DNA from: Torymus aiolomorphi
Taxonomy: Eukaryota; Arthropoda; Insecta; Hymenoptera; Torymidae
Reading direction: 5' to 3'
DNA length: 64,000 bases
Assembly (NCBI GenBank): GCA_036365515.1
Contig: CM070873.1
Coordinates: 216,861,376 to 216,925,375, forward strand
The translations under genes and the position numbers were made by a program. A model generated the notes under the pieces. The model saw nothing but the letters and a program-made list of their open reading frames with translations, was not told the DNA's origin and made no database searches. Below are positions 1 to 64,000 of this stretch, piece after piece (position 1 is the stretch's first letter; the number at the start of each line of letters is the position of its first letter).

Positions 1-600
1 GGTCATGCCTTATCACTCGTATACAATTCCGGCTTCAACGCCAGCTGGTTGCATATGAGCGATAGTTGCAACCACTGTTAAAATGCTCGTGCGTACTGTT
101 TGCGTACAGAGGAGAAAAAAAACGAAGCACAAAGAACGAAGCGTGGACATAGAAAACGAAAGACACGCGAAGGCACGGGCACACGTCAACGCGCATGTGC
201 TTGCCTAACCTCTCCCCCTCGACTTACTTTCCACCACAAGAATTTTGTCACTACCATGCCTTATCACTCGTATACAATTCCGGCTTTAAGACCAGCTGTT
301 TGCATATGAGCGACAGATAGAATAAGCGATAAAAACCCGCGCGTACTGTTTGCGTACAGAGGAGAGAACGAAACACATGCACAAATAAAAACTGCGTGTA
401 TGCGCGCGATTCTTTGCTATTGCCCAAAATATATTTATGTTTGTTCCTGCGTTGAGAGAGCAACAGCAAAGAATATGAAATAAAGCGTGTATCCCCGATA
501 TTCGCGCGACTAAGAAATGACGCGAGCGATCGAGTACATGCGTGTACTCACCTAACCTCACACGACTCACTTTCCGCCGCTAGAATTCCTCGTGGAGTCT
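1..600. repeat. Tandem repeat, period about 250 bp, two copies
   Basis: The block beginning ATGCCTTATCACTCGTAT near position 5 recurs near 256, and GCGTACTGTTTGCGTACAG at 91 recurs at 341, giving a period of about 250 bp. The ends of the units (about 185-253 and 530-595) also correspond, although the second unit carries extra sequence. The first copy probably begins before the window. No gene is supported here. Confidence 0.75.
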
Positions 601-920
601 GCTTCACCGTCCTGAGGGCAGCTATGTCTTTATGCGCTTGCGTGCAAATCAATCTCTCTCTTAAATGTGATCGCGTTCAAAGAAAATGACGAAGGCTGAC
701 CGTAGTCGACTTTTCCGTCGTACTGTCGATCATTAATGCCAAGGTCCTTTAATTACTGAGAGGCGAAAGACTGCATGCATCCCGCAGACGGTTGCGCGAG
801 AAACCATAAGTGAAGAGCGAAGGTGCGAGAGCCGGAAGGCGTGCTCGCGAACTAACGAAGTCGCACGCGCGCTCGTTATATTTATATCTTTACTCTCGAT
901 GCCCTCTCTTCGAATTTTCG
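601..920. other. Intergenic, nothing recognised
   Basis: Mixed-composition sequence with several overlapping short open frames, none with recognisable protein features. Confidence 0.5.
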
Positions 921-1060
921 ACCAATCAGCGTATGAGCGGCGCCGGCGGTGCTCTGTCGACAAGTATAAAATGGAGCACGTTGAGTGTAATTGGAAGAAG
1001 TTCCAAAGTCGAGCACCGGATAAGTGACCAAGTTCCCCCGGGCTTATATAGCCGGGAGGG
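921..1060 (+). promoter_or_regulatory. CCAAT and TATA promoter-like stretch with a palindrome
   Basis: A CCAAT pentamer near 921 is followed about 45 bp later by TATAAAA near 964. A near-palindrome built around CTTATATAG lies at about 1037-1057. The spacing resembles an RNA polymerase II core promoter, but no convincing gene follows. It could be the promoter of an unrecognised repeat or LTR. Confidence 0.3.
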
Positions 1061-1473
1061 TCATTCTTCCGCGACGCGATCCCGAACACCACCTAGCGTA
1101 CATCGGCCGAATGCTAGTACAAAAAAGAGGGGGCAGGCGTCATAGCCCCCCTCTGCTTGAAGGAAAGGAAGGGAAGTTACGGTCCATTACAACCCTGTGC
1201 GGATATTCCTCAAATCCTCCACCTGGTGAACCCTTCCTCTTCGGAAAGGTCCTTATGGCGTTGGATGCCGAGGTCGACCAGAGGTTAGGTAGGAATAGGA
1301 GCTGGAGGGAAAGAGAGGATCGAGGGAACGAGCCGTGCGTGAGCACGAGTGGTCAGCCACCCGGGTGTCAGCTTGCCCTGTTCGGGTACGCCACCCCGGC
1401 CGACTCCTATCCTTTCGGGCCTTCCTATTCGGAAGATCCGTCCAGCTCCAGGTGTCGGGGCCGACTGAGAATC

Positions 1474-1672
1474 GGCGCCGCGCGCACCGGCTCTATGTTT
1501 GCCGCTCCGCGAGCCGCCGCGCCGCTGTGCGGTAGTGGGAGCGTATGTTCGGTCGCTGGCTGCTATATTAGCATAGTGCTCTTCCGCCACTGCGCCGCGC
1601 GCGCCGGCTCTCTGCTTGCCGCTCCGCGAGACGCCGCGCGGTGGTGGGAGCATATGGCCGGCCGCTTGTACG
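1474..1672. repeat. GC-rich tandem duplication, period about 117 bp
   Basis: GCCGCGCGC followed by CCGGCTCT and TTGCCGCTCCGCGAG occurs at about 1477 and again at about 1594. The two units are similar along most of their length. This duplication explains the long overlapping open frames at 1024-1746, which I do not regard as a gene. Confidence 0.7.
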
Positions 1673-1789
1673 AGGCCATTTTTTATAATTTTCTTATAAA
1701 CTGTTTGTATATGGGGCTGTCAAATTTGGAAGCAGCAATTGGATGACACTTCGAAAAATAGGGCATATGCCTAGGTTCAGATAAGTATA

Positions 1790-2256
1790 GAATTTTCGAA
1801 AACCGGTGGTGGGGGTAGAAATTTTGGTTTTTCGCTTATATCTCGAGAAGGAGTGCTCGGATCGAAAAACGGACGAAATTTTGGGGGTCTATTAATAGGG
1901 GGGATCTACTTTTAATATACTATCGAATGAGGTTGGTGGAATTTTCGAAAATTGGTGGTGGGAGTAGAAATTTTGGTTTTTTGCTTATAACTCGAGAAGG
2001 AGTGCTCGGATCGAAAAACGGACGAAATTTTGGGGGTGTAAAAATGGGGGGACATACTTTTAATATACTATCGAATGACGTTGGCGGAATTTTCGAAAAC
2101 CGGTGGTGGGGGTAGAAATTTTGGTTTTTTGCTTATAACTCGAGAAGGAGCGCTCGGATCGACAAACGGACGAAATTTTGGGGCTGTAACAATAGGGAGG
2201 ACATACTTTTAATATACTATCGAACGACGTTGACGGAATTTTCGAAAACCGGAGGG
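1790..2256. repeat. Minisatellite, 149-bp unit, three copies plus a partial one
   Basis: AATTTTCGAAAA starts at 1791, 1940, 2089 and 2237, so the period is 148-149 bp. Each unit contains AGAAATTTTGGTTTTT, CTCGAGAAGGAG and TTTTAATATACTATCGAA. Units differ by a few substitutions. The fourth copy breaks off after about 20 bp. Confidence 0.9.
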
Positions 2257-2375
2257 GTTATAAACAGTTTCAAATATTTATAAGTAGATAATCTATCAAG
2301 CCGCTGCCCGCCGCCGGCCGCTCGCCGCCTGCCGCTCGCCGCTGACGATTCTAGAGTCACATGGAGTCACCGGTC

Positions 2376-2457
2376 TGGAGTCAGTATATTTTCTGCGGTC
2401 AAAAAGCTGACCGCAGTTCTGCAGTCGGGCTTGACTGCAGAAAGCATACTGACTCCA
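2376..2457. repeat. Nested hairpins inside an inverted repeat
   Basis: TGGAGTCAGTAT (2376-2387) pairs with ATACTGACTCCA (2446-2457). Between them lie two separate perfect 8-bp hairpins: CTGCGGTC/GACCGCAG (2393-2416) and CTGCAGTC/GACTGCAG (2419-2440). The outer arm then recurs as direct GACTCCAGAACCGCC repeats at about 2451-2500. The element is unassigned. Confidence 0.85.
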
Positions 2458-2519
2458 GAACCGCCTTGACTCCAGAACCGCCTGACTCCAGAACCGCCAT
2501 AGCTTATCTACTAATAATC

Positions 2520-4311
2520 TTCGTAGTTTCTTATTTAGATATCAGGACGCATCCAATAAGTAGTCTAGGTGTTCGCGATAGCCGACGACACTGTCTAGAG
2601 GTGGTGCGTTCTGTAAATTTTTGCCTCTAGGTGTTAGAACCCATCGAATGTGTAGTCTAGGTGTTCGGGGTGGCCAATGATGGAGTCTAGATGGTGCGCT
2701 CTGTAGTTTTTGGCTTCTAGCTGTCGAACCGCATCCAACGTTTGATGTAGGTGTTCGGGGTAGCCGAAGGATTTTGCCTCTAGGTGTTGAAACTCATCAA
2801 ATATGTGGTCTAGGTACCCTGAGTGGCCGATGATGGAGTCTAGGTTATGCGCTCCGTATTTTTTTGCGTCTAGGTGTTGGAATGCATTCAATGCGTGGTC
2901 GAAGTGGTCGGGATAGCCTGTGATGGTGTCTAGGTGATGCGCTCCGTAGTTTTCATTGCCCTCCACGTTTTTCGATACATTCCAACACCCAAAAACAAAA
3001 TACTATGAAGCGCGCCACCTAGACTTCGTCACCGGCCACTCCGAAAACCTAGACCCCGCATTCGATGCATTCTAATATCTAGAGACAACAGACTACGGAG
3101 CGCACCACCTCGACTTCACCATCGGTCACCCCGAACACCTAGACCACTCATTCGATGCATTTCGATATCGCCCCTATAGCACCCAATATTGGAGCAACAT
3201 TGCTCCAACATTGCTTTGTCATATTCTCTATATTCGCCAATATTCCCTCAACACTTTTATATATGGATGCTATATGGGAGCAATGTTGCTGCAATCCGTG
3301 ATTTCCGTTTCACCATTGCTTTTTTAAAATGATGGGTCAAGCTCTCTGTCATAGCAATATTGCAGCAATATTTAGCCAATTTTAGCATCACGAAAGGAAT
3401 ATTAATTTTATAATTATATTTTTCTGCTGATTTTTCTGACGATTTAGCAATATTGCAAGAATATTTGTACAATATATATAAACACTGGAAGAATGTTCCC
3501 GTTTGGCCACTGATTGTTGGAGTAATATTGCCTCAATTTCCAAAATACATTAGTGAATTTCCCCTTAAGGGGAATGACGCGAATATGTCAAAGAAACATT
3601 GAGGAAATATTGCTCCAACAATCAGTGGACAAACGGGAACATTCTTCCAGTGTTCATATATATTGTACAAATATTCTTGCAATATTGCAAAGTCATCAGA
3701 AAAACCAGCATAAAAATATAATTTTAAAAATAATATTCCTTTCGTGTTGAAAAATATTGGCTCAAAATTGCTATAACAGAGAGCCTGACTCATCATTTTA
3801 AAAAAGCAATGGTGAAACGGAAATCACGGATTGCAGCAACATTGCTCCCATATAGCATCTATATATAAAAGTGTTGAAGGAATATTGGCGAATATGGGGA
3901 ATATGACAAAGCAATATTGGAGCAATGTTGCTCCAATATTGGGTGCTATAGGGACTATTAGACGTAAAAACCTACGGAGCGCACGACCTAGATTCCATCA
4001 TCGGCTACCCCAATGACCTAGAACACGCATTCGATGCGTTCCAACACATAGAGGCAAAAAACTATGGAGCTCATCACCTCGACTTCACCATCGGTCACCC
4101 CGAACACCTAGACCACGCATTCGATGCATTTCGATATCTAGACGTAAAAACTACGGAGCACACCACCTAGACTCCATCATCGGCTACCCCAATGACCTAG
4201 ACCAGGCATTCGATGCGTTCCAACACCCAGAGGCAAAAAACCATGGAGCGCAGCACCTACAATCCACCATCGGCCAACCCGCACACCTAAACCACGAATT
4301 AGATGCATTTA
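2520..4311. repeat. 90-bp satellite arranged in inverted arms
   Basis: Units of about 90 bp read in reverse orientation from about 2560 to 2970 and forward from about 2990 to 4310, so the block is foldback-like around about 2980. Marker motifs are CATCGGCTACCCC, CATTCGATGC and TAGAGGCAAAAA; successive markers at 4001, 4091, 4180 and 4270 give the period. The arms can be read as repeated peptides of about 30 residues, but units are diverged and no start context is convincing. A MITE (3172-3953) sits in the right arm and a mariner (4312) cuts its end. Confidence 0.8.
3172..3953. mobile_element. Foldback MITE with CCCTATAGCACCC ends
   Basis: The ends CCCTATAGCACCCAATATT and its complement frame about 780 bp whose two halves are near-complete inverted copies meeting near 3560. 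It interrupts the 90-bp satellite: flanks matching one unit lie on each side. A target-site duplication is not clear. Open frames inside are products of the symmetry, not genes. Confidence 0.85.
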
Positions 4312-5596
4312 TTGGGTATACAAATAAGTTTCCGCCGTTTTCAAGAGATGGCTTCCCCGACAATGTTACTTTGAAATCGTCAGATGTAAAATGTCACATA
4401 GAAAGTTTGGACACCTGGCAACAATATAACCTTAAAATACTATTGACTTTGTATTGGCAGTATACATTTTTTTTGTTCGAAAATGTCGAGTTTTGTACCG
4501 AATAAGCGTCATTTGCGGGAAGTTTTGATTTATTTATTTCATTTAAAGAAATCTGCTGCTGAGACGCATCGGTCGCTTGTAGAAGTTTACGGTGATGCTG
4601 CTTTAAGTGAGAGAAGTTGTCGTGAGTGGTTTCAAAAGTTTAAAAACGGCGAGTTTGACGTGGAAGATAAAGAACGCGAAGGAAGGCCAGTCAAGTTTGA
4701 AGACGCTGAGTTAGAGGCATTATTAGACCAAGACTCATGCCAAACTGAAGAGCAGCTCGCAGAAAGCTTGGGAGTGACTCAACAAGCGATTTTACACCGT
4801 CTCAAGACCGTTGGTATGGTACAAAAGCAAGGAAATTCGGTTCCGCATGAACTGAAACCCAGAGACGTCGAGCGCCGTCTTTTCACGTGCGAACAACTTC
4901 TCCAAAGACAAAGTCGAAATGGTTTTTTGCATCGAATAGTGACGGGGGATGAAAAGTTGATCTACTACGACAACCCAAAGCGTAGGAAATCATGGGGTAA
5001 GCCCGGCCATGTACCAACTTCAACGGCCAAACTGAATATTTATGGCAAAAAGTTAATGTTGTGCATTTGGTAGGATCAGCTCGGAGTAATCTATTACGAG
5101 CTACTCCAGCCTAACGAAACTATCACTAGAGAACGTTATCAACAGCAACTGTTGCAATTGAGCAGAGAATTGAAGCTTAAACGCCCTCAATATGCCAAAA
5201 GACATGACAAAGTGATTTTTCAGCACGACAACGCTCGGCCACATGTTGCAAAAGTCGTCAAGGATACTTGGAAGCTTTACAATGGGATGTCTTACCCCAC
5301 CCGCCGTATTCACCAGACATTGCTCCTTCGGACTACCACTTGTTCCGGTCAATGACTCACGCCCTGGTCAAGCAGCACTTCACTTCTTACGAAAAAGTCA
5401 AAAATTGGGTCGATTCATGGGTAGCCTCAAAAGATGAAGAGTTTTTTCGACGTGGCATCCGAATGCTGCCAGAAAGATGGCAAAAAGTAGTAGCCAATGA
5501 GGGACAATATTTTGAATAAAATGTAACGTATATTTTTTTTTACAATAAATTGATAATTTTTATAAAAAAAAGTCGGAAACTTATTTGTATTTACAA
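4312..5596 (+). mobile_element. mariner (Tc1/mariner, D34D-type) transposon, decayed
   Basis: The element is 1285 bp, the usual mariner size. Imperfect inverted ends begin TTG and share ACAAATAAGTTTCCG. TA is present at both flanks (4310-4311 and 5597-5598), the expected target duplication. It inserted at the end of the 90-bp satellite. One transposase gene inside has two breaks. Confidence 0.93.
4483..5519 (+). pseudogene. mariner transposase, broken
   Basis: The frame opens at ATG 4483 with the paired helix-turn-helix region of mariner transposases (residues about 1-115). Catalytic-core motifs follow: VTGDEK (first Asp), HDNARPH (second Asp) and SPDIAPSDYHLF (third Asp, D34D spacing class). 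A TAG at 5071-5073 replaces a Trp codon in the conserved WDQ region. A one-base loss near 5262-5268 moves the rest of the core to another frame, which then runs to the stop at 5517-5519. The family length of about 345 codons fits the span. As it stands no active transposase can be made. Confidence 0.93.
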
Positions 5597-6511
5597 TATA
5601 ACGAAAAAATGACACGTACCTTATCCGGAAAATATCACGGCGTTATACCGGCCCGGATAAGGCTAATTGTAAGTGAGTTTATCGTACGGCAGAAACGCAA
5701 GTACCTTAAAATAAAAGTGTGATACCTACGGCACGCCGTATTTCATTTCTACCGGGTTGTAGACTTCCGCGCTGATTAGTTGAGCTTTACAAAACAACCA
5801 ATCAGTGGGGAAGTATTCGAGTAGTAAACTCACACCGCATAGAGCTCCTAGAAGTTGACAATACAAGAAATCATCAAATATTATTATATGATTCGATTGC
5901 ACGTAAAAAATGATTAATAAAAATGCAAAGTAGACGTTTGCGCGTGTTTTCGTTTTTTAGATAATAAAAAAAACGTTCGGGTGCTAGAAAAATTAAAAGT
6001 TTTAATTTTATCATAAAAAAATTGATAATGCGACAATTGTTTCAATGGTAATTTATAGTTTTCAATACGCGTAAACGTCAATTTACACGAGCTGAGGACT
6101 GTCCAAGTTTTTTCCTCCCTTGGTGCGTAATATACTATTTCGACACTCCCGTGCGCAAAGCTCGATTTCCCGCACGCTCGGCAAAAAGCGTGTGCTCGAA
6201 ATCGAACTTTCCACACGTCGTATCAAAAAGTTCTGTACGATACATGTGTGGGAAAGAGATTCTCATCTCTGTAATGTATCTTGAGACTGTAATGTATCTT
6301 GAGCGAGACAATAATGAGAGTAGACGGAGATAATTAATAAGATGTTTCTTATAAAAGGAATCGGTTGTACTTTACATATGGGCAAGACACATCCGCTCGG
6401 GATCGTGGTCTACGCAAGACTGACACGGCGGGGCTTTGGTTCATCTGATACATATCACGGTCGTCGGTAATACAGTTACCTATACTACAGAGACGAAAAT
6501 CTGCTTTTCAT
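5597..6511. other. Non-coding interval with hairpins and repeat fragments
   Basis: No gene is supported. CCTTATCCGG (5619) pairs with CCGGATAAGG (5653-5662). CGCTGATTAG and CCAATCAGTG form another inverted pair at about 5770-5815. A dispersed repeat lies at 5855-6065. A stretch with GCGTAATATACTATT at about 6125 resembles palindromic sequences at 7601-7735 and 8555-8718. Confidence 0.5.
5855..6065 (+). repeat. Dispersed repeat, partner of 12270-12490
   Basis: About 200 bp here, including GCAAAGTAGACGTTTGCGCG and AACGTTCGGGTGCTAGAAAA, is closely matched in inverted orientation at 12270-12490. The pair belongs to an unassigned repeat family and brackets 6.2 kb of other elements. Confidence 0.85.
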
Positions 6512-7593
6512 CATACCCCGGCCGAAAGTTCATCAAAACATGCACGTTTTGCGGCAGGGAAGTTGCATATTAGTCACGCCCTACTGAAAAAACCCTTGTG
6601 TGAACCCAAATGTGTACCCACATGGGTTCTTACAAGAGTTCCCATAAGCGTTTTCCAATGAGTTCCCACGTGGTTTCCCACATGGGAAACCATCTGGCTA
6701 ATTGACTGGGGATCCCATGTGGGGACCTGTATGGGATCCCCGAAGAGTTGATGAAAATTAGTTTGCACACAATTTATTTAAATTATGTATTGTTTAGTAA
6801 TGCATTAAATATTGTATAATAAATTTTCGGATACCATTTTATGCTTTATTAGATAACAAATTTTTAGTTCCCATTGTAAAGGGGATATCAAAAACAAGGC
6901 AAGCCTTGTAATTCGGACTCTTCGTAAAGAGTCATTTGCACGTTTGAATTACACGGCATATATAATCTCGGCCATCCCGTGTATCCACAGAAAGCACTAC
7001 CGAAGCGCAGCATAGCGGCAACAAAGGAGAACTTGTGATAGGCGGCTCTCGGTAAAGAAGCTTCGGCTATTTATCCGCTATGTGGCGCTTCGGTAGTGCT
7101 TTCTGTGGATGCACGGGATGGCCGAGAGTATATAAGCCGTGTAATTCAAACGTGCAAATGACTCTTTACGAAGAGTCCGAATTACAAGGCTTGCCTTGTT
7201 TTTGATATCCCCTTTACAATGGGAACTAAAAATTTGTTATCTAATAAAGCATAAAATGGTATCCGAAAATTTATTATTATACAATATTTAAGGCATGACT
7301 AAATAATACTTAATTTAAATAAATTGTGTGCAAACTAATTTTCATCAACTCTCCGGGGATCCCATACAGGTCCCCACATGGGATCCCTAGTCAATTAGCC
7401 AGATGGTTTCCCATGTGGGAAACCACATGGGAACTCATTGGGAAACGCTTATGGGAACTCTTGTAAGAACCCATGTGGGTTCACACAAGGGTTTTTTGAG
7501 TAGGGCGTGTTTTCAGTATATGACGTGACTATAACCTGCAATTTCCCGGCCGCAAAATGTGCATGTTTTGGCGAACTTTCGAGCCAGGGTATG
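6512..7593. repeat. Outer palindrome flanking a foldback element
   Basis: Sequence from CATACCCCGGCC (6512) to about 6575 is an imperfect inverted copy of about 7510-7593, ending GCCAGGGTATG. It lies outside the CCCTACTGAAAA ends of the inner foldback element. Either a palindromic element was split at its centre by that insertion or the two are one composite. Confidence 0.65.
6576..7509. mobile_element. Foldback element F1 (CCCTACTGAAAA ends, palindrome-array arms)
   Basis: Arms of about 440 bp are near-perfect inverted copies around a short centre near 7035-7060. The ends are CGCCCTACTGAAAA and its complement. The outer arm is packed with short palindromes such as CCCACATGGG and GGATCCCATG. 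The inner arm carries GATATCAAAAACAAGG, GACTCTTCGTAAAGAG and GCTTCGGTAGTGC. No coding capacity is seen. It shares its terminal motif with the element at 37508-37948 and its inner core with the element at 8901-10080. Confidence 0.9.
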
Positions 7594-7600
7594 AAGAAAA

Positions 7601-7735
7601 ATAGTATACGCACCTCGACCGGAAAATAGAATGTCATATTCGCGTGTCTGCCGTCCTCCTCGGCTTCGCCTCGGACGGCAACCTACACGCGAATGTAATA
7701 TCCTACTTCCCGGCCTAGGTACGTAATATACTATT
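7601..7735. repeat. Palindromic hairpin element
   Basis: ATAGTATACGCACCTCG and CTAGGTACGTAATATACTAT form the outer arms. ATTCGCGTGT and ACACGCGAAT are inner arms around a GC-rich tip (CCTCGGCTTCGCCTCGG). No gene; family unassigned. Confidence 0.7.
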
Positions 7736-7918
7736 CCCGCACTGGTAGTGTAATGTACAATTCCCGCCCGCTGCTCGCCGTAGCGGGCGGTAAAAATCGA
7801 ATAACGCCCGCTATCGTTTTTGAATGGAGTTTTCAAGATTGTTTAAAAATCGATATTTTGAAAAAATAACAAATATGAAAGCTAAAAATATTTAATACAA
7901 TCTTGGTTCTTGAGTTAA

Positions 7919-8478
7919 GGGGGTTCATCCGACGAGGAACGTATCAAGAATCAATGTCACCCCGCACCGCGCGCACAGATTTACTCGCATGGTGCCCCCA
8001 CAGCCCACTCCCGCAGTCGGAGCGCGTGTTTATACGGGACTGGCACACACACATAGCTTCGTGCCGTCTGTGAGCGCGAACACAGAGCGGTGCTCGTGCT
8101 CGCCTGTGTATACCCCCACCGCGCCTGCGCGTGCGGCCGTACACCTAAAATTCCATACTTTTAACTACAATATCTTAAAAACGGTGAAGCTAGGATCTCT
8201 GAACTTTTAATATGTTATTCTAATTATTGATGTTAATAATATATTAGTTATAAAGACAAACGCCAAATGTATCTTCGAAGTTATAGATTGTAACGATCTT
8301 TAGCGCGTACGCGTCCCATAAGACGCCATGTTAAAATGTTCAACTTTGCCGTTTAATATCTTGATAATGGTGAAGCTAGGCTCTTTTTTTTAAGGATATG
8401 ATATAGATAATGATGTCGCGTACGTGTGACGAACGTTTCGAAGACTTTCCAAATAAACTCAAAATCAGATGAACCCCC
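7919..8478. mobile_element. MITE flanked by TTAA (piggyBac-type target site)
   Basis: The ends are GGGGGTTCATC and GATGAACCCCC, flanked by TTAA at 7915-7918 and 8479-8482. TTAA duplication is the hallmark of piggyBac-superfamily insertion, but the 560-bp interior encodes no transposase. The interior holds two related segments around GGTGAAGCTAGG (about 8185 and 8368). Confidence 0.75.
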
Positions 8479-8554
8479 TTAAAAGCAATTCACGTTAGCC
8501 ACACTTTAGTAAATTGAAAAAAACGCAAAAATTTATACTTGCGGTAAAAAAAAT

Positions 8555-8718
8555 ATGGTGTATACCGAGGGCTAAGTGGGTTTTTTGACCTCGTGTGGTT
8601 GCAGTACGAGTCGAAGGTCAGCTAGCACGAGCCGAAGGCGAGTGCGTTTGCGAACCGAAGACGCACCACACTCGGTCTAAAAAAATCCACTTTACGCCCT
8701 TGGCACACAATATACTAT
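8555..8718. repeat. Palindromic hairpin element
   Basis: GTGTATACCGAGGGC with GTGGGTTTTTTGACC is repeated as an inverted copy ending CCCTTGGCACACAATATAC. The tip is rich in CGAAGG and CGAACC motifs. Similar in plan to 7601-7735 and to 61369-61480. Confidence 0.7.
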
Positions 8719-8889
8719 TATCATAGGCCAATTATTTATGCAATAAAAAAAGTTTCAAATTCTCAGTCACGCAATGACTCGTTAACTCGTACTCACGTAT
8801 TTGACCATGCGCATGCGCGGGAATCGAGAGTTAGAAACTGCGGTCCTTGACTAGAAATAATATTCCTCTTGTTACCGACTCTTTAATAC

Positions 8890-11855
8890 TGTTATGAACT
8901 CCCTTATAAAAATATCCTATAGAAAATCCTGTAGGAAATGCTATAGAAAATCCTGTAGGCATTCCGTAGAAATCCTATAGGAATCCTATAGCATACTCTA
9001 TAGGCAGTCCTATATGAAATTCTATATAGGAAGTTCTATAAGAAATCCTATGTGAATTTCGCGCTTTTCCTGTAGGAAATCCTATAGGAAATCCTATAGG
9101 AAATTCTGTAGGTAATTCTGTAGGAAAAACTGTAGACAATTTTACATGGAAAATCCTGCAGGGAATTCTGGAGTATTTTCGTGAAAACAGTTTATAGAGG
9201 TTTAGCATCTTATTAAGCGCTGTAACATCGCACAGCAGAATCAGTGGCAAACAGTCCTAGATAAGGAGTTGCACCTAGGGACTGCCGTGCACGACTGCTG
9301 GCGCTTGCCGATTAAGCCCAATGAGCTCAGATATCAAAATCAAGGTAATCCTTGTCATATTGACTCTCCGTAAAGTCGTTCAAACGGTTGAATCTCATGG
9401 CTTTACATACCCTCGCGGTTCCAATGTGTTTATGAGAGTCCCGACTGCTGCGCTGCGCTGCGGCATGCGGTAGAAGCTTGCTTCTCCAGAGCCTCGTTTA
9501 TGTATGTTCGCTGCTATGCCGCTATGGGGCGCAACAGTCGGGACTCTCATAAACACATTGGAACCGTGAAGGTATGTAAAGCCGTGAGATTCAACCGTTT
9601 GAACGACTTTACGGAGAGTCAATGTGACAAGGATTACCTTGATTTTGATATCTAAGCTCATTGGGCTTAATCGGTAAGCGCCGGCGTTGGGCACGGCAGT
9701 CCCTAGGTGCAACTCCTTACCTAGGACTGTTTGCCACTGATTTTGCTGTGCGATGTTACAGCGCTAAATAAGATGCTAAACCTCTATAAACTGTTTTCAC
9801 GAAAATACTCCAGAATTCCCTGCAGGATTTTCCATGTAAAATTGTCTGCAGTTTTTCCTACAGAATTACCTACAGAATTTCCTATAGGATTTCCTATAGG
9901 ATTTCCTACAGGAAAAGCGCGAAATTCACATAGGATTTCCTATAGAACTTCCTATATAGAATTTCATATAGGACTGCCTATAGAGTATCCTATAGGATTC
10001 CTATAGGATTTCTACGGAATGCCTACAGGATTTTCTATAGCATTTCCTACAGGATTTTCTATAGGATATTTTTATAAGGGCTGCGTTTGCGTGAACGAGT
10101 CGTGCGACAAATAAAGGCTATTCTACAATGGAACCTTGATTTCTGATAAAAATTAAATGAAATAATATATTAAATAATAATAATTGAATGCGTTCCCATA
10201 ACAATCTCGGTCTAAAACTCTAATGGTATATTTTGATTAATTTAACCAAGTTATAAACAATAACACGAATAGGAATCAAGGATAAATAAGCGAGAATGAA
10301 TTTATTAATTAATTACCTTTAATAACTAATAATTGCGCCCGTATAGCGATGCGTTAACGAATAAATTGGGATTTAGCAATAAATAGCGATAGTAATCTAC
10401 GGTTAAATTAATAACTATTCTGATAATAAATAATAATTATGAAACGAACTGTAATAATAATGATAGCTAGGGAAAAGCTCGCTCAGGTAGGGTAAAGCTC
10501 TATTTATAGGAGGACAGCCAACACGACGACAATAAACGGTCAATTAGTTCCCGAAATCCATTAGCCAGCGCAACGACAACCAACGGACAATCAATTCCCG
10601 GAATCCATTAGCCAACGGCTCAGCAGCGCACAAACAATTCAGAGAAGGGCCATTAGCGAAGGGCCTCTGGAATGCACGACGGTTGAACATGGCATGGAAC
10701 GAGCTATGAGTCATCAACAGTCAACAACTCTTGGAATTCGTTGGGCAACGTTGCATCAGCTCGTGGGTCCATGACGCAACCAACTCGAGGGGCTACGAGC
10801 GTAACGGCTGGCAGAGTAGCAGCTAATCAGAGATTAGTAACTCCTCTCCGCCGCCAACCGTCATTCGCCGCTCAGCGCTCTCGACCCTATTTTCAGGTCT
10901 GACGCCCCTCCACCGCCACTCTCTCCACTCTCTCTACCTTAGAGTGGGGGAGGCCTCTGAGGCAACTTGGTGCCCTACAGCCTCTACATCGTACTGTCCC
11001 CACTACCAACCGGGAGCTACTACATCACAACGTAACGGCCTACAGAGGGGAACCAATCAAGAGGCAGGCACAAGCGCCGCAAGTCAAGAAGGGATTTTCG
11101 GCCAGGATCTGAGCATCCACAGGTGTTCCCCCACCACGAAGCTCGCCATGATCAAGAGAAGAGAGGGAAGCTCTCGGCCCTCCTAGGTACCTACAGGCCT
11201 CGGAACAGACTTCCAGAAGATTCAGCTTTTCGTCACCAGAGGAACTGGCTCCTCCCATACCCTCTCGTCAACGGTTTAAGGTCCGCGTCCAGGATATAAA
11301 AGAAGAGCCCCGGGCCGCCAGAGTCAGTCGCTACCGAGCACATAAGACGCTTCGTAGCTTTAGACCTGGGTCGTTACCAACTCGCTTGGTACTCTGCTGC
11401 ACTTGTGCATGTTGCGCCCAGAAGCTCTAACAGTCAGCTGCCAACTAGTTTGGTCTTTGTTACCGTGTATGTTGCGCCGTTGAGCTTTTAGTCGAGAGTT
11501 ACCAAGTACTCTTAAAGCTTCGTAACAAGTATTGCATCAGTGCGCGAAATCCGATTTGTTAACGGTTATTGCATCAGCGCGCGCAAGCTGGCTTTATCTT
11601 ACTGTCAGTTAAAGTTTATATCGAGTCACGAACACATTAACGAAAGAATTGTTAAAGACATTAATTAAAGTGATATCTAATTCAATAAACACAGAATAAA
11701 CTCTAAATCTCTTCAGTTTGAGTTTTATTTAAACCTCTCGCAACTCTGTGCGCTTTAGCGCTTAATTGAGCAACGTTCCCAAATTCTAATTCGCCAACCC
11801 GGCGACCATTGCAGAAACGCCCTTCTGCTTGAAGATCCCGACTCGAGTCATAACA
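8890..11855 (+). mobile_element. Solo LTR of a Gypsy-like element, split by foldback F2
   Basis: The LTR starts TGTTATGAACT at 8890, is interrupted at 8901-10080, resumes with CTGCGTTTGCG and ends CATAACA at 11855. A perfect 4-bp target duplication ATAC lies at 8886-8889 and 11856-11859. Without the insert the LTR is about 1.78 kb. A TATA box (TATAAAA near 11295) and AATAAA (near 11680) fit an LTR promoter and polyadenylation region. Its ends resemble those of Gypsy-1, so it is a related but longer family. With no internal region present it is a solo LTR. Confidence 0.88.
8901..10080. mobile_element. Foldback element F2 with CCTATAGG-array arms
   Basis: The ends are CCCTTATAAAAATATCC and its complement; arms of about 550 bp are near-identical inverted copies. 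The outer arm is an array of units of about 14-16 bp built on TCCTATAGGA. The inner arm carries GATATCAAAATCAAGG and GACTCTCCGTAAAG, matching the inner core of F1. It inserted into the solo LTR with CT repeated on each side (8899-8900 and 10081-10082). The mirror-image open frames at 8975-9250 and 9731-10006 come from the arrays. Confidence 0.9.
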
Positions 11856-11869
11856 ATACTGTCCACGCA

Positions 11870-12140
11870 GGGGCCTTTCTACATATGTGTGTTCTGTGTG
11901 TTCCCGACAAAGACAGGGTCCTTTCTACATATGTGTGTTCTGTTTGTTCTAGACAACTTCTCTCTATGTCTGTCTCTGTCTTACATAAACGGAACAGATC
12001 TATCTGTCTTTGTCGGGAACACACAGAACACACATATGTAGAAAGGCCCCAGATAGATCTGTTCCGTTTATGTAAGACAGAGACAGACATAGAAAGAAGT
12101 TGTCTAGAACAGACAGAACACACATATGTAGAAAGGGCCC
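11870..12140. mobile_element. MITE with a sister copy nested in inverted orientation
   Basis: The outer element runs from GGGGCCTTTCTACATATG to its complement at 12140. At 11916-12050 lies a complete second copy with the same ends, pointing the opposite way and splitting the outer one within GACAAAGACAGATAG. A third copy is at 33144-33286. No coding capacity. Confidence 0.85.
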
Positions 12141-12269
12141 AGAGAAGGATATTATTTCTTTAGTCATGTTGTCTAGACTCTGATGAAAGAGACTATATCT
12201 TTTTAAAAGTACCAATTTGATAATTATATAAATATTAGGTCTATTGCAAAACTAATTACGGGGCTGTTT

Positions 12270-12490
12270 GCGCTTGTTAAAAACTATCGATTACCATTGA
12301 AACAATTGTCTCATTATCAATTTTTCTATGATATAATTAAAACTTTTAATTTTTCTAGCACCCGAACGTTTTTTTATTGTCTAAAAAACGAAAAGACGCG
12401 CAAACGTCTACTTTGCGTTTTTATTAATCATTTTTTACGCGCAATCGAATCATATAATAATATTTGATGGTTTTTTTTATAGGGGATGCC
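12270..12490 (-). repeat. Dispersed repeat, inverted partner of 5855-6065
   Basis: The reverse complement of the repeat at 5855-6065, with a few substitutions. It ends about 300 bp upstream of the Elp3 start codon. Confidence 0.85.
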
Positions 12491-12788
12491 AACTTCTTAC
12501 TGCTACCGCATAGGTACGGCATGCAATGTGGATTGGGCATTGATTTTTCATTGCAGTTCGGGTCCTGTGCCCGTGATATTTTGATATGTGATGATGTGAT
12601 ATATATAAGGAAAATTGCGCTTCATGATTGGCTATAACATTGTACGGCTAAAAGAACACAAGCAATTCGTACACATGTTGCGCTTGCAGGCGACGAATGC
12701 ATATTATTGCGGAGTTATAAAATCATTTTTATTACAAGGAGTATAGTATATTTATTTATTGTCAAGTGCTTCAGAAATAAAAATAATA
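12491..12788 (+). promoter_or_regulatory. Elp3 upstream region
   Basis: This stretch between the dispersed repeat and the Elp3 ATG must hold the proximal promoter and 5' UTR unless an upstream exon exists. A TATATATAAGG stretch lies near 12601 and GATTGGC (inverted CCAAT) near 12627. These motifs are suggestive only. Confidence 0.4.
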
Positions 12789-15153
12789 ATGGGGAAGAAA
12801 CGAAAAGGTAAAAAATTTAGTTTATGATATGTTATAAAGTAAACGATATTGATCGCACTTATGAATATGCATGGAAATGTGACAAATACTGAGTATATTT
12901 ATAAACTTTATTTTTATTTCATGCATAATTAATAAATTCTTTTTACACAAATTCACCATTTTTACATTTTGTTTTTAGAATTTACTCAAAGCAAGGAAGA
13001 ACGTATGATGATGACAATTGGAGAAATAATTCGAGAACTTTTGAATGCACATGAAGCTAATAAAGATGTTGATTTAAACAAATTAAAAACACAAATTTCT
13101 TCCAAATATGGTCTATCCTCATCACCAAGATTAGTTGACATCATTGCTGCGGTTCCATATGATGTGAAACATATTTTATTGCCAAAACTTAAAGCAAAAC
13201 CTATCAGGACTGCTAGTGGTGTATGTTTATTTATAAAAATATATACAGCTATAAATTTTGCAGTAAATTTATTCTTTAAACTATTTCATTATTTAGATTG
13301 CAGTTGTTGCCGTTATGTGTAAACCACATAGATGTCCACATATCAATATGACAGGAAATATTTGTGTATATTGTCCAGGAGGACCAGATTCAGACTTTGA
13401 ATATTCTACTCAATCTTATACGGGATATGAACCAACATCAATGCGAGCCATACGTGCTCGTTATGATCCTTTTTTACAAACACGACATAGAGTTGAACAG
13501 GTTAAAATATTATATTTTTTATCAGAATTATTGATTTAAAGAGTACACTATACAAAAATATATCTTTCTTTAAATTATAGTTAAAACAATTAGGACATAG
13601 TGTAGATAAAGTAGAATTTATTGTTATGGGAGGAACTTTTATGTCATTACCTGAAGATTATAGAGATTATTTTATAAGAAATTTGCATGATGCTTTATCA
13701 GGCCATAAGAGTAATAATGTAGCAGAAGCTGTCAAATATTCTGAAAGAAGCCGAACTAAGTGCATTGGGATAACTATTGAAACTCGCCCAGATTACTGTC
13801 TTAAAAGACATTTATCAGATATGTTAAATTATGGGTACGTCAAATAAAAAAATTGCCATTGAATTTTTTAATTTGAATTTATTAATTGATATATTGATCA
13901 ATAGATGCACACGTTTGGAAATTGGAGTACAATCTGTTTATGAAGATATAGCTAGAGATACAAACCGAGGACATACGGTACGAGCAGTATGTGAAAACTT
14001 TCAATTATCTAAAGATACTGGCTTCAAAGTTATTGCCCATATGATGCCTGACTTACCAAATGTTGATATCGAGAGAGATATCGAACAGTTTATTGTAAGA
14101 AATTATTTTTAAATTTAAAATAACATTAGCTACAGTAATTGTTATAATTTATTTTTTGCATAGGAATTTTTCGAAAATCCAGCATTTAGAGCAGATGGAT
14201 TAAAAATTTATCCCACTCTAGTTATTAGGGGTACTGGTTTATATGAACTGTGGAAGACGGGGAGATATAAAAGCTATCCTCCCAGTGTACTTATAGATCT
14301 TATTGCTAGAGTTTTAGCTCTAATTCCTCCATGGACACGTGTATATCGAGTACAAAGAGATATTCCCATGCCCTTAGTAAGGTAATGCTTTCGAAATCGT
14401 AATGCAAAAAATGTTTTGTATAACTATAAATACTAAATAAAATTTTCTTGATACTTTATGCTTATGTCAAATTTATTTTTATTATTACAGTTCTGGAGTA
14501 GAACATGGTAATCTTCGAGAACTAGCTTTGGATAGAATGAAAGACTTAGGTGTAACATGCAGAGATGTAAGAACTAGAGAAGTTGGAATACAAGAAATAC
14601 ACAACAAAGTGCAACCCTATGAGGTTGAGTTAATTCGCAGGGACTATGCTGCAAATAATGGATGGGAAACGTTTTTATCATATGAAGACCCTTTACAGGA
14701 TATTTTAGTTGGCTTATTAAGACTTCGAAAATGCTCAACTGATACTTTTAGGTAATTTATTAAAATTATATTATTACATTCAATTTCTACATTATTTTAT
14801 AAAATTTTTTACAGAGCTGAGCTAAAAGAAAAATGTTCAATTGTACGAGAACTTCATGTATATGGAAGTGTAGTACCTGTCAATGCTAGAGATCCATCCA
14901 AATTTCAACATCAAGGCTTTGGTATGCTTTTGATGGAAGAAGCTGAGAGAATTGCAAGGGAAGAACATGGTTCAGAAAAGATTGCTGTCATTTCAGGTAC
15001 CAAAGAATATTTTCAAAGCAAAAGAGAATGAACAAATAATCTAAATGAGATTTAATGATATATTAATATTATGTTGCAGGTGTTGGCACAAGGAATTACT
15101 ATAGAAAAATGGGTTATGAATTAGATGGACCATATATGTCAAAATCTCTTTAA
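12789..15153 (+). CDS. Elp3: Elongator complex protein 3 (Elp3), complete, 9 exons
   Basis: Elp3 is the catalytic subunit of Elongator, which starts cm5U-type modification of wobble uridine in tRNA; it acts mainly in the cytoplasm. Coding exons read as 12789-12807, 12979-13220, 13297-13500, 13581-13834, 13905-14094, 14164-14381, 14491-14751, 14815-14996 and 15080-15153, all joined by GT-AG introns of 63-171 bp. They total 547 codons, the length of human ELP3. The radical-SAM cluster is intact: Cys100-x9-Cys110-x2-Cys113 ([14 protein letters not shown]). Strings such as [30 protein letters not shown] and [15 protein letters not shown] are family hallmarks. The C-terminal acetyltransferase fold carries [16 protein letters not shown] and [12 protein letters not shown]. 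The start is chosen because MGKKRK leads in frame through a good donor (12808) into the conserved N-terminus. AATAAA follows the stop at 15155-15160. Confidence 0.97.
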
Positions 15154-15189
15154 TAATAAATTCTTTTTATATAAATGAATAATGTTCTT

Positions 15190-17869
15190 TTACAAAATTG
15201 CTTGGCCAGAACCAAAAATGAGATAAATTGCACATCCTATTATTTCTATGACGAAAATATAAATAAATACAACAGCCCAGCTGTGAGTCAGGTGCAAAAT
15301 ATGTCCAGCAAAGTAAACTCCCAAGAAACCTAAAAACCAAATCAGAAATATCAAGGTATATCATATTTATAATATACTTTGAAATGTATTTCATTACCAG
15401 GAATGGCACCAACAGTATTCATAAAACCAAAAACACTACCAGAATGTTTTGGTGCTAGGTCTGAAGGGTTTACAACAATTGCACTATTATGAAAACCAGA
15501 TCCAGCAATTATTAAAGTTAAATATAAAATTGCTTTCTCAGATGTGTCTGTTGCAGCTATAAGATTTGTTAAATATATTACATTTTTATATATATTTAGA
15601 TTTTTACATGATAATTTTTAAGAAAAATTATTAACAAACCTAAAAATAATAAATTCACAGCTTGTATGGCAAAGCATGTCGTTTGAATTATTTTACGAGT
15701 TGCTGTGATGGAATATCCAGTCTTGATAAGTTTTTCAGAAATGGCCCTACCTAAGAATATAGATGGTACAGATGCAAGCCAGGGCACCATATTTACTATC
15801 CAACTCTTAAAATTAAATTTAAATATGCTATAATTGAAACTATATAAATTATGATATGTTATCATGGAAAATGTAAGCTACCTTGACATCAGGAAAGGTG
15901 TCATGAAAATAAGTTGGCATCCAGGACAATAAAATGAAAAAACAATTGTTTTGACATGCATGTCCTATCACACAAGACCTGTAAACATTTTTCCATATTA
16001 GATCTAAATTATAAATTCATAATAGTATAAATTTAAAAATAATATATAATTCACTGATTATTTGAAAATGGTGGCAATGTAACAAAAGTGCATTATTATT
16101 CATGTACCATGATTACCAGAAAGGTGCTTTTGTAATAAGTTCTTTAATTGGTAGTTTGTTGCTCGATGATTGTTTATAGGTAATTGGACGAGCATTTAAG
16201 AAAGAAGAATAATATAACAATATAAAGGTCCAGCCAATACTGATACATCCTGTAAAATAGAAGTACTAGTAATTTGTTTGATTGTTAATATATTATTGTT
16301 AATATATTATTGTTTTCATGTTATTAAAATTGCAGACATTCATTTAATTTACTACTTTAAAAAGAACAAAGTAAACACCTGTGGGGACACACAGAACAAC
16401 TTTTTAATATCAAATAATTTTTGTATAAAATAAAATATTTTTTATCTATTTATGCAGTTTTTAAGGGCATCAATCAATAGGTGGAAAACTATAGTTATAT
16501 CCAGAATCGGCATTATTCGTCTGCAAAATTTTTTCGAATATTATTTCATTAAATATTTGATGCAATGAAATTATTTTAATTAATAAACACTTTTCTCATA
16601 AAACCGGGGCCTTTAAAAGTGTTTTGTCAATCTTTAGAATAGTTTTTCAAAACACTTCTAAAGGCCCAGTTTTTATGAGACGTGTTTATGCGATAACTAC
16701 GCTATTACTCACAATTGGATTCCCGTTTTTCTCATTCAATTTTTAATTTTAAGGAAAAAACTCTTTGATACGTTATAGTTTTTTTTATTAAACTTAAAAC
16801 GTGTCAAAGAGTTTTTTTCAAAAACTTTAAAATTAAAGAAGAAAAACGGGAAACCTAGAATTGAGTAATAGTGTGGGTATCACATCACCTTAATTAAAAT
16901 TATTTCATCGCAACAAATATTTACTGAAATATTCGAAAAAAGTTTGCGGACGAATAATGCCGATCTCTGATTATATCTTTTGTAATATTCTAAATTTTAA
17001 TGTCATTTTAAAATCTGCTCGGTTTACTTAACACAGACGTTCGTTTTGTCCACTCTTACAGTACTTTTTGTGAAACAAAATTACCTAAGACTCTGAAAAC
17101 AGTGTCCCACTGGTAATTTTCTAAAACATATGATCCTAAAACTCCTGTTAACAGTGTTCCCAAAGCTGATCCTGAAGTAACCAAACTAAAAAAAGATGCT
17201 CTTTCACTTTCACTTAATTGTTGACTTGTTAGACTAATCATACTAGGAAAGTGCATTCCTGATTGAAATAAATATAAATTTTATTAATGCAAAATAATGA
17301 AATATGATATTGATATTGTACTTTTTTTTATACCTTGAAATGCTCCATTTATAACTCGAGCAAATGCTATCATTTCTATTGCATACCCATCCATAGAAAA
17401 AAATCTAATAACATCAGGTAAGAAAAATGTTGATATTCCCCAACCTACTGCAGCAATCCACATGATTTGCTGTCCTCCAATGCGATCGCTCACATATCCA
17501 CCTAATACTTGGGTCATTGTGTAGCCCCAGAAGAAACTGGAAAGAATAGTTCCAGAGTCTGTTTTGCTCCATCCTCTTTCTTTGCCAATGATTGGCACCA
17601 ATAAAGGTACTGATGTTCTTGACGCATAAACTAGGCAAGTTCCGCTTAACAATATTACGCCCCATTTTAATCGTTCTCTTCTAAAATGGTAAAAATGGAT
17701 TATTAAATTTTTACAAACACGATTGTTCAAATTCATTGTTGTCTTATTAAAAGTATAATCCTTGTAAAAATATTGAAATAAATTTTTTAGAAGTGATTAA
17801 ACAATTTTGCTTAAGCAGTCTATTATCTCACCTAGTCCAGTGTGAATTAAGACCATCATAAGCCTGCAT
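15190..17869 (-). CDS. SLC17A9: SLC17A9-type vesicular nucleotide transporter, 8 exons
   Basis: A major-facilitator protein of the SLC17 anion-transporter family, closest by motif to SLC17A9 (VNUT), which loads ATP into secretory vesicles. Exons on the minus strand read as 17869-17832, 17680-17334, 17258-17085, 16249-16117, 15978-15882, 15805-15640, 15556-15398 and 15329-15190, phases all consistent, 417 codons. Hallmarks are SSFFWGYTMTQVLGGYVSDR near the N-terminus, SESERASFFSLVTSGSALGT, NMVPWLASVPSIF, and HNSAIVVNPSDLAPKHSG near the C-terminus; the hydrophobic pattern fits 12 membrane spans. The start in exon 1 was chosen because the short exon gives WTRRERLKW, the usual family entry to the first span. 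The stop lies 36 bp from the Elp3 stop. Assignment to SLC17A9 rather than another SLC17 branch rests on motif recall. Confidence 0.92.
16497..16976. mobile_element. Multi-hairpin MITE in intron 3 of the transporter gene
   Basis: ATATCCAGAATCGGCATTAT and CGAATAATGCCGATC form the terminal inverted repeats. Inside are two further long hairpins, one around GGCCTTTAAAAGTGTTTTG (about 16605-16675) and one around AAAAACTCTTTGA (about 16720-16855). The element lies wholly within the 835-bp intron (16250-17084). No coding capacity. Confidence 0.85.
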
Positions 17870-18017
17870 CACATTCGCAGAAGAAAGAATTACCAGAGTT
17901 CATGGATCATTCATAAGCTTATCACCACTTCGTTAGTAATATCCTTATCTCTGTTCCGCGATATCTAGCGCTTTGATTTTTCGATTATTGACAACACTTG
18001 TTAAATTACGTGCCTTA
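17870..18017 (-). promoter_or_regulatory. Remaining proximal upstream region of the transporter gene
   Basis: Only 148 bp separate the transporter start codon (17869) from the transposon block at 18018. The short interval presumably holds the 5' UTR and what is left of the core promoter. No TATA box is obvious. Confidence 0.45.
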
Positions 18018-18544
18018 GGGCCTTTGCACGCTAAAAGCATAACGCCAATACGAAGGAATAAGGAATAAGAGGGCATAAGGTAGACATAAAGTACTTATGC
18101 TCCGCTTATTCCTCTTATGCCCGTGTTGTGTACGCAACGAAACGTGCATAACCTCTTGATTTTTTTGGAGTAAAGTTTTCGAAATGAAATAGCTTACTGT
18201 AATTATTAATTGACTCTAATTGGTTACAATGTAAAAAGTTGACAAAATAATAAAACTTGAGGGGCTTTTGTATTTTATCATTTCAACGTGCAGAAGTGAG
18301 AAAAGTTTTCTTCTTAATCATTTAGTGATTATTTTTATAATAATTTATAGTGTAGACATTTTTGAACAATGGATGAAGAGGTAAATGTTTACTTGCAACT
18401 TATTATTAAAAAAATTACTCCAAAACAAGCAATTTAGGGGTTATGCAAGATCCGTTGCGTACATAACACGGGCATAAGAGGAATAAGCGGAGCATAAGTA
18501 CCTTATGTCCACCTTATGCCCTCTTATTTCTTATTCCTTTGCGT

Positions 18545-19869
18545 TGTTATGAACTGCGTTCTCGCGAACGACTAGCATAGAATTTAGGCCGATTCTACAA
18601 TAATATTTCCGATTTAAAAGATTAATTCTAAAATAAATAATAAAAATAATTCCGATAGGTATTTAATTTCACTTGATCAACCAGAGAAATAATTATAATA
18701 AATAAATAATAACCGAATTTACAATAAAGGGAATAGAAATAAATGACCAACGATAAAAACGAATTCCATACGTCACTAGATAAACGATGGACAGGTGATC
18801 AATAATTTAATAAATAATAGCTTGCGATTCAAATAGATTACTAACAATTAATGAAGGCATTAATAATAATAAATTAGGAGTCTATTCATATTGATTAAAT
18901 AAACAGGATAAAACTCGCTCAGGGAAACGCTCATTCCTTTCTAAAAATATAATTCCTAGAGTTGTTTACTCCATATTATTCCTGGAGTTGTTTATCTCTT
19001 TTCCCTCTCCCTCTTCCTATTTTTAGAAGCCCTCGAAACCCGATCTAATCGGCAAAATCCCAACGGAAATTCCCTCTCCCTCTTCCTATTTACCTTCTAT
19101 TTTTAGAAGCTCTCGAGGTCAGCGGAAACCAGATCGAACCGGCAAGATCCCAACGGAAATTCCCTCTCCCTCTTCCTATTTACCTTCTATTTTTAGAAGC
19201 TCTCGAGGTCAGCGGAAACCAGATCGAACCGGCAAGATCCCAACGGAAATTCCCTCTCCCTCCTCCTGTTTACCTTCTATTTTTAGAGGCACCAAGGCCA
19301 ACGGGTTCTAACGGCAATTACCCCCACTCTCGAAGGAACTAGACTTCTCCAGCAGGGCCACCTCCCACTCTGGAGGACGATCCAGAATAAACTAGAATTA
19401 TCCAGCGAGGCCACTCCCACTCTCAAGGACAAAACCGGATTAAACTAGAATTCTCCAGCGAAGCCACTCCCACTCTAGGAAGGGAAATAGTTTTGATTGG
19501 TTCCACTCCCACCACCAACCTGGAGTTCCACCTGCAATTTAGAATATAAATAGGGCCTCCTCACCGGCCTCAGCAGTCTCTCCGAGGTCTCTGTGCAAGT
19601 GCCTCAGGGTATCGTAATTCAAGGTCATTTTGAATTGTACCACGTTTGAAAGTCTTTATATTTTTATAAAAGTTCTAAAGTTAATTTCTGAATTGAATAA
19701 ACTCCAGAGTTAAAGTGATATCTTCGAGTTTGAGTTTTCATTTCAATTTCCTGCAATTCCATGCACTTCAGTGCTTAATCGAACAACGAATTCCACGTTC
19801 TAGTTGGTCAACTCGGCGACCATTGTAGAAGAGCCCTTCTACTCTCAGACCCCGACTCGGGTCGTAACA
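18545..19869 (+). repeat. Gypsy-1 5' LTR
   Basis: TATAAATA at about 19545-19552 is the likely promoter; AATAAA at 19696-19701 is the likely polyadenylation signal, and between them lies the expected R region. A tandem block of about 90-bp units (CCCTCTCCCTCTTCC, TTTTTAGAAGC, TCGAGGTCAGCGG) occupies about 19005-19310, with two full and two partial units. It is the same length as the 3' LTR. Confidence 0.95.
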
Positions 19870-19873
19870 ATTT

Positions 19874-19892
19874 TGGTGACAGCGGTGGGATA
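19874..19892 (+). other. Gypsy-1 primer-binding site, tRNA-Leu type
   Basis: TGGTGACAGCGGTGGGAT starts four bases after the LTR end. It is complementary, with about one mismatch, to the remembered 3' end of a eukaryotic tRNA-Leu plus CCA. The tRNA identity is an inference from memory. Confidence 0.65.
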
Positions 19893-20388
19893 GTTCGAAG
19901 AATTGCCAAGGAAAAGAATCCCAGGAGAGGAGGAAGAAGTTCAGTATAGTGTTTCGTCCAGGGTTTTAAGCTGTGGTTTCCCCTGGAACGCGGGCGAATG
20001 TCGGAGCATTTTTGATTGGAATATTGGATCCACAGCAGAAAATCAGAGAGGAAATCCCCAACCAATCATCAAGGACTTCATGAATGCCAACGATAGAACT
20101 CCACTTAATCCGAGAGAAAATACCCCGGACCTAGGACGCGAGAGTGGGGCAGGTGACACACCTCCAAGGCCAAACCAAAGATGACGATCCTCCCCCAGGA
20201 TACAACCTTATCAGATTCGTTCCCGACGCCATCTGCGATCAGGTCATTGCCTATCTTCACCACCCAACTGCAAGCATTGCCAAAGATAGCACGATTGAGA
20301 GGCCTTACCCGGACCACCAGGAGCATCTACGAGTCCTCCAAATATCCTAAGTTAAGTACCTGAGCGAGCGAGTAGGGTTAAAATAAAA

Positions 20389-21642
20389 ATGTCGATAGAT
20401 AACGAGCAAGCGTCCGGCTCATGGTCAATTTCAGAAAATTCCGGTCTAACGGAGAAAAGTAGTCTACCTGAAGGTATTGTAGCGCTGGATTTAACGATAA
20501 ATAATCGCGATGAATCAAGTATACCATCAATTAGGCCGCCGCTTAATCCTGCGCCGGATTTCCGGAACATGAGAGACGATTTAATTACGCGTAATGATTT
20601 CGATAATAATTCCATAATTAATAGATCCGTTACATCGAGTTCTTTATCCAGTTACAAAAAGATTAATGAGATAGTGCATATACTCCCCGAATTTAATGGA
20701 AAGAATATCTCTATAAATCGGTTCATAAGGGAATGTAAAGAGGCCGAAAGTTTTGTAAATCCGAGTGACCAAAGTTTCTTTTTAAAATTGGTAAAATCGC
20801 GAGTCACCGGCGACGCTAATGATTACTTACAATTTAAGGATTTTAGCAATCTAGATGAGCTCCTTTTAGAATTAAAAAGGGTATTCGCCCCAACTCAAAA
20901 TTTGCCTCAGATTCAAACTGATTTAGCACGAGTAAGGCAGAAGCCACAGGAAAAAGTTTCTGAATACGGGTTAAGAGTCACTCGGATTCTGCAAAAGGCT
21001 CGTGAATTGATAGACGAAAATTTTAATACTGTTGTCGCTCGTGGTATGATCGAGGGAACAACAAACACGGCCATCGAATGTTTCACTTTAGGTCTAGAAT
21101 CAGATATAGCCACAAGAATGATAGGGAAACAATTTTCCACCTTCGAAGTAGCAATTAGCACCGCCATCACTTGCGAAAGGTATGTACAGCAGCGAAAGGA
21201 ATTGCATGGGGAAATCTTGGGCGAAAATAGAAAACGGTCTTACTGTCACGTCGCGGAACCAGAAACCAGGGATGAACCGGAAAGAAAGAAACCTAAATGT
21301 TATAGGTGCGGTAAGGTAGGTCATGTCTCGCGAAATTGTCAGCAGAGGGCTGATAAAGGTCTTTACTGTACCTATTGTCGAGTCGAGGGTCATATCGATG
21401 ACTTATGTAGAACGCGGCGACGAAATAATGTTTCATCAAACATTGGCCAAGGCTATCCTCCCAACAGGAATTATTTACCTATTGCTAACTATCCTCAACA
21501 TCAGGGGCCCGTTAATAATACTCATCCTTTAAACTCGAATGCGGTTCGTCACATGGGCGCGACGGCGAACCCTCGAAATTCAAATCATCAAGCGTCCCCA
21601 CCCGCGCTGTTATCATTGCCACCGGTTCCACTAAGGAGGTAA
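20389..21642 (+). CDS. Gypsy-1 Gag
   Basis: A 417-residue structural polyprotein that would form the particle and bind RNA. The N-terminal third is Ser/Asn-rich and polar. Residues about 90-290 have the helical capsid character of retrotransposon Gag (EFNGKNISINRFIRECKEA onward). Two zinc knuckles lie near the C-terminus: CYRCGKVGHVSRNC (about 304-317) and a variant CTYCRVEGHIDDLC (about 327-340) ending in Cys. The ATG at 20389 is the first in a long open frame about 520 bp after the LTR. The pol frame overlaps the last 124 bp in the -1 frame. Confidence 0.93.
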   Translation: MSIDNEQASGSWSISENSGLTEKSSLPEGIVALDLTINNRDESSIPSIRPPLNPAPDFRNMRDDLITRNDFDNNSIINRSVTSSSLSSYKKINEIVHILPEFNGKNISINRFIRECKEAESFVNPSDQSFFLKLVKSRVTGDANDYLQFKDFSNLDELLLELKRVFAPTQNLPQIQTDLARVRQKPQEKVSEYGLRVTRILQKARELIDENFNTVVARGMIEGTTNTAIECFTLGLESDIATRMIGKQFSTFEVAISTAITCERYVQQRKELHGEILGENRKRSYCHVAEPETRDEPERKKPKCYRCGKVGHVSRNCQQRADKGLYCTYCRVEGHIDDLCRTRRRNNVSSNIGQGYPPNRNYLPIANYPQHQGPVNNTHPLNSNAVRHMGATANPRNSNHQASPPALLSLPPVPLRR

Positions 21643-22649
21643 ATTCACCCCTTGTCGCGATCGAATGTAATGATCTAGCTATAAATAGGCCGCGTTTTCT
21701 TATTGATACGGGGTCAGAACTTAATATTATTAAGTGTGGTTTGCTGAAAGACAAAATGCCCATTTATAAAGATAACTTATACCGATTGGCTGGAATAAGC
21801 GAAGGCTTGGTTCTGACAGAGGGATACGTTAAGGTAAAGCTCGATGGGATCCCTTGTAGAGTTAATATTGTACCGGATGATTTTCCCATAAGAGCTGATG
21901 GAATTCTTGGGGTGGAATTCTTAAAGGAGCAAAAAGCAATTTTATCTTTTGATGATGATGTACTCCTTTACGGAGATGCACGCGGTTCAGTTTCTTTTAT
22001 TAATCATAACACTCACTACCTACCTGCTAGAACTAAATCTCTAATTCAGATCTCCGTTCAGAATTCCACGCGATCTACGGGTTATATACCTAAGATAAAC
22101 GCGGGGCCCGGGGTTTTCATTGGAGAATGCCTGGTCACTAATAAAAACGGAAAAGTCAATGTATTCGCGATCAATACTACCACAGAAGACATGAATATTA
22201 TTATACCGCTCATTGAACTGGAAGGTTATGATTGTACTTTAAAATCCGTGCGCGTCATTAGAACAACGAATAAAAGTAAAACCGAGGCAGAGCTACAGCT
22301 CAGAATAGATAAGATTTTGGAATTACTCGATTTAAAAGATCTCGATCGGGAAGAAAGAGATAGTATAGTTAAACTCGTGTCAGAATTTCCCTGCCAGTTT
22401 CATTTGCCCAAGGATAAGTTAAGTAAAACTACTACAGTTACCCACAAAATCCCTACTACCAATGATATTCCTATTAATGTAAAGCAATACCGGTACCCGC
22501 CTCACTTAAGGGAAATAGTTCAGAAGCAGGTTCAGGAATTAATCGATAACGACATAGTAGAAGAATCCGAATCACCTTACAACTCTCCATTGTGGATTTT
22601 CCCAAAAAACCTGATTCGCAGGGAAATAAAAGATGGCGTTTGGTTATAG
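21519..22649 (+). CDS. Gypsy-1 Pol part 1: protease and N-terminal RT
   Basis: This frame is open from 21519, inside gag in the -1 register, to a stop at 22649. It has no good ATG at its start, consistent with ribosomal frameshifting from gag. The aspartic protease active site is FLIDTGSELN (about 21693-21722). The RT domain begins after residues matching VKQYRYPPHLREIV. The frame ends just after SPYNSPLWIFPK, in the RT fingers region, where the rest of RT continues in the next -1 register. See the heptamers at 21528 and 22604. Confidence 0.88.
   Translation, partial: YSSFKLECGSSHGRDGEPSKFKSSSVPTRAVIIATGSTKEVNSPLVAIECNDLAINRPRFLIDTGSELNIIKCGLLKDKMPIYKDNLYRLAGISEGLVLTEGYVKVKLDGIPCRVNIVPDDFPIRADGILGVEFLKEQKAILSFDDDVLLYGDARGSVSFINHNTHYLPARTKSLIQISVQNSTRSTGYIPKINAGPGVFIGECLVTNKNGKVNVFAINTTTEDMNIIIPLIELEGYDCTLKSVRVIRTTNKSKTEAELQLRIDKILELLDLKDLDREERDSIVKLVSEFPCQFHLPKDKLSKTTTVTHKIPTTNDIPINVKQYRYPPHLREIVQKQVQELIDNDIVEESESPYNSPLWIFPKNLIRREIKDGVWL
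21528..21534 (+). other. Candidate -1 frameshift heptamer T TTA AAC at gag/pol
   Basis: In the gag frame the codons read CCT TTA AAC, so the heptamer TTTAAAC is in X XXY YYZ register. Pol opens in the -1 frame nine bases upstream, at 21519. TTTAAAC is a well-known -1 slippery sequence. A downstream stimulatory structure was not folded. Confidence 0.6.
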
Positions 22650-23854
22650 ATTTTCGGGCTCTAAACGAGAAAACCATCGCTTCCGCTTATCCCCTTTCCA
22701 ATATAACGGAAATTCTCGATCAATTAGGAAGAAGTAAATATTTTTCAACTCTTGATCTAGCTTCGGGATTTCATCAAGTGCCAATTGATCCCTCAGACGC
22801 TCCTAAGACCGCGTTTTCAACCCCATTTAATCATTTGCAATATAAAAGAATGCCTATGGGATTGAAGGGCTCCCCATCCACGTTTCAGGCTCTCATGGAT
22901 AAGGTGCTGAGCGGGTTGCAGGGTATTGAATTATTCGTCTACATGGACGATATTGTAGTATACGCCGAATCCTTAGAGGATCATACTCGGAAGACAAAGA
23001 AATTGTTTGGGAGACTAAGAACTGCCGGTCTCACCCTGCAGCCCGATAAGTGCTTTTCCCTCCGGAAAGAAGTCGTTTACTTAGGGCACATCATATCCGA
23101 ACAGGGGGTGAAACCCGATCCTCGTAAGATTCAGGCCGTCTCGGAATTCCCGCGTCCGAAGAATGCTAAAAATATCAAACAATTTTTAGGTTTAGCTGGG
23201 TATTACCGTAGATTCATTCCTGACTTTGCTAAAATTTCTAGGCCCCTCCATTCACTTTTGCAAAAGGATAAACACTTTTTATGGGATAACGCGCAAGAGA
23301 ATGCTTTCATCACCCTGAAACAAACACTCTGCTCCAGCCCCATCCTGCAATATCCAGATTTTAATGAACCATTTGTTGTAACGACCGACGCATCCAATTA
23401 TGCTTTGGGTGGTGTCTTGAGTCAGGGCCCGATAGGAAGGGATCTCCCAATTGCCTACACGTCAAGGGCTTTAGTTAGCGCAGAAATAAGATACACAACC
23501 ACGGAGAAAGAATTACTAGCTGTAATGCACACAGTGAAGCAGTTTAGACCGTATCTCTATGGCCGGAAATTTACATTAGTGACCGATCATAGACCACTAT
23601 TATGGCTAAATAAATTAAGAGATCCTATCGGAAGAGTAGGACGTTGGAAAATTTTGTTAAGGGAATATGACTATGACATTATTCATAAACCGGGAAAGAT
23701 AAACATGAACGCGGATGCACTGTCCAGAAACCCTATACCAACTCTTCCAATAGCCATCGATTCCGTTGACTCTGATCCAGAGGAATTGTTCCCAGAAACT
23801 AATATCGAAAATTTATTCCTAATTAATCATGCTGAATCAGGTCATAAGGGATAA
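22592..23854 (+). CDS. Gypsy-1 Pol part 2: RT core and RNase H
   Basis: The main RT catalytic core, with FSTLDLASGFHQVP, KRMPMGLKGSPSTFQ and the YMDD box (FVYMDDIVVYAE, about 22935-22970). RNase H follows with TTDASNYALGGVL, the TEKELLAV segment and TDHRPLLWL, ending near NADALSRNP. The frame ends at TAA 23852-23854, just after RNase H. It overlaps the previous frame by 58 bp; the join falls at AAAAAAC (22604-22610). Confidence 0.93.
   Translation: MDFPKKPDSQGNKRWRLVIDFRALNEKTIASAYPLSNITEILDQLGRSKYFSTLDLASGFHQVPIDPSDAPKTAFSTPFNHLQYKRMPMGLKGSPSTFQALMDKVLSGLQGIELFVYMDDIVVYAESLEDHTRKTKKLFGRLRTAGLTLQPDKCFSLRKEVVYLGHIISEQGVKPDPRKIQAVSEFPRPKNAKNIKQFLGLAGYYRRFIPDFAKISRPLHSLLQKDKHFLWDNAQENAFITLKQTLCSSPILQYPDFNEPFVVTTDASNYALGGVLSQGPIGRDLPIAYTSRALVSAEIRYTTTEKELLAVMHTVKQFRPYLYGRKFTLVTDHRPLLWLNKLRDPIGRVGRWKILLREYDYDIIHKPGKINMNADALSRNPIPTLPIAIDSVDSDPEELFPETNIENLFLINHAESGHKG
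22604..22610 (+). other. A AAA AAC heptamer at the break inside RT
   Basis: In the upstream pol frame the codons are CCA AAA AAC, so AAAAAAC lies in exact X XXY YYZ register, and a -1 slip enters the RT core frame at the homologous position. It may be a working shift site. More simply, one A may have been lost from a run of seven, because programmed sites inside the RT fold are not usual. Confidence 0.55.
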
Positions 23855-24397
23855 GATTCCGAAGGATCAGAGAATTTCGATCATTCCTATACCCCGACTA
23901 GACAAGACGATAGACCAATAAACACTGACGGACCGACCGATGGACTTAGCACTGTCTCTTCAATGGAAGAGGCAGCGGTCATCGTATATCATGACCGAGG
24001 TAGCTGTAGGGGACCACCGGTTGTAAAGGTCGTGGCTGAAGCCCTCCAGAGAGAGGAGAATAGAGTAGATAGGCCGGACGTGGATATCGCGGCCGAATCC
24101 CTGAAAAATGGGATAGTTAGTGTTAGGAGTCCACCGGCCACAAGCAAGGTGGCCGAAGCCTTCGCGCGTGTTGAGGGGGTCGGGGACCTACAGGAAAATT
24201 CCTATCAAGAAATCCCGCCAAGCCGAAGTACTCTCACACGTGTCGAAGAGAACGCCGGGGGCCTACGGGAAAATTCCCATCAAGAAACCCTGTTAGGCAA
24301 CTGTCACGAGGAGTACAACCGAAGCTCTCACGTGTGCTGGGGGGCTCGGGGGCTATGTGTTCCTGGAGCGAAGTACTTCCATACACGTTGGGAATGA
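23855..24397 (+). pseudogene. Gypsy-1 Pol linker, interrupted
   Basis: After the stop at 23854 the same frame stays open to 24397, but the integrase lies in another frame that becomes clear from about 24357. The stretch holds an imperfect repeat seen as GDLQENSYQEIP near 24180 and 24405 and a variant near 24255. The linker between RNase H and integrase is fast-evolving. A stop plus a +1 (or -2) frame change means full-length Pol cannot be read straight through, unless an intron removes this part. Confidence 0.6.
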
Positions 24398-26435
24398 TAG
24401 AGCCGGGGACCTACAGGAAAATTCCTATCAAGAAATCCCGTCAGGCGAAAATAGGGTTGAAAGGACGCAGACAAGGGTTCAAGGGGAGGTTGATCTCCAA
24501 GAACCAATGACAGATAACCTCAATAGTGTATTCGACGATTCTGGGGATGAATTAGAGAATGAAATTATTGGAATAAAAACCTATGAGATTCAGTCTTCTG
24601 CTATCACGAGTGAATCCCCCAACACACAGTCCTATGTGGACAACGATACACAGTCTTATGAGGACAACAATACACAGTCCTATGTGGACAACGATACACA
24701 GTCTTATGAGGACAACAATACACAGTCCTATGTGGACAACGATATACAGTCTTATGTAGATAACAACGCACAGTCTTATGTAGACAACAACGCACAGTCT
24801 TATGTAGACAATGACATACAGTCCTATGTGGACAACTTGATACATAAAACACCGTCCTCAATGGACTTAACACATACGATACACAAAAACCAACCCCACC
24901 TAGACTTGACTCCGACTATCGCGAATAGAATAGATCAGGTCTTAGTCATAACTTCCGTCGAATACTCCCGGGACCAACTTTTAATGAGAAAAGATAATAT
25001 CGCTCATTTTATGTCAGTAGATTGCAAAATAAGCACCCCTATTTGCCAACAATTAGTAGATTTAGAAATGATAAATGTTGAAAAATTAAAAACAGAACCC
25101 ATCGGCATAGGCGCGGTAGTACAGACAAATTTATCAAACGGAAAAATTATATATTCATTATTTGTCAAGGAAAAATCGAATGAAGTGGCAACCGCAGCTA
25201 TAATAGTTCAATGCTTAGATTCCCTCCGGACCGCGATGATCGAGGAAAAAGTAAATTCAGTTAGCATCTCGAAATTTGGAGATGGGTTGGAAAAGAACCA
25301 TTGGTTACCCATCGAAATTACCCTACGGGCGCGTTGGAAAACAGCGATACCGAAATTAACTATTTGCACGGGGGAAGTAATTGTTCCACCTCCCGATGAT
25401 AGACTAGGTATTATTGGCGAGGCCCACGATTCGGCTATTGGGGGACACAAAGGCATCGCGAAAACTTATCATCGAATCCGTGAGCAATACGTTTGGCCGG
25501 GAATAAAGGAAGACGTTTCCGAATATGTTAGGACCTGCGCGGAATGCCAGAGAAAGAAATTAGTACGAGTGAAAACAAAGCAGCCAATGAGAATCACGAC
25601 TACCCCCAGTAGAGCGTTCGAAGTGTTGGAAATGGATATAGTAGACCTCTTACCCGTAACCGTATCCGGAAATAAGTATATCCTGACCTTGCAATGTAAT
25701 TTAACCAAATACTCTGATGCCCTTCCCATTCCTGATATGACCGCTGAGATGGTTGCCACCGCTTTAGTCCACGATTTCATTACTAGATTCGGCTGTCCCG
25801 AAGCGATTAAAACCGATCAGGGCAGCAATTTTCAGAGTAGTTTAATGCAAAAGGTAGCGAAATTATTTAAAATTAAACAATTGCGATCCACCTCCTTCCA
25901 TCCGCAGACCATGGGCTCTTTAGAAAGAAGTCATCACTCCTTGGTTGAATATTTAGAAATGTACACGGATAAAACCGATTGGGATACTTGGATAAAAATG
26001 GCTATGTTTTCATATAATACATCTGTTCATTCGGCACACGGTTTTACTCCCCACGAGCTAATTTTTGGACAAAAGGCGCGATTACCTTCCGAGTTTGAAA
26101 CAAGGACTGTAGAAAAGACATACGAAATGTACCTGGATGAATTAATATTTAAATTAAATAACACTCAAAAAATGGCAAAAGCGCGGTTATTGGAAGCAAA
26201 AGAACGATCAAAGCGATATTACGATCAAAAATTAAATGCGAAAGATTTCAAGATCGGAGAAGAGGTATATTTATTAAAAGAACCTCAAGTAGGTAAATTT
26301 GATGAGCAGTATGCAGGCCGGTATAAAATAATAGAATTAATAGATGATAGAAATGCAAAAATAGATTTAGGAAATAATAAAACCAAAATAGTCCATGTAG
26401 ATAAGTTAAAACACGCGTGTTTACGACCTAATTAA
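24357..26435 (+). CDS. Gypsy-1 Pol part 3: repeat linker and integrase
   Basis: Residues after about 80 hold a tandem peptide repeat (see 24625-24840). The integrase follows: the HHCC zinc site (HDSAIGGH, YHRIREQYVWPG, CAECQRKK) and the catalytic triad in LEMDIVD, IKTDQGSNF and GSLERSHHS, all present. The C-terminal part carries HGFTPHELIFGQ and a basic tail with VYLLKEPQVGKFDEQYAG. The stop is TAA at 26433-26435. The true start is unclear; the frame's first usable codon at 24357 is GTG, so it is probably part of the longer polyprotein. Confidence 0.9.
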   Translation: MFLERSTSIHVGNDRAGDLQENSYQEIPSGENRVERTQTRVQGEVDLQEPMTDNLNSVFDDSGDELENEIIGIKTYEIQSSAITSESPNTQSYVDNDTQSYEDNNTQSYVDNDTQSYEDNNTQSYVDNDIQSYVDNNAQSYVDNNAQSYVDNDIQSYVDNLIHKTPSSMDLTHTIHKNQPHLDLTPTIANRIDQVLVITSVEYSRDQLLMRKDNIAHFMSVDCKISTPICQQLVDLEMINVEKLKTEPIGIGAVVQTNLSNGKIIYSLFVKEKSNEVATAAIIVQCLDSLRTAMIEEKVNSVSISKFGDGLEKNHWLPIEITLRARWKTAIPKLTICTGEVIVPPPDDRLGIIGEAHDSAIGGHKGIAKTYHRIREQYVWPGIKEDVSEYVRTCAECQRKKLVRVKTKQPMRITTTPSRAFEVLEMDIVDLLPVTVSGNKYILTLQCNLTKYSDALPIPDMTAEMVATALVHDFITRFGCPEAIKTDQGSNFQSSLMQKVAKLFKIKQLRSTSFHPQTMGSLERSHHSLVEYLEMYTDKTDWDTWIKMAMFSYNTSVHSAHGFTPHELIFGQKARLPSEFETRTVEKTYEMYLDELIFKLNNTQKMAKARLLEAKERSKRYYDQKLNAKDFKIGEEVYLLKEPQVGKFDEQYAGRYKIIELIDDRNAKIDLGNNKTKIVHVDKLKHACLRPN
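24625..24840 (+). repeat. 24-bp tandem repeats coding for an 8-residue motif
   Basis: About nine units encode variants of TQSYVDND (first residue T/I/A, fifth V/E, last D/N/L). They lie in frame in the segment between RNase H and integrase. Several neighbours are identical in DNA, implying recent unit duplication. Confidence 0.9.
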
Positions 26436-28043
26436 ATTTATTCATTGCTTACTTCTCTATACGGTATGCAAATGTTACCTCATTGCGATACTTATATTTT
26501 TATATTCCACGTGCGACCAAATTGTAACTTCATGTATCCTATTTGTAATTAAATTGACAAATAATAAAATAATAAGGGTTATAGGAGAGATGGCCAGGGC
26601 TCGCCTTAAAGTTTAGTTCCTTTTTGCCCTGGAGATGGGAAACCGGAAGTACTCCTGATACACTGTATAAGGATGGGTCCCGGCGAGCCATAGGTAGCAT
26701 CTCACAGAAGGGAGCGATGGCAGGGGCTCCCTTCACCCTGAAAAAAAAATTAAATTATTTAAAGGAAAATCCGTGAATAAATAACAAAGCAAATAACCGC
26801 GTTGCATCAAACTTACGAAAACTTCACCCCTAAAAATTTAAATTATCTAATCTAAACCCGCGTTTTCTTGTAAATTCACCCTTAAAATTTAAAATTTGTT
26901 TATTGAAAATTTACTATTTAGAATAAAAAAAAAAAAATAACTTCACCCTTAGAAAATCAAAATTATTCGTTGAAATTTACACTTAAAATCCGAAATTTCC
27001 TATTAAAAGCTTCACCCTTAAATTTGATTAGTTAACTTAAATCCACGTTTTACTGTAGATTCGCCCTTAAAAATAATTATTAAACCCGCGTTTTTACCCT
27101 AATTATTTAAATTAAATCCGTATTCCATTATAAATTCACTCTTAAAAAATTAAACTTATTAATAATTCACCCTGAAAAATGAAATTATTTGAATTAAACC
27201 CGTGTTCCATTGTAACTTCACCCTTATAAAATGAATTTATTTAAGATCAAAACCGCGCTTCCTAGTAAACTATATTTTCTTGAAAATTATAATTATTATT
27301 TAAAGAATAACCCCTATCCAGAATTTTAAAATTATCCGTGATAAATTCGCCCTTAAAATCAGAATGGTTGATAAAATAAAAACCCTTTTTATGGAAAGAA
27401 GCCTTGATCTTCCTGTTGACTGCGTCACTTCCGCATCAGTGATTAACAGCAAATTCCCTTCCTATTTTCAAAAAAAAAAAAAAAAGGAGAGAAACCTTCA
27501 TATTTAATTTCTCTCTCTCTTCCTCTCTCTCTCTCTTCCTCTCTCTCTCTTTCCTCATTCTATGGGACTCGGCAGTCCGGATTGATAGGAAAAAGAAAAT
27601 AATTCGTCTTCTTCGCCTCTCTAAATTAGCACTACCACCGCCATCTACAGTCGATTCTTCCTTCCGCCTTGCCCTCCCCTCTCGGTCGTTCGTCTTTTCC
27701 GCTTCGGCTCTCCGGCATTCTCGCGGGAAACCTTGTACCTGCCAGATTTTCAAGACGTCGAGCCTCATCCTCAAATCTGAAAAAAAAAGGAAAAAGGGGG
27801 TAATTATCCTCAGCTCGTGCCGGCACACGAGCGTCGAGCCTCACGTCTCCCAAGTGATCAAATCTGTCGTCTAAGGGATTACATTCCCTCGTTATTCAAA
27901 GATCTTCGACGAGCTATGCTGACAAGGTAAAATCGGCCATCTCCTTCCCCTTTTTTTTCTCCTCTTTTTTCTCTCTCTTTTTTTTTCCTCCCTCCTTTTC
28001 CTATCACCAGAGTGAGGAATATAAAAAAATCTCTCTATAGGAA
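26436..28043 (+). other. Gypsy-1 3' region: repeat array and intron-like segment
   Basis: From about 26800 to 27370 about eleven degenerate copies of TTCACCCTTAAAA recur, many preceded by AAACCCGCGTTTT; spacing is about 40-70 bp. An inverted pair around CAGGGCTCGCC/GGCGAGCC is at about 26595-26690. CT- and T-rich tracts fill 27465-27600 and 27945-28010. ACAAG followed by GTAAAAT near 27928 and CTATCACCAG ending at 28010 look like a splice donor and acceptor, giving a possible intron of about 80 bp just before the accessory ORF. Confidence 0.6.
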
Positions 28044-28865
28044 ATGGAGGAGAACCCGGAAAACCGTCGCATAATGCTGCACGTAAGGACAGTCGGGACC
28101 TTTAAGGTCAAGGAAGAAAAGAACCCAACGTCTCCACTTAACCTCTCTATGGCCCTCCCAGGACCATCAGGAACGACACGCGATAAAGGCCAGATTCGGG
28201 GACCATACAAACAGCCTTCCTGGGTGGCTCTTACAAATACAGTTACCCAGACAGGGGCCAAAATTCTCTGTATGGCCGCTCACCCCGGAGTCGGGCATTC
28301 AGAGCACCCATACGCCAATACAGGAATGGAGCCTGCGCACGGGTTGCATCTGCCCCAGCTAAAAATAGCTGGTGCATGGACGGAGCCTCAAAGGACACGG
28401 ATAGTCCCGCCGAGGGCACCGTTGCAGCCCCTCATAAGGATGATGCCTCAGGGAATGCCCCCTCACTTGGATCCCGAACAAGGGGTTAAGCCCTTCAACG
28501 GACCCAAGCCAGCAACAACGCCCGGACAGGCAGAGAAATTATGGAGAGTCCACTACAAGAAAATGCCATTAAGAGGAGAACTCATGAGAACTACCAGACA
28601 TTTGAAAGGAACTTACGTTAGGGATCCTCAATCCAAACAATGGAGATGTCTTAAGTGCTACCAGGGCATCACAGGCGAGTGGGAGATCATGACCTGCCAC
28701 TGCATTGGTCTAGAGAGGGCTTTACGTCTACCACTGTGTCCAGGAGGATGTGGAGAGAGCCCACTGGTTGCCAGATCTTTCTCTAGATGCGAAACATGCC
28801 AAGTGATCTTTGCATACCACAGGAAAGAGATCCAGGAAGGACAGGTGTTCAAGGTTCCAATTTAG
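28044..28865 (+). CDS. Accessory ORF of Gypsy-1, Cys-rich C-terminus, unknown function
   Basis: A 273-codon ORF in the place where some Gypsy elements carry env. I recognise no family. There is no signal peptide, no membrane span and no fusion-type segment, so it does not look like Env. Residues 1-60 are charged and Pro/Ser-rich; 95-165 are Pro/Gly/Met-rich. The C-terminal third has eight clustered cysteines: C202-x2-C205, C218-x-C220, C232-x3-C236 and C249-x2-C252, which suggests two zinc sites. A pyrimidine-rich tract ending in CACCAG lies about 33 bp before the ATG, so expression from a spliced subgenomic RNA is plausible. AATAAA at 29010-29015 follows. Intactness in a young element suggests it is used. 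It may be a captured host sequence or a fast-evolving retroelement protein. Confidence 0.7.
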   Translation: MEENPENRRIMLHVRTVGTFKVKEEKNPTSPLNLSMALPGPSGTTRDKGQIRGPYKQPSWVALTNTVTQTGAKILCMAAHPGVGHSEHPYANTGMEPAHGLHLPQLKIAGAWTEPQRTRIVPPRAPLQPLIRMMPQGMPPHLDPEQGVKPFNGPKPATTPGQAEKLWRVHYKKMPLRGELMRTTRHLKGTYVRDPQSKQWRCLKCYQGITGEWEIMTCHCIGLERALRLPLCPGGCGESPLVARSFSRCETCQVIFAYHRKEIQEGQVFKVPI

Positions 28866-29612
28866 ATGACTATGCGTATTTCATTAACTTTGTGTCTTTG
28901 CATATTTATATTTTTTTTTTATACTTTCATGTAATTTTGATATCCTTGTATTTTCTAAGGCTTTTGTACAGCTCATTTCATCCTCTTTCTCCCTTCTTAT
29001 TTTCATGTAAATAAAGAATGGTGTTGAGATATATTTTTTCTTCTTTCTTGGTGATATTATCCGATCCCTTCGTTAAGGTCTCAATGGTTTTAGCTTGTCG
29101 GGCTGGAAGCATCACCATCTTATATGCACAACCCAAATCACTCGGTACACTCTCGCTATATCTCTCACCACATTTTTGCAGAACCAAATTATAGGAAGTG
29201 GATAACATAGTAGCTTTTGGTGAATATTTGCTGCTTAGCATTAAATAGGGAATGGTATTTCCTGGTTAATGGGATTTCCTTCTCACAAAAGACGAATAGT
29301 TAATGGTTTTGGGGTGGATGTATAGCAAATAATGACCCTTATCGAATGGATTCTATGCCTGGGAGCCATGGGCAAAGAGCAATTGGGTTTCAGAACATTT
29401 GGGTAAGTTAATAATTTTAGGTAAATTCTATTTCAGTAAACACAGTTGTCCTGTTGTTGTCATGAGGGATGATATCCCTACAATTATAGGCCTCATGGAA
29501 CGGTTATCTTCCTGTGAACTGTCATGGGAAGTATTGCATCAAGAGCTTATCGTCAGGCAGAATGGATGCAGTTGCTAAACTATAACATCTTAAAAAAAAT
29601 AAAAAAAGTATG

Positions 29613-29662
<50 letters not shown>

Positions 29663-30246
29663 ATTCTCATAATAGGATGAGTCGCATTGATGCTGGTTCC
29701 TTGGATCCTGCCTTCACAGGTAGTTATTGGCATCTGAGCTTTAAAAATTATAACCCTTGGGCATCCCTCTTAGTTAAAGCATTCACTTTGAGCTGGCAGC
29801 AATCGCCACTATTATTAATGTACTAATATATGTTCCTGCAACATGCATCCTCTTATACTCCTGCTCCCTAAAAGAAAAAGAACAACAAATTCACCACAAA
29901 GAATCTTTGTTCCCTTTTAATTAAGTACTTATCTGATCGATCAACGGGGTTCTCTTGCTATTTTCCTTGTAAAATAACAGGAGGGTAGCCTTTCTTCTCC
30001 CTCATTTTTCCTTCACAACTCCCTTTGAGAAAGGTGCAACCTTCATTTATGAGAAAAATTCAGACTCCTATTGCGCATTATTCTGACAGCTCTGTAGCAG
30101 ACGACGATAATATTTAGCGATCGGACCCGGCCACTGGCGGGTGGCACCATCTAACGGTGACAAGCCAAACCCGACTCGCGCAGGAGGACACAGTAAAGGG
30201 CGCGAATATTTAAAATACAAAAGCCCGAATCATGGGTTCGTGTTTT
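28866..30246 (+). other. Gypsy-1 3' untranslated region with a poly(A) run
   Basis: No further gene is supported. AATAAA is at 29010-29015. A run of about 48 A with a preceding A-rich stretch lies at about 29590-29660. The rest shows no clear repeats. Confidence 0.6.
29613..29660 (+). repeat. Long poly(A) tract inside Gypsy-1
   Basis: An almost pure A run of about 48 bases, about 750 bp after the accessory ORF and 600 bp before the 3' LTR. It could be a simple-repeat expansion or the tail of a cDNA acquired by the element. Confidence 0.85.
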
Positions 30247-30262
30247 AAAAGAAGGGGGGAAC
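30247..30262 (+). other. Gypsy-1 polypurine tract
   Basis: AAAAGAAGGGGGGA lies immediately before the 3' LTR, the expected position and composition for the plus-strand primer. Confidence 0.85.
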
Positions 30263-31587
30263 TGTTATGAACTGCGTTCTCGCGAACGACTAGCATAGAA
30301 TTTAGGCCGATTCTACAATAATATTTCCGATTTAAAAGATTAATTCTAAAATAAATAATAAAAATAATTCCGATAAGTATTTAATTTCACTTGATCAACC
30401 AGAGAAATAATTATAATAAATAAATAATAACCGAATTTACAATAAAGCGAATAGAAATAAATGACCGACGATAAAAACGAATTCCATACGTCACTAGATA
30501 AACGATGGACAGGTGATCAATAATTTAATAAATAATAGCTTGCGATTCAAATAGATTACTAACAATTAATGTAGGCATTAATAATAATAAATTAGGAGTC
30601 TATTCATATTGATTAAATAAACAGGATAAAACTCGCTCAGGGAAACGCTCATTCCTTTCTAAAAATATAATTCCTAGAGTTGTTTACTCCATATTATTCC
30701 TGGAGTTGTTTATCTCTTTTCCCTCTCCCTCTTCCTATTTTTAGAAGCCCTTGAAACCCGATCTAACCGGCAAAATCCCAACGGAAATTCCCTCTCCCTC
30801 TTCCTATTTACCTTCTATTTTTAGAAGCTCTCGAGGTCAGCGGAAACCAGATCGAACCGGCAAGATCCCAACGGAAATTCCCTCTCCCTCTTCCTATTTA
30901 CCTTCTATTTTTAGAAGCTCTCGAGGTCAGCGGAAACCAGATCGAATCGGCAAGATCCCAACGGAAATTCCCTCTCCCTCCTCCTGTTTACCTTCTATTT
31001 TTAGAGGCACCAAGGCCAACGGGTTCTAACGGCAATTACCCCCACTCTCGAAGGAACTAGACTTCTCCAGCAGGGCCACCTCCCACTCTGGAGGACGATC
31101 CAGAATAAACTAGAATTATCCAGCGAGGCCACTCCCACTCTCAAGGACAAAACCGGATTAAACTAGAATTCTCCAGCGAAGCCACTCCCACTCTAGGAAG
31201 GGAAATAGTTTTGATTGGTTCCACTCCCACCACCAACCTGGAGTTCCACCTGCAATTTAGAATATAAATAGGGCCTCCTCACCGGCCTCAGCAGTCTCTC
31301 CGAGGTCTCTGTGCAAGTGCCTCAGGGTATCGTAATTCAAGGTCATTTTGAATTGTACCACGTTTGAAAGTCTTTATATTTTTATAAAAGTTCTAAAGTT
31401 AATTTCTGAATTGAATAAACTCCAGAGTTAAAGTGATATCTTCGAGTTTGAGTTTTCATTTCAATTTCCTGCAATTCCATGCACTTCAGTGCTTAATCGA
31501 ACAACGAATTCCACGTTCTAGTTGGTCAACTCGGCGACCATTGTAGAAGAGCCCTTCTACTCTCAGACCCCGACTCGGGTCGTAACA
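30263..31587 (+). repeat. Gypsy-1 3' LTR
   Basis: Exactly as long as the 5' LTR, with about seven substitutions between them (for example at the GATAGGTATT/GATAAGTATT site). It ends CGTAACA, followed by the GCGT duplication. Confidence 0.95.
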
Positions 31588-31648
31588 GCGTTATGCTTTT
31601 AGCGTGCAAAGGCCCTTAGTGTACCTTAGTAGGTACAGTACCTACACC

Positions 31649-31827
31649 AGAGAATATAGAATATATTATCATTCAGTATAGAAGGCCAGATCGGCCGTTT
31701 TGCTTAAGCATAGGCGAACGTAACGCCGCCTGCCTCATGGGGGGCTGAACTAACGCTTATTTTTGGCTTCACGAAAACGGCCGATCTGGCCTTCTATTCT
31801 GAATAATAATATATTCTATATTCTCTG
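31649..31827. mobile_element. Small foldback MITE
   Basis: CAGAGAATATAGAATATATT and GTATAGAAGGCCAGATCGGC are repeated as an inverted copy ending TATATTCTCTG. The arms are about 55 bp with a GC-rich loop of about 60 bp. No gene. Confidence 0.85.
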
Positions 31828-31966
31828 CCTACACTATTCTTCTAAGATTTCACGGCATGCGCTAGAGTCCTATGTGACGACCTGGGTCGTGGGGGCTGCT
31901 GGCGCCCGCCACACCAGCCGCTGTCGCTGCCGCGAGCGGCGAGTCTATTTGACTTATCTCGAGCAG

Positions 31967-32664
31967 CGTTATGAACTGCGTTAGCTGTTAGCATAGACAA
32001 GTAATGCTATTCGGACGTCAAAGCAAAAGTGGTACACCTAGCGGGAAAAATTAGAACTGCTCTAAGTTATTCCTAAGCAGACAGGAGACAGCTCACAGAG
32101 TCACAGCTCTCAGCTGACAGCATTCACACTAGTCAGCGGTAAACAAACGCACCTTAACTCCATACAAAATAGATTACATTAATTTTAATTACGCAAAAAT
32201 GGAATCAAAAGCGAAAAAACGAAAAATATTTAATCAATACAAAGATATATACAATCATTTACAAAGTATTGCATTTCATAAAAATAGAATTTTACAAGTT
32301 CAAACCTGCCTCGCATACATCACGTGACTTTGGTATTATACCTTAGAGATGCAACGAGAGAGACACCTGGCGGGACTTGGACGTCCGAATATTCAGGGTC
32401 ATTCTACAATAATTGGAAGATTTGGGAGTGTAGATAATATTAATTCATTTCAATTAAAATAAAGCAATCAACTAAATAATAAATGTATTGCCGCAAATTA
32501 ATAAGTCCGATAGAGTTTTAACAGTAAAACTATGAATTAATCAAATCCGTAAACAAGTTAGTAATTAACAACGATAATTGCACGATAATTAGGAAAGTAC
32601 GCGTGATAACTATTAATAATAATTATACTTCAGGCTTCGCTCTCGAGATTATATAGATTTAAAC
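31967..32664 (+). mobile_element. Solo or partial LTR related to Gypsy-1, with an insertion
   Basis: GTTATGAACTGCGTT followed by AGCATAGA matches the LTR start of Gypsy-1, and CATTCTACAATAATT with downstream AT-rich sequence (32400-32640) matches the next part. Between them about 380 bp bounded by ATTCGGACGTC and its complement (32009-32390) appears inserted. That insert contains ATGGAATCAAAAGCG opening a 40-residue basic frame of unknown meaning. The right end of the LTR is lost. Confidence 0.6.
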
Positions 32665-33097
32665 CATAGACTTATAGAGATAGGCCCGTTACACGCAAAA
32701 AGGAACAGCGACAGATATAAGAAATTAACATGGCTTAGTATGTCTATATATATATATATATATATATGAGGAACAGCGAGGAATAAGCGCTATTCCTCAT
32801 ATATAAAGGGCGCTACAGGCAAAAAGAAAAAGCAAAAGCACAGGAACAGATATAAGAATAACATAGATATGTATATCTATATATATGAGGAACAGGAACA
32901 GCTAGAAGGAACACCTAGATCTGTTCCTGTAGCTGTTCCTGTTCCTCATATATATAGATATACATATCCATGTTATTCTTATATCTGTTCCTGTCCTTTT
33001 GCTCTTTCTTTTTGCCTGTAGCGCCCTTAATATATAGATATATACTAACTAACCCATGTTATTTCTGTATCTGTTCCTTGTATTTTTTTGCATGTAA

Positions 33098-33990
33098 GGG
33101 TGAATGTACATAAACGCCGCGCCGCGCTGCGCTGCGCCGCGCTGGGCCCTTTCTACATATGTGTGTTCTGTCTGTTCTAGACAACTTCTTTCTATGTCTG
33201 TCTCTGTCTTACATAAACGGAACAGATCTATCTGTCTTTGTCGGGAACACACAGAACACACAGAACACACATATGTAGAAAGGCCCCCGTGCTGCGCTGA
33301 AGCTTAGCTCTGCCGTTCCGTTCCATTCGTATATTCGTACAAAAAAATGAGCAGTTGCATGTCTATGATATTTATAAATCACGAACGATGTGTATATGCT
33401 CCAAAATGAAAAGTTAAATAAATGAAGGGATAGTTTAGATGACGGACAGTTCAAGAACAAAAGTATTTTAAGCCGAGAAATAAAACACAAGACCCAATTG
33501 ATATGATATACTTACTATGAATTATAAAATTGATTAGAACATTGGAAAATGCAGCTATTGATGAATAAGATGGAATTAGGCGATAATGGGATGTCCTTTA
33601 ACCAGTTCAAATAAATGATGAAACTGATTAAAACTCATGTTAATAAATCTATAAAACTCTTCATGATCCTTTAATGCAAAATATTTAAATAAAATGCTAT
33701 AAGCACTATGAATATTTCTTTGAGGTATTGCTAAATGTGGTTGAACCCACCACCTTCTGCAAGATTGTTGTTTCTTTTTTTAATTTTTTTAACAATTTCA
33801 ATAACTTTAATGAAATTATACATTTTTCTAATTTTTTTATTTTGGATTCAATCATGATCATGACCATGAAAATGATAGATGTACGATATAGATCTATAGA
33901 ATTGTACCATTAACAATGGAATATAGAAACGGAACTATAGACCAGCGCAAGCAGAGAACCGCGCAGCGCAGCGCTTATGTACATTCACCC
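33098..33990. mobile_element. PIF/Harbinger non-autonomous element, copy 1
   Basis: The ends GGGTGAATGTACATAA and its complement are flanked by TAA (33095-33097 and 33991-33993), the expected 3-bp duplication. Subterminal GCGCTGCG repeats lie at both ends. About 33600-33780 on the minus strand matches the transposase fragment of the sister copy at 45103-45784. A small MITE is nested at 33144-33286. Confidence 0.87.
33144..33286. mobile_element. MITE, third copy of the family at 11870
   Basis: GGGCCCTTTCTACATATG to its complement, 143 bp, inserted in the GCGCTGCG array of the Harbinger-like element. The sister Harbinger copy at 45103 lacks it. Confidence 0.88.
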
Positions 33991-34042
33991 TAATGGGCCA
34001 TAGACTGCGCGCTCCTGTTTTTTTTTTCTCCTTGAGAGGTTA

Positions 34043-34587
34043 GGGCCTTTGCACGCTAAAAGCATAACGCAAAGGAATAAGGAATAAGAGGGCATAAGGT
34101 GGACATAAGGTACTTATGCTCCGCTTATTCCTCTTATGCCCGTGTTGTGTACGCAACGGATCGTGCATAACCCCTAAATTACTTGTTTTGGAGTAAGTTT
34201 TTTAATAATAAATTGCAAGTAAACATTTACCTCTTCATCCATTGTTCAAAAATGTCTACACTATAAATTATTATAAAAATAATCACTAAATGATTAAGAA
34301 GAAAACTTTTCTCACTTCTGCACGTTGAAATGATAAAATACAAAAGCCCCTCAAGTTTTATTATTTTGTCAACTTTTTACATTGTAACCAATTAGAGTCA
34401 ATTAATAATTACAGTAAGCTATTTCATTTCGAAAACTTTACTCCAAAAAAATCAAGAGGTTATACACGTTTCGTTGCGTACACAACACGGGCATAAGAGG
34501 AATAAGCGGAGCATAAGTACCTTATGTCCACCTTATGCCCTCTTATTCCTTATTCCTTCGCGTTATGCTTTTAGCGTGCAAAGGCCC
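34043..34587. mobile_element. MITE copy B (GGGCCTTTGCACGC ends)
   Basis: 545 bp, flanked by TTA (34040-34042 and 34588-34590). It is an uninterrupted sister of the element that Gypsy-1 entered. Confidence 0.92.
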
Positions 34588-36540
34588 TTATTCCCACACT
34601 GTGGGCATAACTCTGGTTCTCACTGCGTCGATTCTAGGGAATGTGTTGAATTCTCATCTATATATTGCGATGGTGTACTTAGGCGATGAATCGCCGAGCC
34701 CGAACACCCGCAAATAAGAGAATTATTAACCTCTTTCTCTCTCTCAATCTTCGCTCTCGACACACTTACCGTCCAAAAGGAGATTCCGCAGTGACGTCGT
34801 GCCTGGGCAAGCTACGAGGCTGAAAAGGTTGGGAAGGGTAATATCGCTAAATAAATATCCAAACAACAACTCCAAGTAAACTCTTAATTTATTGAAACGA
34901 AAAGAAATCCCTACTACAAAAAGCTAATTCCACGCTCGCATACATGCGCACACTCACTCTTCTCACTCTCGTGAAACCCGTCGTCACACCGCGTGGAAAC
35001 TCGCCGACGAACCAAAACACGCTGCGACGCGATTCGGAAAATCGCCGCGTACGCGAATCTCTCTCTCTCTCTCTCTCTCTCTACTCTCCACGCTCTAAAT
35101 CTCCGCGCCAATCGTACGCCCGAACTTGAGGAATCGCCGCAATGCGATTCCCGGAAACGCCGCACGCAAATTCTCTCTCTCTCTCTCTCTCTCTCCACGA
35201 ATTTCCACACGCACACTCACCCGGATCGCCGCGACGCAAGCCCCGAACCGACACACGCTATCTCTCTCTTTCCTCCGGCGTTAGACGCACGCACAAACAA
35301 AAGGCATCGCCGCGCGATGCTCGATTATTACCCGCGACACTCTTTCTCTCTCTCTCTCTCACACCCGCACTTTCGCTCTACCCTCCCGTGACTCTCTCTC
35401 CACTCTTAAATCGCGTCCCCCTTACCTCGACGATGAGCAGCCCTCAGCGCCGGCTCTCCGTCCACGGCCCCGGGTCTCGTCTTTCTCTCGCTCTCGCTCT
35501 CTCCCTCGCCTTTCCACGACCGTCGTTCTCCTCCTGCCGTCGGCCGAAATCGTCCTCCGGGACGCCCTGGACGCCTCCTCCTGGCTCTCGTCGTCGTCTC
35601 TTCTACACTCTCTCGCACCACTCTCCGTACCTCTTCCTCTGGCTCTCTCTCGCACAACCTCGCTCTTCAACTGCACACACGGCACTGCCGATCTTTTCCG
35701 CGCGCCGTATCTCTTACCCCCGCACATGCGCAGGCGTTCCACCGGTTGCATCGCCAGATCGGCGCTACCCATGCCTCGCACGTGGCTCTTCTATCTCTCT
35801 CTCGGCCGTGCCCGTCAGCGGAGCGCCTCCCCGCTGTAGCAATGTGCGACCGCGCACACTCGCCCGCGAGGTGCTGCCACCTCGCTCTCCAACTCCGCGG
35901 TCGCACGGAGTTGCGCGAAATTCAAACTCTGATATACTCTCTGATATACTTACGTGCCTGCGGGCCCACCGCGATGCTTGAGTTTCCTCTTTCTTCTCGG
36001 CCTCACTCTCCTCCGCCACAATACCCGCCGGGATAAACATAACCGAAACAGAGAAAAAGATCTCGAAAAATCAATAATGACGTCTTATACGGTTGTGTCC
36101 CGGCAACGCAGCTTGAGAGAGAGAAAAAGCAATGGTGACGACTTACCACGTCACAATATTTAGTCGGATTCCCGTGGCAGTGGGCTTTATAGATTGGACG
36201 ATAATTGACGTAAGAAAGATCCTCACTGCACTGGGGTTACGACCTGATTCTCACTACGACGATCCTTTTGGTTCCATTGATTCTGTTCTATTGGACAAGC
36301 ATGTCTTCTTCTGACTGGATTTGGTGTATGTCGAGGGGTATCTACTCTTTCAGCAAATAGGCGTTTATCAAAAGAAGGAACTGATAAATGGATACTCGCT
36401 GGATCAGCAGAAATCCCCTGGTTCTCACTATGTCGAACAGTGTGGAATGAACTTAACTCTTCTTAAAAATAGTAAATATCACAAACTTTTCGCGCCTGAG
36501 AAAATGGAACTCTCGTCTTCATTATAATATAAAATATAAG
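34588..36540. repeat. CT-rich degenerate tandem repeats, no gene
   Basis: (CT)n runs lie at about 35058-35082, 35170-35194 and 35342-35362, set in GC-rich units that share GAATCGCCGC and CACACG motifs. A wider shell of sequence on each side (TTCTCACTGCGTCG near 34618, TTCTCACTATGTCG near 36421) may be one older repeat. The long open frames here are low-complexity Ser/Arg/Pro readings. Its origin is unrecognised; an LTR or satellite is possible. Confidence 0.45.
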
Positions 36541-37507
36541 ATTGAGAAAAAGCAAAGATATCAATCAACAATCTAATCTAAATAGAAAAAAACAACAAAC
36601 ATTAGATGAGAGAAATTTTCGTTCAAGTGATGTAAAATAAATATCAAAATTACAAAATCGAAATGACTTGATCAGTAAGATTATTTCGATTCAGAATTCG
36701 ACATCCAGAACAATCCAAAACAAAGATTAAACTCAAGCATGAGTCATATGTAAATTAAAATGTAAACAAAACTAATTCAAAATATCATACCATTAGATAT
36801 AACTTGAAACGATATGTATTACAATAATAAATAAATCTAGAGTATTGATGATTAGAAGATATATACCTACTATGAAATACTGCCAGATGCAAGGTCAAAG
36901 ACAAATTTGTTATGAGATACAAAACCGAAGTTAAAAACAATTCGTCAAAATTATTAGATATTTCTTTTAAAAGAAAATAAACATTTTTTAAGAAAATATA
37001 AAGCTTCCCATGACCTCGTGATTAAAGATTTCTCACGTCGATAACCACTAGGTCTTTCACACTTTTTAAAGATAACAATTCGAGACGATTTAATGTTTGG
37101 TGTTGACCTAAATACAATTTTGCGGAAAGCCAACGTCCTCGTAGATGAAGATCTACCACCCCGACACCTACCGGGTCTCTCAAACCCTTTAGGAAACAAT
37201 ATCAAATGATAATATGATATATTATATTAGTGAAAAATTAAAAAAACACAAATACTTAAAAAACTAAAAGATTGATATTTGGCTTTGTCCTAAAGATAAT
37301 ACAAAATTTTATCAGAACAAATTCTATGGAAAAGCCAAAATCCTCGTAGATGAAGGTCTGCCACTCCGACACCTACCGGGTCTCTCACACCCTTTAGGAA
37401 AAATAAGAAAAATAGATTAACAAGAATTAAAAATACTTCATAACGTATTCGTGGACGAAGAACTGCCACCTCGACCTCCACAAGGTCTCTCACACCCGTT
37501 AATACGA
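36541..37507. repeat. AT-rich interval with three related segments
   Basis: AT-rich and without a gene to about 37000. Then CCTCGTAGATGAAG with CACCTACCGGGTCTCTCA occurs at about 37135 and 37340, with a more diverged form at about 37448. These are degenerate copies of an unassigned repeat. Confidence 0.55.
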
Positions 37508-37948
37508 CCCTACTGAAAAAACTCACGTGAGATCTCAGGTGAGAACTCACGTGAGATCTCACGCCAAAATCTCATCTGAAATTGATAAAAAATGAGTTTC
37601 TGGGAAATAGAAGTCGCCTATTAGGTTATGCCGCCCCCCAGATAAGTTAAAAAATCAACGTTTTGAAGCGTTGTAGCCATATTTAACATTTTTAGAAATT
37701 TGACAGATGAGATCTCACGTGAGATCTCATGTTTAAAATTTCTAAAAATGTAAAAAATGGCTAAATCGCTTCAAAATATGGATTTTTAAACTAATCTGGG
37801 GGGTGGCGTAACCTAATAGGCGACTCCTAATTTCCAGAAACTGATTTTTTATCATTCAAGGGATTTTAACAGCTCGCGGATCAGAATTTCAGATGAGATT
37901 TTGGCGTGAGATCTCACGTGAGATCTCACGTGAGATTTTTCAGTAGGG
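37508..37948. mobile_element. Foldback element F3 (CCCTACTGAAAA ends, CACGTG arrays)
   Basis: 441 bp, ends CCCTACTGAAAAA and its complement. Terminal arrays repeat CTCACGTGAGAT, and the centre is the perfect palindrome GAGATCTCACGTGAGATCTC near 37714-37733. The two halves are inverted copies. It has the same ends as F1 but unrelated arms. No clear target duplication. Confidence 0.87.
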
Positions 37949-38250
37949 GATATAAAGTCCCAAATAAGATTTCAAGAACAATGAGAAGAATCCATACGAT
38001 CTGTTTTAGAAGAACCTCTCCATCTTCATAAGGACTCCCCAACCTCTGATTGAATCGAAGAGAAAAGCTCTCATCAGGAACCGTTTAGAAAAAAACCTTC
38101 CAAAATATTATAATTAGAAAGAGATGAACTTGAAATATGCTTGGCAAGGATTCCATCTTCACAATTCTGCCTGAGCAGCACCAAACGAAAACCAAGAGAG
38201 GAAGCGCGAGGCGAAAGTCGATCGCACAGGCCGAAGTCTAAACACGGAAT
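37949..38250. other. Intergenic, nothing recognised
   Basis: No gene, tandem repeat or terminal inverted repeat that I can support. Confidence 0.4.
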
Positions 38251-38495
38251 CTGCGCGCTCCTGTGTAAAGCGCTGAAGCCGGACAAGAGAAAGAGGACAA
38301 TAGCTGTGGTCATGCTCTCTCTTTCTAATGGGCGCTTGGTGGGGGGAAAGTGTTCCCCTCAACGCCCTCTCCTCTTCAGCCGTCACCGTTTCCCCTCTAC
38401 CCCCACCACTGTAGGTGTGCGAGAGAGATAGCACGACCACGCGCCGCCATCATGGGCTTCACGCCGCCCGTAAGAGCGCGCAGTTTATGTCTATT
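38251..38495. mobile_element. K-family MITE, copy K1
   Basis: About 245 bp from CTGCGCGCTCCTGTG to GCGCGCAGTTTATG, uninterrupted. It shows the order AAGCGCTGAAGCC, AATAGCTGTGG, ATGCTCTCTCTTTC, GGGCGCTTGGTGGGG and GTGTTCCCCTCAACG that in K2 is spread over 16.7 kb. Outermost ends are eroded. Confidence 0.75.
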
Positions 38496-38502
38496 GCTCC
38501 AT

Positions 38503-38740
38503 CTACAACCTCACGCAAAAGCTGTGCGTGCACGCAAATCTCACTAGATTTTGCTAGAGCTAGTTTTGCAACCAACGTTGACTAAAAATTGATACACTTT
38601 GTCTCCAGAAAACCATCCAAGAATTGTTTGTTTGAGGTTAGACAACAGTTTTGATTTTTAATCAAGGTTGTTTGCCCTCCTTATTTTAGCGAAATCTAGT
38701 GAAATTTGCGCGCACGCACAGTTTTTACGTGAGGTTGTAG
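38503..38740. mobile_element. Foldback MITE
   Basis: CTACAACCTCACG to CGTGAGGTTGTAG, with inner arms CGCAAATCTCACTAGATTT and AAATCTAGTGAAATTTGCG. 238 bp, no gene. Confidence 0.87.
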
Positions 38741-38750
38741 AAGGCTCATA

Positions 38751-38931
38751 GGCTGCGTCTACAATACGATGTAAACACTAGCGTAAATGCGTAAGTTTTA
38801 GTAATTTTAGTGGAAATCAAGTAATATCTAGTAATTTTGAACCTATATTACTAGCTTTTTACTTAATTTCCACTAGAAATTACTAAAGCCCGCGTTTACG
38901 CTAGCGTTTACATCCTATTGTAGACACAGCC
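38751..38931. mobile_element. Foldback MITE
   Basis: GGCTGCGTCTACAATACGA to its complement ending GTAGACACAGCC, with arms containing GTAAACACTAGCG. 181 bp, no gene. Confidence 0.87.
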
Positions 38932-38969
38932 TTATGTGTGCTCGCTAGCCAGTGTGCTCGCTAGTCAGT

Positions 38970-40460
38970 TTTACGACCCAAGTCGGGGTCTGCGAGCAGA
39001 AAGTCACTTCTGCAATGGTAGCCAAGTTGACCAATAAGAATGTGGGATTTCGTTGTTCAATTAAGCGCTGAAGCGCAAGGAGTCGCGGGAAGTTTGAAAT
39101 AAAACTCGAACTCGGAGAAATAACTTTAAATCGAGGTTTATTAAATTAATTAAATACTTTATGAATTTTAACAAAGAGATAGACTTTTGACCGTGACTCT
39201 ATACAATTCAATTAACTCGAATTTTAATCGTAATGGCGACTGACTCAGAGACGTGGTCAGAGCTCGTGCACTAGTGCAACTGACTACAGAGCTTCTCATG
39301 TGCTCGGTAGCGACTGACTCGATGCCGGCGCTGTGGCCCAATTTATATTCTGGATCGTGGGTGGAGCTTCAGGTTGGTAGTGGGAGGCAGTATGGTGCAG
39401 AGGCTGTAGGGCGCCAGGTTGCCTCAAAAGCCTTCCCCACTCCCTAGTAGGCAGAGTGGCGTTGGAGGGGCCCTTGACCAAAAAATAGGGTCGAGAGTAA
39501 TAGCAGCGGGTGACGAACCGCCTCCGTCCAGTGGCGTGGGACGCTGCTAGTCCGTGATTGGTTGTTGACGATGGCTCGGGCCCATTGGGCTTGGGCCGTT
39601 GCGCTCCATTACGCAATGATTCTCGGAAGTGTTTACGCTCTTCGCTAATGGATTCTCGGAAGTGTTTACGCTCCTCGCTAATGGATTCTCAGAAGTGTTT
39701 ACACTTCTCGGAATGCTGACTCTCTGTTTTAACCTTGGATTGTTTTCCTTCTTAAGTGATTTTTGACCGTTGGAATTTGGCTTCTTAGTATGTTGGCTTT
39801 GATTACCTTCCCTCTTTATCCTTGAATGCCTTGACCGTTGCTACTTGTTCTTGAGGATTTCCTAGAATCTCAGAGCAGTAAATAATTCTTGGAAGAGCTT
39901 TGCACCCTGAGCGAGCTCCCTTATTCAATTGTTATTTTCAATTATTAATTATTATTATCACGTTTATTTTCGCTATCAATTGTTAATTGTCGATCACCTG
40001 GTTATTATTTATTTAATTACGTAAGGAATTATTATTTATTACTGGAATCATATATTTCTATTCGGTTTATTTATTTATGGAACAGGTTGGAATTATATAT
40101 CTGATGAATTAAATGAATCAATTATTTTATTGTTAAAATCTATATCGGGATTATTATTTTATAGTAATACGTTTCAATACGTTTGTTATTCAAATGGTTA
40201 TTTATTTTGATATTTATTTTGAAATTAATCTCTTAAAGGACCCCGCACACAATGTATGGAAAATAATCATACGGTCAAATTGGATCAAACTTGGGGAAAA
40301 GATAGATCTTGAGGTCCTGAACAAAAGTTCTCATGGGCAAAACCCCCCAAAATTTGGCCAAATGATTTTTTTCCATACATTGTGTGCGGGGTCCTTTGAA
40401 ATATCATTGTAGAACGATCCTAAATATTACGTTACTCGACCATGCGAACGCAGTCCATAA
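38970..40460 (-). mobile_element. Solo LTR on the minus strand, related to Gypsy-1
   Basis: Read on the minus strand it starts near 40460 with TTATGGACTGCG and continues CGTTCTACAATGATATTT; it ends near 38972 with CCCCGACTTGGGTCGTAA. These match the LTR start and end of Gypsy-1 and of the solo LTR at 8890. A TATAAAT box is near 39345 on the minus strand. A 163-bp MITE is inserted near its start. The exact ends and the target duplication are unclear. Confidence 0.8.
40235..40397. mobile_element. 163-bp MITE in the solo LTR
   Basis: AAAGGACCCCGCACACAATG to its complement ending GGGGTCCTTT, sharing TGTATGGAAAA. The flanking LTR sequence continues across it. Confidence 0.85.
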
Positions 40461-41177
40461 GAGACTCGCCACAAATGGACCGTGCCATGCAGTGCCGTCG
40501 CCGCCCGGGCCGCCCCGTGCCATAGCGTGCCGAGCGATTTTCGAATGGGAGTGCGCCGTCTATCAAGAGTATTGCTTCCGTGCTCCAAGCCCTTTTGGAC
40601 ATATGAGTTTGCCATCTGTAATCTTTGTTTATGACGAAAAAAATCAAGCATAGCCTGGATTGCTCCGAAATATTCTACAGATAAAATCATTGTTAAATCA
40701 TTGTAAATTTTGCTAATGTCAACATTATGTTAATTTTACGGTGTTATAACACTTTTTTTTTTGTTTAATAGCATGGAATAGCATAGATTAAAATAAAAAA
40801 GCAACTCTTAACCTACTGTATGTCACATGAAACTGTTGTGTCCTCGTTTGTAATAAAATAAATAATAATTTAATAAATTAATTATTAATAATTATTAATT
40901 AATTATTATTAATAATTAATAATAATTATTATTAATTATTAATAATTATTAATTAATTATTAATTATAATTATTATTAATAATTAATAATAATTATTATT
41001 AATAATTAATCATTATTATTATTAATTATTAATAATTATTAATTAATTATTAATAATTATTATTTTTAATTCTCTTGATAGACGGCGCACTCCGATTCGA
41101 AAAGCGCTCGGCACGCTATGGCACGGGGCGGCCCGGGCGGCGACGGCACGGTACGGTCCATTTGTGGCGAGAGTCCC
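40461..41177. mobile_element. MITE with GAGACTCGCCAC/GTGGCGAGAGTCCC ends
   Basis: The ends and subterminal CGCCGCCCGGGC regions are inverted copies; the right part is dominated by an AT-rich simple repeat (ATTAATTATTAATAATT, about 40855-41070). It is a longer sister of the element at 42545-43028. TTA follows at 41178-41180. Confidence 0.82.
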
Positions 41178-41180
41178 TTA

Positions 41181-42176
41181 TGCTGTTTATACAATATACC
41201 GAATTTTTTTGGCGTATCCGCCAAAATCACTAGAGCGTATTGGTAACATTCACGGAGACAACCTTCCAAAAAGGTAACCGCAAAGTATCTAGCATACGAG
41301 AACACACCTATACCTCTTACTATCTACCAACATCTATATACCCTCCTAACCTCTATATACTAAAGATCAAAACAAACTACTTATCTAGATTTTCTGTATA
41401 GCTGAATTAATTTTTTACAATGACTCCGTCAGAAAAAATCATAGTCAGATTTTACTCAGCGAATACTTTTATGTATAATAATCAAGAATGTAGTGAAATT
41501 GAAAAAAACAAAGTATATAATGACATCCAGAGAGCTTTGGAATATGAAGGAAATGTGAATTATTCAGGTATTTATAATAAAAATATATATTTACTTCTAT
41601 TTTTTTATTAAATGGATATTATATATTTTTTATTGTTATAGTTCAACAAATCCGTGACAAATGGCAATACCTTTGTGATAGTTTTATTACAGCGACTAAG
41701 AAAGTAGAAAAGAAAGAAACTTTGACATATTTAGAAAACAGCTTATATCAAAAATTGTTCTTTTTAAAATCATTTATTATTTCAAAGAAGGCTCAAGAAG
41801 ATAGCATGTTATTGCAAAACTATGACTACAAAAACAATGTCAAAGTGAATGGAACTGCTGCAACCTTCTAAATTTCTTTCTTCGATTTTTTAATTGTTGT
41901 CGTAATCGAATATAATTAATGTTTAACTCCAATAGTTCAATAATTACATTATAATGCTCCATTTTGCAGTCACTTTTTTAGAGAAAATTTAAGTTTAAGT
42001 ACTTTGCTTGCAGAAAGCAGAAACTCGTTTGTTTTGATCATCAGTATAGGTGTGTTCTGGTATGCTAGATACTTTGCGGTTACTTTTTAGGAAGGGTGTC
42101 ACCGTAAATGTTACCAACATGCTCTAGTGATTTTGGCGGATACGCCAAAAAAATTCGGTACATTGTATAAACAGCA
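41181..42176 (+). mobile_element. PIF/Harbinger-like element carrying one small gene
   Basis: The ends TGCTGTTTATACAATATACC and its complement share about 100 bp of imperfect inverted arms (GGCGTATCCGCCAAAATCAC). TTA is duplicated at 41178-41180 and 42177-42179. The interior encodes a two-exon gene (41420-41871) but no transposase. In PIF/Harbinger elements a second gene encodes a Myb/MADF-like DNA-binding protein, which fits. Confidence 0.8.
41420..41871 (+). CDS. Myb/MADF-like small protein, two exons
   Basis: Exon 1 is 41420-41567 and exon 2 is 41642-41871, joined by a 74-bp GT-AG intron; together 125 codons. The middle (YSVQQIRDKWQYLCDSFITA, about residues 48-67) fits the third helix of a MADF or Myb/SANT-like DNA-binding domain with its conserved Trp. 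The rest is Lys-rich. It lies alone in a 996-bp PIF/Harbinger-like element, where such proteins normally help the transposase reach the nucleus and the transposon ends. The frame is intact and the splice sites good. The family match is by motif only and weak at the N-terminus. Confidence 0.65.
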
Positions 42177-42179
42177 TTA

Positions 42180-42541
42180 TGCCCTAATCACAACCGCGTA
42201 CGATCACGTACGTCTACGTACAACCGCGTCCGACGTTAAGGAAGAATCTAGTGATTTTCGCTGTTGCCAACAGCGGCAATGTCAGTGCAATAACTAGTAC
42301 TTTCGAGGAACAGACCTACTCACACGAAGTGCAGTAGATCGGAGTAACGCTTGCTTGTTTATGTCTGTGTCGTTGGTGTAGTAGCCGACTTTCGTATACG
42401 TAGGTCTGTTCCTCGAAAGTACTAGTTATTGCACTGACATTGCCGCTGTTGGCAACAGCGAAAATCACTAGATTCTTCCTCAACGTCGGACGCGGTTGTA
42501 CGCAGACGTACGCGATCGTACGCGGTTATGTGATTAGGGCA
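42180..42541. mobile_element. Foldback MITE (TGCCCTAATCAC ends)
   Basis: The ends TGCCCTAATCACAACCGCG and its complement; long arms include AACAGCGGCAATGTCAGTGC and TCGAGGAACAGACCTAC. TTA lies on each side (42177-42179 and 42542-42544), shared with its neighbours. Confidence 0.88.
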
Positions 42542-42544
42542 TTA

Positions 42545-43028
42545 GGGACTCGTCACAAATGGGACCGTGCCGTCGCCGCCCAGGTGCCGGCGCCACAGCG
42601 TGCCGAGCGCTTTTCGAATCAGAGTGCGCCGTCTAAGAGTATTGCTTCCGTGCTCCAAGCCCTTTTGGACATGTGAGTTTGCCATCTCCAATCTTTGTTT
42701 ATGACGAAAAAAATCAAGCATAGCCTGGATTGCTCCGAAATATTCTGCAGGTAAAATCATTGTTAAATTATCGTAAATTTTGTTAATGTCAACATTATGT
42801 TAGTTTTACGATGTTATAACACCTTTTTTTTGTTTAATACTGTTTAATAATATGCTTGATTTTTTTCGTCATAAACAAAGATTGCAGATGGCAAACTCAC
42901 ATGTCCAAAAGGGCTTGGAGCACGGAAGCAATACTCTTAGACGGCGCACTCCGATTCGAAAAGCGCTCGGCACGCTATGGCACCGGCACCCGGGCGGCGA
43001 CGGCACGGTCCCATTTGTGGCGAGTCCC
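42545..43028. mobile_element. MITE with GGGACTCGTCAC ends
   Basis: Inverted halves from GGGACTCGTCACAAATGG to its complement at 43028; inner arms contain CCGTGCTCCAAGCCCTTTTG and TTATGACGAAAAAA. The left flank is TTA and the right is TAA. A short sister of 40461-41177. Confidence 0.85.
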
Positions 43029-43107
43029 TAACACCAAACTCGTTTTCGACCGCTACTGCGCATCCCAACCATAGACTTATACTCATAGACTGCGTGCTCC
43101 CGTGTAA

Positions 43108-43863
43108 GGGAGAATCCACAAATGCACTGCGCTTCCCTGCACTGCGCTGCCCTGCGCTGCGCTGCCCTGCGCAGCGCCGCGATGTGCTGCCCGTTCCACC
43201 CCAGAAACAGGGAAGTTCATCTATGTTCATGGATATAGTTCCATTTTTATATGTTGACTTTGAATTTGATTTTCAGTTTACCTTTAGATTTCATAATGGC
43301 ATTTCAAGACAATTTCTATTTAAATAGAAGTGTTTAATTTGTGTTTTTTGCTATATTTAAATATGGAACTTGATAAAACAAGGAAATGTTTAGCAATTTG
43401 TCAAACATTAATTAAGTTGATGATAAATCTTCGACATTTAAAAAAAAAGAATTACAAGGTGGTGGACGAAACCTCATTTGTATCCACAAATCCGGAGTAG
43501 TTTAGGAGCCTATGATATAATTTGCAGTTGACGAAATGTCATAATTGAATGATATAACACCTATTTTAATGTAAAATAATAAATACTTGCCTTCAGAGCT
43601 CTTCTTCATTTTATTTTTTAATTACTTTTCGGATGAACATTTACAAAATTTTGGAGTTTCATCATCATCATGCTCCAAATTTTAATATCCAAACCAAAAT
43701 GGAGCTATGTCCATGAATTATGCTCTATATAGGTTGATTTCATGCGCCTAGAATAACACCATGAACATAGAAGGGCTTCTCTGTTTCTGGGGCGGAACGG
43801 ATCGCACAGCGCGGTGCAGCGCAGGGCAGCGCAGGGGGGCACAGTGCATTTGTGGATTCTCCC
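43108..43863. mobile_element. PIF/Harbinger-like MITE
   Basis: GGGAGAATCCACAAATGC and its complement, flanked by TAA (43105-43107 and 43864-43866). Subterminal CTGCGCTGCCCTGCG repeats lie on both sides. It is related in its ends to the copies at 33098 and 45103. The interior shows no transposase that I can recognise. Confidence 0.87.
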
Positions 43864-43892
43864 TAAAGCGCTGAAGCCAGGCAAGAGAGAGA

Positions 43893-44511
43893 ACCACCCC
43901 CCTTCCAGCCGATGAAAATTGCCAAAATCCAACAAATAAAAATACCAAAAGATAGGATTTAAACTGCTCCTTCCAAAAATATTTGTTATGGAAACTGCTC
44001 CCTTTTAATTATTGCAAAAAAAATTAAATAAATTGGTAATTGTTTTATATCTTTAACGATGAAATATGTGACTAAAGAAATAATATCCCACTGAATGTCG
44101 ATATTTATAATTTTTACACTAACAAGGATATTATTTCTTTAGTCAATTGTCTTAACGCACTTGGAAAAATTAAAAAAGTTGGAAGAAAGCCGAAAGGAGG
44201 TTAGCCATATGAAACGCTTTTTATTTTTTATCTTGAAAAGTTGAATGTTTATAAAAAATCTGATGGTGGAGCAATTTAATATTGATTAGGAGCAGATTAC
44301 TGCTATTTTTATTTTATTGAGAGCAGTTTAATTAAGCAAGATCGAGTTAATTAAAGATGCAAAAATGATTAAATTATTTTATTTTTTTTACAATAATTAA
44401 AAGGGAGCAGTTTTCATAATAAATATTTTTGGAAGGAGCAATTTAAATCCTATCTTTTGGTATTTTTTTTATTTCATTTGGACAATTCTCGTTGGCTGGG
44501 AGGGGGTCGGT
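43893..44511. mobile_element. Foldback MITE (ACC-CCCCC-CCAGCC ends)
   Basis: The left end ACCACCCCCCTTCCAGCC matches the complemented right end ACCGACCCCCTCCCAGCC, and inner arms share AGATAGGATTTAAACTGCTC and GGGAGCAGTTT. GAGAGA-rich sequence flanks both sides and could hide a target duplication. Confidence 0.8.
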
Positions 44512-44540
44512 AGAGAGAGAGTGCAATAGCTGTGGTGATA

Positions 44541-45085
44541 GGGCCTTTGCACGCTAAAAGCATAACGCAAAGGAATAAGGAATAAGAGGGCATAAGGTGG
44601 ACATAAGGTACTTATGCTCCGCTTATTCCTCTTATGCCCGTGTTGTGTACGCAACGGATCGTGCATAACCCCTAAATTGCTTGTTTTGGAGTAAGTTTTT
44701 TAATAATAAATTGCAAGTAAACATTTACCTCTTCATCCATTGTTAAAAAATGTCTACACTATAAATTATTATAAAAATAATCACTAAATGATTAAGAAGA
44801 AAACTTTTCTCACTTCTGCACGTTGAAATGATAAAATACAAAAGCCCCTCAAGTTTTATTATTTTGTCAAATTTTTACATTGTAACCAATTAGAGTCAAT
44901 TAATAATTACAGTAAGCTATTTCATTTCGAAAACTTTACTCCAAAAAAATCAAGAGGTTATGCACGTTTCGTTGCGTACACAACACGGGCATAAGAGGAA
45001 TAAGCGGAGCATAAGTACCTTATGTCCACCTTATGCCTTCTTATTCCTTATTCCTTCGCGTTATGCTTTTAGCGTGCAAAGGCCC
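44541..45085. mobile_element. MITE copy C (GGGCCTTTGCACGC ends)
   Basis: 545 bp, flanked by ATA (44538-44540 and 45086-45088), nearly identical to copy B. It inserted in K2 between AGCTGTGGTG and CTCTCTTTC. Confidence 0.92.
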
Positions 45086-45102
45086 ATACTCTCTCTTTCT
45101 AA

Positions 45103-45784
45103 GGAAGAATATACATAAGCGCCGCGCTGCGCTGCGCTGCGCCGCGCCGTGCTGCGCCGTGCTGCCGCTGCGCTGAAGCTTAGCTCTGCCGTTCCGTTCG
45201 TATATTCTTAGAAAAAAATGAGCAGTTGCATGTCTATGATATTTGTAAATCACGGACGATGTGTATCTGCTCCAAAATGAAAAGTTAAATAAATGAAGGG
45301 ATAGTTTATATGACGGACAGTTTAAGTACAAAAGTATTTTAAGCCGAGAAAGAAAACACAAGACCCAATTGATATGATATACTATGAATTATAAAATTGA
45401 TTAGAACATTGGAAAATGAAGCTATTGATGAATAAGATGGAATTAGGCGATAATGAGATGTCCTTTAACCAGTTCAAATAAATGATGAAATTGATTAAAA
45501 CTCATGTTAATAAATCTATAAAACTCTTCATGATCCTTTAATGCAAAATATTTAAATAAAGTGCTATAAGCACTATGAATATTTCTTTGAGGTATTGCTA
45601 AATGTGGTCGAACCCACCACCTTCTGCAAGATTGTTGTTTTTTTTTCTTAATTTTTTTAACAATTTCAATAACTTTAATGAAATTATACATTTTTCTAAT
45701 TTTTTTTATGTTGGCTTTTTTTTATCTTGACCAGCGCAAGCAGAGAACCGCGCAGCGCAGCGCGGCACTTATGTACATTCTCCC
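45103..45784. mobile_element. PIF/Harbinger non-autonomous element, copy 2
   Basis: GAAGAATATACATAAGCGCC to its counterpart ending GTACATTCTCCC, flanked by TAA (45100-45102 and 45785-45787). It is a sister of 33098-33990 without the nested MITE, and it contains a transposase fragment. Confidence 0.88.
45443..45691 (-). pseudogene. PIF/Harbinger transposase, N-terminal fragment
   Basis: About 80 residues read on the minus strand. RRWWVRPHLAIPQRNIHSAY and EEFYRFINMSFNQFHHLFEL are typical of the region before the DDE core in Harbinger transposases and HARBI1. The catalytic domain is absent, so it is a relic retained in an internally deleted element. Confidence 0.85.
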
Positions 45785-45984
45785 TAATGGGCGCTTGGTG
45801 GGGGCAGTGCATCGATACTTTACTGTCTTCTGGCGCCTGCGCACTAGAGGCCTTCGCCGATTGGGCGCTCGAGTGGCTCTATAGCGGCATGAGTATAACG
45901 CGCGCGTTCAAACAGCGAGCGCACGAGTAGACGGATCACGCGAGGACTAAACATACAATAAAGTTACGTAGATGTGCGAAACTA

Positions 45985-47085
45985 AGCGAGACAATTATCA
46001 AAATTATTTCTAAACCCAAGTAGGCGGGGGACGCGAGGTCCCCGCATGTAAAAGAGTTACATAGAACTGCAACACGAATATTTAAATAATTTTTAAACCC
46101 AAGTAGCCGGAGGATATGAGGTCCACGCATATAAGGGAGTCATGCAGACATGAAAAAATAAGCAAAACGATTATGTAAATCATTTTTAAACCCAAGTAGC
46201 CGGGGAATACGGGGTCCAACACATATAAGGGAGTATTGTAAACATGAAAAAATAAACAAAACGATTATTTAAATAATTTTTAAACCCAAGTAGGCGAGGG
46301 ATAGGAAGTCCACACATATAAGGGAGTATTGTAGACATGAAAAAATAAGCCAAACGACTATTTAAATAATTTTTAAACCCAAGTATGCGGGGGATATGGG
46401 GTCCACCCATATAAGGAAGTCATGTAGACATGAAAAAATAAGCAAAACCATTATTTTAATAATTTTCAAACCCAAGTAGCCGGGGGATATAAGGTCCACG
46501 CATATTAGGGAATTACGTAGACGAGTACCAATAAGCAAGACAATTATTTAAACAATTTTTAAACCCAAGTAGGAGGGGGATATGAGGTCCACGCATATAA
46601 GGGAGTATTGTAGACGTGAAAAAATAAGCAAAACGACTATTTAAATAATTTTTAAACCCAAGTATGCGGGGGATATGGGGTCCACCCATATAAGGAAGTC
46701 ATGTAGACATGAAAAAATAAGCAAAACGATTATTTTAATAATTTTCAAACCCAAGTAGCCGGGGGATATAAGGTCCACGCATATTAGGGAATTACGTAGA
46801 CGAGTACCAATAAGCAAGACAATTATTTAAACAATTTTTAAACCCAAGTAGGAGGGGGATATGAGGTCCACGCATATAAGGGAGTTATGTAGAAATGACA
46901 AAATAAGAAAAATGATTATTTAAATAATTTTTAAACCCAAGTAGCCGGGGGACACGAGGTTCACGCATATTAGGGAATTTCGTCAACATGCAACAATAAG
47001 CAAGAAAATTATTTAAACAATTATTAAACCCAAGTAGGCGGGGGATATGAGGTCCACGCATATAAGGGAGTCATGCAGACCCGAA
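45985..47085 (-). repeat. 93-bp satellite array, left arm
   Basis: About twelve units, each with AACCCAAGTAGCCGGGGG, GGTCCACGCATATAAGGGAG and GAAAAAATAAGCAAAACGA. Marker spacing is 93-94 bp. Two blocks of three units near 46375 and 46655 are almost identical, showing recent multi-unit duplication. Confidence 0.92.
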
Positions 47086-47730
47086 AAATCCCTTATATGC
47101 GCTATCCCGGCTACTTGGATTTCAAAATTATTTAAATAATCGTTTTGCTTATTTTTTAATGTCTACATGACTCCCTTATATGGGTGGACCCCGTATCCCC
47201 CGGCTACTTGGGTTTAAAAATTATTTAAATAGTCGTTTTGCTTATTTTTTTCATATCTACAATACTCCCTTATATGTATGGACCCCATATATTCCGGTTA
47301 CTTGGATTTAAAAATGATTTAAATAATGGTTGTGCTTATTTGTTTATGTCTGCATGGCTCCCTTATATGCGTGGACCTCATATCCCTCGGCTACTTGGGT
47401 TTAAAAATTGTTTAAATAATTGTCTTGCTTATTGTTGCACGTCTACGAAATTCTCTAATATGCGTGGACCTCGCGTCCCCCGCCTATTTGGGTTTAAAAA
47501 TTATTTAAATAATCGTTTTGCTTATTTTTTCTTGCTTACAATACTCCTTTATATGTGTGGACCCAATATTCCCTGGCTACTTGGGTTTAAAAATGATTTA
47601 AATAATGGTTTTGCTTATTTTTTCATGTCTGCGTGACTCCCTTATATGCGTGGACCTCATATCCCCCGGCTGCTTTGGTTTAAAAATTATTTAAATAATT
47701 GTTTTGCTTATTTTTTCATGTCTACATAAC
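47086..47730 (+). repeat. 93-bp satellite array, right arm, first part
   Basis: The orientation flips at about 47085. Units then read with CTTATATGCGTGGACC and GGCTACTTGGGTTTAAAAA. The array stops at the Gypsy composite and resumes at 57909. Confidence 0.9.
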
Positions 47731-47936
47731 TGTAGGAAGTGGTGGGGTCGTAGAATGACACACGTGCTTCCTAGTATATGTTTTATTGATTCTCTCTCTG
47801 GACTGACTGACTCACACGGAGCTCAGTGTGGAACTGAGCGGCGACGTCGGCGGCGCTCGCTCGCAGCATGCGCTGCTCTCTCTCTCTCTCTCTCTTAACA
47901 CTATCTAGTGCCGCCACCTATCGGTGGGGGTCTACA
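47731..47936 (-). repeat. Family X 3' LTR
   Basis: 206 bp, beginning (minus strand) TGTAGACCCCCACCG and ending CACTTCCTACA. It contains a (GA)n run and AATAAA near 47788. A purine-rich stretch with GGGGGGAGTAC precedes it. Confidence 0.85.
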
Positions 47937-48379
47937 GTACTCCCCCCGAAAGGAGAGAAAATGAGTATCATTTTTTTACAGGTGCGACGTAGCGCTTGAT
48001 TGATGAGAGAGATTACAAGAGTGCGTGAAATGAGAGTGCAGTCAGTGCGCAATGAGCATAGCTTAAGATCTAGAATCACAGAATAATGATTGTACAAGTG
48101 TTTGCTTGTAATAGGAACAATAACAATTGTTTGTTCGGATTTGACTCCATAAGGCTATAGTATAGTCTTTGGTTGCGCAACGTAGTAAAAATAATATAAT
48201 GTTGTGATCTGTGAGATCGAAAGTAACGTGCAAGTTACTCGTGATTGACTTAAGCTTAACAAAACGTATTTACAAAAAGATTTACAGCAGGTCACGTAGT
48301 GCGATAAATTAAACTAACGTAGGTTTGGTCTCTGCACCTCTCGCAAAATGAACAATTACATCTGCGCAAATGAGTCGAC
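47937..48379 (-). other. Family X 3' untranslated region
   Basis: Between pol-X and LTR-X; no gene or clear repeat. Confidence 0.5.
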
Positions 48380-51300
48380 TCAGTCTTTTTTGTTCCGTTT
48401 AAGAATATTGGGGACGAACTTTACGCGCTTAGGTTTGGGTAAAGAAGGAATGAGCTGAGTAGAATGTCTGTTGGCAGGAGGGGTGAGAGGTAAGGGTGGC
48501 TCGTCCGCTGCTGGAAGCTGTGAAGGCTTGAGAATGCCTGCAGGTTTAGGCATGGTACGCACTGCAATTGGAGATGGAGGGGTGATCGGTTCAGGAGTGT
48601 TATCCTTAGCGCTGTTAGGGTCCTCGTGAAGGGTGAACGCAGGCTTCAAGCTTTCGATGCTTACGGTCCTGGTTCTGCCATTCACATCTATATTGAAGGT
48701 GTGATTGTCGCTGTTGCGCGAAAACACCTTGTGCGTGCCAGTGTAAGGCCGTGTTAAAGCTGGTCTGATTGGCTTCTCTTGCATCCAGACGTGAGTGCAA
48801 GTGTCTAAGCCTTGGTGTAAAAATGGTTTGGTTGCGGTTTTGTGGCTAACTGGAACGGTTCGCAGTTGACGCATGAATTCGCGGAATTCGTTGTGAAAGG
48901 TGCGAACGTTTGGTTGTTCCGCTGTAAGGGGCGAGAAGTCACCAGGAATTCGCATAGGTTTACCGAAAACTAAGTCAACTGGATTGGCATCAGTGTCTAA
49001 ACGGATGCGTGTGCGTATCCTAGCATGACTGTGGGTAACAGATAGACCCACTCCTGATTGTTGCCGTGACAAGTGAGGGCTGTTTTAATGTCCCTGTGAA
49101 GGCGTTTCACCATGCCGTTAGATGCCGGGTGGTAGGAGGTGGTTCTGACTCTGTTGGTGCCTAAAATGGATAAAAGTTCGGTGAACAATCTGGATTCGAA
49201 CTGGGCGCCTTGATCCGTCGTGATCGTGGTTGGTGCACCATATCGACAAATCCAGTCGTTGTAGAAGGCACGAGCTACCGTGGGTGCTGTGGTGTCAGAG
49301 ATTGGAATTGCCTCAGGCCATCTCGAGTAACAATAGATGATGGTGAGGACGTGAGTGAAACCTTGGCTGTTGGCAAAAGGTCCAACGAGGTCCAAGTGCA
49401 CGTGATCGAATCTGGCATCTGGAGTAACAAAGTGCTTGGGCAAAAATTTATTGTGTCTTGTAACTTTGGATTGTTGACAAGCAGCACATGTTTTGCACCA
49501 AGTGGCGATATCCCGGCTCATGTTAGGCCAAACGTATTGTTGGTGAACGAGACGAGTTGTTACCTTAGCTCCAGGGTGCGAAGGTGGGTGATAGCTGTCG
49601 AAAACTATCCTTCGTAGTTTTCCTGACACGTACGGCCGTATGGAATCCTCGTAGAAATCACAGTAGAACGGCGTGTGATCAGGGCCCCACGTAAGCTTGC
49701 GAAGCTTGAGAGGGTGAGCCGGGGTGTTCAGGATTTCTTTGAGTTGCTCGTCGTTTGCTTGTTCCTGACTGAGTTGCGTTGGATCGAAGAACGTCGGAAG
49801 TCTAAAGGCGTTTATGTTTGCAAGAATCTTCCTGACCTGAGGGTCTGCTAGCAGCTAGGAATCGCTCCAGTCGAAAAGTGCCGGGGAGGTGAAAGTGTTG
49901 ATTCTGGATAAAGCATCCGCAACATCATTCTCTTCGCCTGGGAGATAGCAAATCTCCACGTTAAACTGAGTGATGTCGGATAGCCTGCGTGAGCGGATAG
50001 CTGGCATTTTGTCCGAGTTCTGCTGTAGAGCGTAGACTAGCGGTTTGTGGTCTGTGAAGATCTTGAATTCCACGCCTTCTAGATAGTGGTGGAAATGGCG
50101 AATTGCCTCATAGATAGCTGTGAGCTCCCTGTCGTAAGTGGAATATTTCTTTTACGCAGGTGTAAAGAGCTGCGAGAAGAATCCTAAAGGTTGCCACAGG
50201 TTGCCGGAGCGTTGCTCTAGGGCTGCTCCCATTTTAAAATCTGAGGCGTCTGTCTTGAGACGTAATTCCGCGTTCTCACGTGGTAAGAACGTGAGGTTGA
50301 CAACGTCGTCCTTGCACTTCTGGAATGCGTTCTTGGCTTCATTGGTCCAGGCGACTGGACGTTTGTCCTTCTTCTTGGCACCTTTCAAGAATTTGTTGAG
50401 AGGGCGCTGCGTGTGAGCTGCGTTAGCTAGCAGACGCCTGTAACTGTTCACAAGATCCAAGAATCTACGTAGCTCTTGGATGGTCTGTGGTAGAGGAAAT
50501 TCTTGAATTGCCTTGACCTTCTCTGGGTTAGGCTTGAAGCCATTGGGCGTAATGAGATGGCCCAGGAAGACCAATTCTGTGACGCCGAATTTGCATTTTT
50601 CAACATTGACTTGAAGCTCGTATTCACTGAAACGTGAAAGAACTAAGTCAAGATGTTGCTTGTGTTCTTCTTCTGAAGTGGAAGCAATCAGAATGTCGTC
50701 TAAATAGACAAAGACAAAGTCTAGGTCGCCTAGTGCTGAGTTGATGTATCGCTGAAACGTTTGGGAAGCGTTGCGAAATCCAAACGTCATGACTGGAAAT
50801 TCGTAAAGTCCGAAAGGCGTGATGACGGCGGTCTTGGACACGTCCTCTGGGGCTACCGGTATTTGGTGGTAGGCTTGGCATAAATCAAGAGCTGAGAAGA
50901 TGCTCTTGTTATGCAGCAAGGTCATGCAATCGTGCATGTGGGGGATTGGATAACGGTCTGGAACTGTGACCGTGTTTAATTTGCGGTAGTCACCGCAAGG
51001 GCGCCAATCACCGTTCTTTTTGGGCTCCATCTGCAATGGACTGGCCCAAGGACTGTTTGACGGGCGGCAGATGCCCAGTTCGCACCATTTGCTAAACTCT
51101 TTCTTAGCTGCTTTGAGTTTGGCGGGTGAGAGGCGACGACTCTGCGAGACTGGTGGTCCTGTCGTCAGTATGTAGTGAAATACTTCCCGCTTCTTGACAG
51201 CTCGGAACTGAGCTGGTCCGAAGACGTTGGGATATTTGTTGATGATGCTCGCGTATTTGTGATGCGGAGCCAAAAACGAGATTTGAAAGGATTGCACTGC

Positions 51301-51683
51301 TTTGACAAACGCAGGTGCATGTGTGAACTGGTTGCCGTCTACTAATTTCTTATGTTTTAGATCAGGTAAGAGATGATAGTGAGTGAGCAGATCAGCTCCG
51401 ATTATGGAATGAGGAACGTCCGCTATGGTAAAGTTCCAAGTGAGCCTGTAAGGTAGGCCTATGTCTATCTGAAGGCGTGCGACGCCGAAGACGTCTATCG
51501 TGGATCCGTTAACGGCGTATAGTTTTACTTCAGCTGGGCCTCCTCGCCAGCTTTTAGGTTTCGGGATGACCGAGATGTCGGCACCCGTGTCGATTGAGAA
51601 AACTTCACCGGAAAATTTATCTTTAACGTGGAGACGTGCAGTAATGCCTGTCCGGCTGTCAGTCTCCGCGACAGCAGGTTGCT
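48380..51683 (-). pseudogene. Family X Pol: protease, RT, RNase H, integrase, broken
   Basis: Protease active site [12 protein letters not shown] is near 51590. RT has [14 protein letters not shown] and the catalytic box in [11 protein letters not shown]. RNase H has [15 protein letters not shown] and TDHKPLVYAL. Integrase has HLDLVGPF and TTDQGAQFESR. Breaks: TAA at about 50152-50154 in RNase H, TAG at 49855-49857 after it, and a frame change near 49010-49070. The third catalytic residue is lost too: the GMVKRLHR segment has Lys where Glu is expected. Confidence 0.92.
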
Positions 51684-52118
51684 CTAGTTTCCCTGACTGG
51701 CCGGAGCGTCAGGATTCTTGACTTTATATTCCTGACCAGATCCGCGTTTCCAGTCGCAAGGAAGGAGGCAGTTGCGGGCCTCTTTGCCGAACTCGTGGTG
51801 ATATCTGCAAAGGCCTTTTTTGTTGTCCCGCGAGCCGGACGTTGATCTTGCGGGTGAAGAATCGCGCCTGTTCCTGGAGCTCGAGCGTGGGCGTCGTTTG
51901 TTATCGAAACGCCTGCCCAATTCTTGGATGGCCGCTATTATTTGGGTAACACCTTCTTCTGGTACTGCAGAAGCTGAGTTGGGTGTTTTCAAGGTGTTGA
52001 TGCTGTGCAACTGTTGAAGTGCATCGTGAGCCATGTCCGCACTCTTGAGAAGTTCTGCTTCTTCCTTGAAATTAATGACCATGATTTGAATCTGCGCTGG
52101 TAGACGGGTACGCCACAC
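51684..52118 (-). pseudogene. Family X Gag, C-terminal fragment
   Basis: About 144 residues with a Ser/Arg-rich basic segment (RRPRSSSRNRRDSSPARS) and a Cys/His cluster CRYHHEFGKEARNC resembling the Gag C-termini of this arthropod Gypsy branch instead of a CCHC knuckle. The N-terminal part is missing; upstream sequence (52119 on) is unrelated. Confidence 0.78.
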
Positions 52119-52452
52119 AGTGTTCTATTTTGAAAAAAAATGGACAAAATGAAATATCTCGCGAACGGATATCGATAGCCGGATGAATCCAACTGCATTT
52201 TAAAGTTGAAGTAATGTACAATAAAGGAAAAATAGTCCAGTACTGATCATTTGACCATGTGACCTTGGAAATGAAAAATAAAAGTTGAATAAATAACGTA
52301 TTTTCGGCTTTTTCATTGTAGACTTCCTGGCTATCAATTTTTTCGATAAAAAAAATATGTACTCCTGTAGTGTTTGATGCAAGGAATCCGAATTTGATGT
52401 CAGAATTGTCCTATCGCACACCAATTTGTTTTTACTGTATATCACAGTCGAG
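52119..52452. other. Junction between family Y pol and family X gag
   Basis: About 334 bp of AT-rich sequence without LTR, gag or pol similarity. An 81-residue minus-strand frame (52200-52445) has no recognisable features. It may be foreign filler or the remains of a 3' region of family Y. Confidence 0.5.
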
Positions 52453-55400
52453 TTAAGCTTTAGTTGCAGGAGAGAAAGTTACCTTCTTCCTAGTGTAAGT
52501 TTTTAACACCGGTTGATCAACAGTGGTGGGCATATCGGGAAGACTATCAGAGATCAAGTACGCAGGTTTCAAAAGTTCAACTGACACGCTACGCGACGTG
52601 CTGTTGACTTGGATATCAAAGACGAGATCAGACGGACGCTTTAATACTTTATACAGGCCCGTGTAAGGCCTTTCTAATGACTTTTTAGCCATGTTACGCA
52701 TAAATACATGTGTGCAACTATACAAATCTTTGAAACAAAACGCACATTTCTTGTAATTGTGTGCGACAGGGACTGGACGAACTTGACGCATATATTCGCG
52801 AAATTCTTCAATAAGGAAATTCGGATCGGGTGTAAAGTCTTCAGGGAGAAAAAACTCACCTGGAAGACGTAAGGTGATTCCAAACACGAACTCCGCAGGA
52901 GACGCGTTCGTGTCCTGACGGAGGTGACAACGTAAACCTAACAAAACTGTACTTAGCGTACGGGTCCAGTCCTTGTCCACGTGACACATAATGGCTGCCT
53001 TAAAACTACGGTGCCAGCGTTCGATTAGGCCATTCGCCGCCGGGTGATACGCAGTAGTGCGAATGCGTTCGCAACCTATTAGGGACAAGAGGGCCGTGAA
53101 TAGGCGCGATTCAAACTGCGAACCCTGGTCTGAAGTGATAACCTTGGGCGCACCGTAGCGCGAAATCCAAGTGTCGTAGAACGCTCTAGCTACCGTCTGC
53201 GCTGAAGTTTCACGCAAGGGAACTGCCTCAACCCAACGCGAAAAACGATCGATCATGGTGAGTACGTACTCGAAACCATTGCGATTGGGCAGGGGACCGA
53301 CTAAATCAATGTGAACATGGTCGAAACGACCATCAGGTGCAACGAATTTATCAGGAACAAGTTTTACATGGCGAGAGATCTTTGACTGTTGACAATCCAA
53401 ACAGTTTTTACAAAAGCGAGATATATCACGGTGCATATTAGACCATACATAACGCTGACAAATGAGTCTGTCGGTGACTTTGGGACCTGGGTGAGCAGGC
53501 TTATGGGACATATGGAAGGCCATCTCACGAAGGGACTCAGGGATATACAGACGAATGGCTTCACCAGTGATTTCGCAATAAATAGTAGTGTGAGCAGGAC
53601 CCCACTGAATACGCTTCAAGGAGAGTGGGTAGTCAGAAGATTCACGAATGGCCTTGAGCTGCTCATCAGCTTCCTGTTTTTCGGCAAGCTCATTAAGGTT
53701 AATTTCTACGGGGAGTCGGATGAACTCTACCCGAGAGAGTGAGTCAGCAACTGTATTTTCAGTGCCTTTGATGTACTCAATCTGAGTAGTATACTGTGCG
53801 ATAAGGGATAACTGACGCGTTTGACGCGGTGAAGCCTTATCGGATTTCTGCATGAACGCATAAATGAGGGGTTTATGATCTGTTAAGATCTTGAAGTCCC
53901 TGCCTTCAACGAGAAATGAGAAGTATTTAAAAGCTTCGTACATGGCCGTGAGCTCACGGTCATATGCACTGTACTTCCGCTGTGAGGGGGAGAACTTTTT
54001 CGAAAAGAAAGCTAAAGGTTCCCAAATTCCAGTGAGGGACAGCTGTTCAAGGGCAGCTCCCATTCCAGAATCGGAAGCATCAGAGACGATGCGTATTTCC
54101 GCACCAACGCGGGGGTGAACAAGCAAAGCTGCTGCTGACAACTCCTTCTTTACTCGTACAAAAGCCTCTTCAGCTTCAGGCGTCCACGGAACGGGACGTT
54201 TATCATTTTTGCGAGAATCACTAAACAGAGCATTGAGGGGAGCCTGGGAAGTTGCAGCATGAGGCATGTTACGGCGGTAAAAATTCACGGTGCCGACAAA
54301 CCTGCGCAGTTCTGCTATAGTTTGAGGTTTGGGGAAGTTTAGGATGGCTTCAACCCTACTGGGAATGGGGCGAATGCCCTCACCATTCACCAGATAACCT
54401 AAAAACTCTAACTCTTCGGCAGCGAAAGTACATTTCTCGACATTTAAACGAAGGTAAAACTTCTTAAGTCGTTCAAAGACCGTGCGAAGGTGAGCATAAT
54501 GTTCTTCAATTGAAGATGAAGCAATAAGAATATCGTCAATATAAAGGTATACGAAATCGAGATCACCTAGCGCGCTATTGATGTAACGCTGGAAGGTTTG
54601 ACTCGCGTTGCGAAGCCCGAAGGTCATATACATGAACTCGAAAAGGCCGAAAGGGGTGATAATGGCCGTTTTCGGTATGTCTTCAGGGGCTACAGGAATC
54701 TGATTGAACGCCTTATGAAGATCAAGCGCCGAAAAGATTTTCTTACCATACAAATTATTCGTGCAATCATGAATATGAGCAGTCAGATACTTATCCGGGA
54801 CCGTGGCGGCATTGAGACGCCTGTAGTCACCACACGGTCTCCAGGAGTTATCCTTTTTCAGCTCCATATGGAGGAGGCTTGCCCAAGGGCTGCTGGAGGG
54901 GCGGCAAATTCCTGCCTCAATCCAAGCATCGAATTCGGCTTTCGCCGCTTTCAACTTGTCTGGAGCAAGTCTACGAGGACGCTCCGAGACAGGGGGACCA
55001 GAGGTCAAAATGTGGTGGAAAACATCGCTGTTTCTGGGGATTGTGGGTTTAGAAACGCCTGTGATCTCCGGAAAGTCAGCGAGAATCTTCGCACACTCCG
55101 AACCGGGAACAACTGCGAAAACAGAGTCCAAGGAAACATCTTTTACGACTGCAAGAGTATAGATATTAGTGCAAGAGTCAACTAGACGACTTCTTTTGAG
55201 GTCAACAAGAAGGCCATAATGGGATAGGAGATCGGCACCTATGATGGGATGAGGAACATCCGCGATGCAAAAGCTCCAGCGAATTGGGCGTCGAATGCCC
55301 AGATTAAGCGTGAGCATCGATTCGCCGTAGGTACTAATTAACGAATTGTTCGCTGCAAAAAGCTTAAAGGAGCTGGTCTTGCCGCAAGCCTTAGGATTTG

Positions 55401-55533
55401 CTGGAACGAGCGAAATGTCCGCACCAGTGTCGATAAGGAACGACTTGCCCGAAATACGATCTCGAACATGGAGACGTTTAGACACGCGAGAGCCTTGAGT
55501 TAGTTTTTTGGCTGAGGGTTTTTCGCTTGCCAC
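52453..55533 (-). CDS. Family Y Pol, intact: protease, RT, RNase H, integrase
   Basis: A single open frame of 1026 residues. Protease [13 protein letters not shown] is at about residues 32-44. RT has [28 protein letters not shown] and the box in [11 protein letters not shown]. RNase H has [26 protein letters not shown] and TDHKPLIYA. Integrase has the HHCC site ([20 protein letters not shown]) and D, D, E in [19 protein letters not shown] and GLIERWHRS. It overlaps gag by 34 bp in the -1 frame and is probably made by frameshifting, though an ATG occurs at its open start. All catalytic residues seen are present. Confidence 0.96.
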
Positions 55534-56336
55534 TCAGCATATTTGGAGCACCACTCCCTGCACGATAGAGAGTTATTAGGATATTTCGTATGGGCGAGGC
55601 ATAAACCAGAGGAATCGCGGCTAGAAGAGTGAGCGCGCCTGGACCTACCCCTGGATTGAGAACGAGATGAGTCTTTTGAAGATCCTGAGATATCATCTAC
55701 CTTTTTAGCAAGTGCCTCAAACCTTCGTTCAAAGCGATCAAAGCGCATGAGAACAGCTTCAAGGGAAGCGGGAGTTGATTGATTTGAAGAGACTGCATTA
55801 ATCTGGGAGTCAGCTCCGGAGGAAATTTCAGTGATTTTGTCAGCAGCTTCTACTAACTTGTCAAGATCTTCGTAAGTCGAGGAAGCAAGAATCGCACGGT
55901 GTTGCGACGGAAGTTGGTCAAGGAAGACGGACTGAATAATTTTATCGTCGCAGGAACCTTGATTAAGGGCGCGAAGCCTCTGAAGAATTCTCGAGGGCTT
56001 GCCATCGGTCAGCACTTCACCTTTTAAAAGCTTGCGGAGGTTATGTTCGGCGGAGCTTGCGAAAGTAAAAATAAGACGCTCTTTAACTTGTTTGTATATA
56101 TCCGCGGGAGCGGGATCCTTTTTGATTATGTCCCTTATAGCCGATAAGGCCTCACCCCCGAGCGCCGGACAAAGATAATCTACTTTTGTCGAATCTACCG
56201 TGATGTTCGAGTTATGAAATGTCGCCTCTACTTGCAAAAACCACAAGTCGGGATCGGTTTGGATAAACGGCGGGATCTTCGGCAAACGCGCGCCTTCGAC
56301 ACGATTACCTGCATTGCTAGCTAAAAGCCGTTGCAT
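55500..56336 (-). CDS. Family Y Gag
   Basis: 278 residues. The helical capsid-like part begins [20 protein letters not shown] and includes [21 protein letters not shown] basic Ser/Arg segment ([19 protein letters not shown]) precedes a C-terminal Cys cluster ([18 protein letters not shown]) in place of a CCHC knuckle. The frame may extend upstream of this ATG for some 15 codons without another ATG. Confidence 0.9.
55503..55509 (-). other. -1 frameshift heptamer A AAA AAC at the end of gag-Y
   Basis: On the minus strand the gag codons read CCA AAA AAC and then the stop TAA. AAAAAAC is in X XXY YYZ register, and a -1 slip leads straight into the pol frame. Position and register are as in classical gag-pol shifts. 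Confidence 0.85.
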
Positions 56337-57244
56337 CTGCTGCTGCAGGGCTTCGAATGCTGTCTCGTCTACGGGAATTTTGGCGAAAATGAATATGCAC
56401 GAGCCTGGAAACTAATGCGTAAATAATTACCGCTACGTGACTCGAGAGTGCGCGTAGAAGGTAAGGAAAGGTTCGGTTCCTCTAACGAGGATCGATCGTG
56501 AACCTAAATTACCTTACGCCGCTGCGTATTACAAAGTCCTAGTTAGTATTCGCAGGTACAAACAATGGTTTAAAAAGCTAAGCCTATGCTAACACTTAAA
56601 ATTGATTATCAACATTACAGCACGTTGCGTGAAGGACTGAGATCACTTCCCGCTAAAAAAAATTTAAGAGAATTTTATTAAAGCATGTTACTAGACGATG
56701 CATAAACTCATCGAAATTGAAAAAAAATCCGATACACGTGACTCAAAACTACTAAAGGGTTTTTCGTGTCACCTTGCGCAAGAGCGAGCTTGAAAACACG
56801 ATAGCGCGAAAGTTAAAATGGCCGCCCGTTCTCGGAACGCGAGATCGTTGCGCGCGGAGTCCCGCGAATTCAAAACTCGCAAGTAAACACGCGCCGAGCG
56901 AGAACAATTCTCGGAATTCAAGACGTACGCACGCGCTTGATTTTCTATGACCTCGCAGATCACGCCCGCATACCTTGACGGAATAAATGGAGTCTGAAGA
57001 TTAGCTGCCTCGGAGAAGACTCGACGAGGTGCTGCAGCAGCCGACCTCCCGGTGCTCGACGGGTGCGGTAAAAAGGCGCCGGTGACGGTGGCTTCACGCA
57101 CGGCCGCACCCGGAGATCCGCTTCACGTTGCTCGACAGGTGCATTTGAAGGCGCCGGTGACGGTGCGATGCCTCGGAGAAGACTCAACGAGGAATGATGA
57201 TTGCGCAGCTGCGCTAAATGCTCTCGGCAGTTGGTTTTTACGCA

Positions 57245-57439
57245 TGTACGCCGGCGTGCCAGCACGTACACGACGTAATTCGACAATGGTCGAATTTTCC
57301 GGTATGCGCCGGCGTGCCTGCACGCATCCGGGAGTAAAGAGGATTGTTGATCCTCTTGCGTATCCCTCACGTTTCTCGAGAGAAGACGTGCGGGATAAAA
57401 AAAGGTCTGTGTGCGCCGGCGTGCCAGCACGCACACAGA
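57245..57439 (-). repeat. Triplet of constant-loop hairpins in the leader
   Basis: Plus-strand loops CCGGCGTGCC(A/T)GCA lie at 57251-57264, 57309-57322 and 57416-57429. They are closed by different stems: TGTACG/CGTACA, ATGCG/CGCAT (plus CCGG/CCGG beyond a bulge) and TCTGTGTGCG/CGCACACAGA. Stem positions 3 and 5 change in both strands together. The pattern suggests RNA structure in the genomic transcript. Confidence 0.8.
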
Positions 57440-57610
57440 GAGGTCGACTGCCAGGGGCAAAAGCCTACCCGGCTAACAGCCGATGATGACTACTCTTACC
57501 GACTCGAGAGTACGTGTAAGTAGTGGAGAGGACGAAGTGCCGCACAGACGACGCGGCGGCGGCGAAGACACCGCGACAGGTCCACACCTGTCACTCCTCC
57601 TCGGCAACTT

Positions 57611-57626
57611 GATGTCGGGGTCACCA
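57611..57626 (-). other. Family Y primer-binding site
   Basis: On the minus strand TGGTGACCCCGACATC follows the LTR end by one base, the expected place and TGG start for a tRNA primer site. The tRNA was not identified. Confidence 0.75.
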
Positions 57627-57627
57627 A

Positions 57628-57908
57628 TGTGGGGATTGAAGCGCCACGGCTCTCCTGGTTCCAGAGGAAAAGGGGAGAGAGAATGAAAAGAGTCAGGAAT
57701 TAACAGCAACAGGAGGTTTATTAGGAAGGTGTACAGCGGACGCACGTCCGCACGCTCAGAGTATCGAGCACTGACTGCCGCTCGCAGGCGCCTTCTCGCC
57801 GTACGTAACATGGCCGCTCCCCCCACTCTACCGCATTAGAGTGAGAGAGAAGATCGCAGTCCCCATATAACACTATCTAGTGCCGCCACCTATTGGTGGG
57901 GGCCTACA
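57628..57908 (-). repeat. Family Y 5' LTR
   Basis: 281 bp, beginning (minus strand) TGTAGGCCCCCACC and ending CAATCCCCACA. AATAAA is present near 57716-57721. Beyond the first 45 bp it is unlike the 206-bp LTR at the other end. Confidence 0.87.
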
Positions 57909-58290
57909 TAACTCTCTTATATGCGTGGACTTCATATTTCCCGCCTATTTGGGTTTAAAAATTATTTAAATAATCGTTTTGCTTATTTTTTCATGTCTAC
58001 ATGACTCCCTTATATGCGTGGACCTCATATCCCCCGGCTACTTGGGTTTAAAAATTATTTAAATTCATGTCTACGTGACTCCGTGGACCCCATATCCCCC
58101 GGCTACTTGGGTTTAAAAATTATTTAAATAATTGTTTTACTTATTTGTTCATGTCTACGTGACTCCCTTATATGCGTGGATCTCATATCCCCCGCCTACT
58201 TGGATTTAGAAATGATTTTAATAATTGTCTCACTTACAATTAATTTCGCACGTCTCCGTAACTTCGTCGTATGTTTGGTCCCCGCCTACT
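57909..58290 (+). repeat. 93-bp satellite array, right arm, remainder
   Basis: Continues the array of 47086-47730 in phase, with about four units, one shortened. It ends in CTACTTGTGCGCTCGCTG, the inner edge of the unique inverted end. Confidence 0.9.
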
Positions 58291-58322
58291 TGTGCGCTCG
58301 CTGTTTGAACGCGCGTGCTATA

Positions 58323-59551
58323 GGGGAGGGCGGGGCACGTGTGACACCCTAACTTTGATTAAAAATAACAACTAAACCGTGTATTATTTCAAAATGTACA
58401 AAAACGGAATAATTAGATCAGAAAAAAATAAAATAAAATAAACTATTAACTTTTTTTTCATTTTCTTTTAATTATTGATAAAATACAGAAAAGAAATTCT
58501 GAAAAAAATGCTCTACGTGCCCCACCGGCGGGTGGATTGTGGCACCCGACGGGGCACGCATGGCACGGTCAAATTTAATATTTTACTATAGGTATTTTTC
58601 AATTCTTTTTTCCAGTAATTAATACTTTAATAATTATGCCATAATAAAATTTTCAAAAATCAAATAATTAATCAGTCTATTGAAAATTTAAAATTTTATT
58701 TTTATTAAGGAACATAACAATTTTTATTTTAAAATAAATTATTACATTTTAATAAATGATTTTATATTATAAATTCCTTCTTATAAAATATGATCACAAC
58801 ATAATACTTTTATTTGATTAACAAATTATCATTATTATTACAATAAGTTTAAATTTAAAGATTTCGCATCATTTTCATCTATGTAGCATATTTGAACTAC
58901 CTGACCATTGAAAAAGGCAGTTTGAGTATCTACAATTGATTCCTTCCTTACCATTGTTTTTTCTACTCTATAACTTAATACGCAGTCGAAATAATCGTTA
59001 TTTACTTATTAATGTAATAATTGAAACTAAAAACTACTTAAAACTAAATTATTGCACTGCGTAGTTGTTAACCCATCTTGCTCGATTTTTGGTTTGTAGG
59101 TTACATCACTTCGCTCGGCGGCCGCCGCGGCGCACTGATATGCCCGAGTGTGCCACGCGTGCCCCGCCAGGGTGCCACGTCATGCCCCATTTTAATACCA
59201 TTTTCATTTTTTAATTATATTATTTATAAAGATTTTCTGAAAAAAACAAAAACAGGGCTTGAAAGATAAAAGTTGAAACTATCATATAGGTTTGGTCTCA
59301 TTTAGAAAAAAAATCATTTTCTCGTTGCTCCAAGCGACTTAAAAAAGAAGTCAACCTTGTTTCTAAGCACCGATTTTCAATCTTATTAAATTAAATGTTA
59401 AACATTATCTATAATCTCAAAAGTATAGAGGAAAATTCTAAAAGCATATCTAATTAGGTTTATGTAAAAATTACATTTTTTGCATTCATTAATATTAAAA
59501 ATATGAGGGTGCCAAACTTACCTACCTGACACGCCATGCCCCGCCTTCCCC
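58323..59551. mobile_element. TIR element with GGGGAGGGCGGGGCA ends, TA flanks
   Basis: GGGGAGGGCGGGGCACGTG and, complemented, GGGGAAGGCGGGGCATGGCG bound 1229 bp, with TA on each side (58321-58322 and 59552-59553). Removing it rejoins the arm GCGTGC-TA-CTCATGCCGC as in the left arm. GGGGCAC-type motifs recur inside (about 58515-58560 and 59145-59185). The interior is AT-rich without a transposase. Confidence 0.85.
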
Positions 59552-59892
59552 TACTCATGCCGCTAGAGCCGCTCGAGCGCCCAATCGGCGAAGGCCTCTA
59601 GTGCGAAGGCACCAGACTACAGTAAAATATCGACGCACTGGGTGGGGGGTAGAGTGTTCCCCTCAACGACCTCTCCTTCTCTGCAGTCACCATTTCCCCT
59701 CTCCCCCACCACATTAGGTGTGCGAGAGAGATAGCATGACCGCGCGCCGCCATCTTGGGTTTCACGCTGCCTGTAAGAGCGCGCAGTCTATGAGTATAAG
59801 TCTGTGATCCCAACTTTCCGCCATGTTCAATATGGCAGCGTAGTGTTTAAGTTTGAATAGCGGTTGAAGATTTTAATGTACATTTTTACAAA

Positions 59893-60192
59893 ATGCCTAC
59901 TTGCTCAATAAAATATTGCCATAATTGGAATGGAAATACTACAAATAAAGGAATAAAATACTTTAGATTTCCTAAAGATCCAGAAATCGCAGGCATGTGG
60001 ATAAAAGCTTGCGGTAATGACAGGATTAACCTCGAAAACGGTAACATAGCTTTCTATTGTGAATTATATGTAAAAGTTTTCTTATAAAATATGTCTAAAA
60101 CCATCATTTTTTAAGTAGCTCGGCTATGTTCCACTCACTTCAAACAAAATTGTTTTGTAAAAAAGTCAGATCATTTAAATTGTACCCAGTGA
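59893..60192 (+). CDS. THAP-domain ORF, probably two exons
   Basis: Starts MPTCSIKYCHNWNG, the zinc-binding N-terminus of THAP domains (Cys4, Cys9), followed by GIKYFRFPKDPEIAGMWIKA with the conserved Pro and Trp. The open frame ends at 60087 before the last ligands. A splice from 60058 to 60116 would add the Cys and His of LCSTHF and end at 60192, completing a C2CH domain of about 80 residues. The donor is not strong, so this is a model. THAP domains occur in P-type transposases and in host regulators. No larger protein is visible. Confidence 0.62.
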
Positions 60193-60538
60193 TGTGAATG
60201 TATTGAATTAAACTTTCCAAAAGTGCTGTTGCAATTGAAAATTTGAAACAACAATGAAAGCAGGTAAGATTTTAATTATTATAGTAATATTCTATTAGAG
60301 CATGTGTTGAAAATTATTCTGAATAATTATTTCAAATTTCACAGATGTAGAAAAAAACGAAACGTTTTCAAAGACTGCACACAAAATGAAGAACCGTTAT
60401 CAAGAAGGATGAAGAATAATGTTTTTCAAGAACCACGTATATTTTGATTCCTGACACCTCGAAAAACAATTATAACATGTTTTTCCAACAACTCAAAAAA
60501 TTACTATCACAAAGCTTTCTCTAGGAGGAAGCAAAAAT

Positions 60539-60604
<66 letters not shown>

Positions 60605-60869
60605 TCGAAAAAAAGAGGATCATCTTGCCCTCCGTAATGATGCAAGCAATGTCTCATTCAATTTTGAGGTAATTTCATGCACTAGATTTTCTGAAAAACG
60701 TGTTAGAACATTTTAAATACAATTTCCGGAAATTAGAAGATTTCAAACACGTTTTTCGGAAAACGTAGTAAATGAAATTACCTCAAAATTTAATGGACAC
60801 TGCTTGCATCATTGCGGAGGGCAAAACGATTCTCTTTTATAAGTTTCTAGAATTAATTAATGAAAAAAA
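60193..60869. other. Non-coding interval with microsatellite and inverted repeat
   Basis: (ATT)n occupies about 60541-60604. AGGATCATCTTGCCCTCCG (about 60617) and its complement near 60815-60835 bound an imperfect inverted repeat that includes CATTCAATTTTGAGGTAATT. Nothing else is supported. Confidence 0.6.
60541..60604 (+). repeat. (TAT)n microsatellite
   Basis: An uninterrupted trinucleotide run of about 21 units. Confidence 0.97.
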
Positions 60870-61960
60870 TAAAATGGCGATGTCGGTATGGTAGGGATCT
60901 ACGCAACTGTTTCACATCCCCTTATATCAGAAGATCCTCCATATCCTGATAGACTAATACAGTTGGTAACTGGTAATACAGCTGGAAGTCTACAATTTAA
61001 AAAAATTGTTAGGTTATATTATAAATCTCTTGCATTTACGAGTTTTGGTGCACAATTTGATAAATTCTTTATCCGAGGCCCTGAAGTAATACAAATATGT
61101 GGTCAAATTTATCACAATATTTATACTTTACATCCAAATAAAAATGATACCAAAAATATGGTCAACTATACATATTAGATAATGATTTAGCATCACAATT
61201 AAGATTAGTTAATAATGTCTCGTGTGACCTAGAATTGTGAAAGGAATAGATAATCATCTTAGGGAAATTAATCGATACTATATCTTACAAAATGATGCAT
61301 GAAATTGGATTGTAGGAACATAAACGTTTAAATAATGATGAACAAATTTTGAAAGAAGTAATAGTACATTTCGACACTGGTGCGGAAGGTGATGATTTAC
61401 TTCATGTGACTTTTCGCACGAGCGAAGCGAGTGCGAAAAGTCACATGAAGTAAATAATCAACTTCCGCACTCGTTTCGAACGGCATTTTATACCACGAGC
61501 GCCGAAAAATCATACCAAAGTTGTGATTTTGAGGTTAGAGTGGTATAAAAATGTATTATACACAAAATAGTTATCACTCTAAAAATCGATATAATGAAGT
61601 AGATGTTATATTTCTTGGTAAAGATGGTGAGTTTCCTATAAAACGTGACGTATGCATTTATTCTAAGTTTGATAAACCAATTAGTATTCTGTTTATTAGT
61701 AAACACGTTGACCGTATGACTTATCCATTTATTTTTCCAAATGGAGGTTTTGATGGATGCCAAATATGAAATGTAATGATTGTAAAAATAATGTAACAAT
61801 GCTACACTTATAGCTACAAATTTAGTGTTCGAAATGATTTTAGTCCATTTTTAAATTTAGGTAAATGGTCTCAACAATATATTGTTGATGCTTGGGTAAA
61901 GGTGGAAGGATCGTCATTGTATTTTTTACGAAAAAAATCATCATACACTAAGAACTGATT
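60870..61960 (+). pseudogene. Helitron N-terminal region, relic
   Basis: Fragments in several frames match the Helitron-like N-terminal domain. 60888-61178 includes FTSFGAQFDKFFIRG and ICGQIYHNIYTLHPN. About 61250-61370 reads as REINRY and then RLNNDEQILKEVIVHF. 61551-61769 includes EVDVIFLGKDGEFPIKRD and MTYPFIFPNGG. 61800-61940 reads QQYIVDAWVKVEGSSLYFL. Stops and frame changes separate them, and a palindrome (61369-61480) is inserted. No Rep or helicase domain was found downstream. Confidence 0.85.
61369..61480. repeat. Palindrome inserted in the Helitron relic
   Basis: GATTTACTTCATGTGAC and TTTTCGCACGAGCG are followed by their inverted copies; outer arms TGCGGAAG/CTTCCGCA and TTCGA complete it. 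The arms are about 50 bp with almost no loop. Confidence 0.9.
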
Positions 61961-62811
61961 TATAAAAAGGTATTATGAATTACTTAGAAAAAAAGTGAGC
62001 ATGAAAATTTAAGCATTAGAAAAATAGTTGTTTTGCCAACGTTATTTTCGGAAAGTCTGCGAGCATTGAAGCAACATTTTATTGATTGTTCAAAATAAAG
62101 GTAAACCGGACTTATTTATGACACTAACTCGTAATCCTAAATGAAGGGAAAAATACAAAAAATTCAATTGAACATATATATAAATCTATGTTAAAACTAC
62201 TTATTAACGGATAAAAATGCATGAAGTTAGTGGAAGCGCCTGGAAATTCACCTAAATATCCGAGAAAACACATATGAAATTTCGTATATTCGAATATCTA
62301 CGTAAAACTTTTGGGATTATCAGGAAACGTAATTAAAATTATGATGGTTTCAATAGTTAACCATGTAAAAATCAATCTATTTATGTGTGGACATCTATAC
62401 GTATAAATTCTTCAGGTAAAAATGCTTGAAAATCCAGCTAAACATTCAAGCAAACACAGATACAATTCCACGTAATTTTAGGTAGATTTCTATATAAAAC
62501 TTTGTTGTGACTACCTGGATATATATGTAGTTAAAATTCTATTAAAGATAGATACCCGTATATGAAATTTGATTTATTTATGTGTGGAATCTATGTAATA
62601 ATCCAGGTAAAAATATCTGAAAATGAAAATCCAGCTAAATGTCTAAACAATAACTGGTAAGTTCACGTAATTATTTTATATTATTTTATATGTATTTCAG
62701 AAATACATATAAAAATCAGTTTAATATACTTGAAATCCACGTGAAAAACTATTTATCTTCGTATGGAAACCAATTTAATACTTCAGTTATTAATACGAAA
62801 AAATCCAGCTA
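61961..62811. repeat. Degenerate tandem repeats, about 200-bp period
   Basis: TTTATGTGTGGA, CAGGTAAAAAT and AAAATCCAGCTAAA recur at about 62380-62440 and 62575-62640; weaker copies lie before and after. Similar sequence continues beyond the next element (about 63405-63440 and 63890-63950). No gene; 61961-62210 shows nothing. Confidence 0.6.
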
Positions 62812-63400
62812 CCCTAGCGGAAATCGTTTCTGTAAAAAACTGTAAATAACTGTAAATAACTGTAAATAAATGTTTGAATTGAGACAGTAATAACAGTTAT
62901 TTACAATTATTTACAGATATTTACAGTTATTTACAGTTATTTATAGTTTTTTACAGTTATTTACAGTTTTTTTAAAATAATTCTGTAGACATGAAGGTAC
63001 TGATAAAAGTTATTAACAGTTATTAACAATTTTTTACAGATATTAACAGTTATTTACAGATATTTACAGTTTATACACAGTAAATTTTTTTCGCTATAAC
63101 AACTTTATTTTTATCAACAAAACTGTAAATAACTGTAAATATCTGTAAATAATTGTAAATAACTATAAATATGTGTAAAAAATTGTTAATAACTATTAAT
63201 AACTTTTATCAGTACCTTCATTTCTACCAGTATTATTTTAAAAAACTGTAAATAACTGCAAAAAACTGTAAATAACTGTAAATAACTGTAAATAACTGTA
63301 AATAACTGTTATTACTGTCTCAATTCAAACATTTATTTACAGTTATTTACAGTTTTTTACAGTTATTTACAGTTATTAACATTTTTTATTTCCGCTAGGG
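62812..63400. mobile_element. Foldback element F4 with 11-bp repeat arms
   Basis: The ends CCCTAGCGGAAAT and its complement are flanked by TA (62810-62811 and 63401-63402). Both arms consist largely of an 11-bp unit, AACTGTAAATA, and its complement. The halves meet near 63105. 589 bp, no gene. Confidence 0.9.
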
Positions 63401-63448
63401 TAACTATCCAAGTGAATCCAGATATAGATCGATTCAAATGGACCTCTC

Positions 63449-63887
63449 AACTAACAAGGAGAGTGCACTCCCTCCGGGAAACTGAATTTAATGTGGCTTT
63501 GAAAGTCGATTTCTGCTATCTAAAAATGAAGTCCAGTGCTCACAATTCCATCAAATGGGCCCTTTTTCTTTAAATATGAGCAATCTAATCTCAAATATGC
63601 TTTATTGAGATTAGATTGCTAAAAATTAGATATCTGAAAATTTGCCCTTTTTTTTAAACGATTTCATGTCATTTTTGTATCATAAATATTTGCAGTGACA
63701 ATCAACAGAAGGGACATCGTTTTAACGAAATAGAGCATATTTGAGATAAAATTGCCCATATTTCCAGAAAAAGCGCCCATTTGACGGAATCTTGAGCACT
63801 GGGCTTTATTTTTAGACAGCAGAGATCGACTTTCAAAGCCCCGTTAAAATCTGTTTTCCTGAGGATGTGTACTCTTCTTGCTAGTTT
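63449..63887. mobile_element. Foldback MITE F5
   Basis: AACTAACAAGGAGAGTGCAC and GGCTTTGAAAGTCGAT are repeated as inverted, diverged copies ending TTGCTAGTTT; the arms are about 150 bp. A second small hairpin, GCAATCTAATCTCAA/TTGAGATTAGATTGC, lies at about 63578-63620. No gene. Confidence 0.85.
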
Positions 63888-64000
63888 ATTTGAAAAATTC
63901 ATATGAATCCATACGAATCCATGTGAATACAGATATATTTTAAGCTATCATTTTACCTATTTTTTCTAGCTGTTTTTTCGGCTGCCTATTTTTTACTGCG

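Follow-up and report, generated by a model that had tools for sequence, protein, structure and literature searches.

The window analyzed (the whole 64,000-nt stretch of Torymus aiolomorphi contig CM070873.1 considered here) contains a Gypsy element at 18545-31587. Its two LTRs (18545-19869 and 30263-31587) are 1325 nt long each, differ at 7 of 1325 positions (99.47% alike), and have the ends TGTTATG...CGTAACA. GCGT flanks the element directly on both sides (18541-18544 and 31588-31591). The LTRs, the target duplication, a CCHC gag, and a pol in the order RT-RNase H-integrase place the element in Ty3/Gypsy (Metaviridae), and the similarity of the LTRs agrees with the original prediction, made from the letters of the window, of a young element. 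Its main parts are as follows.

18545..19869, plus strand: 5′ LTR, starting with TGTTATG and ending with CGTAACA, with GCGT before it
20389..21642, plus strand: gag, with zf-CCHC above the cut-off and Retrotrans_gag just below it (23.5 vs. 24.1 bits)
21519..26435, plus strand: pol, with RVT_1, two RNase H models, Integrase_H2C2, and rve
21519-22649, 22550-23854 (ending in TAA), and 24297-26435, plus strand: pieces of pol, in differing frames
30263..31587, plus strand: 3′ LTR, with the purine-rich AAAAGAAGGGGGGAAC directly upstream, a candidate polypurine tract

Pol is broken in this copy, its open pieces falling in different frames and a stop occurring at 23852-23854. The occurrence of a broken pol beside such similar LTRs may reflect decay, a defective master, or an assembly error. 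The RT showed 3357 relatives at E ≤ 0.001 in a collection of 5.8 billion proteins. The best among the 120 listed were 83–87% identical; the lower-ranked named relatives among these 120 included the ants Cataglyphis niger, Lasius niger, Formica fusca, and Vollenhovia emeryi, and bees (Anthophora) and other insects were also represented. Between RNase H and integrase, pol carries nine in-frame copies of a 24-bp repeat (24620-24836, TQSYVDNN-like), and in an AT-rich region 3′ of pol (26732-27360) a TTCACCC-like core occurs ten times in degenerate repeats. The element sits at the end of one copy (18017-18545) of an inverted-repeat family of approximately 530–550 nt, which is found twice more in the window (34041-34588 and 44539-45085). 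Other features of the window were identified by eye: a second Gypsy element on the minus strand (48380-56411), with an open pol stretch of 1026 aa (52453-55533) and also with a broken pol (48380-51708); a Mariner-like transposase fragment (4447-5073); and pieces resembling host exons (12936-13322 and 17284-17796; ELP3-like and an SLC17-type transporter) in a CpG-poor, AT-rich stretch.

The region between pol and the 3′ LTR contains an orphan ORF and several features around it.

27927..27928, plus strand: GT of the proposed donor AAG|GTAAAAT, weak (rank 17 of 466)
27945..28010, plus strand: pyrimidine tract and candidate acceptor ending in CACCAG, third best of 370 YAG sites
28044..28865, plus strand: orphan ORF of 273 codons, between pol and the 3′ LTR, the place of an envelope gene in some related elements
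28647..28799, plus strand: eight-cysteine domain (residues 202–252), a candidate zinc-binding domain
28527..30098, no strand assigned: CpG-poor block, best two-breakpoint fit on 26436-30262; left edge uncertain, 28423 being nearly as good
29010..29015, plus strand: AATAAA, followed by GT/T-rich sequence
29598..29603, plus strand: second AATAAA, which starts 15 nt upstream of the A-run and resembles an mRNA end
29613..29661, plus strand: pure run of 49 A

The ORF had been predicted as intact over 273 codons and was recovered as such; its ATG is the first after 28010 and has G at −3 and G at +4. From stop to stop it is open for 274 codons, a length reached in none of 1000 dinucleotide shuffles of 26436-30262 and in none of 2000 shuffles of 28005-28900, although the longest shuffled open stretches came close to it (271 and 266 codons, respectively). 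The five other frames across the ORF contained 7, 8, 8, 13, and 17 stops. Codon-position asymmetry was weak, being equalled in 114 of 1000 shuffles, whereas that of gag and of RT was equalled in 0 of 1000 each. When the ORF was divided into thirds, the asymmetry was equalled in 295, 4, and 925 of 1000 shuffles, the cysteine-bearing last third thus being without signal. The codon-usage score, calculated with stops left out, was equalled in 120 of 1000 shuffles and was still the best of the six frames. A codon choice formed elsewhere would blunt this codon-usage test.

Four close cysteine pairs had been noted in the protein (202/205, 218/220, 232/236, and 249/252); they were all found and comprise eight of its nine cysteines. 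At least eight cysteines within 51 residues occurred in 2 of 20,000 amino-acid shuffles and at least four close pairs in 13 of 20,000, and the two together were never obtained (0 of 20,000). The openness of the ORF and its cysteine pattern exceed chance. The protein is basic (pI 9.7), and residues 161–201, just before the cysteine domain, have a pI of 11.0. It may be translated, is Cys-rich, and probably binds zinc. Its peak 19-residue hydropathy is 0.95, without a membrane span, and the ORF is therefore not Env-like; the whole protein also lacks a Pfam match, in line with the original assertion that it is not Env. It is thus neither an errantivirus-like Env (an envelope-type membrane protein after pol) nor an sORF2/FAST-like fusogen (a short protein with a membrane span).

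Profile searches and structure prediction, suggested alongside the original prediction, were run and yielded no significant relative. Pfam gave no match to the whole protein and one weak partial match to its C-terminal part (OTU1 zinc finger, E = 0.063). Nothing significant was found in NCBIfam, in PADLOC, in PHROGs (HNH endonuclease, E = 0.24), in PDB by sequence (best E = 0.69), or in INPHARED phages (best E = 0.4). A word-based search of the 5.8 billion proteins returned 937 candidates, none at E ≤ 1, and a second search returned 11 candidates with the same outcome. The IMG/VR sequence search showed no relative of the ORF, and among GTDB genomes 23 stretches fitted a pattern and 0 were confirmed. 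A scan of IMG/VR for the cysteine spacing found at least 120 matching stretches; of 205 matches scored, 188 were interrupted by a stop within the core, and with the cysteines disregarded no match scored above −40. The IMG/VR cysteine pattern matched 62 stretches, vs. 26 for a control pattern one N shorter that does not match the window. After frames closing within 20 codons were dropped, 35 and 22 were kept, respectively, and the best 20 of the 35, inspected by eye, included no convincing relative. Two low-confidence predicted models (full-length and C-terminal) produced no significant structural match. Insect retroelement proteins are present in the protein database, so the distribution of the ORF is narrow at best, as far as a word-based search can show. 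There is no sign that it is conserved, since no relative was found in the same database in which RT relatives were 83–87% identical. Such a narrow distribution would fit a recent acquisition specific to the lineage or, alternatively, the absence of a gene. Among the papers listed in literature searches on accessory ORFs of LTR elements, none dealt with the present ORF; ORFs near gag-pol that are orphan or captured are already known as a kind (PMC5408684, PMC7264820, PMC11963269, and PMC11952523).

Donor sites were ranked with an insect-like matrix applied to all GT sites in 18545-30262 (n = 466). The donor originally proposed near 27928 is present as AAG-GTAAAAT, although its strength is poor (17th of 466). 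The 84-nt intron 27927-28010 was rejected as a likely splice because of this rank, and the predicted 27927-28011 junction was accordingly not sustained. The pyrimidine tract leading to CACCAG at 28010 was confirmed (18 of 20 pyrimidines), and the two YAG sites of the element that outrank this acceptor (n = 370) are one site present in both LTRs. The acceptor lies 34 nt upstream of the ORF ATG. The top donors by this matrix were at 21316 and 21180 in gag and at 29403, and the best donor score in the 5′ LTR and leader was 2.91, vs. 6.2 in gag. A stop in the ORF frame at 28038-28040 (the stop-to-stop stretch starts at 28041) means that no fusion protein can be made across 28011. A good acceptor followed by the ORF ATG as the first ATG makes a spliced subgenomic RNA plausible, as judged from the sequence, and such an RNA may carry a spliced, non-fused leader.

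CpG observed/expected ratios were low in the ORF (0.52), in 28866-29040 (0.34), and in 29041-29612 (0.43), and higher elsewhere in the element (gag, 1.34; pol, 1.03; 5′ LTR, 0.98). Intermediate ratios were found in the 5′ leader (0.72) and in 29662-30262 (0.71), and in the 3′ LTR individual 200-nt windows likewise dropped to 0.45–0.56. The CpG-poor block had a log-likelihood gain of 23.1 (coarse grid), compared with at most 8.3 in 200 permutations. The 12 CpG-poorest of 248 windows of 2090 nt started at 13001-15501, 27751, and 28001, and the early part of the ORF was less CpG-depleted than the remainder. The ORF seems to lie in DNA of foreign composition, and the sharp difference in CpG content between part of the segment and the rest of the pol-to-LTR region makes its acquisition probable. 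Methylated hymenopteran genes carry a CpG-poor signature, and host genic DNA is therefore a possible origin of the segment. The AATAAA at 29010 was confirmed, the run of approximately 48 A reported at 29613 was counted as 49, and the second AATAAA is an addition to what had been described. The CpG-poor block passes through the A-run and extends approximately 440 nt past it; the A-run therefore does not look like the boundary of a simply captured mRNA. No target-site duplication was found by the A-run, where old or very short ones would be missed. A single flank 7-mer (CATTCTC at 27716) was found in 3.2 kb, which equals chance, and four 8-mers were common to both flanks of the A-run, with approximately seven expected. 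Of the original proposal that a host mRNA may have been captured, the acquisition is probable on account of the CpG contrast, whereas a plain mRNA is doubtful, the block outrunning the A-run with no duplication beside it. For the same reasons, neither simple mRNA capture nor later retroposition is established.

These data were weighed against several explanations. The ORF may be the frame of a host gene of no use to the element, which, through template switching or read-through transcription, would have taken up a piece of that gene comprising its coding end, its 3′ end, and DNA farther on, along with poly(A) signals and an A-rich stretch. The CpG-poverty of the segment is matched in the window only by 13.0–17.6 kb, where the translations resemble host exons (by eye); the segment has two AATAAA, one followed by GT/T-rich sequence and the other just before the A-run; one copy is known, and the ORF is absent from the protein collection searched. 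However, insect host proteins are partly present in that collection and none matched, and the ORF is placed and oriented as an accessory gene would be, downstream of a good acceptor. We consider such a passenger somewhat unlikely, though a serious contender. The entry of a retroposed, polyadenylated RNA into this copy after the element had integrated is improbable: an AATAAA does begin 15 nt before a pure A-run, but no target duplication of the LINE type accompanies it (old or very short ones being undetectable), the sharing of 7-mers and 8-mers does not exceed chance, and the CpG-poor block continues approximately 440 nt farther. That a GC-richer, non-coding 3′ stretch should be open and have paired cysteines by accident is unlikely. 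The values for asymmetry (114 of 1000) and codon usage (120 of 1000), the shuffled stretches of 266 and 271 codons close to 274, and the lack of a relative in the protein collection agree with it, but it has to account for a length reached in none of the 1000 and 2000 shuffles, for the 7 to 17 stops in each of the other five frames, and for a cysteine pattern not obtained in 20,000 shuffles.

Errantiviruses acquired env from baculoviruses, and a capture by the element of the cysteine domain from the NS3 family of densoviruses, bidnaviruses, baculoviruses, and nudiviruses would, if true, extend the shuffling of arthropod-virus genes to retrotransposons via a non-envelope gene. A retrotransposon would then have adopted a zinc gene of the group of arthropod DNA viruses that share NS3 and used it in its nuclear phase, which we regard as very improbable. 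The idea preceded the structure search. With the low-confidence C-terminal model, the BFVD matches included an unnamed Parvoviridae protein (rank 3, 237 aa, E = 1.7), a protein of the nudivirus Kallithea virus (rank 9, 276 aa, E = 3.1), and ‘NS3 [uncultured densovirus]’ (rank 13, 242 aa, E = 3.5, 19% identity over 48 columns). None of the BFVD matches was significant (best E = 1.2; 102 at E ≤ 10, of which 50 were listed), 0 of 38 matches to the full-length model were named NS3, and no sequence match was found in the 5.8 billion proteins or in IMG/VR. The NS3 family has a zinc motif and moves between viruses, according to the excerpts of PMC4061559 and PMC4966970. NS3-like proteins have a cysteine-based zinc motif, as the ORF protein may, but with four conserved cysteines (PMC4061559), vs. 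eight here, and the structural matches are insignificant.

The explanation that we prefer, tentatively and as a possibility rather than a probability, is that the ORF is an acquired accessory gene whose product is a basic protein that would bind zinc, handle nucleic acids, and work like CERV of Cer1. In the excerpted text of PMC10309623, CERV is a nuclear protein made from a spliced mRNA, has a candidate C4 zinc finger, and is needed for gRNA export, and its ORF occupies the env position of Cer1, a Gypsy/Ty3 element of C. elegans. We infer a CERV-like role in RNA handling from the analogous position, the charge, the Cys-rich domain, and the orphan status of the ORF. A spliced subgenomic RNA using the 28010 acceptor would express the ORF from its first ATG; the protein would act on the RNA of the element itself in the nucleus, as CERV does, and its basic stretch and zinc domain would bind unspliced genomic RNA, aiding export or packaging. 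The openness and cysteine pattern of the ORF, the basic charge and missing membrane span of its protein, the good acceptor, an intact ORF in an element with LTRs so alike, and the compositional break between pol and the 3′ LTR support this explanation, whereas the weak codon signals, the lack of a relative in the collections searched, the broken pol of this copy, and a 5′ leader without a good donor speak against it. Like CERV, the ORF lies between pol and the 3′ LTR and does not encode Env; unlike it, the ORF cannot be fused to gag-frame exons across 28011, which the stop at 28038-28040 precludes. CERV has 517 aa and five exons, partly in the gag frame, vs. 273 aa for the ORF. We propose a resemblance to CERV in the manner of working; membership in the CERV type is not claimed, as a gag-frame fusion is excluded.

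Other LTR elements offer partial parallels, as far as the excerpts of the respective papers go. The ORF3s of the bdelloid rotifer elements Vesta and Juno are likewise acquired non-envelope genes after gag-pol (PMC5408684), but are recognizable enzymes (GDSL esterase and DEDDy exonuclease), whereas this ORF matches nothing. The plant Gypsy elements Retand, Grande, and RIRE2 also combine repeats and an additional ORF in a long pol-to-3′-LTR region (PMC11963269, PMC7264820); those of Retand run antisense and are for the most part TRP28-type ORFs, whereas the present one is sense and orphan. In the MDG1 group (412 and Stalker2), sORF1 and sORF2 are likewise accessory to insect Gypsy elements that lack Env (PMC11952523); in flies they precede gag, they encode approximately 110 and 70 aa, and sORF2 has a membrane span, whereas the present ORF follows pol, encodes 273 aa, and has no such span.

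Many LTR elements have additional ORFs downstream of pol, few of them with a known role; CERV is a worked example. An orphan zinc-type protein in an Env-less insect element, encoded in DNA of seemingly foreign composition, would offer another case in which to test whether such a gene is kept for RNA export or for silencing control, and where it was taken from.
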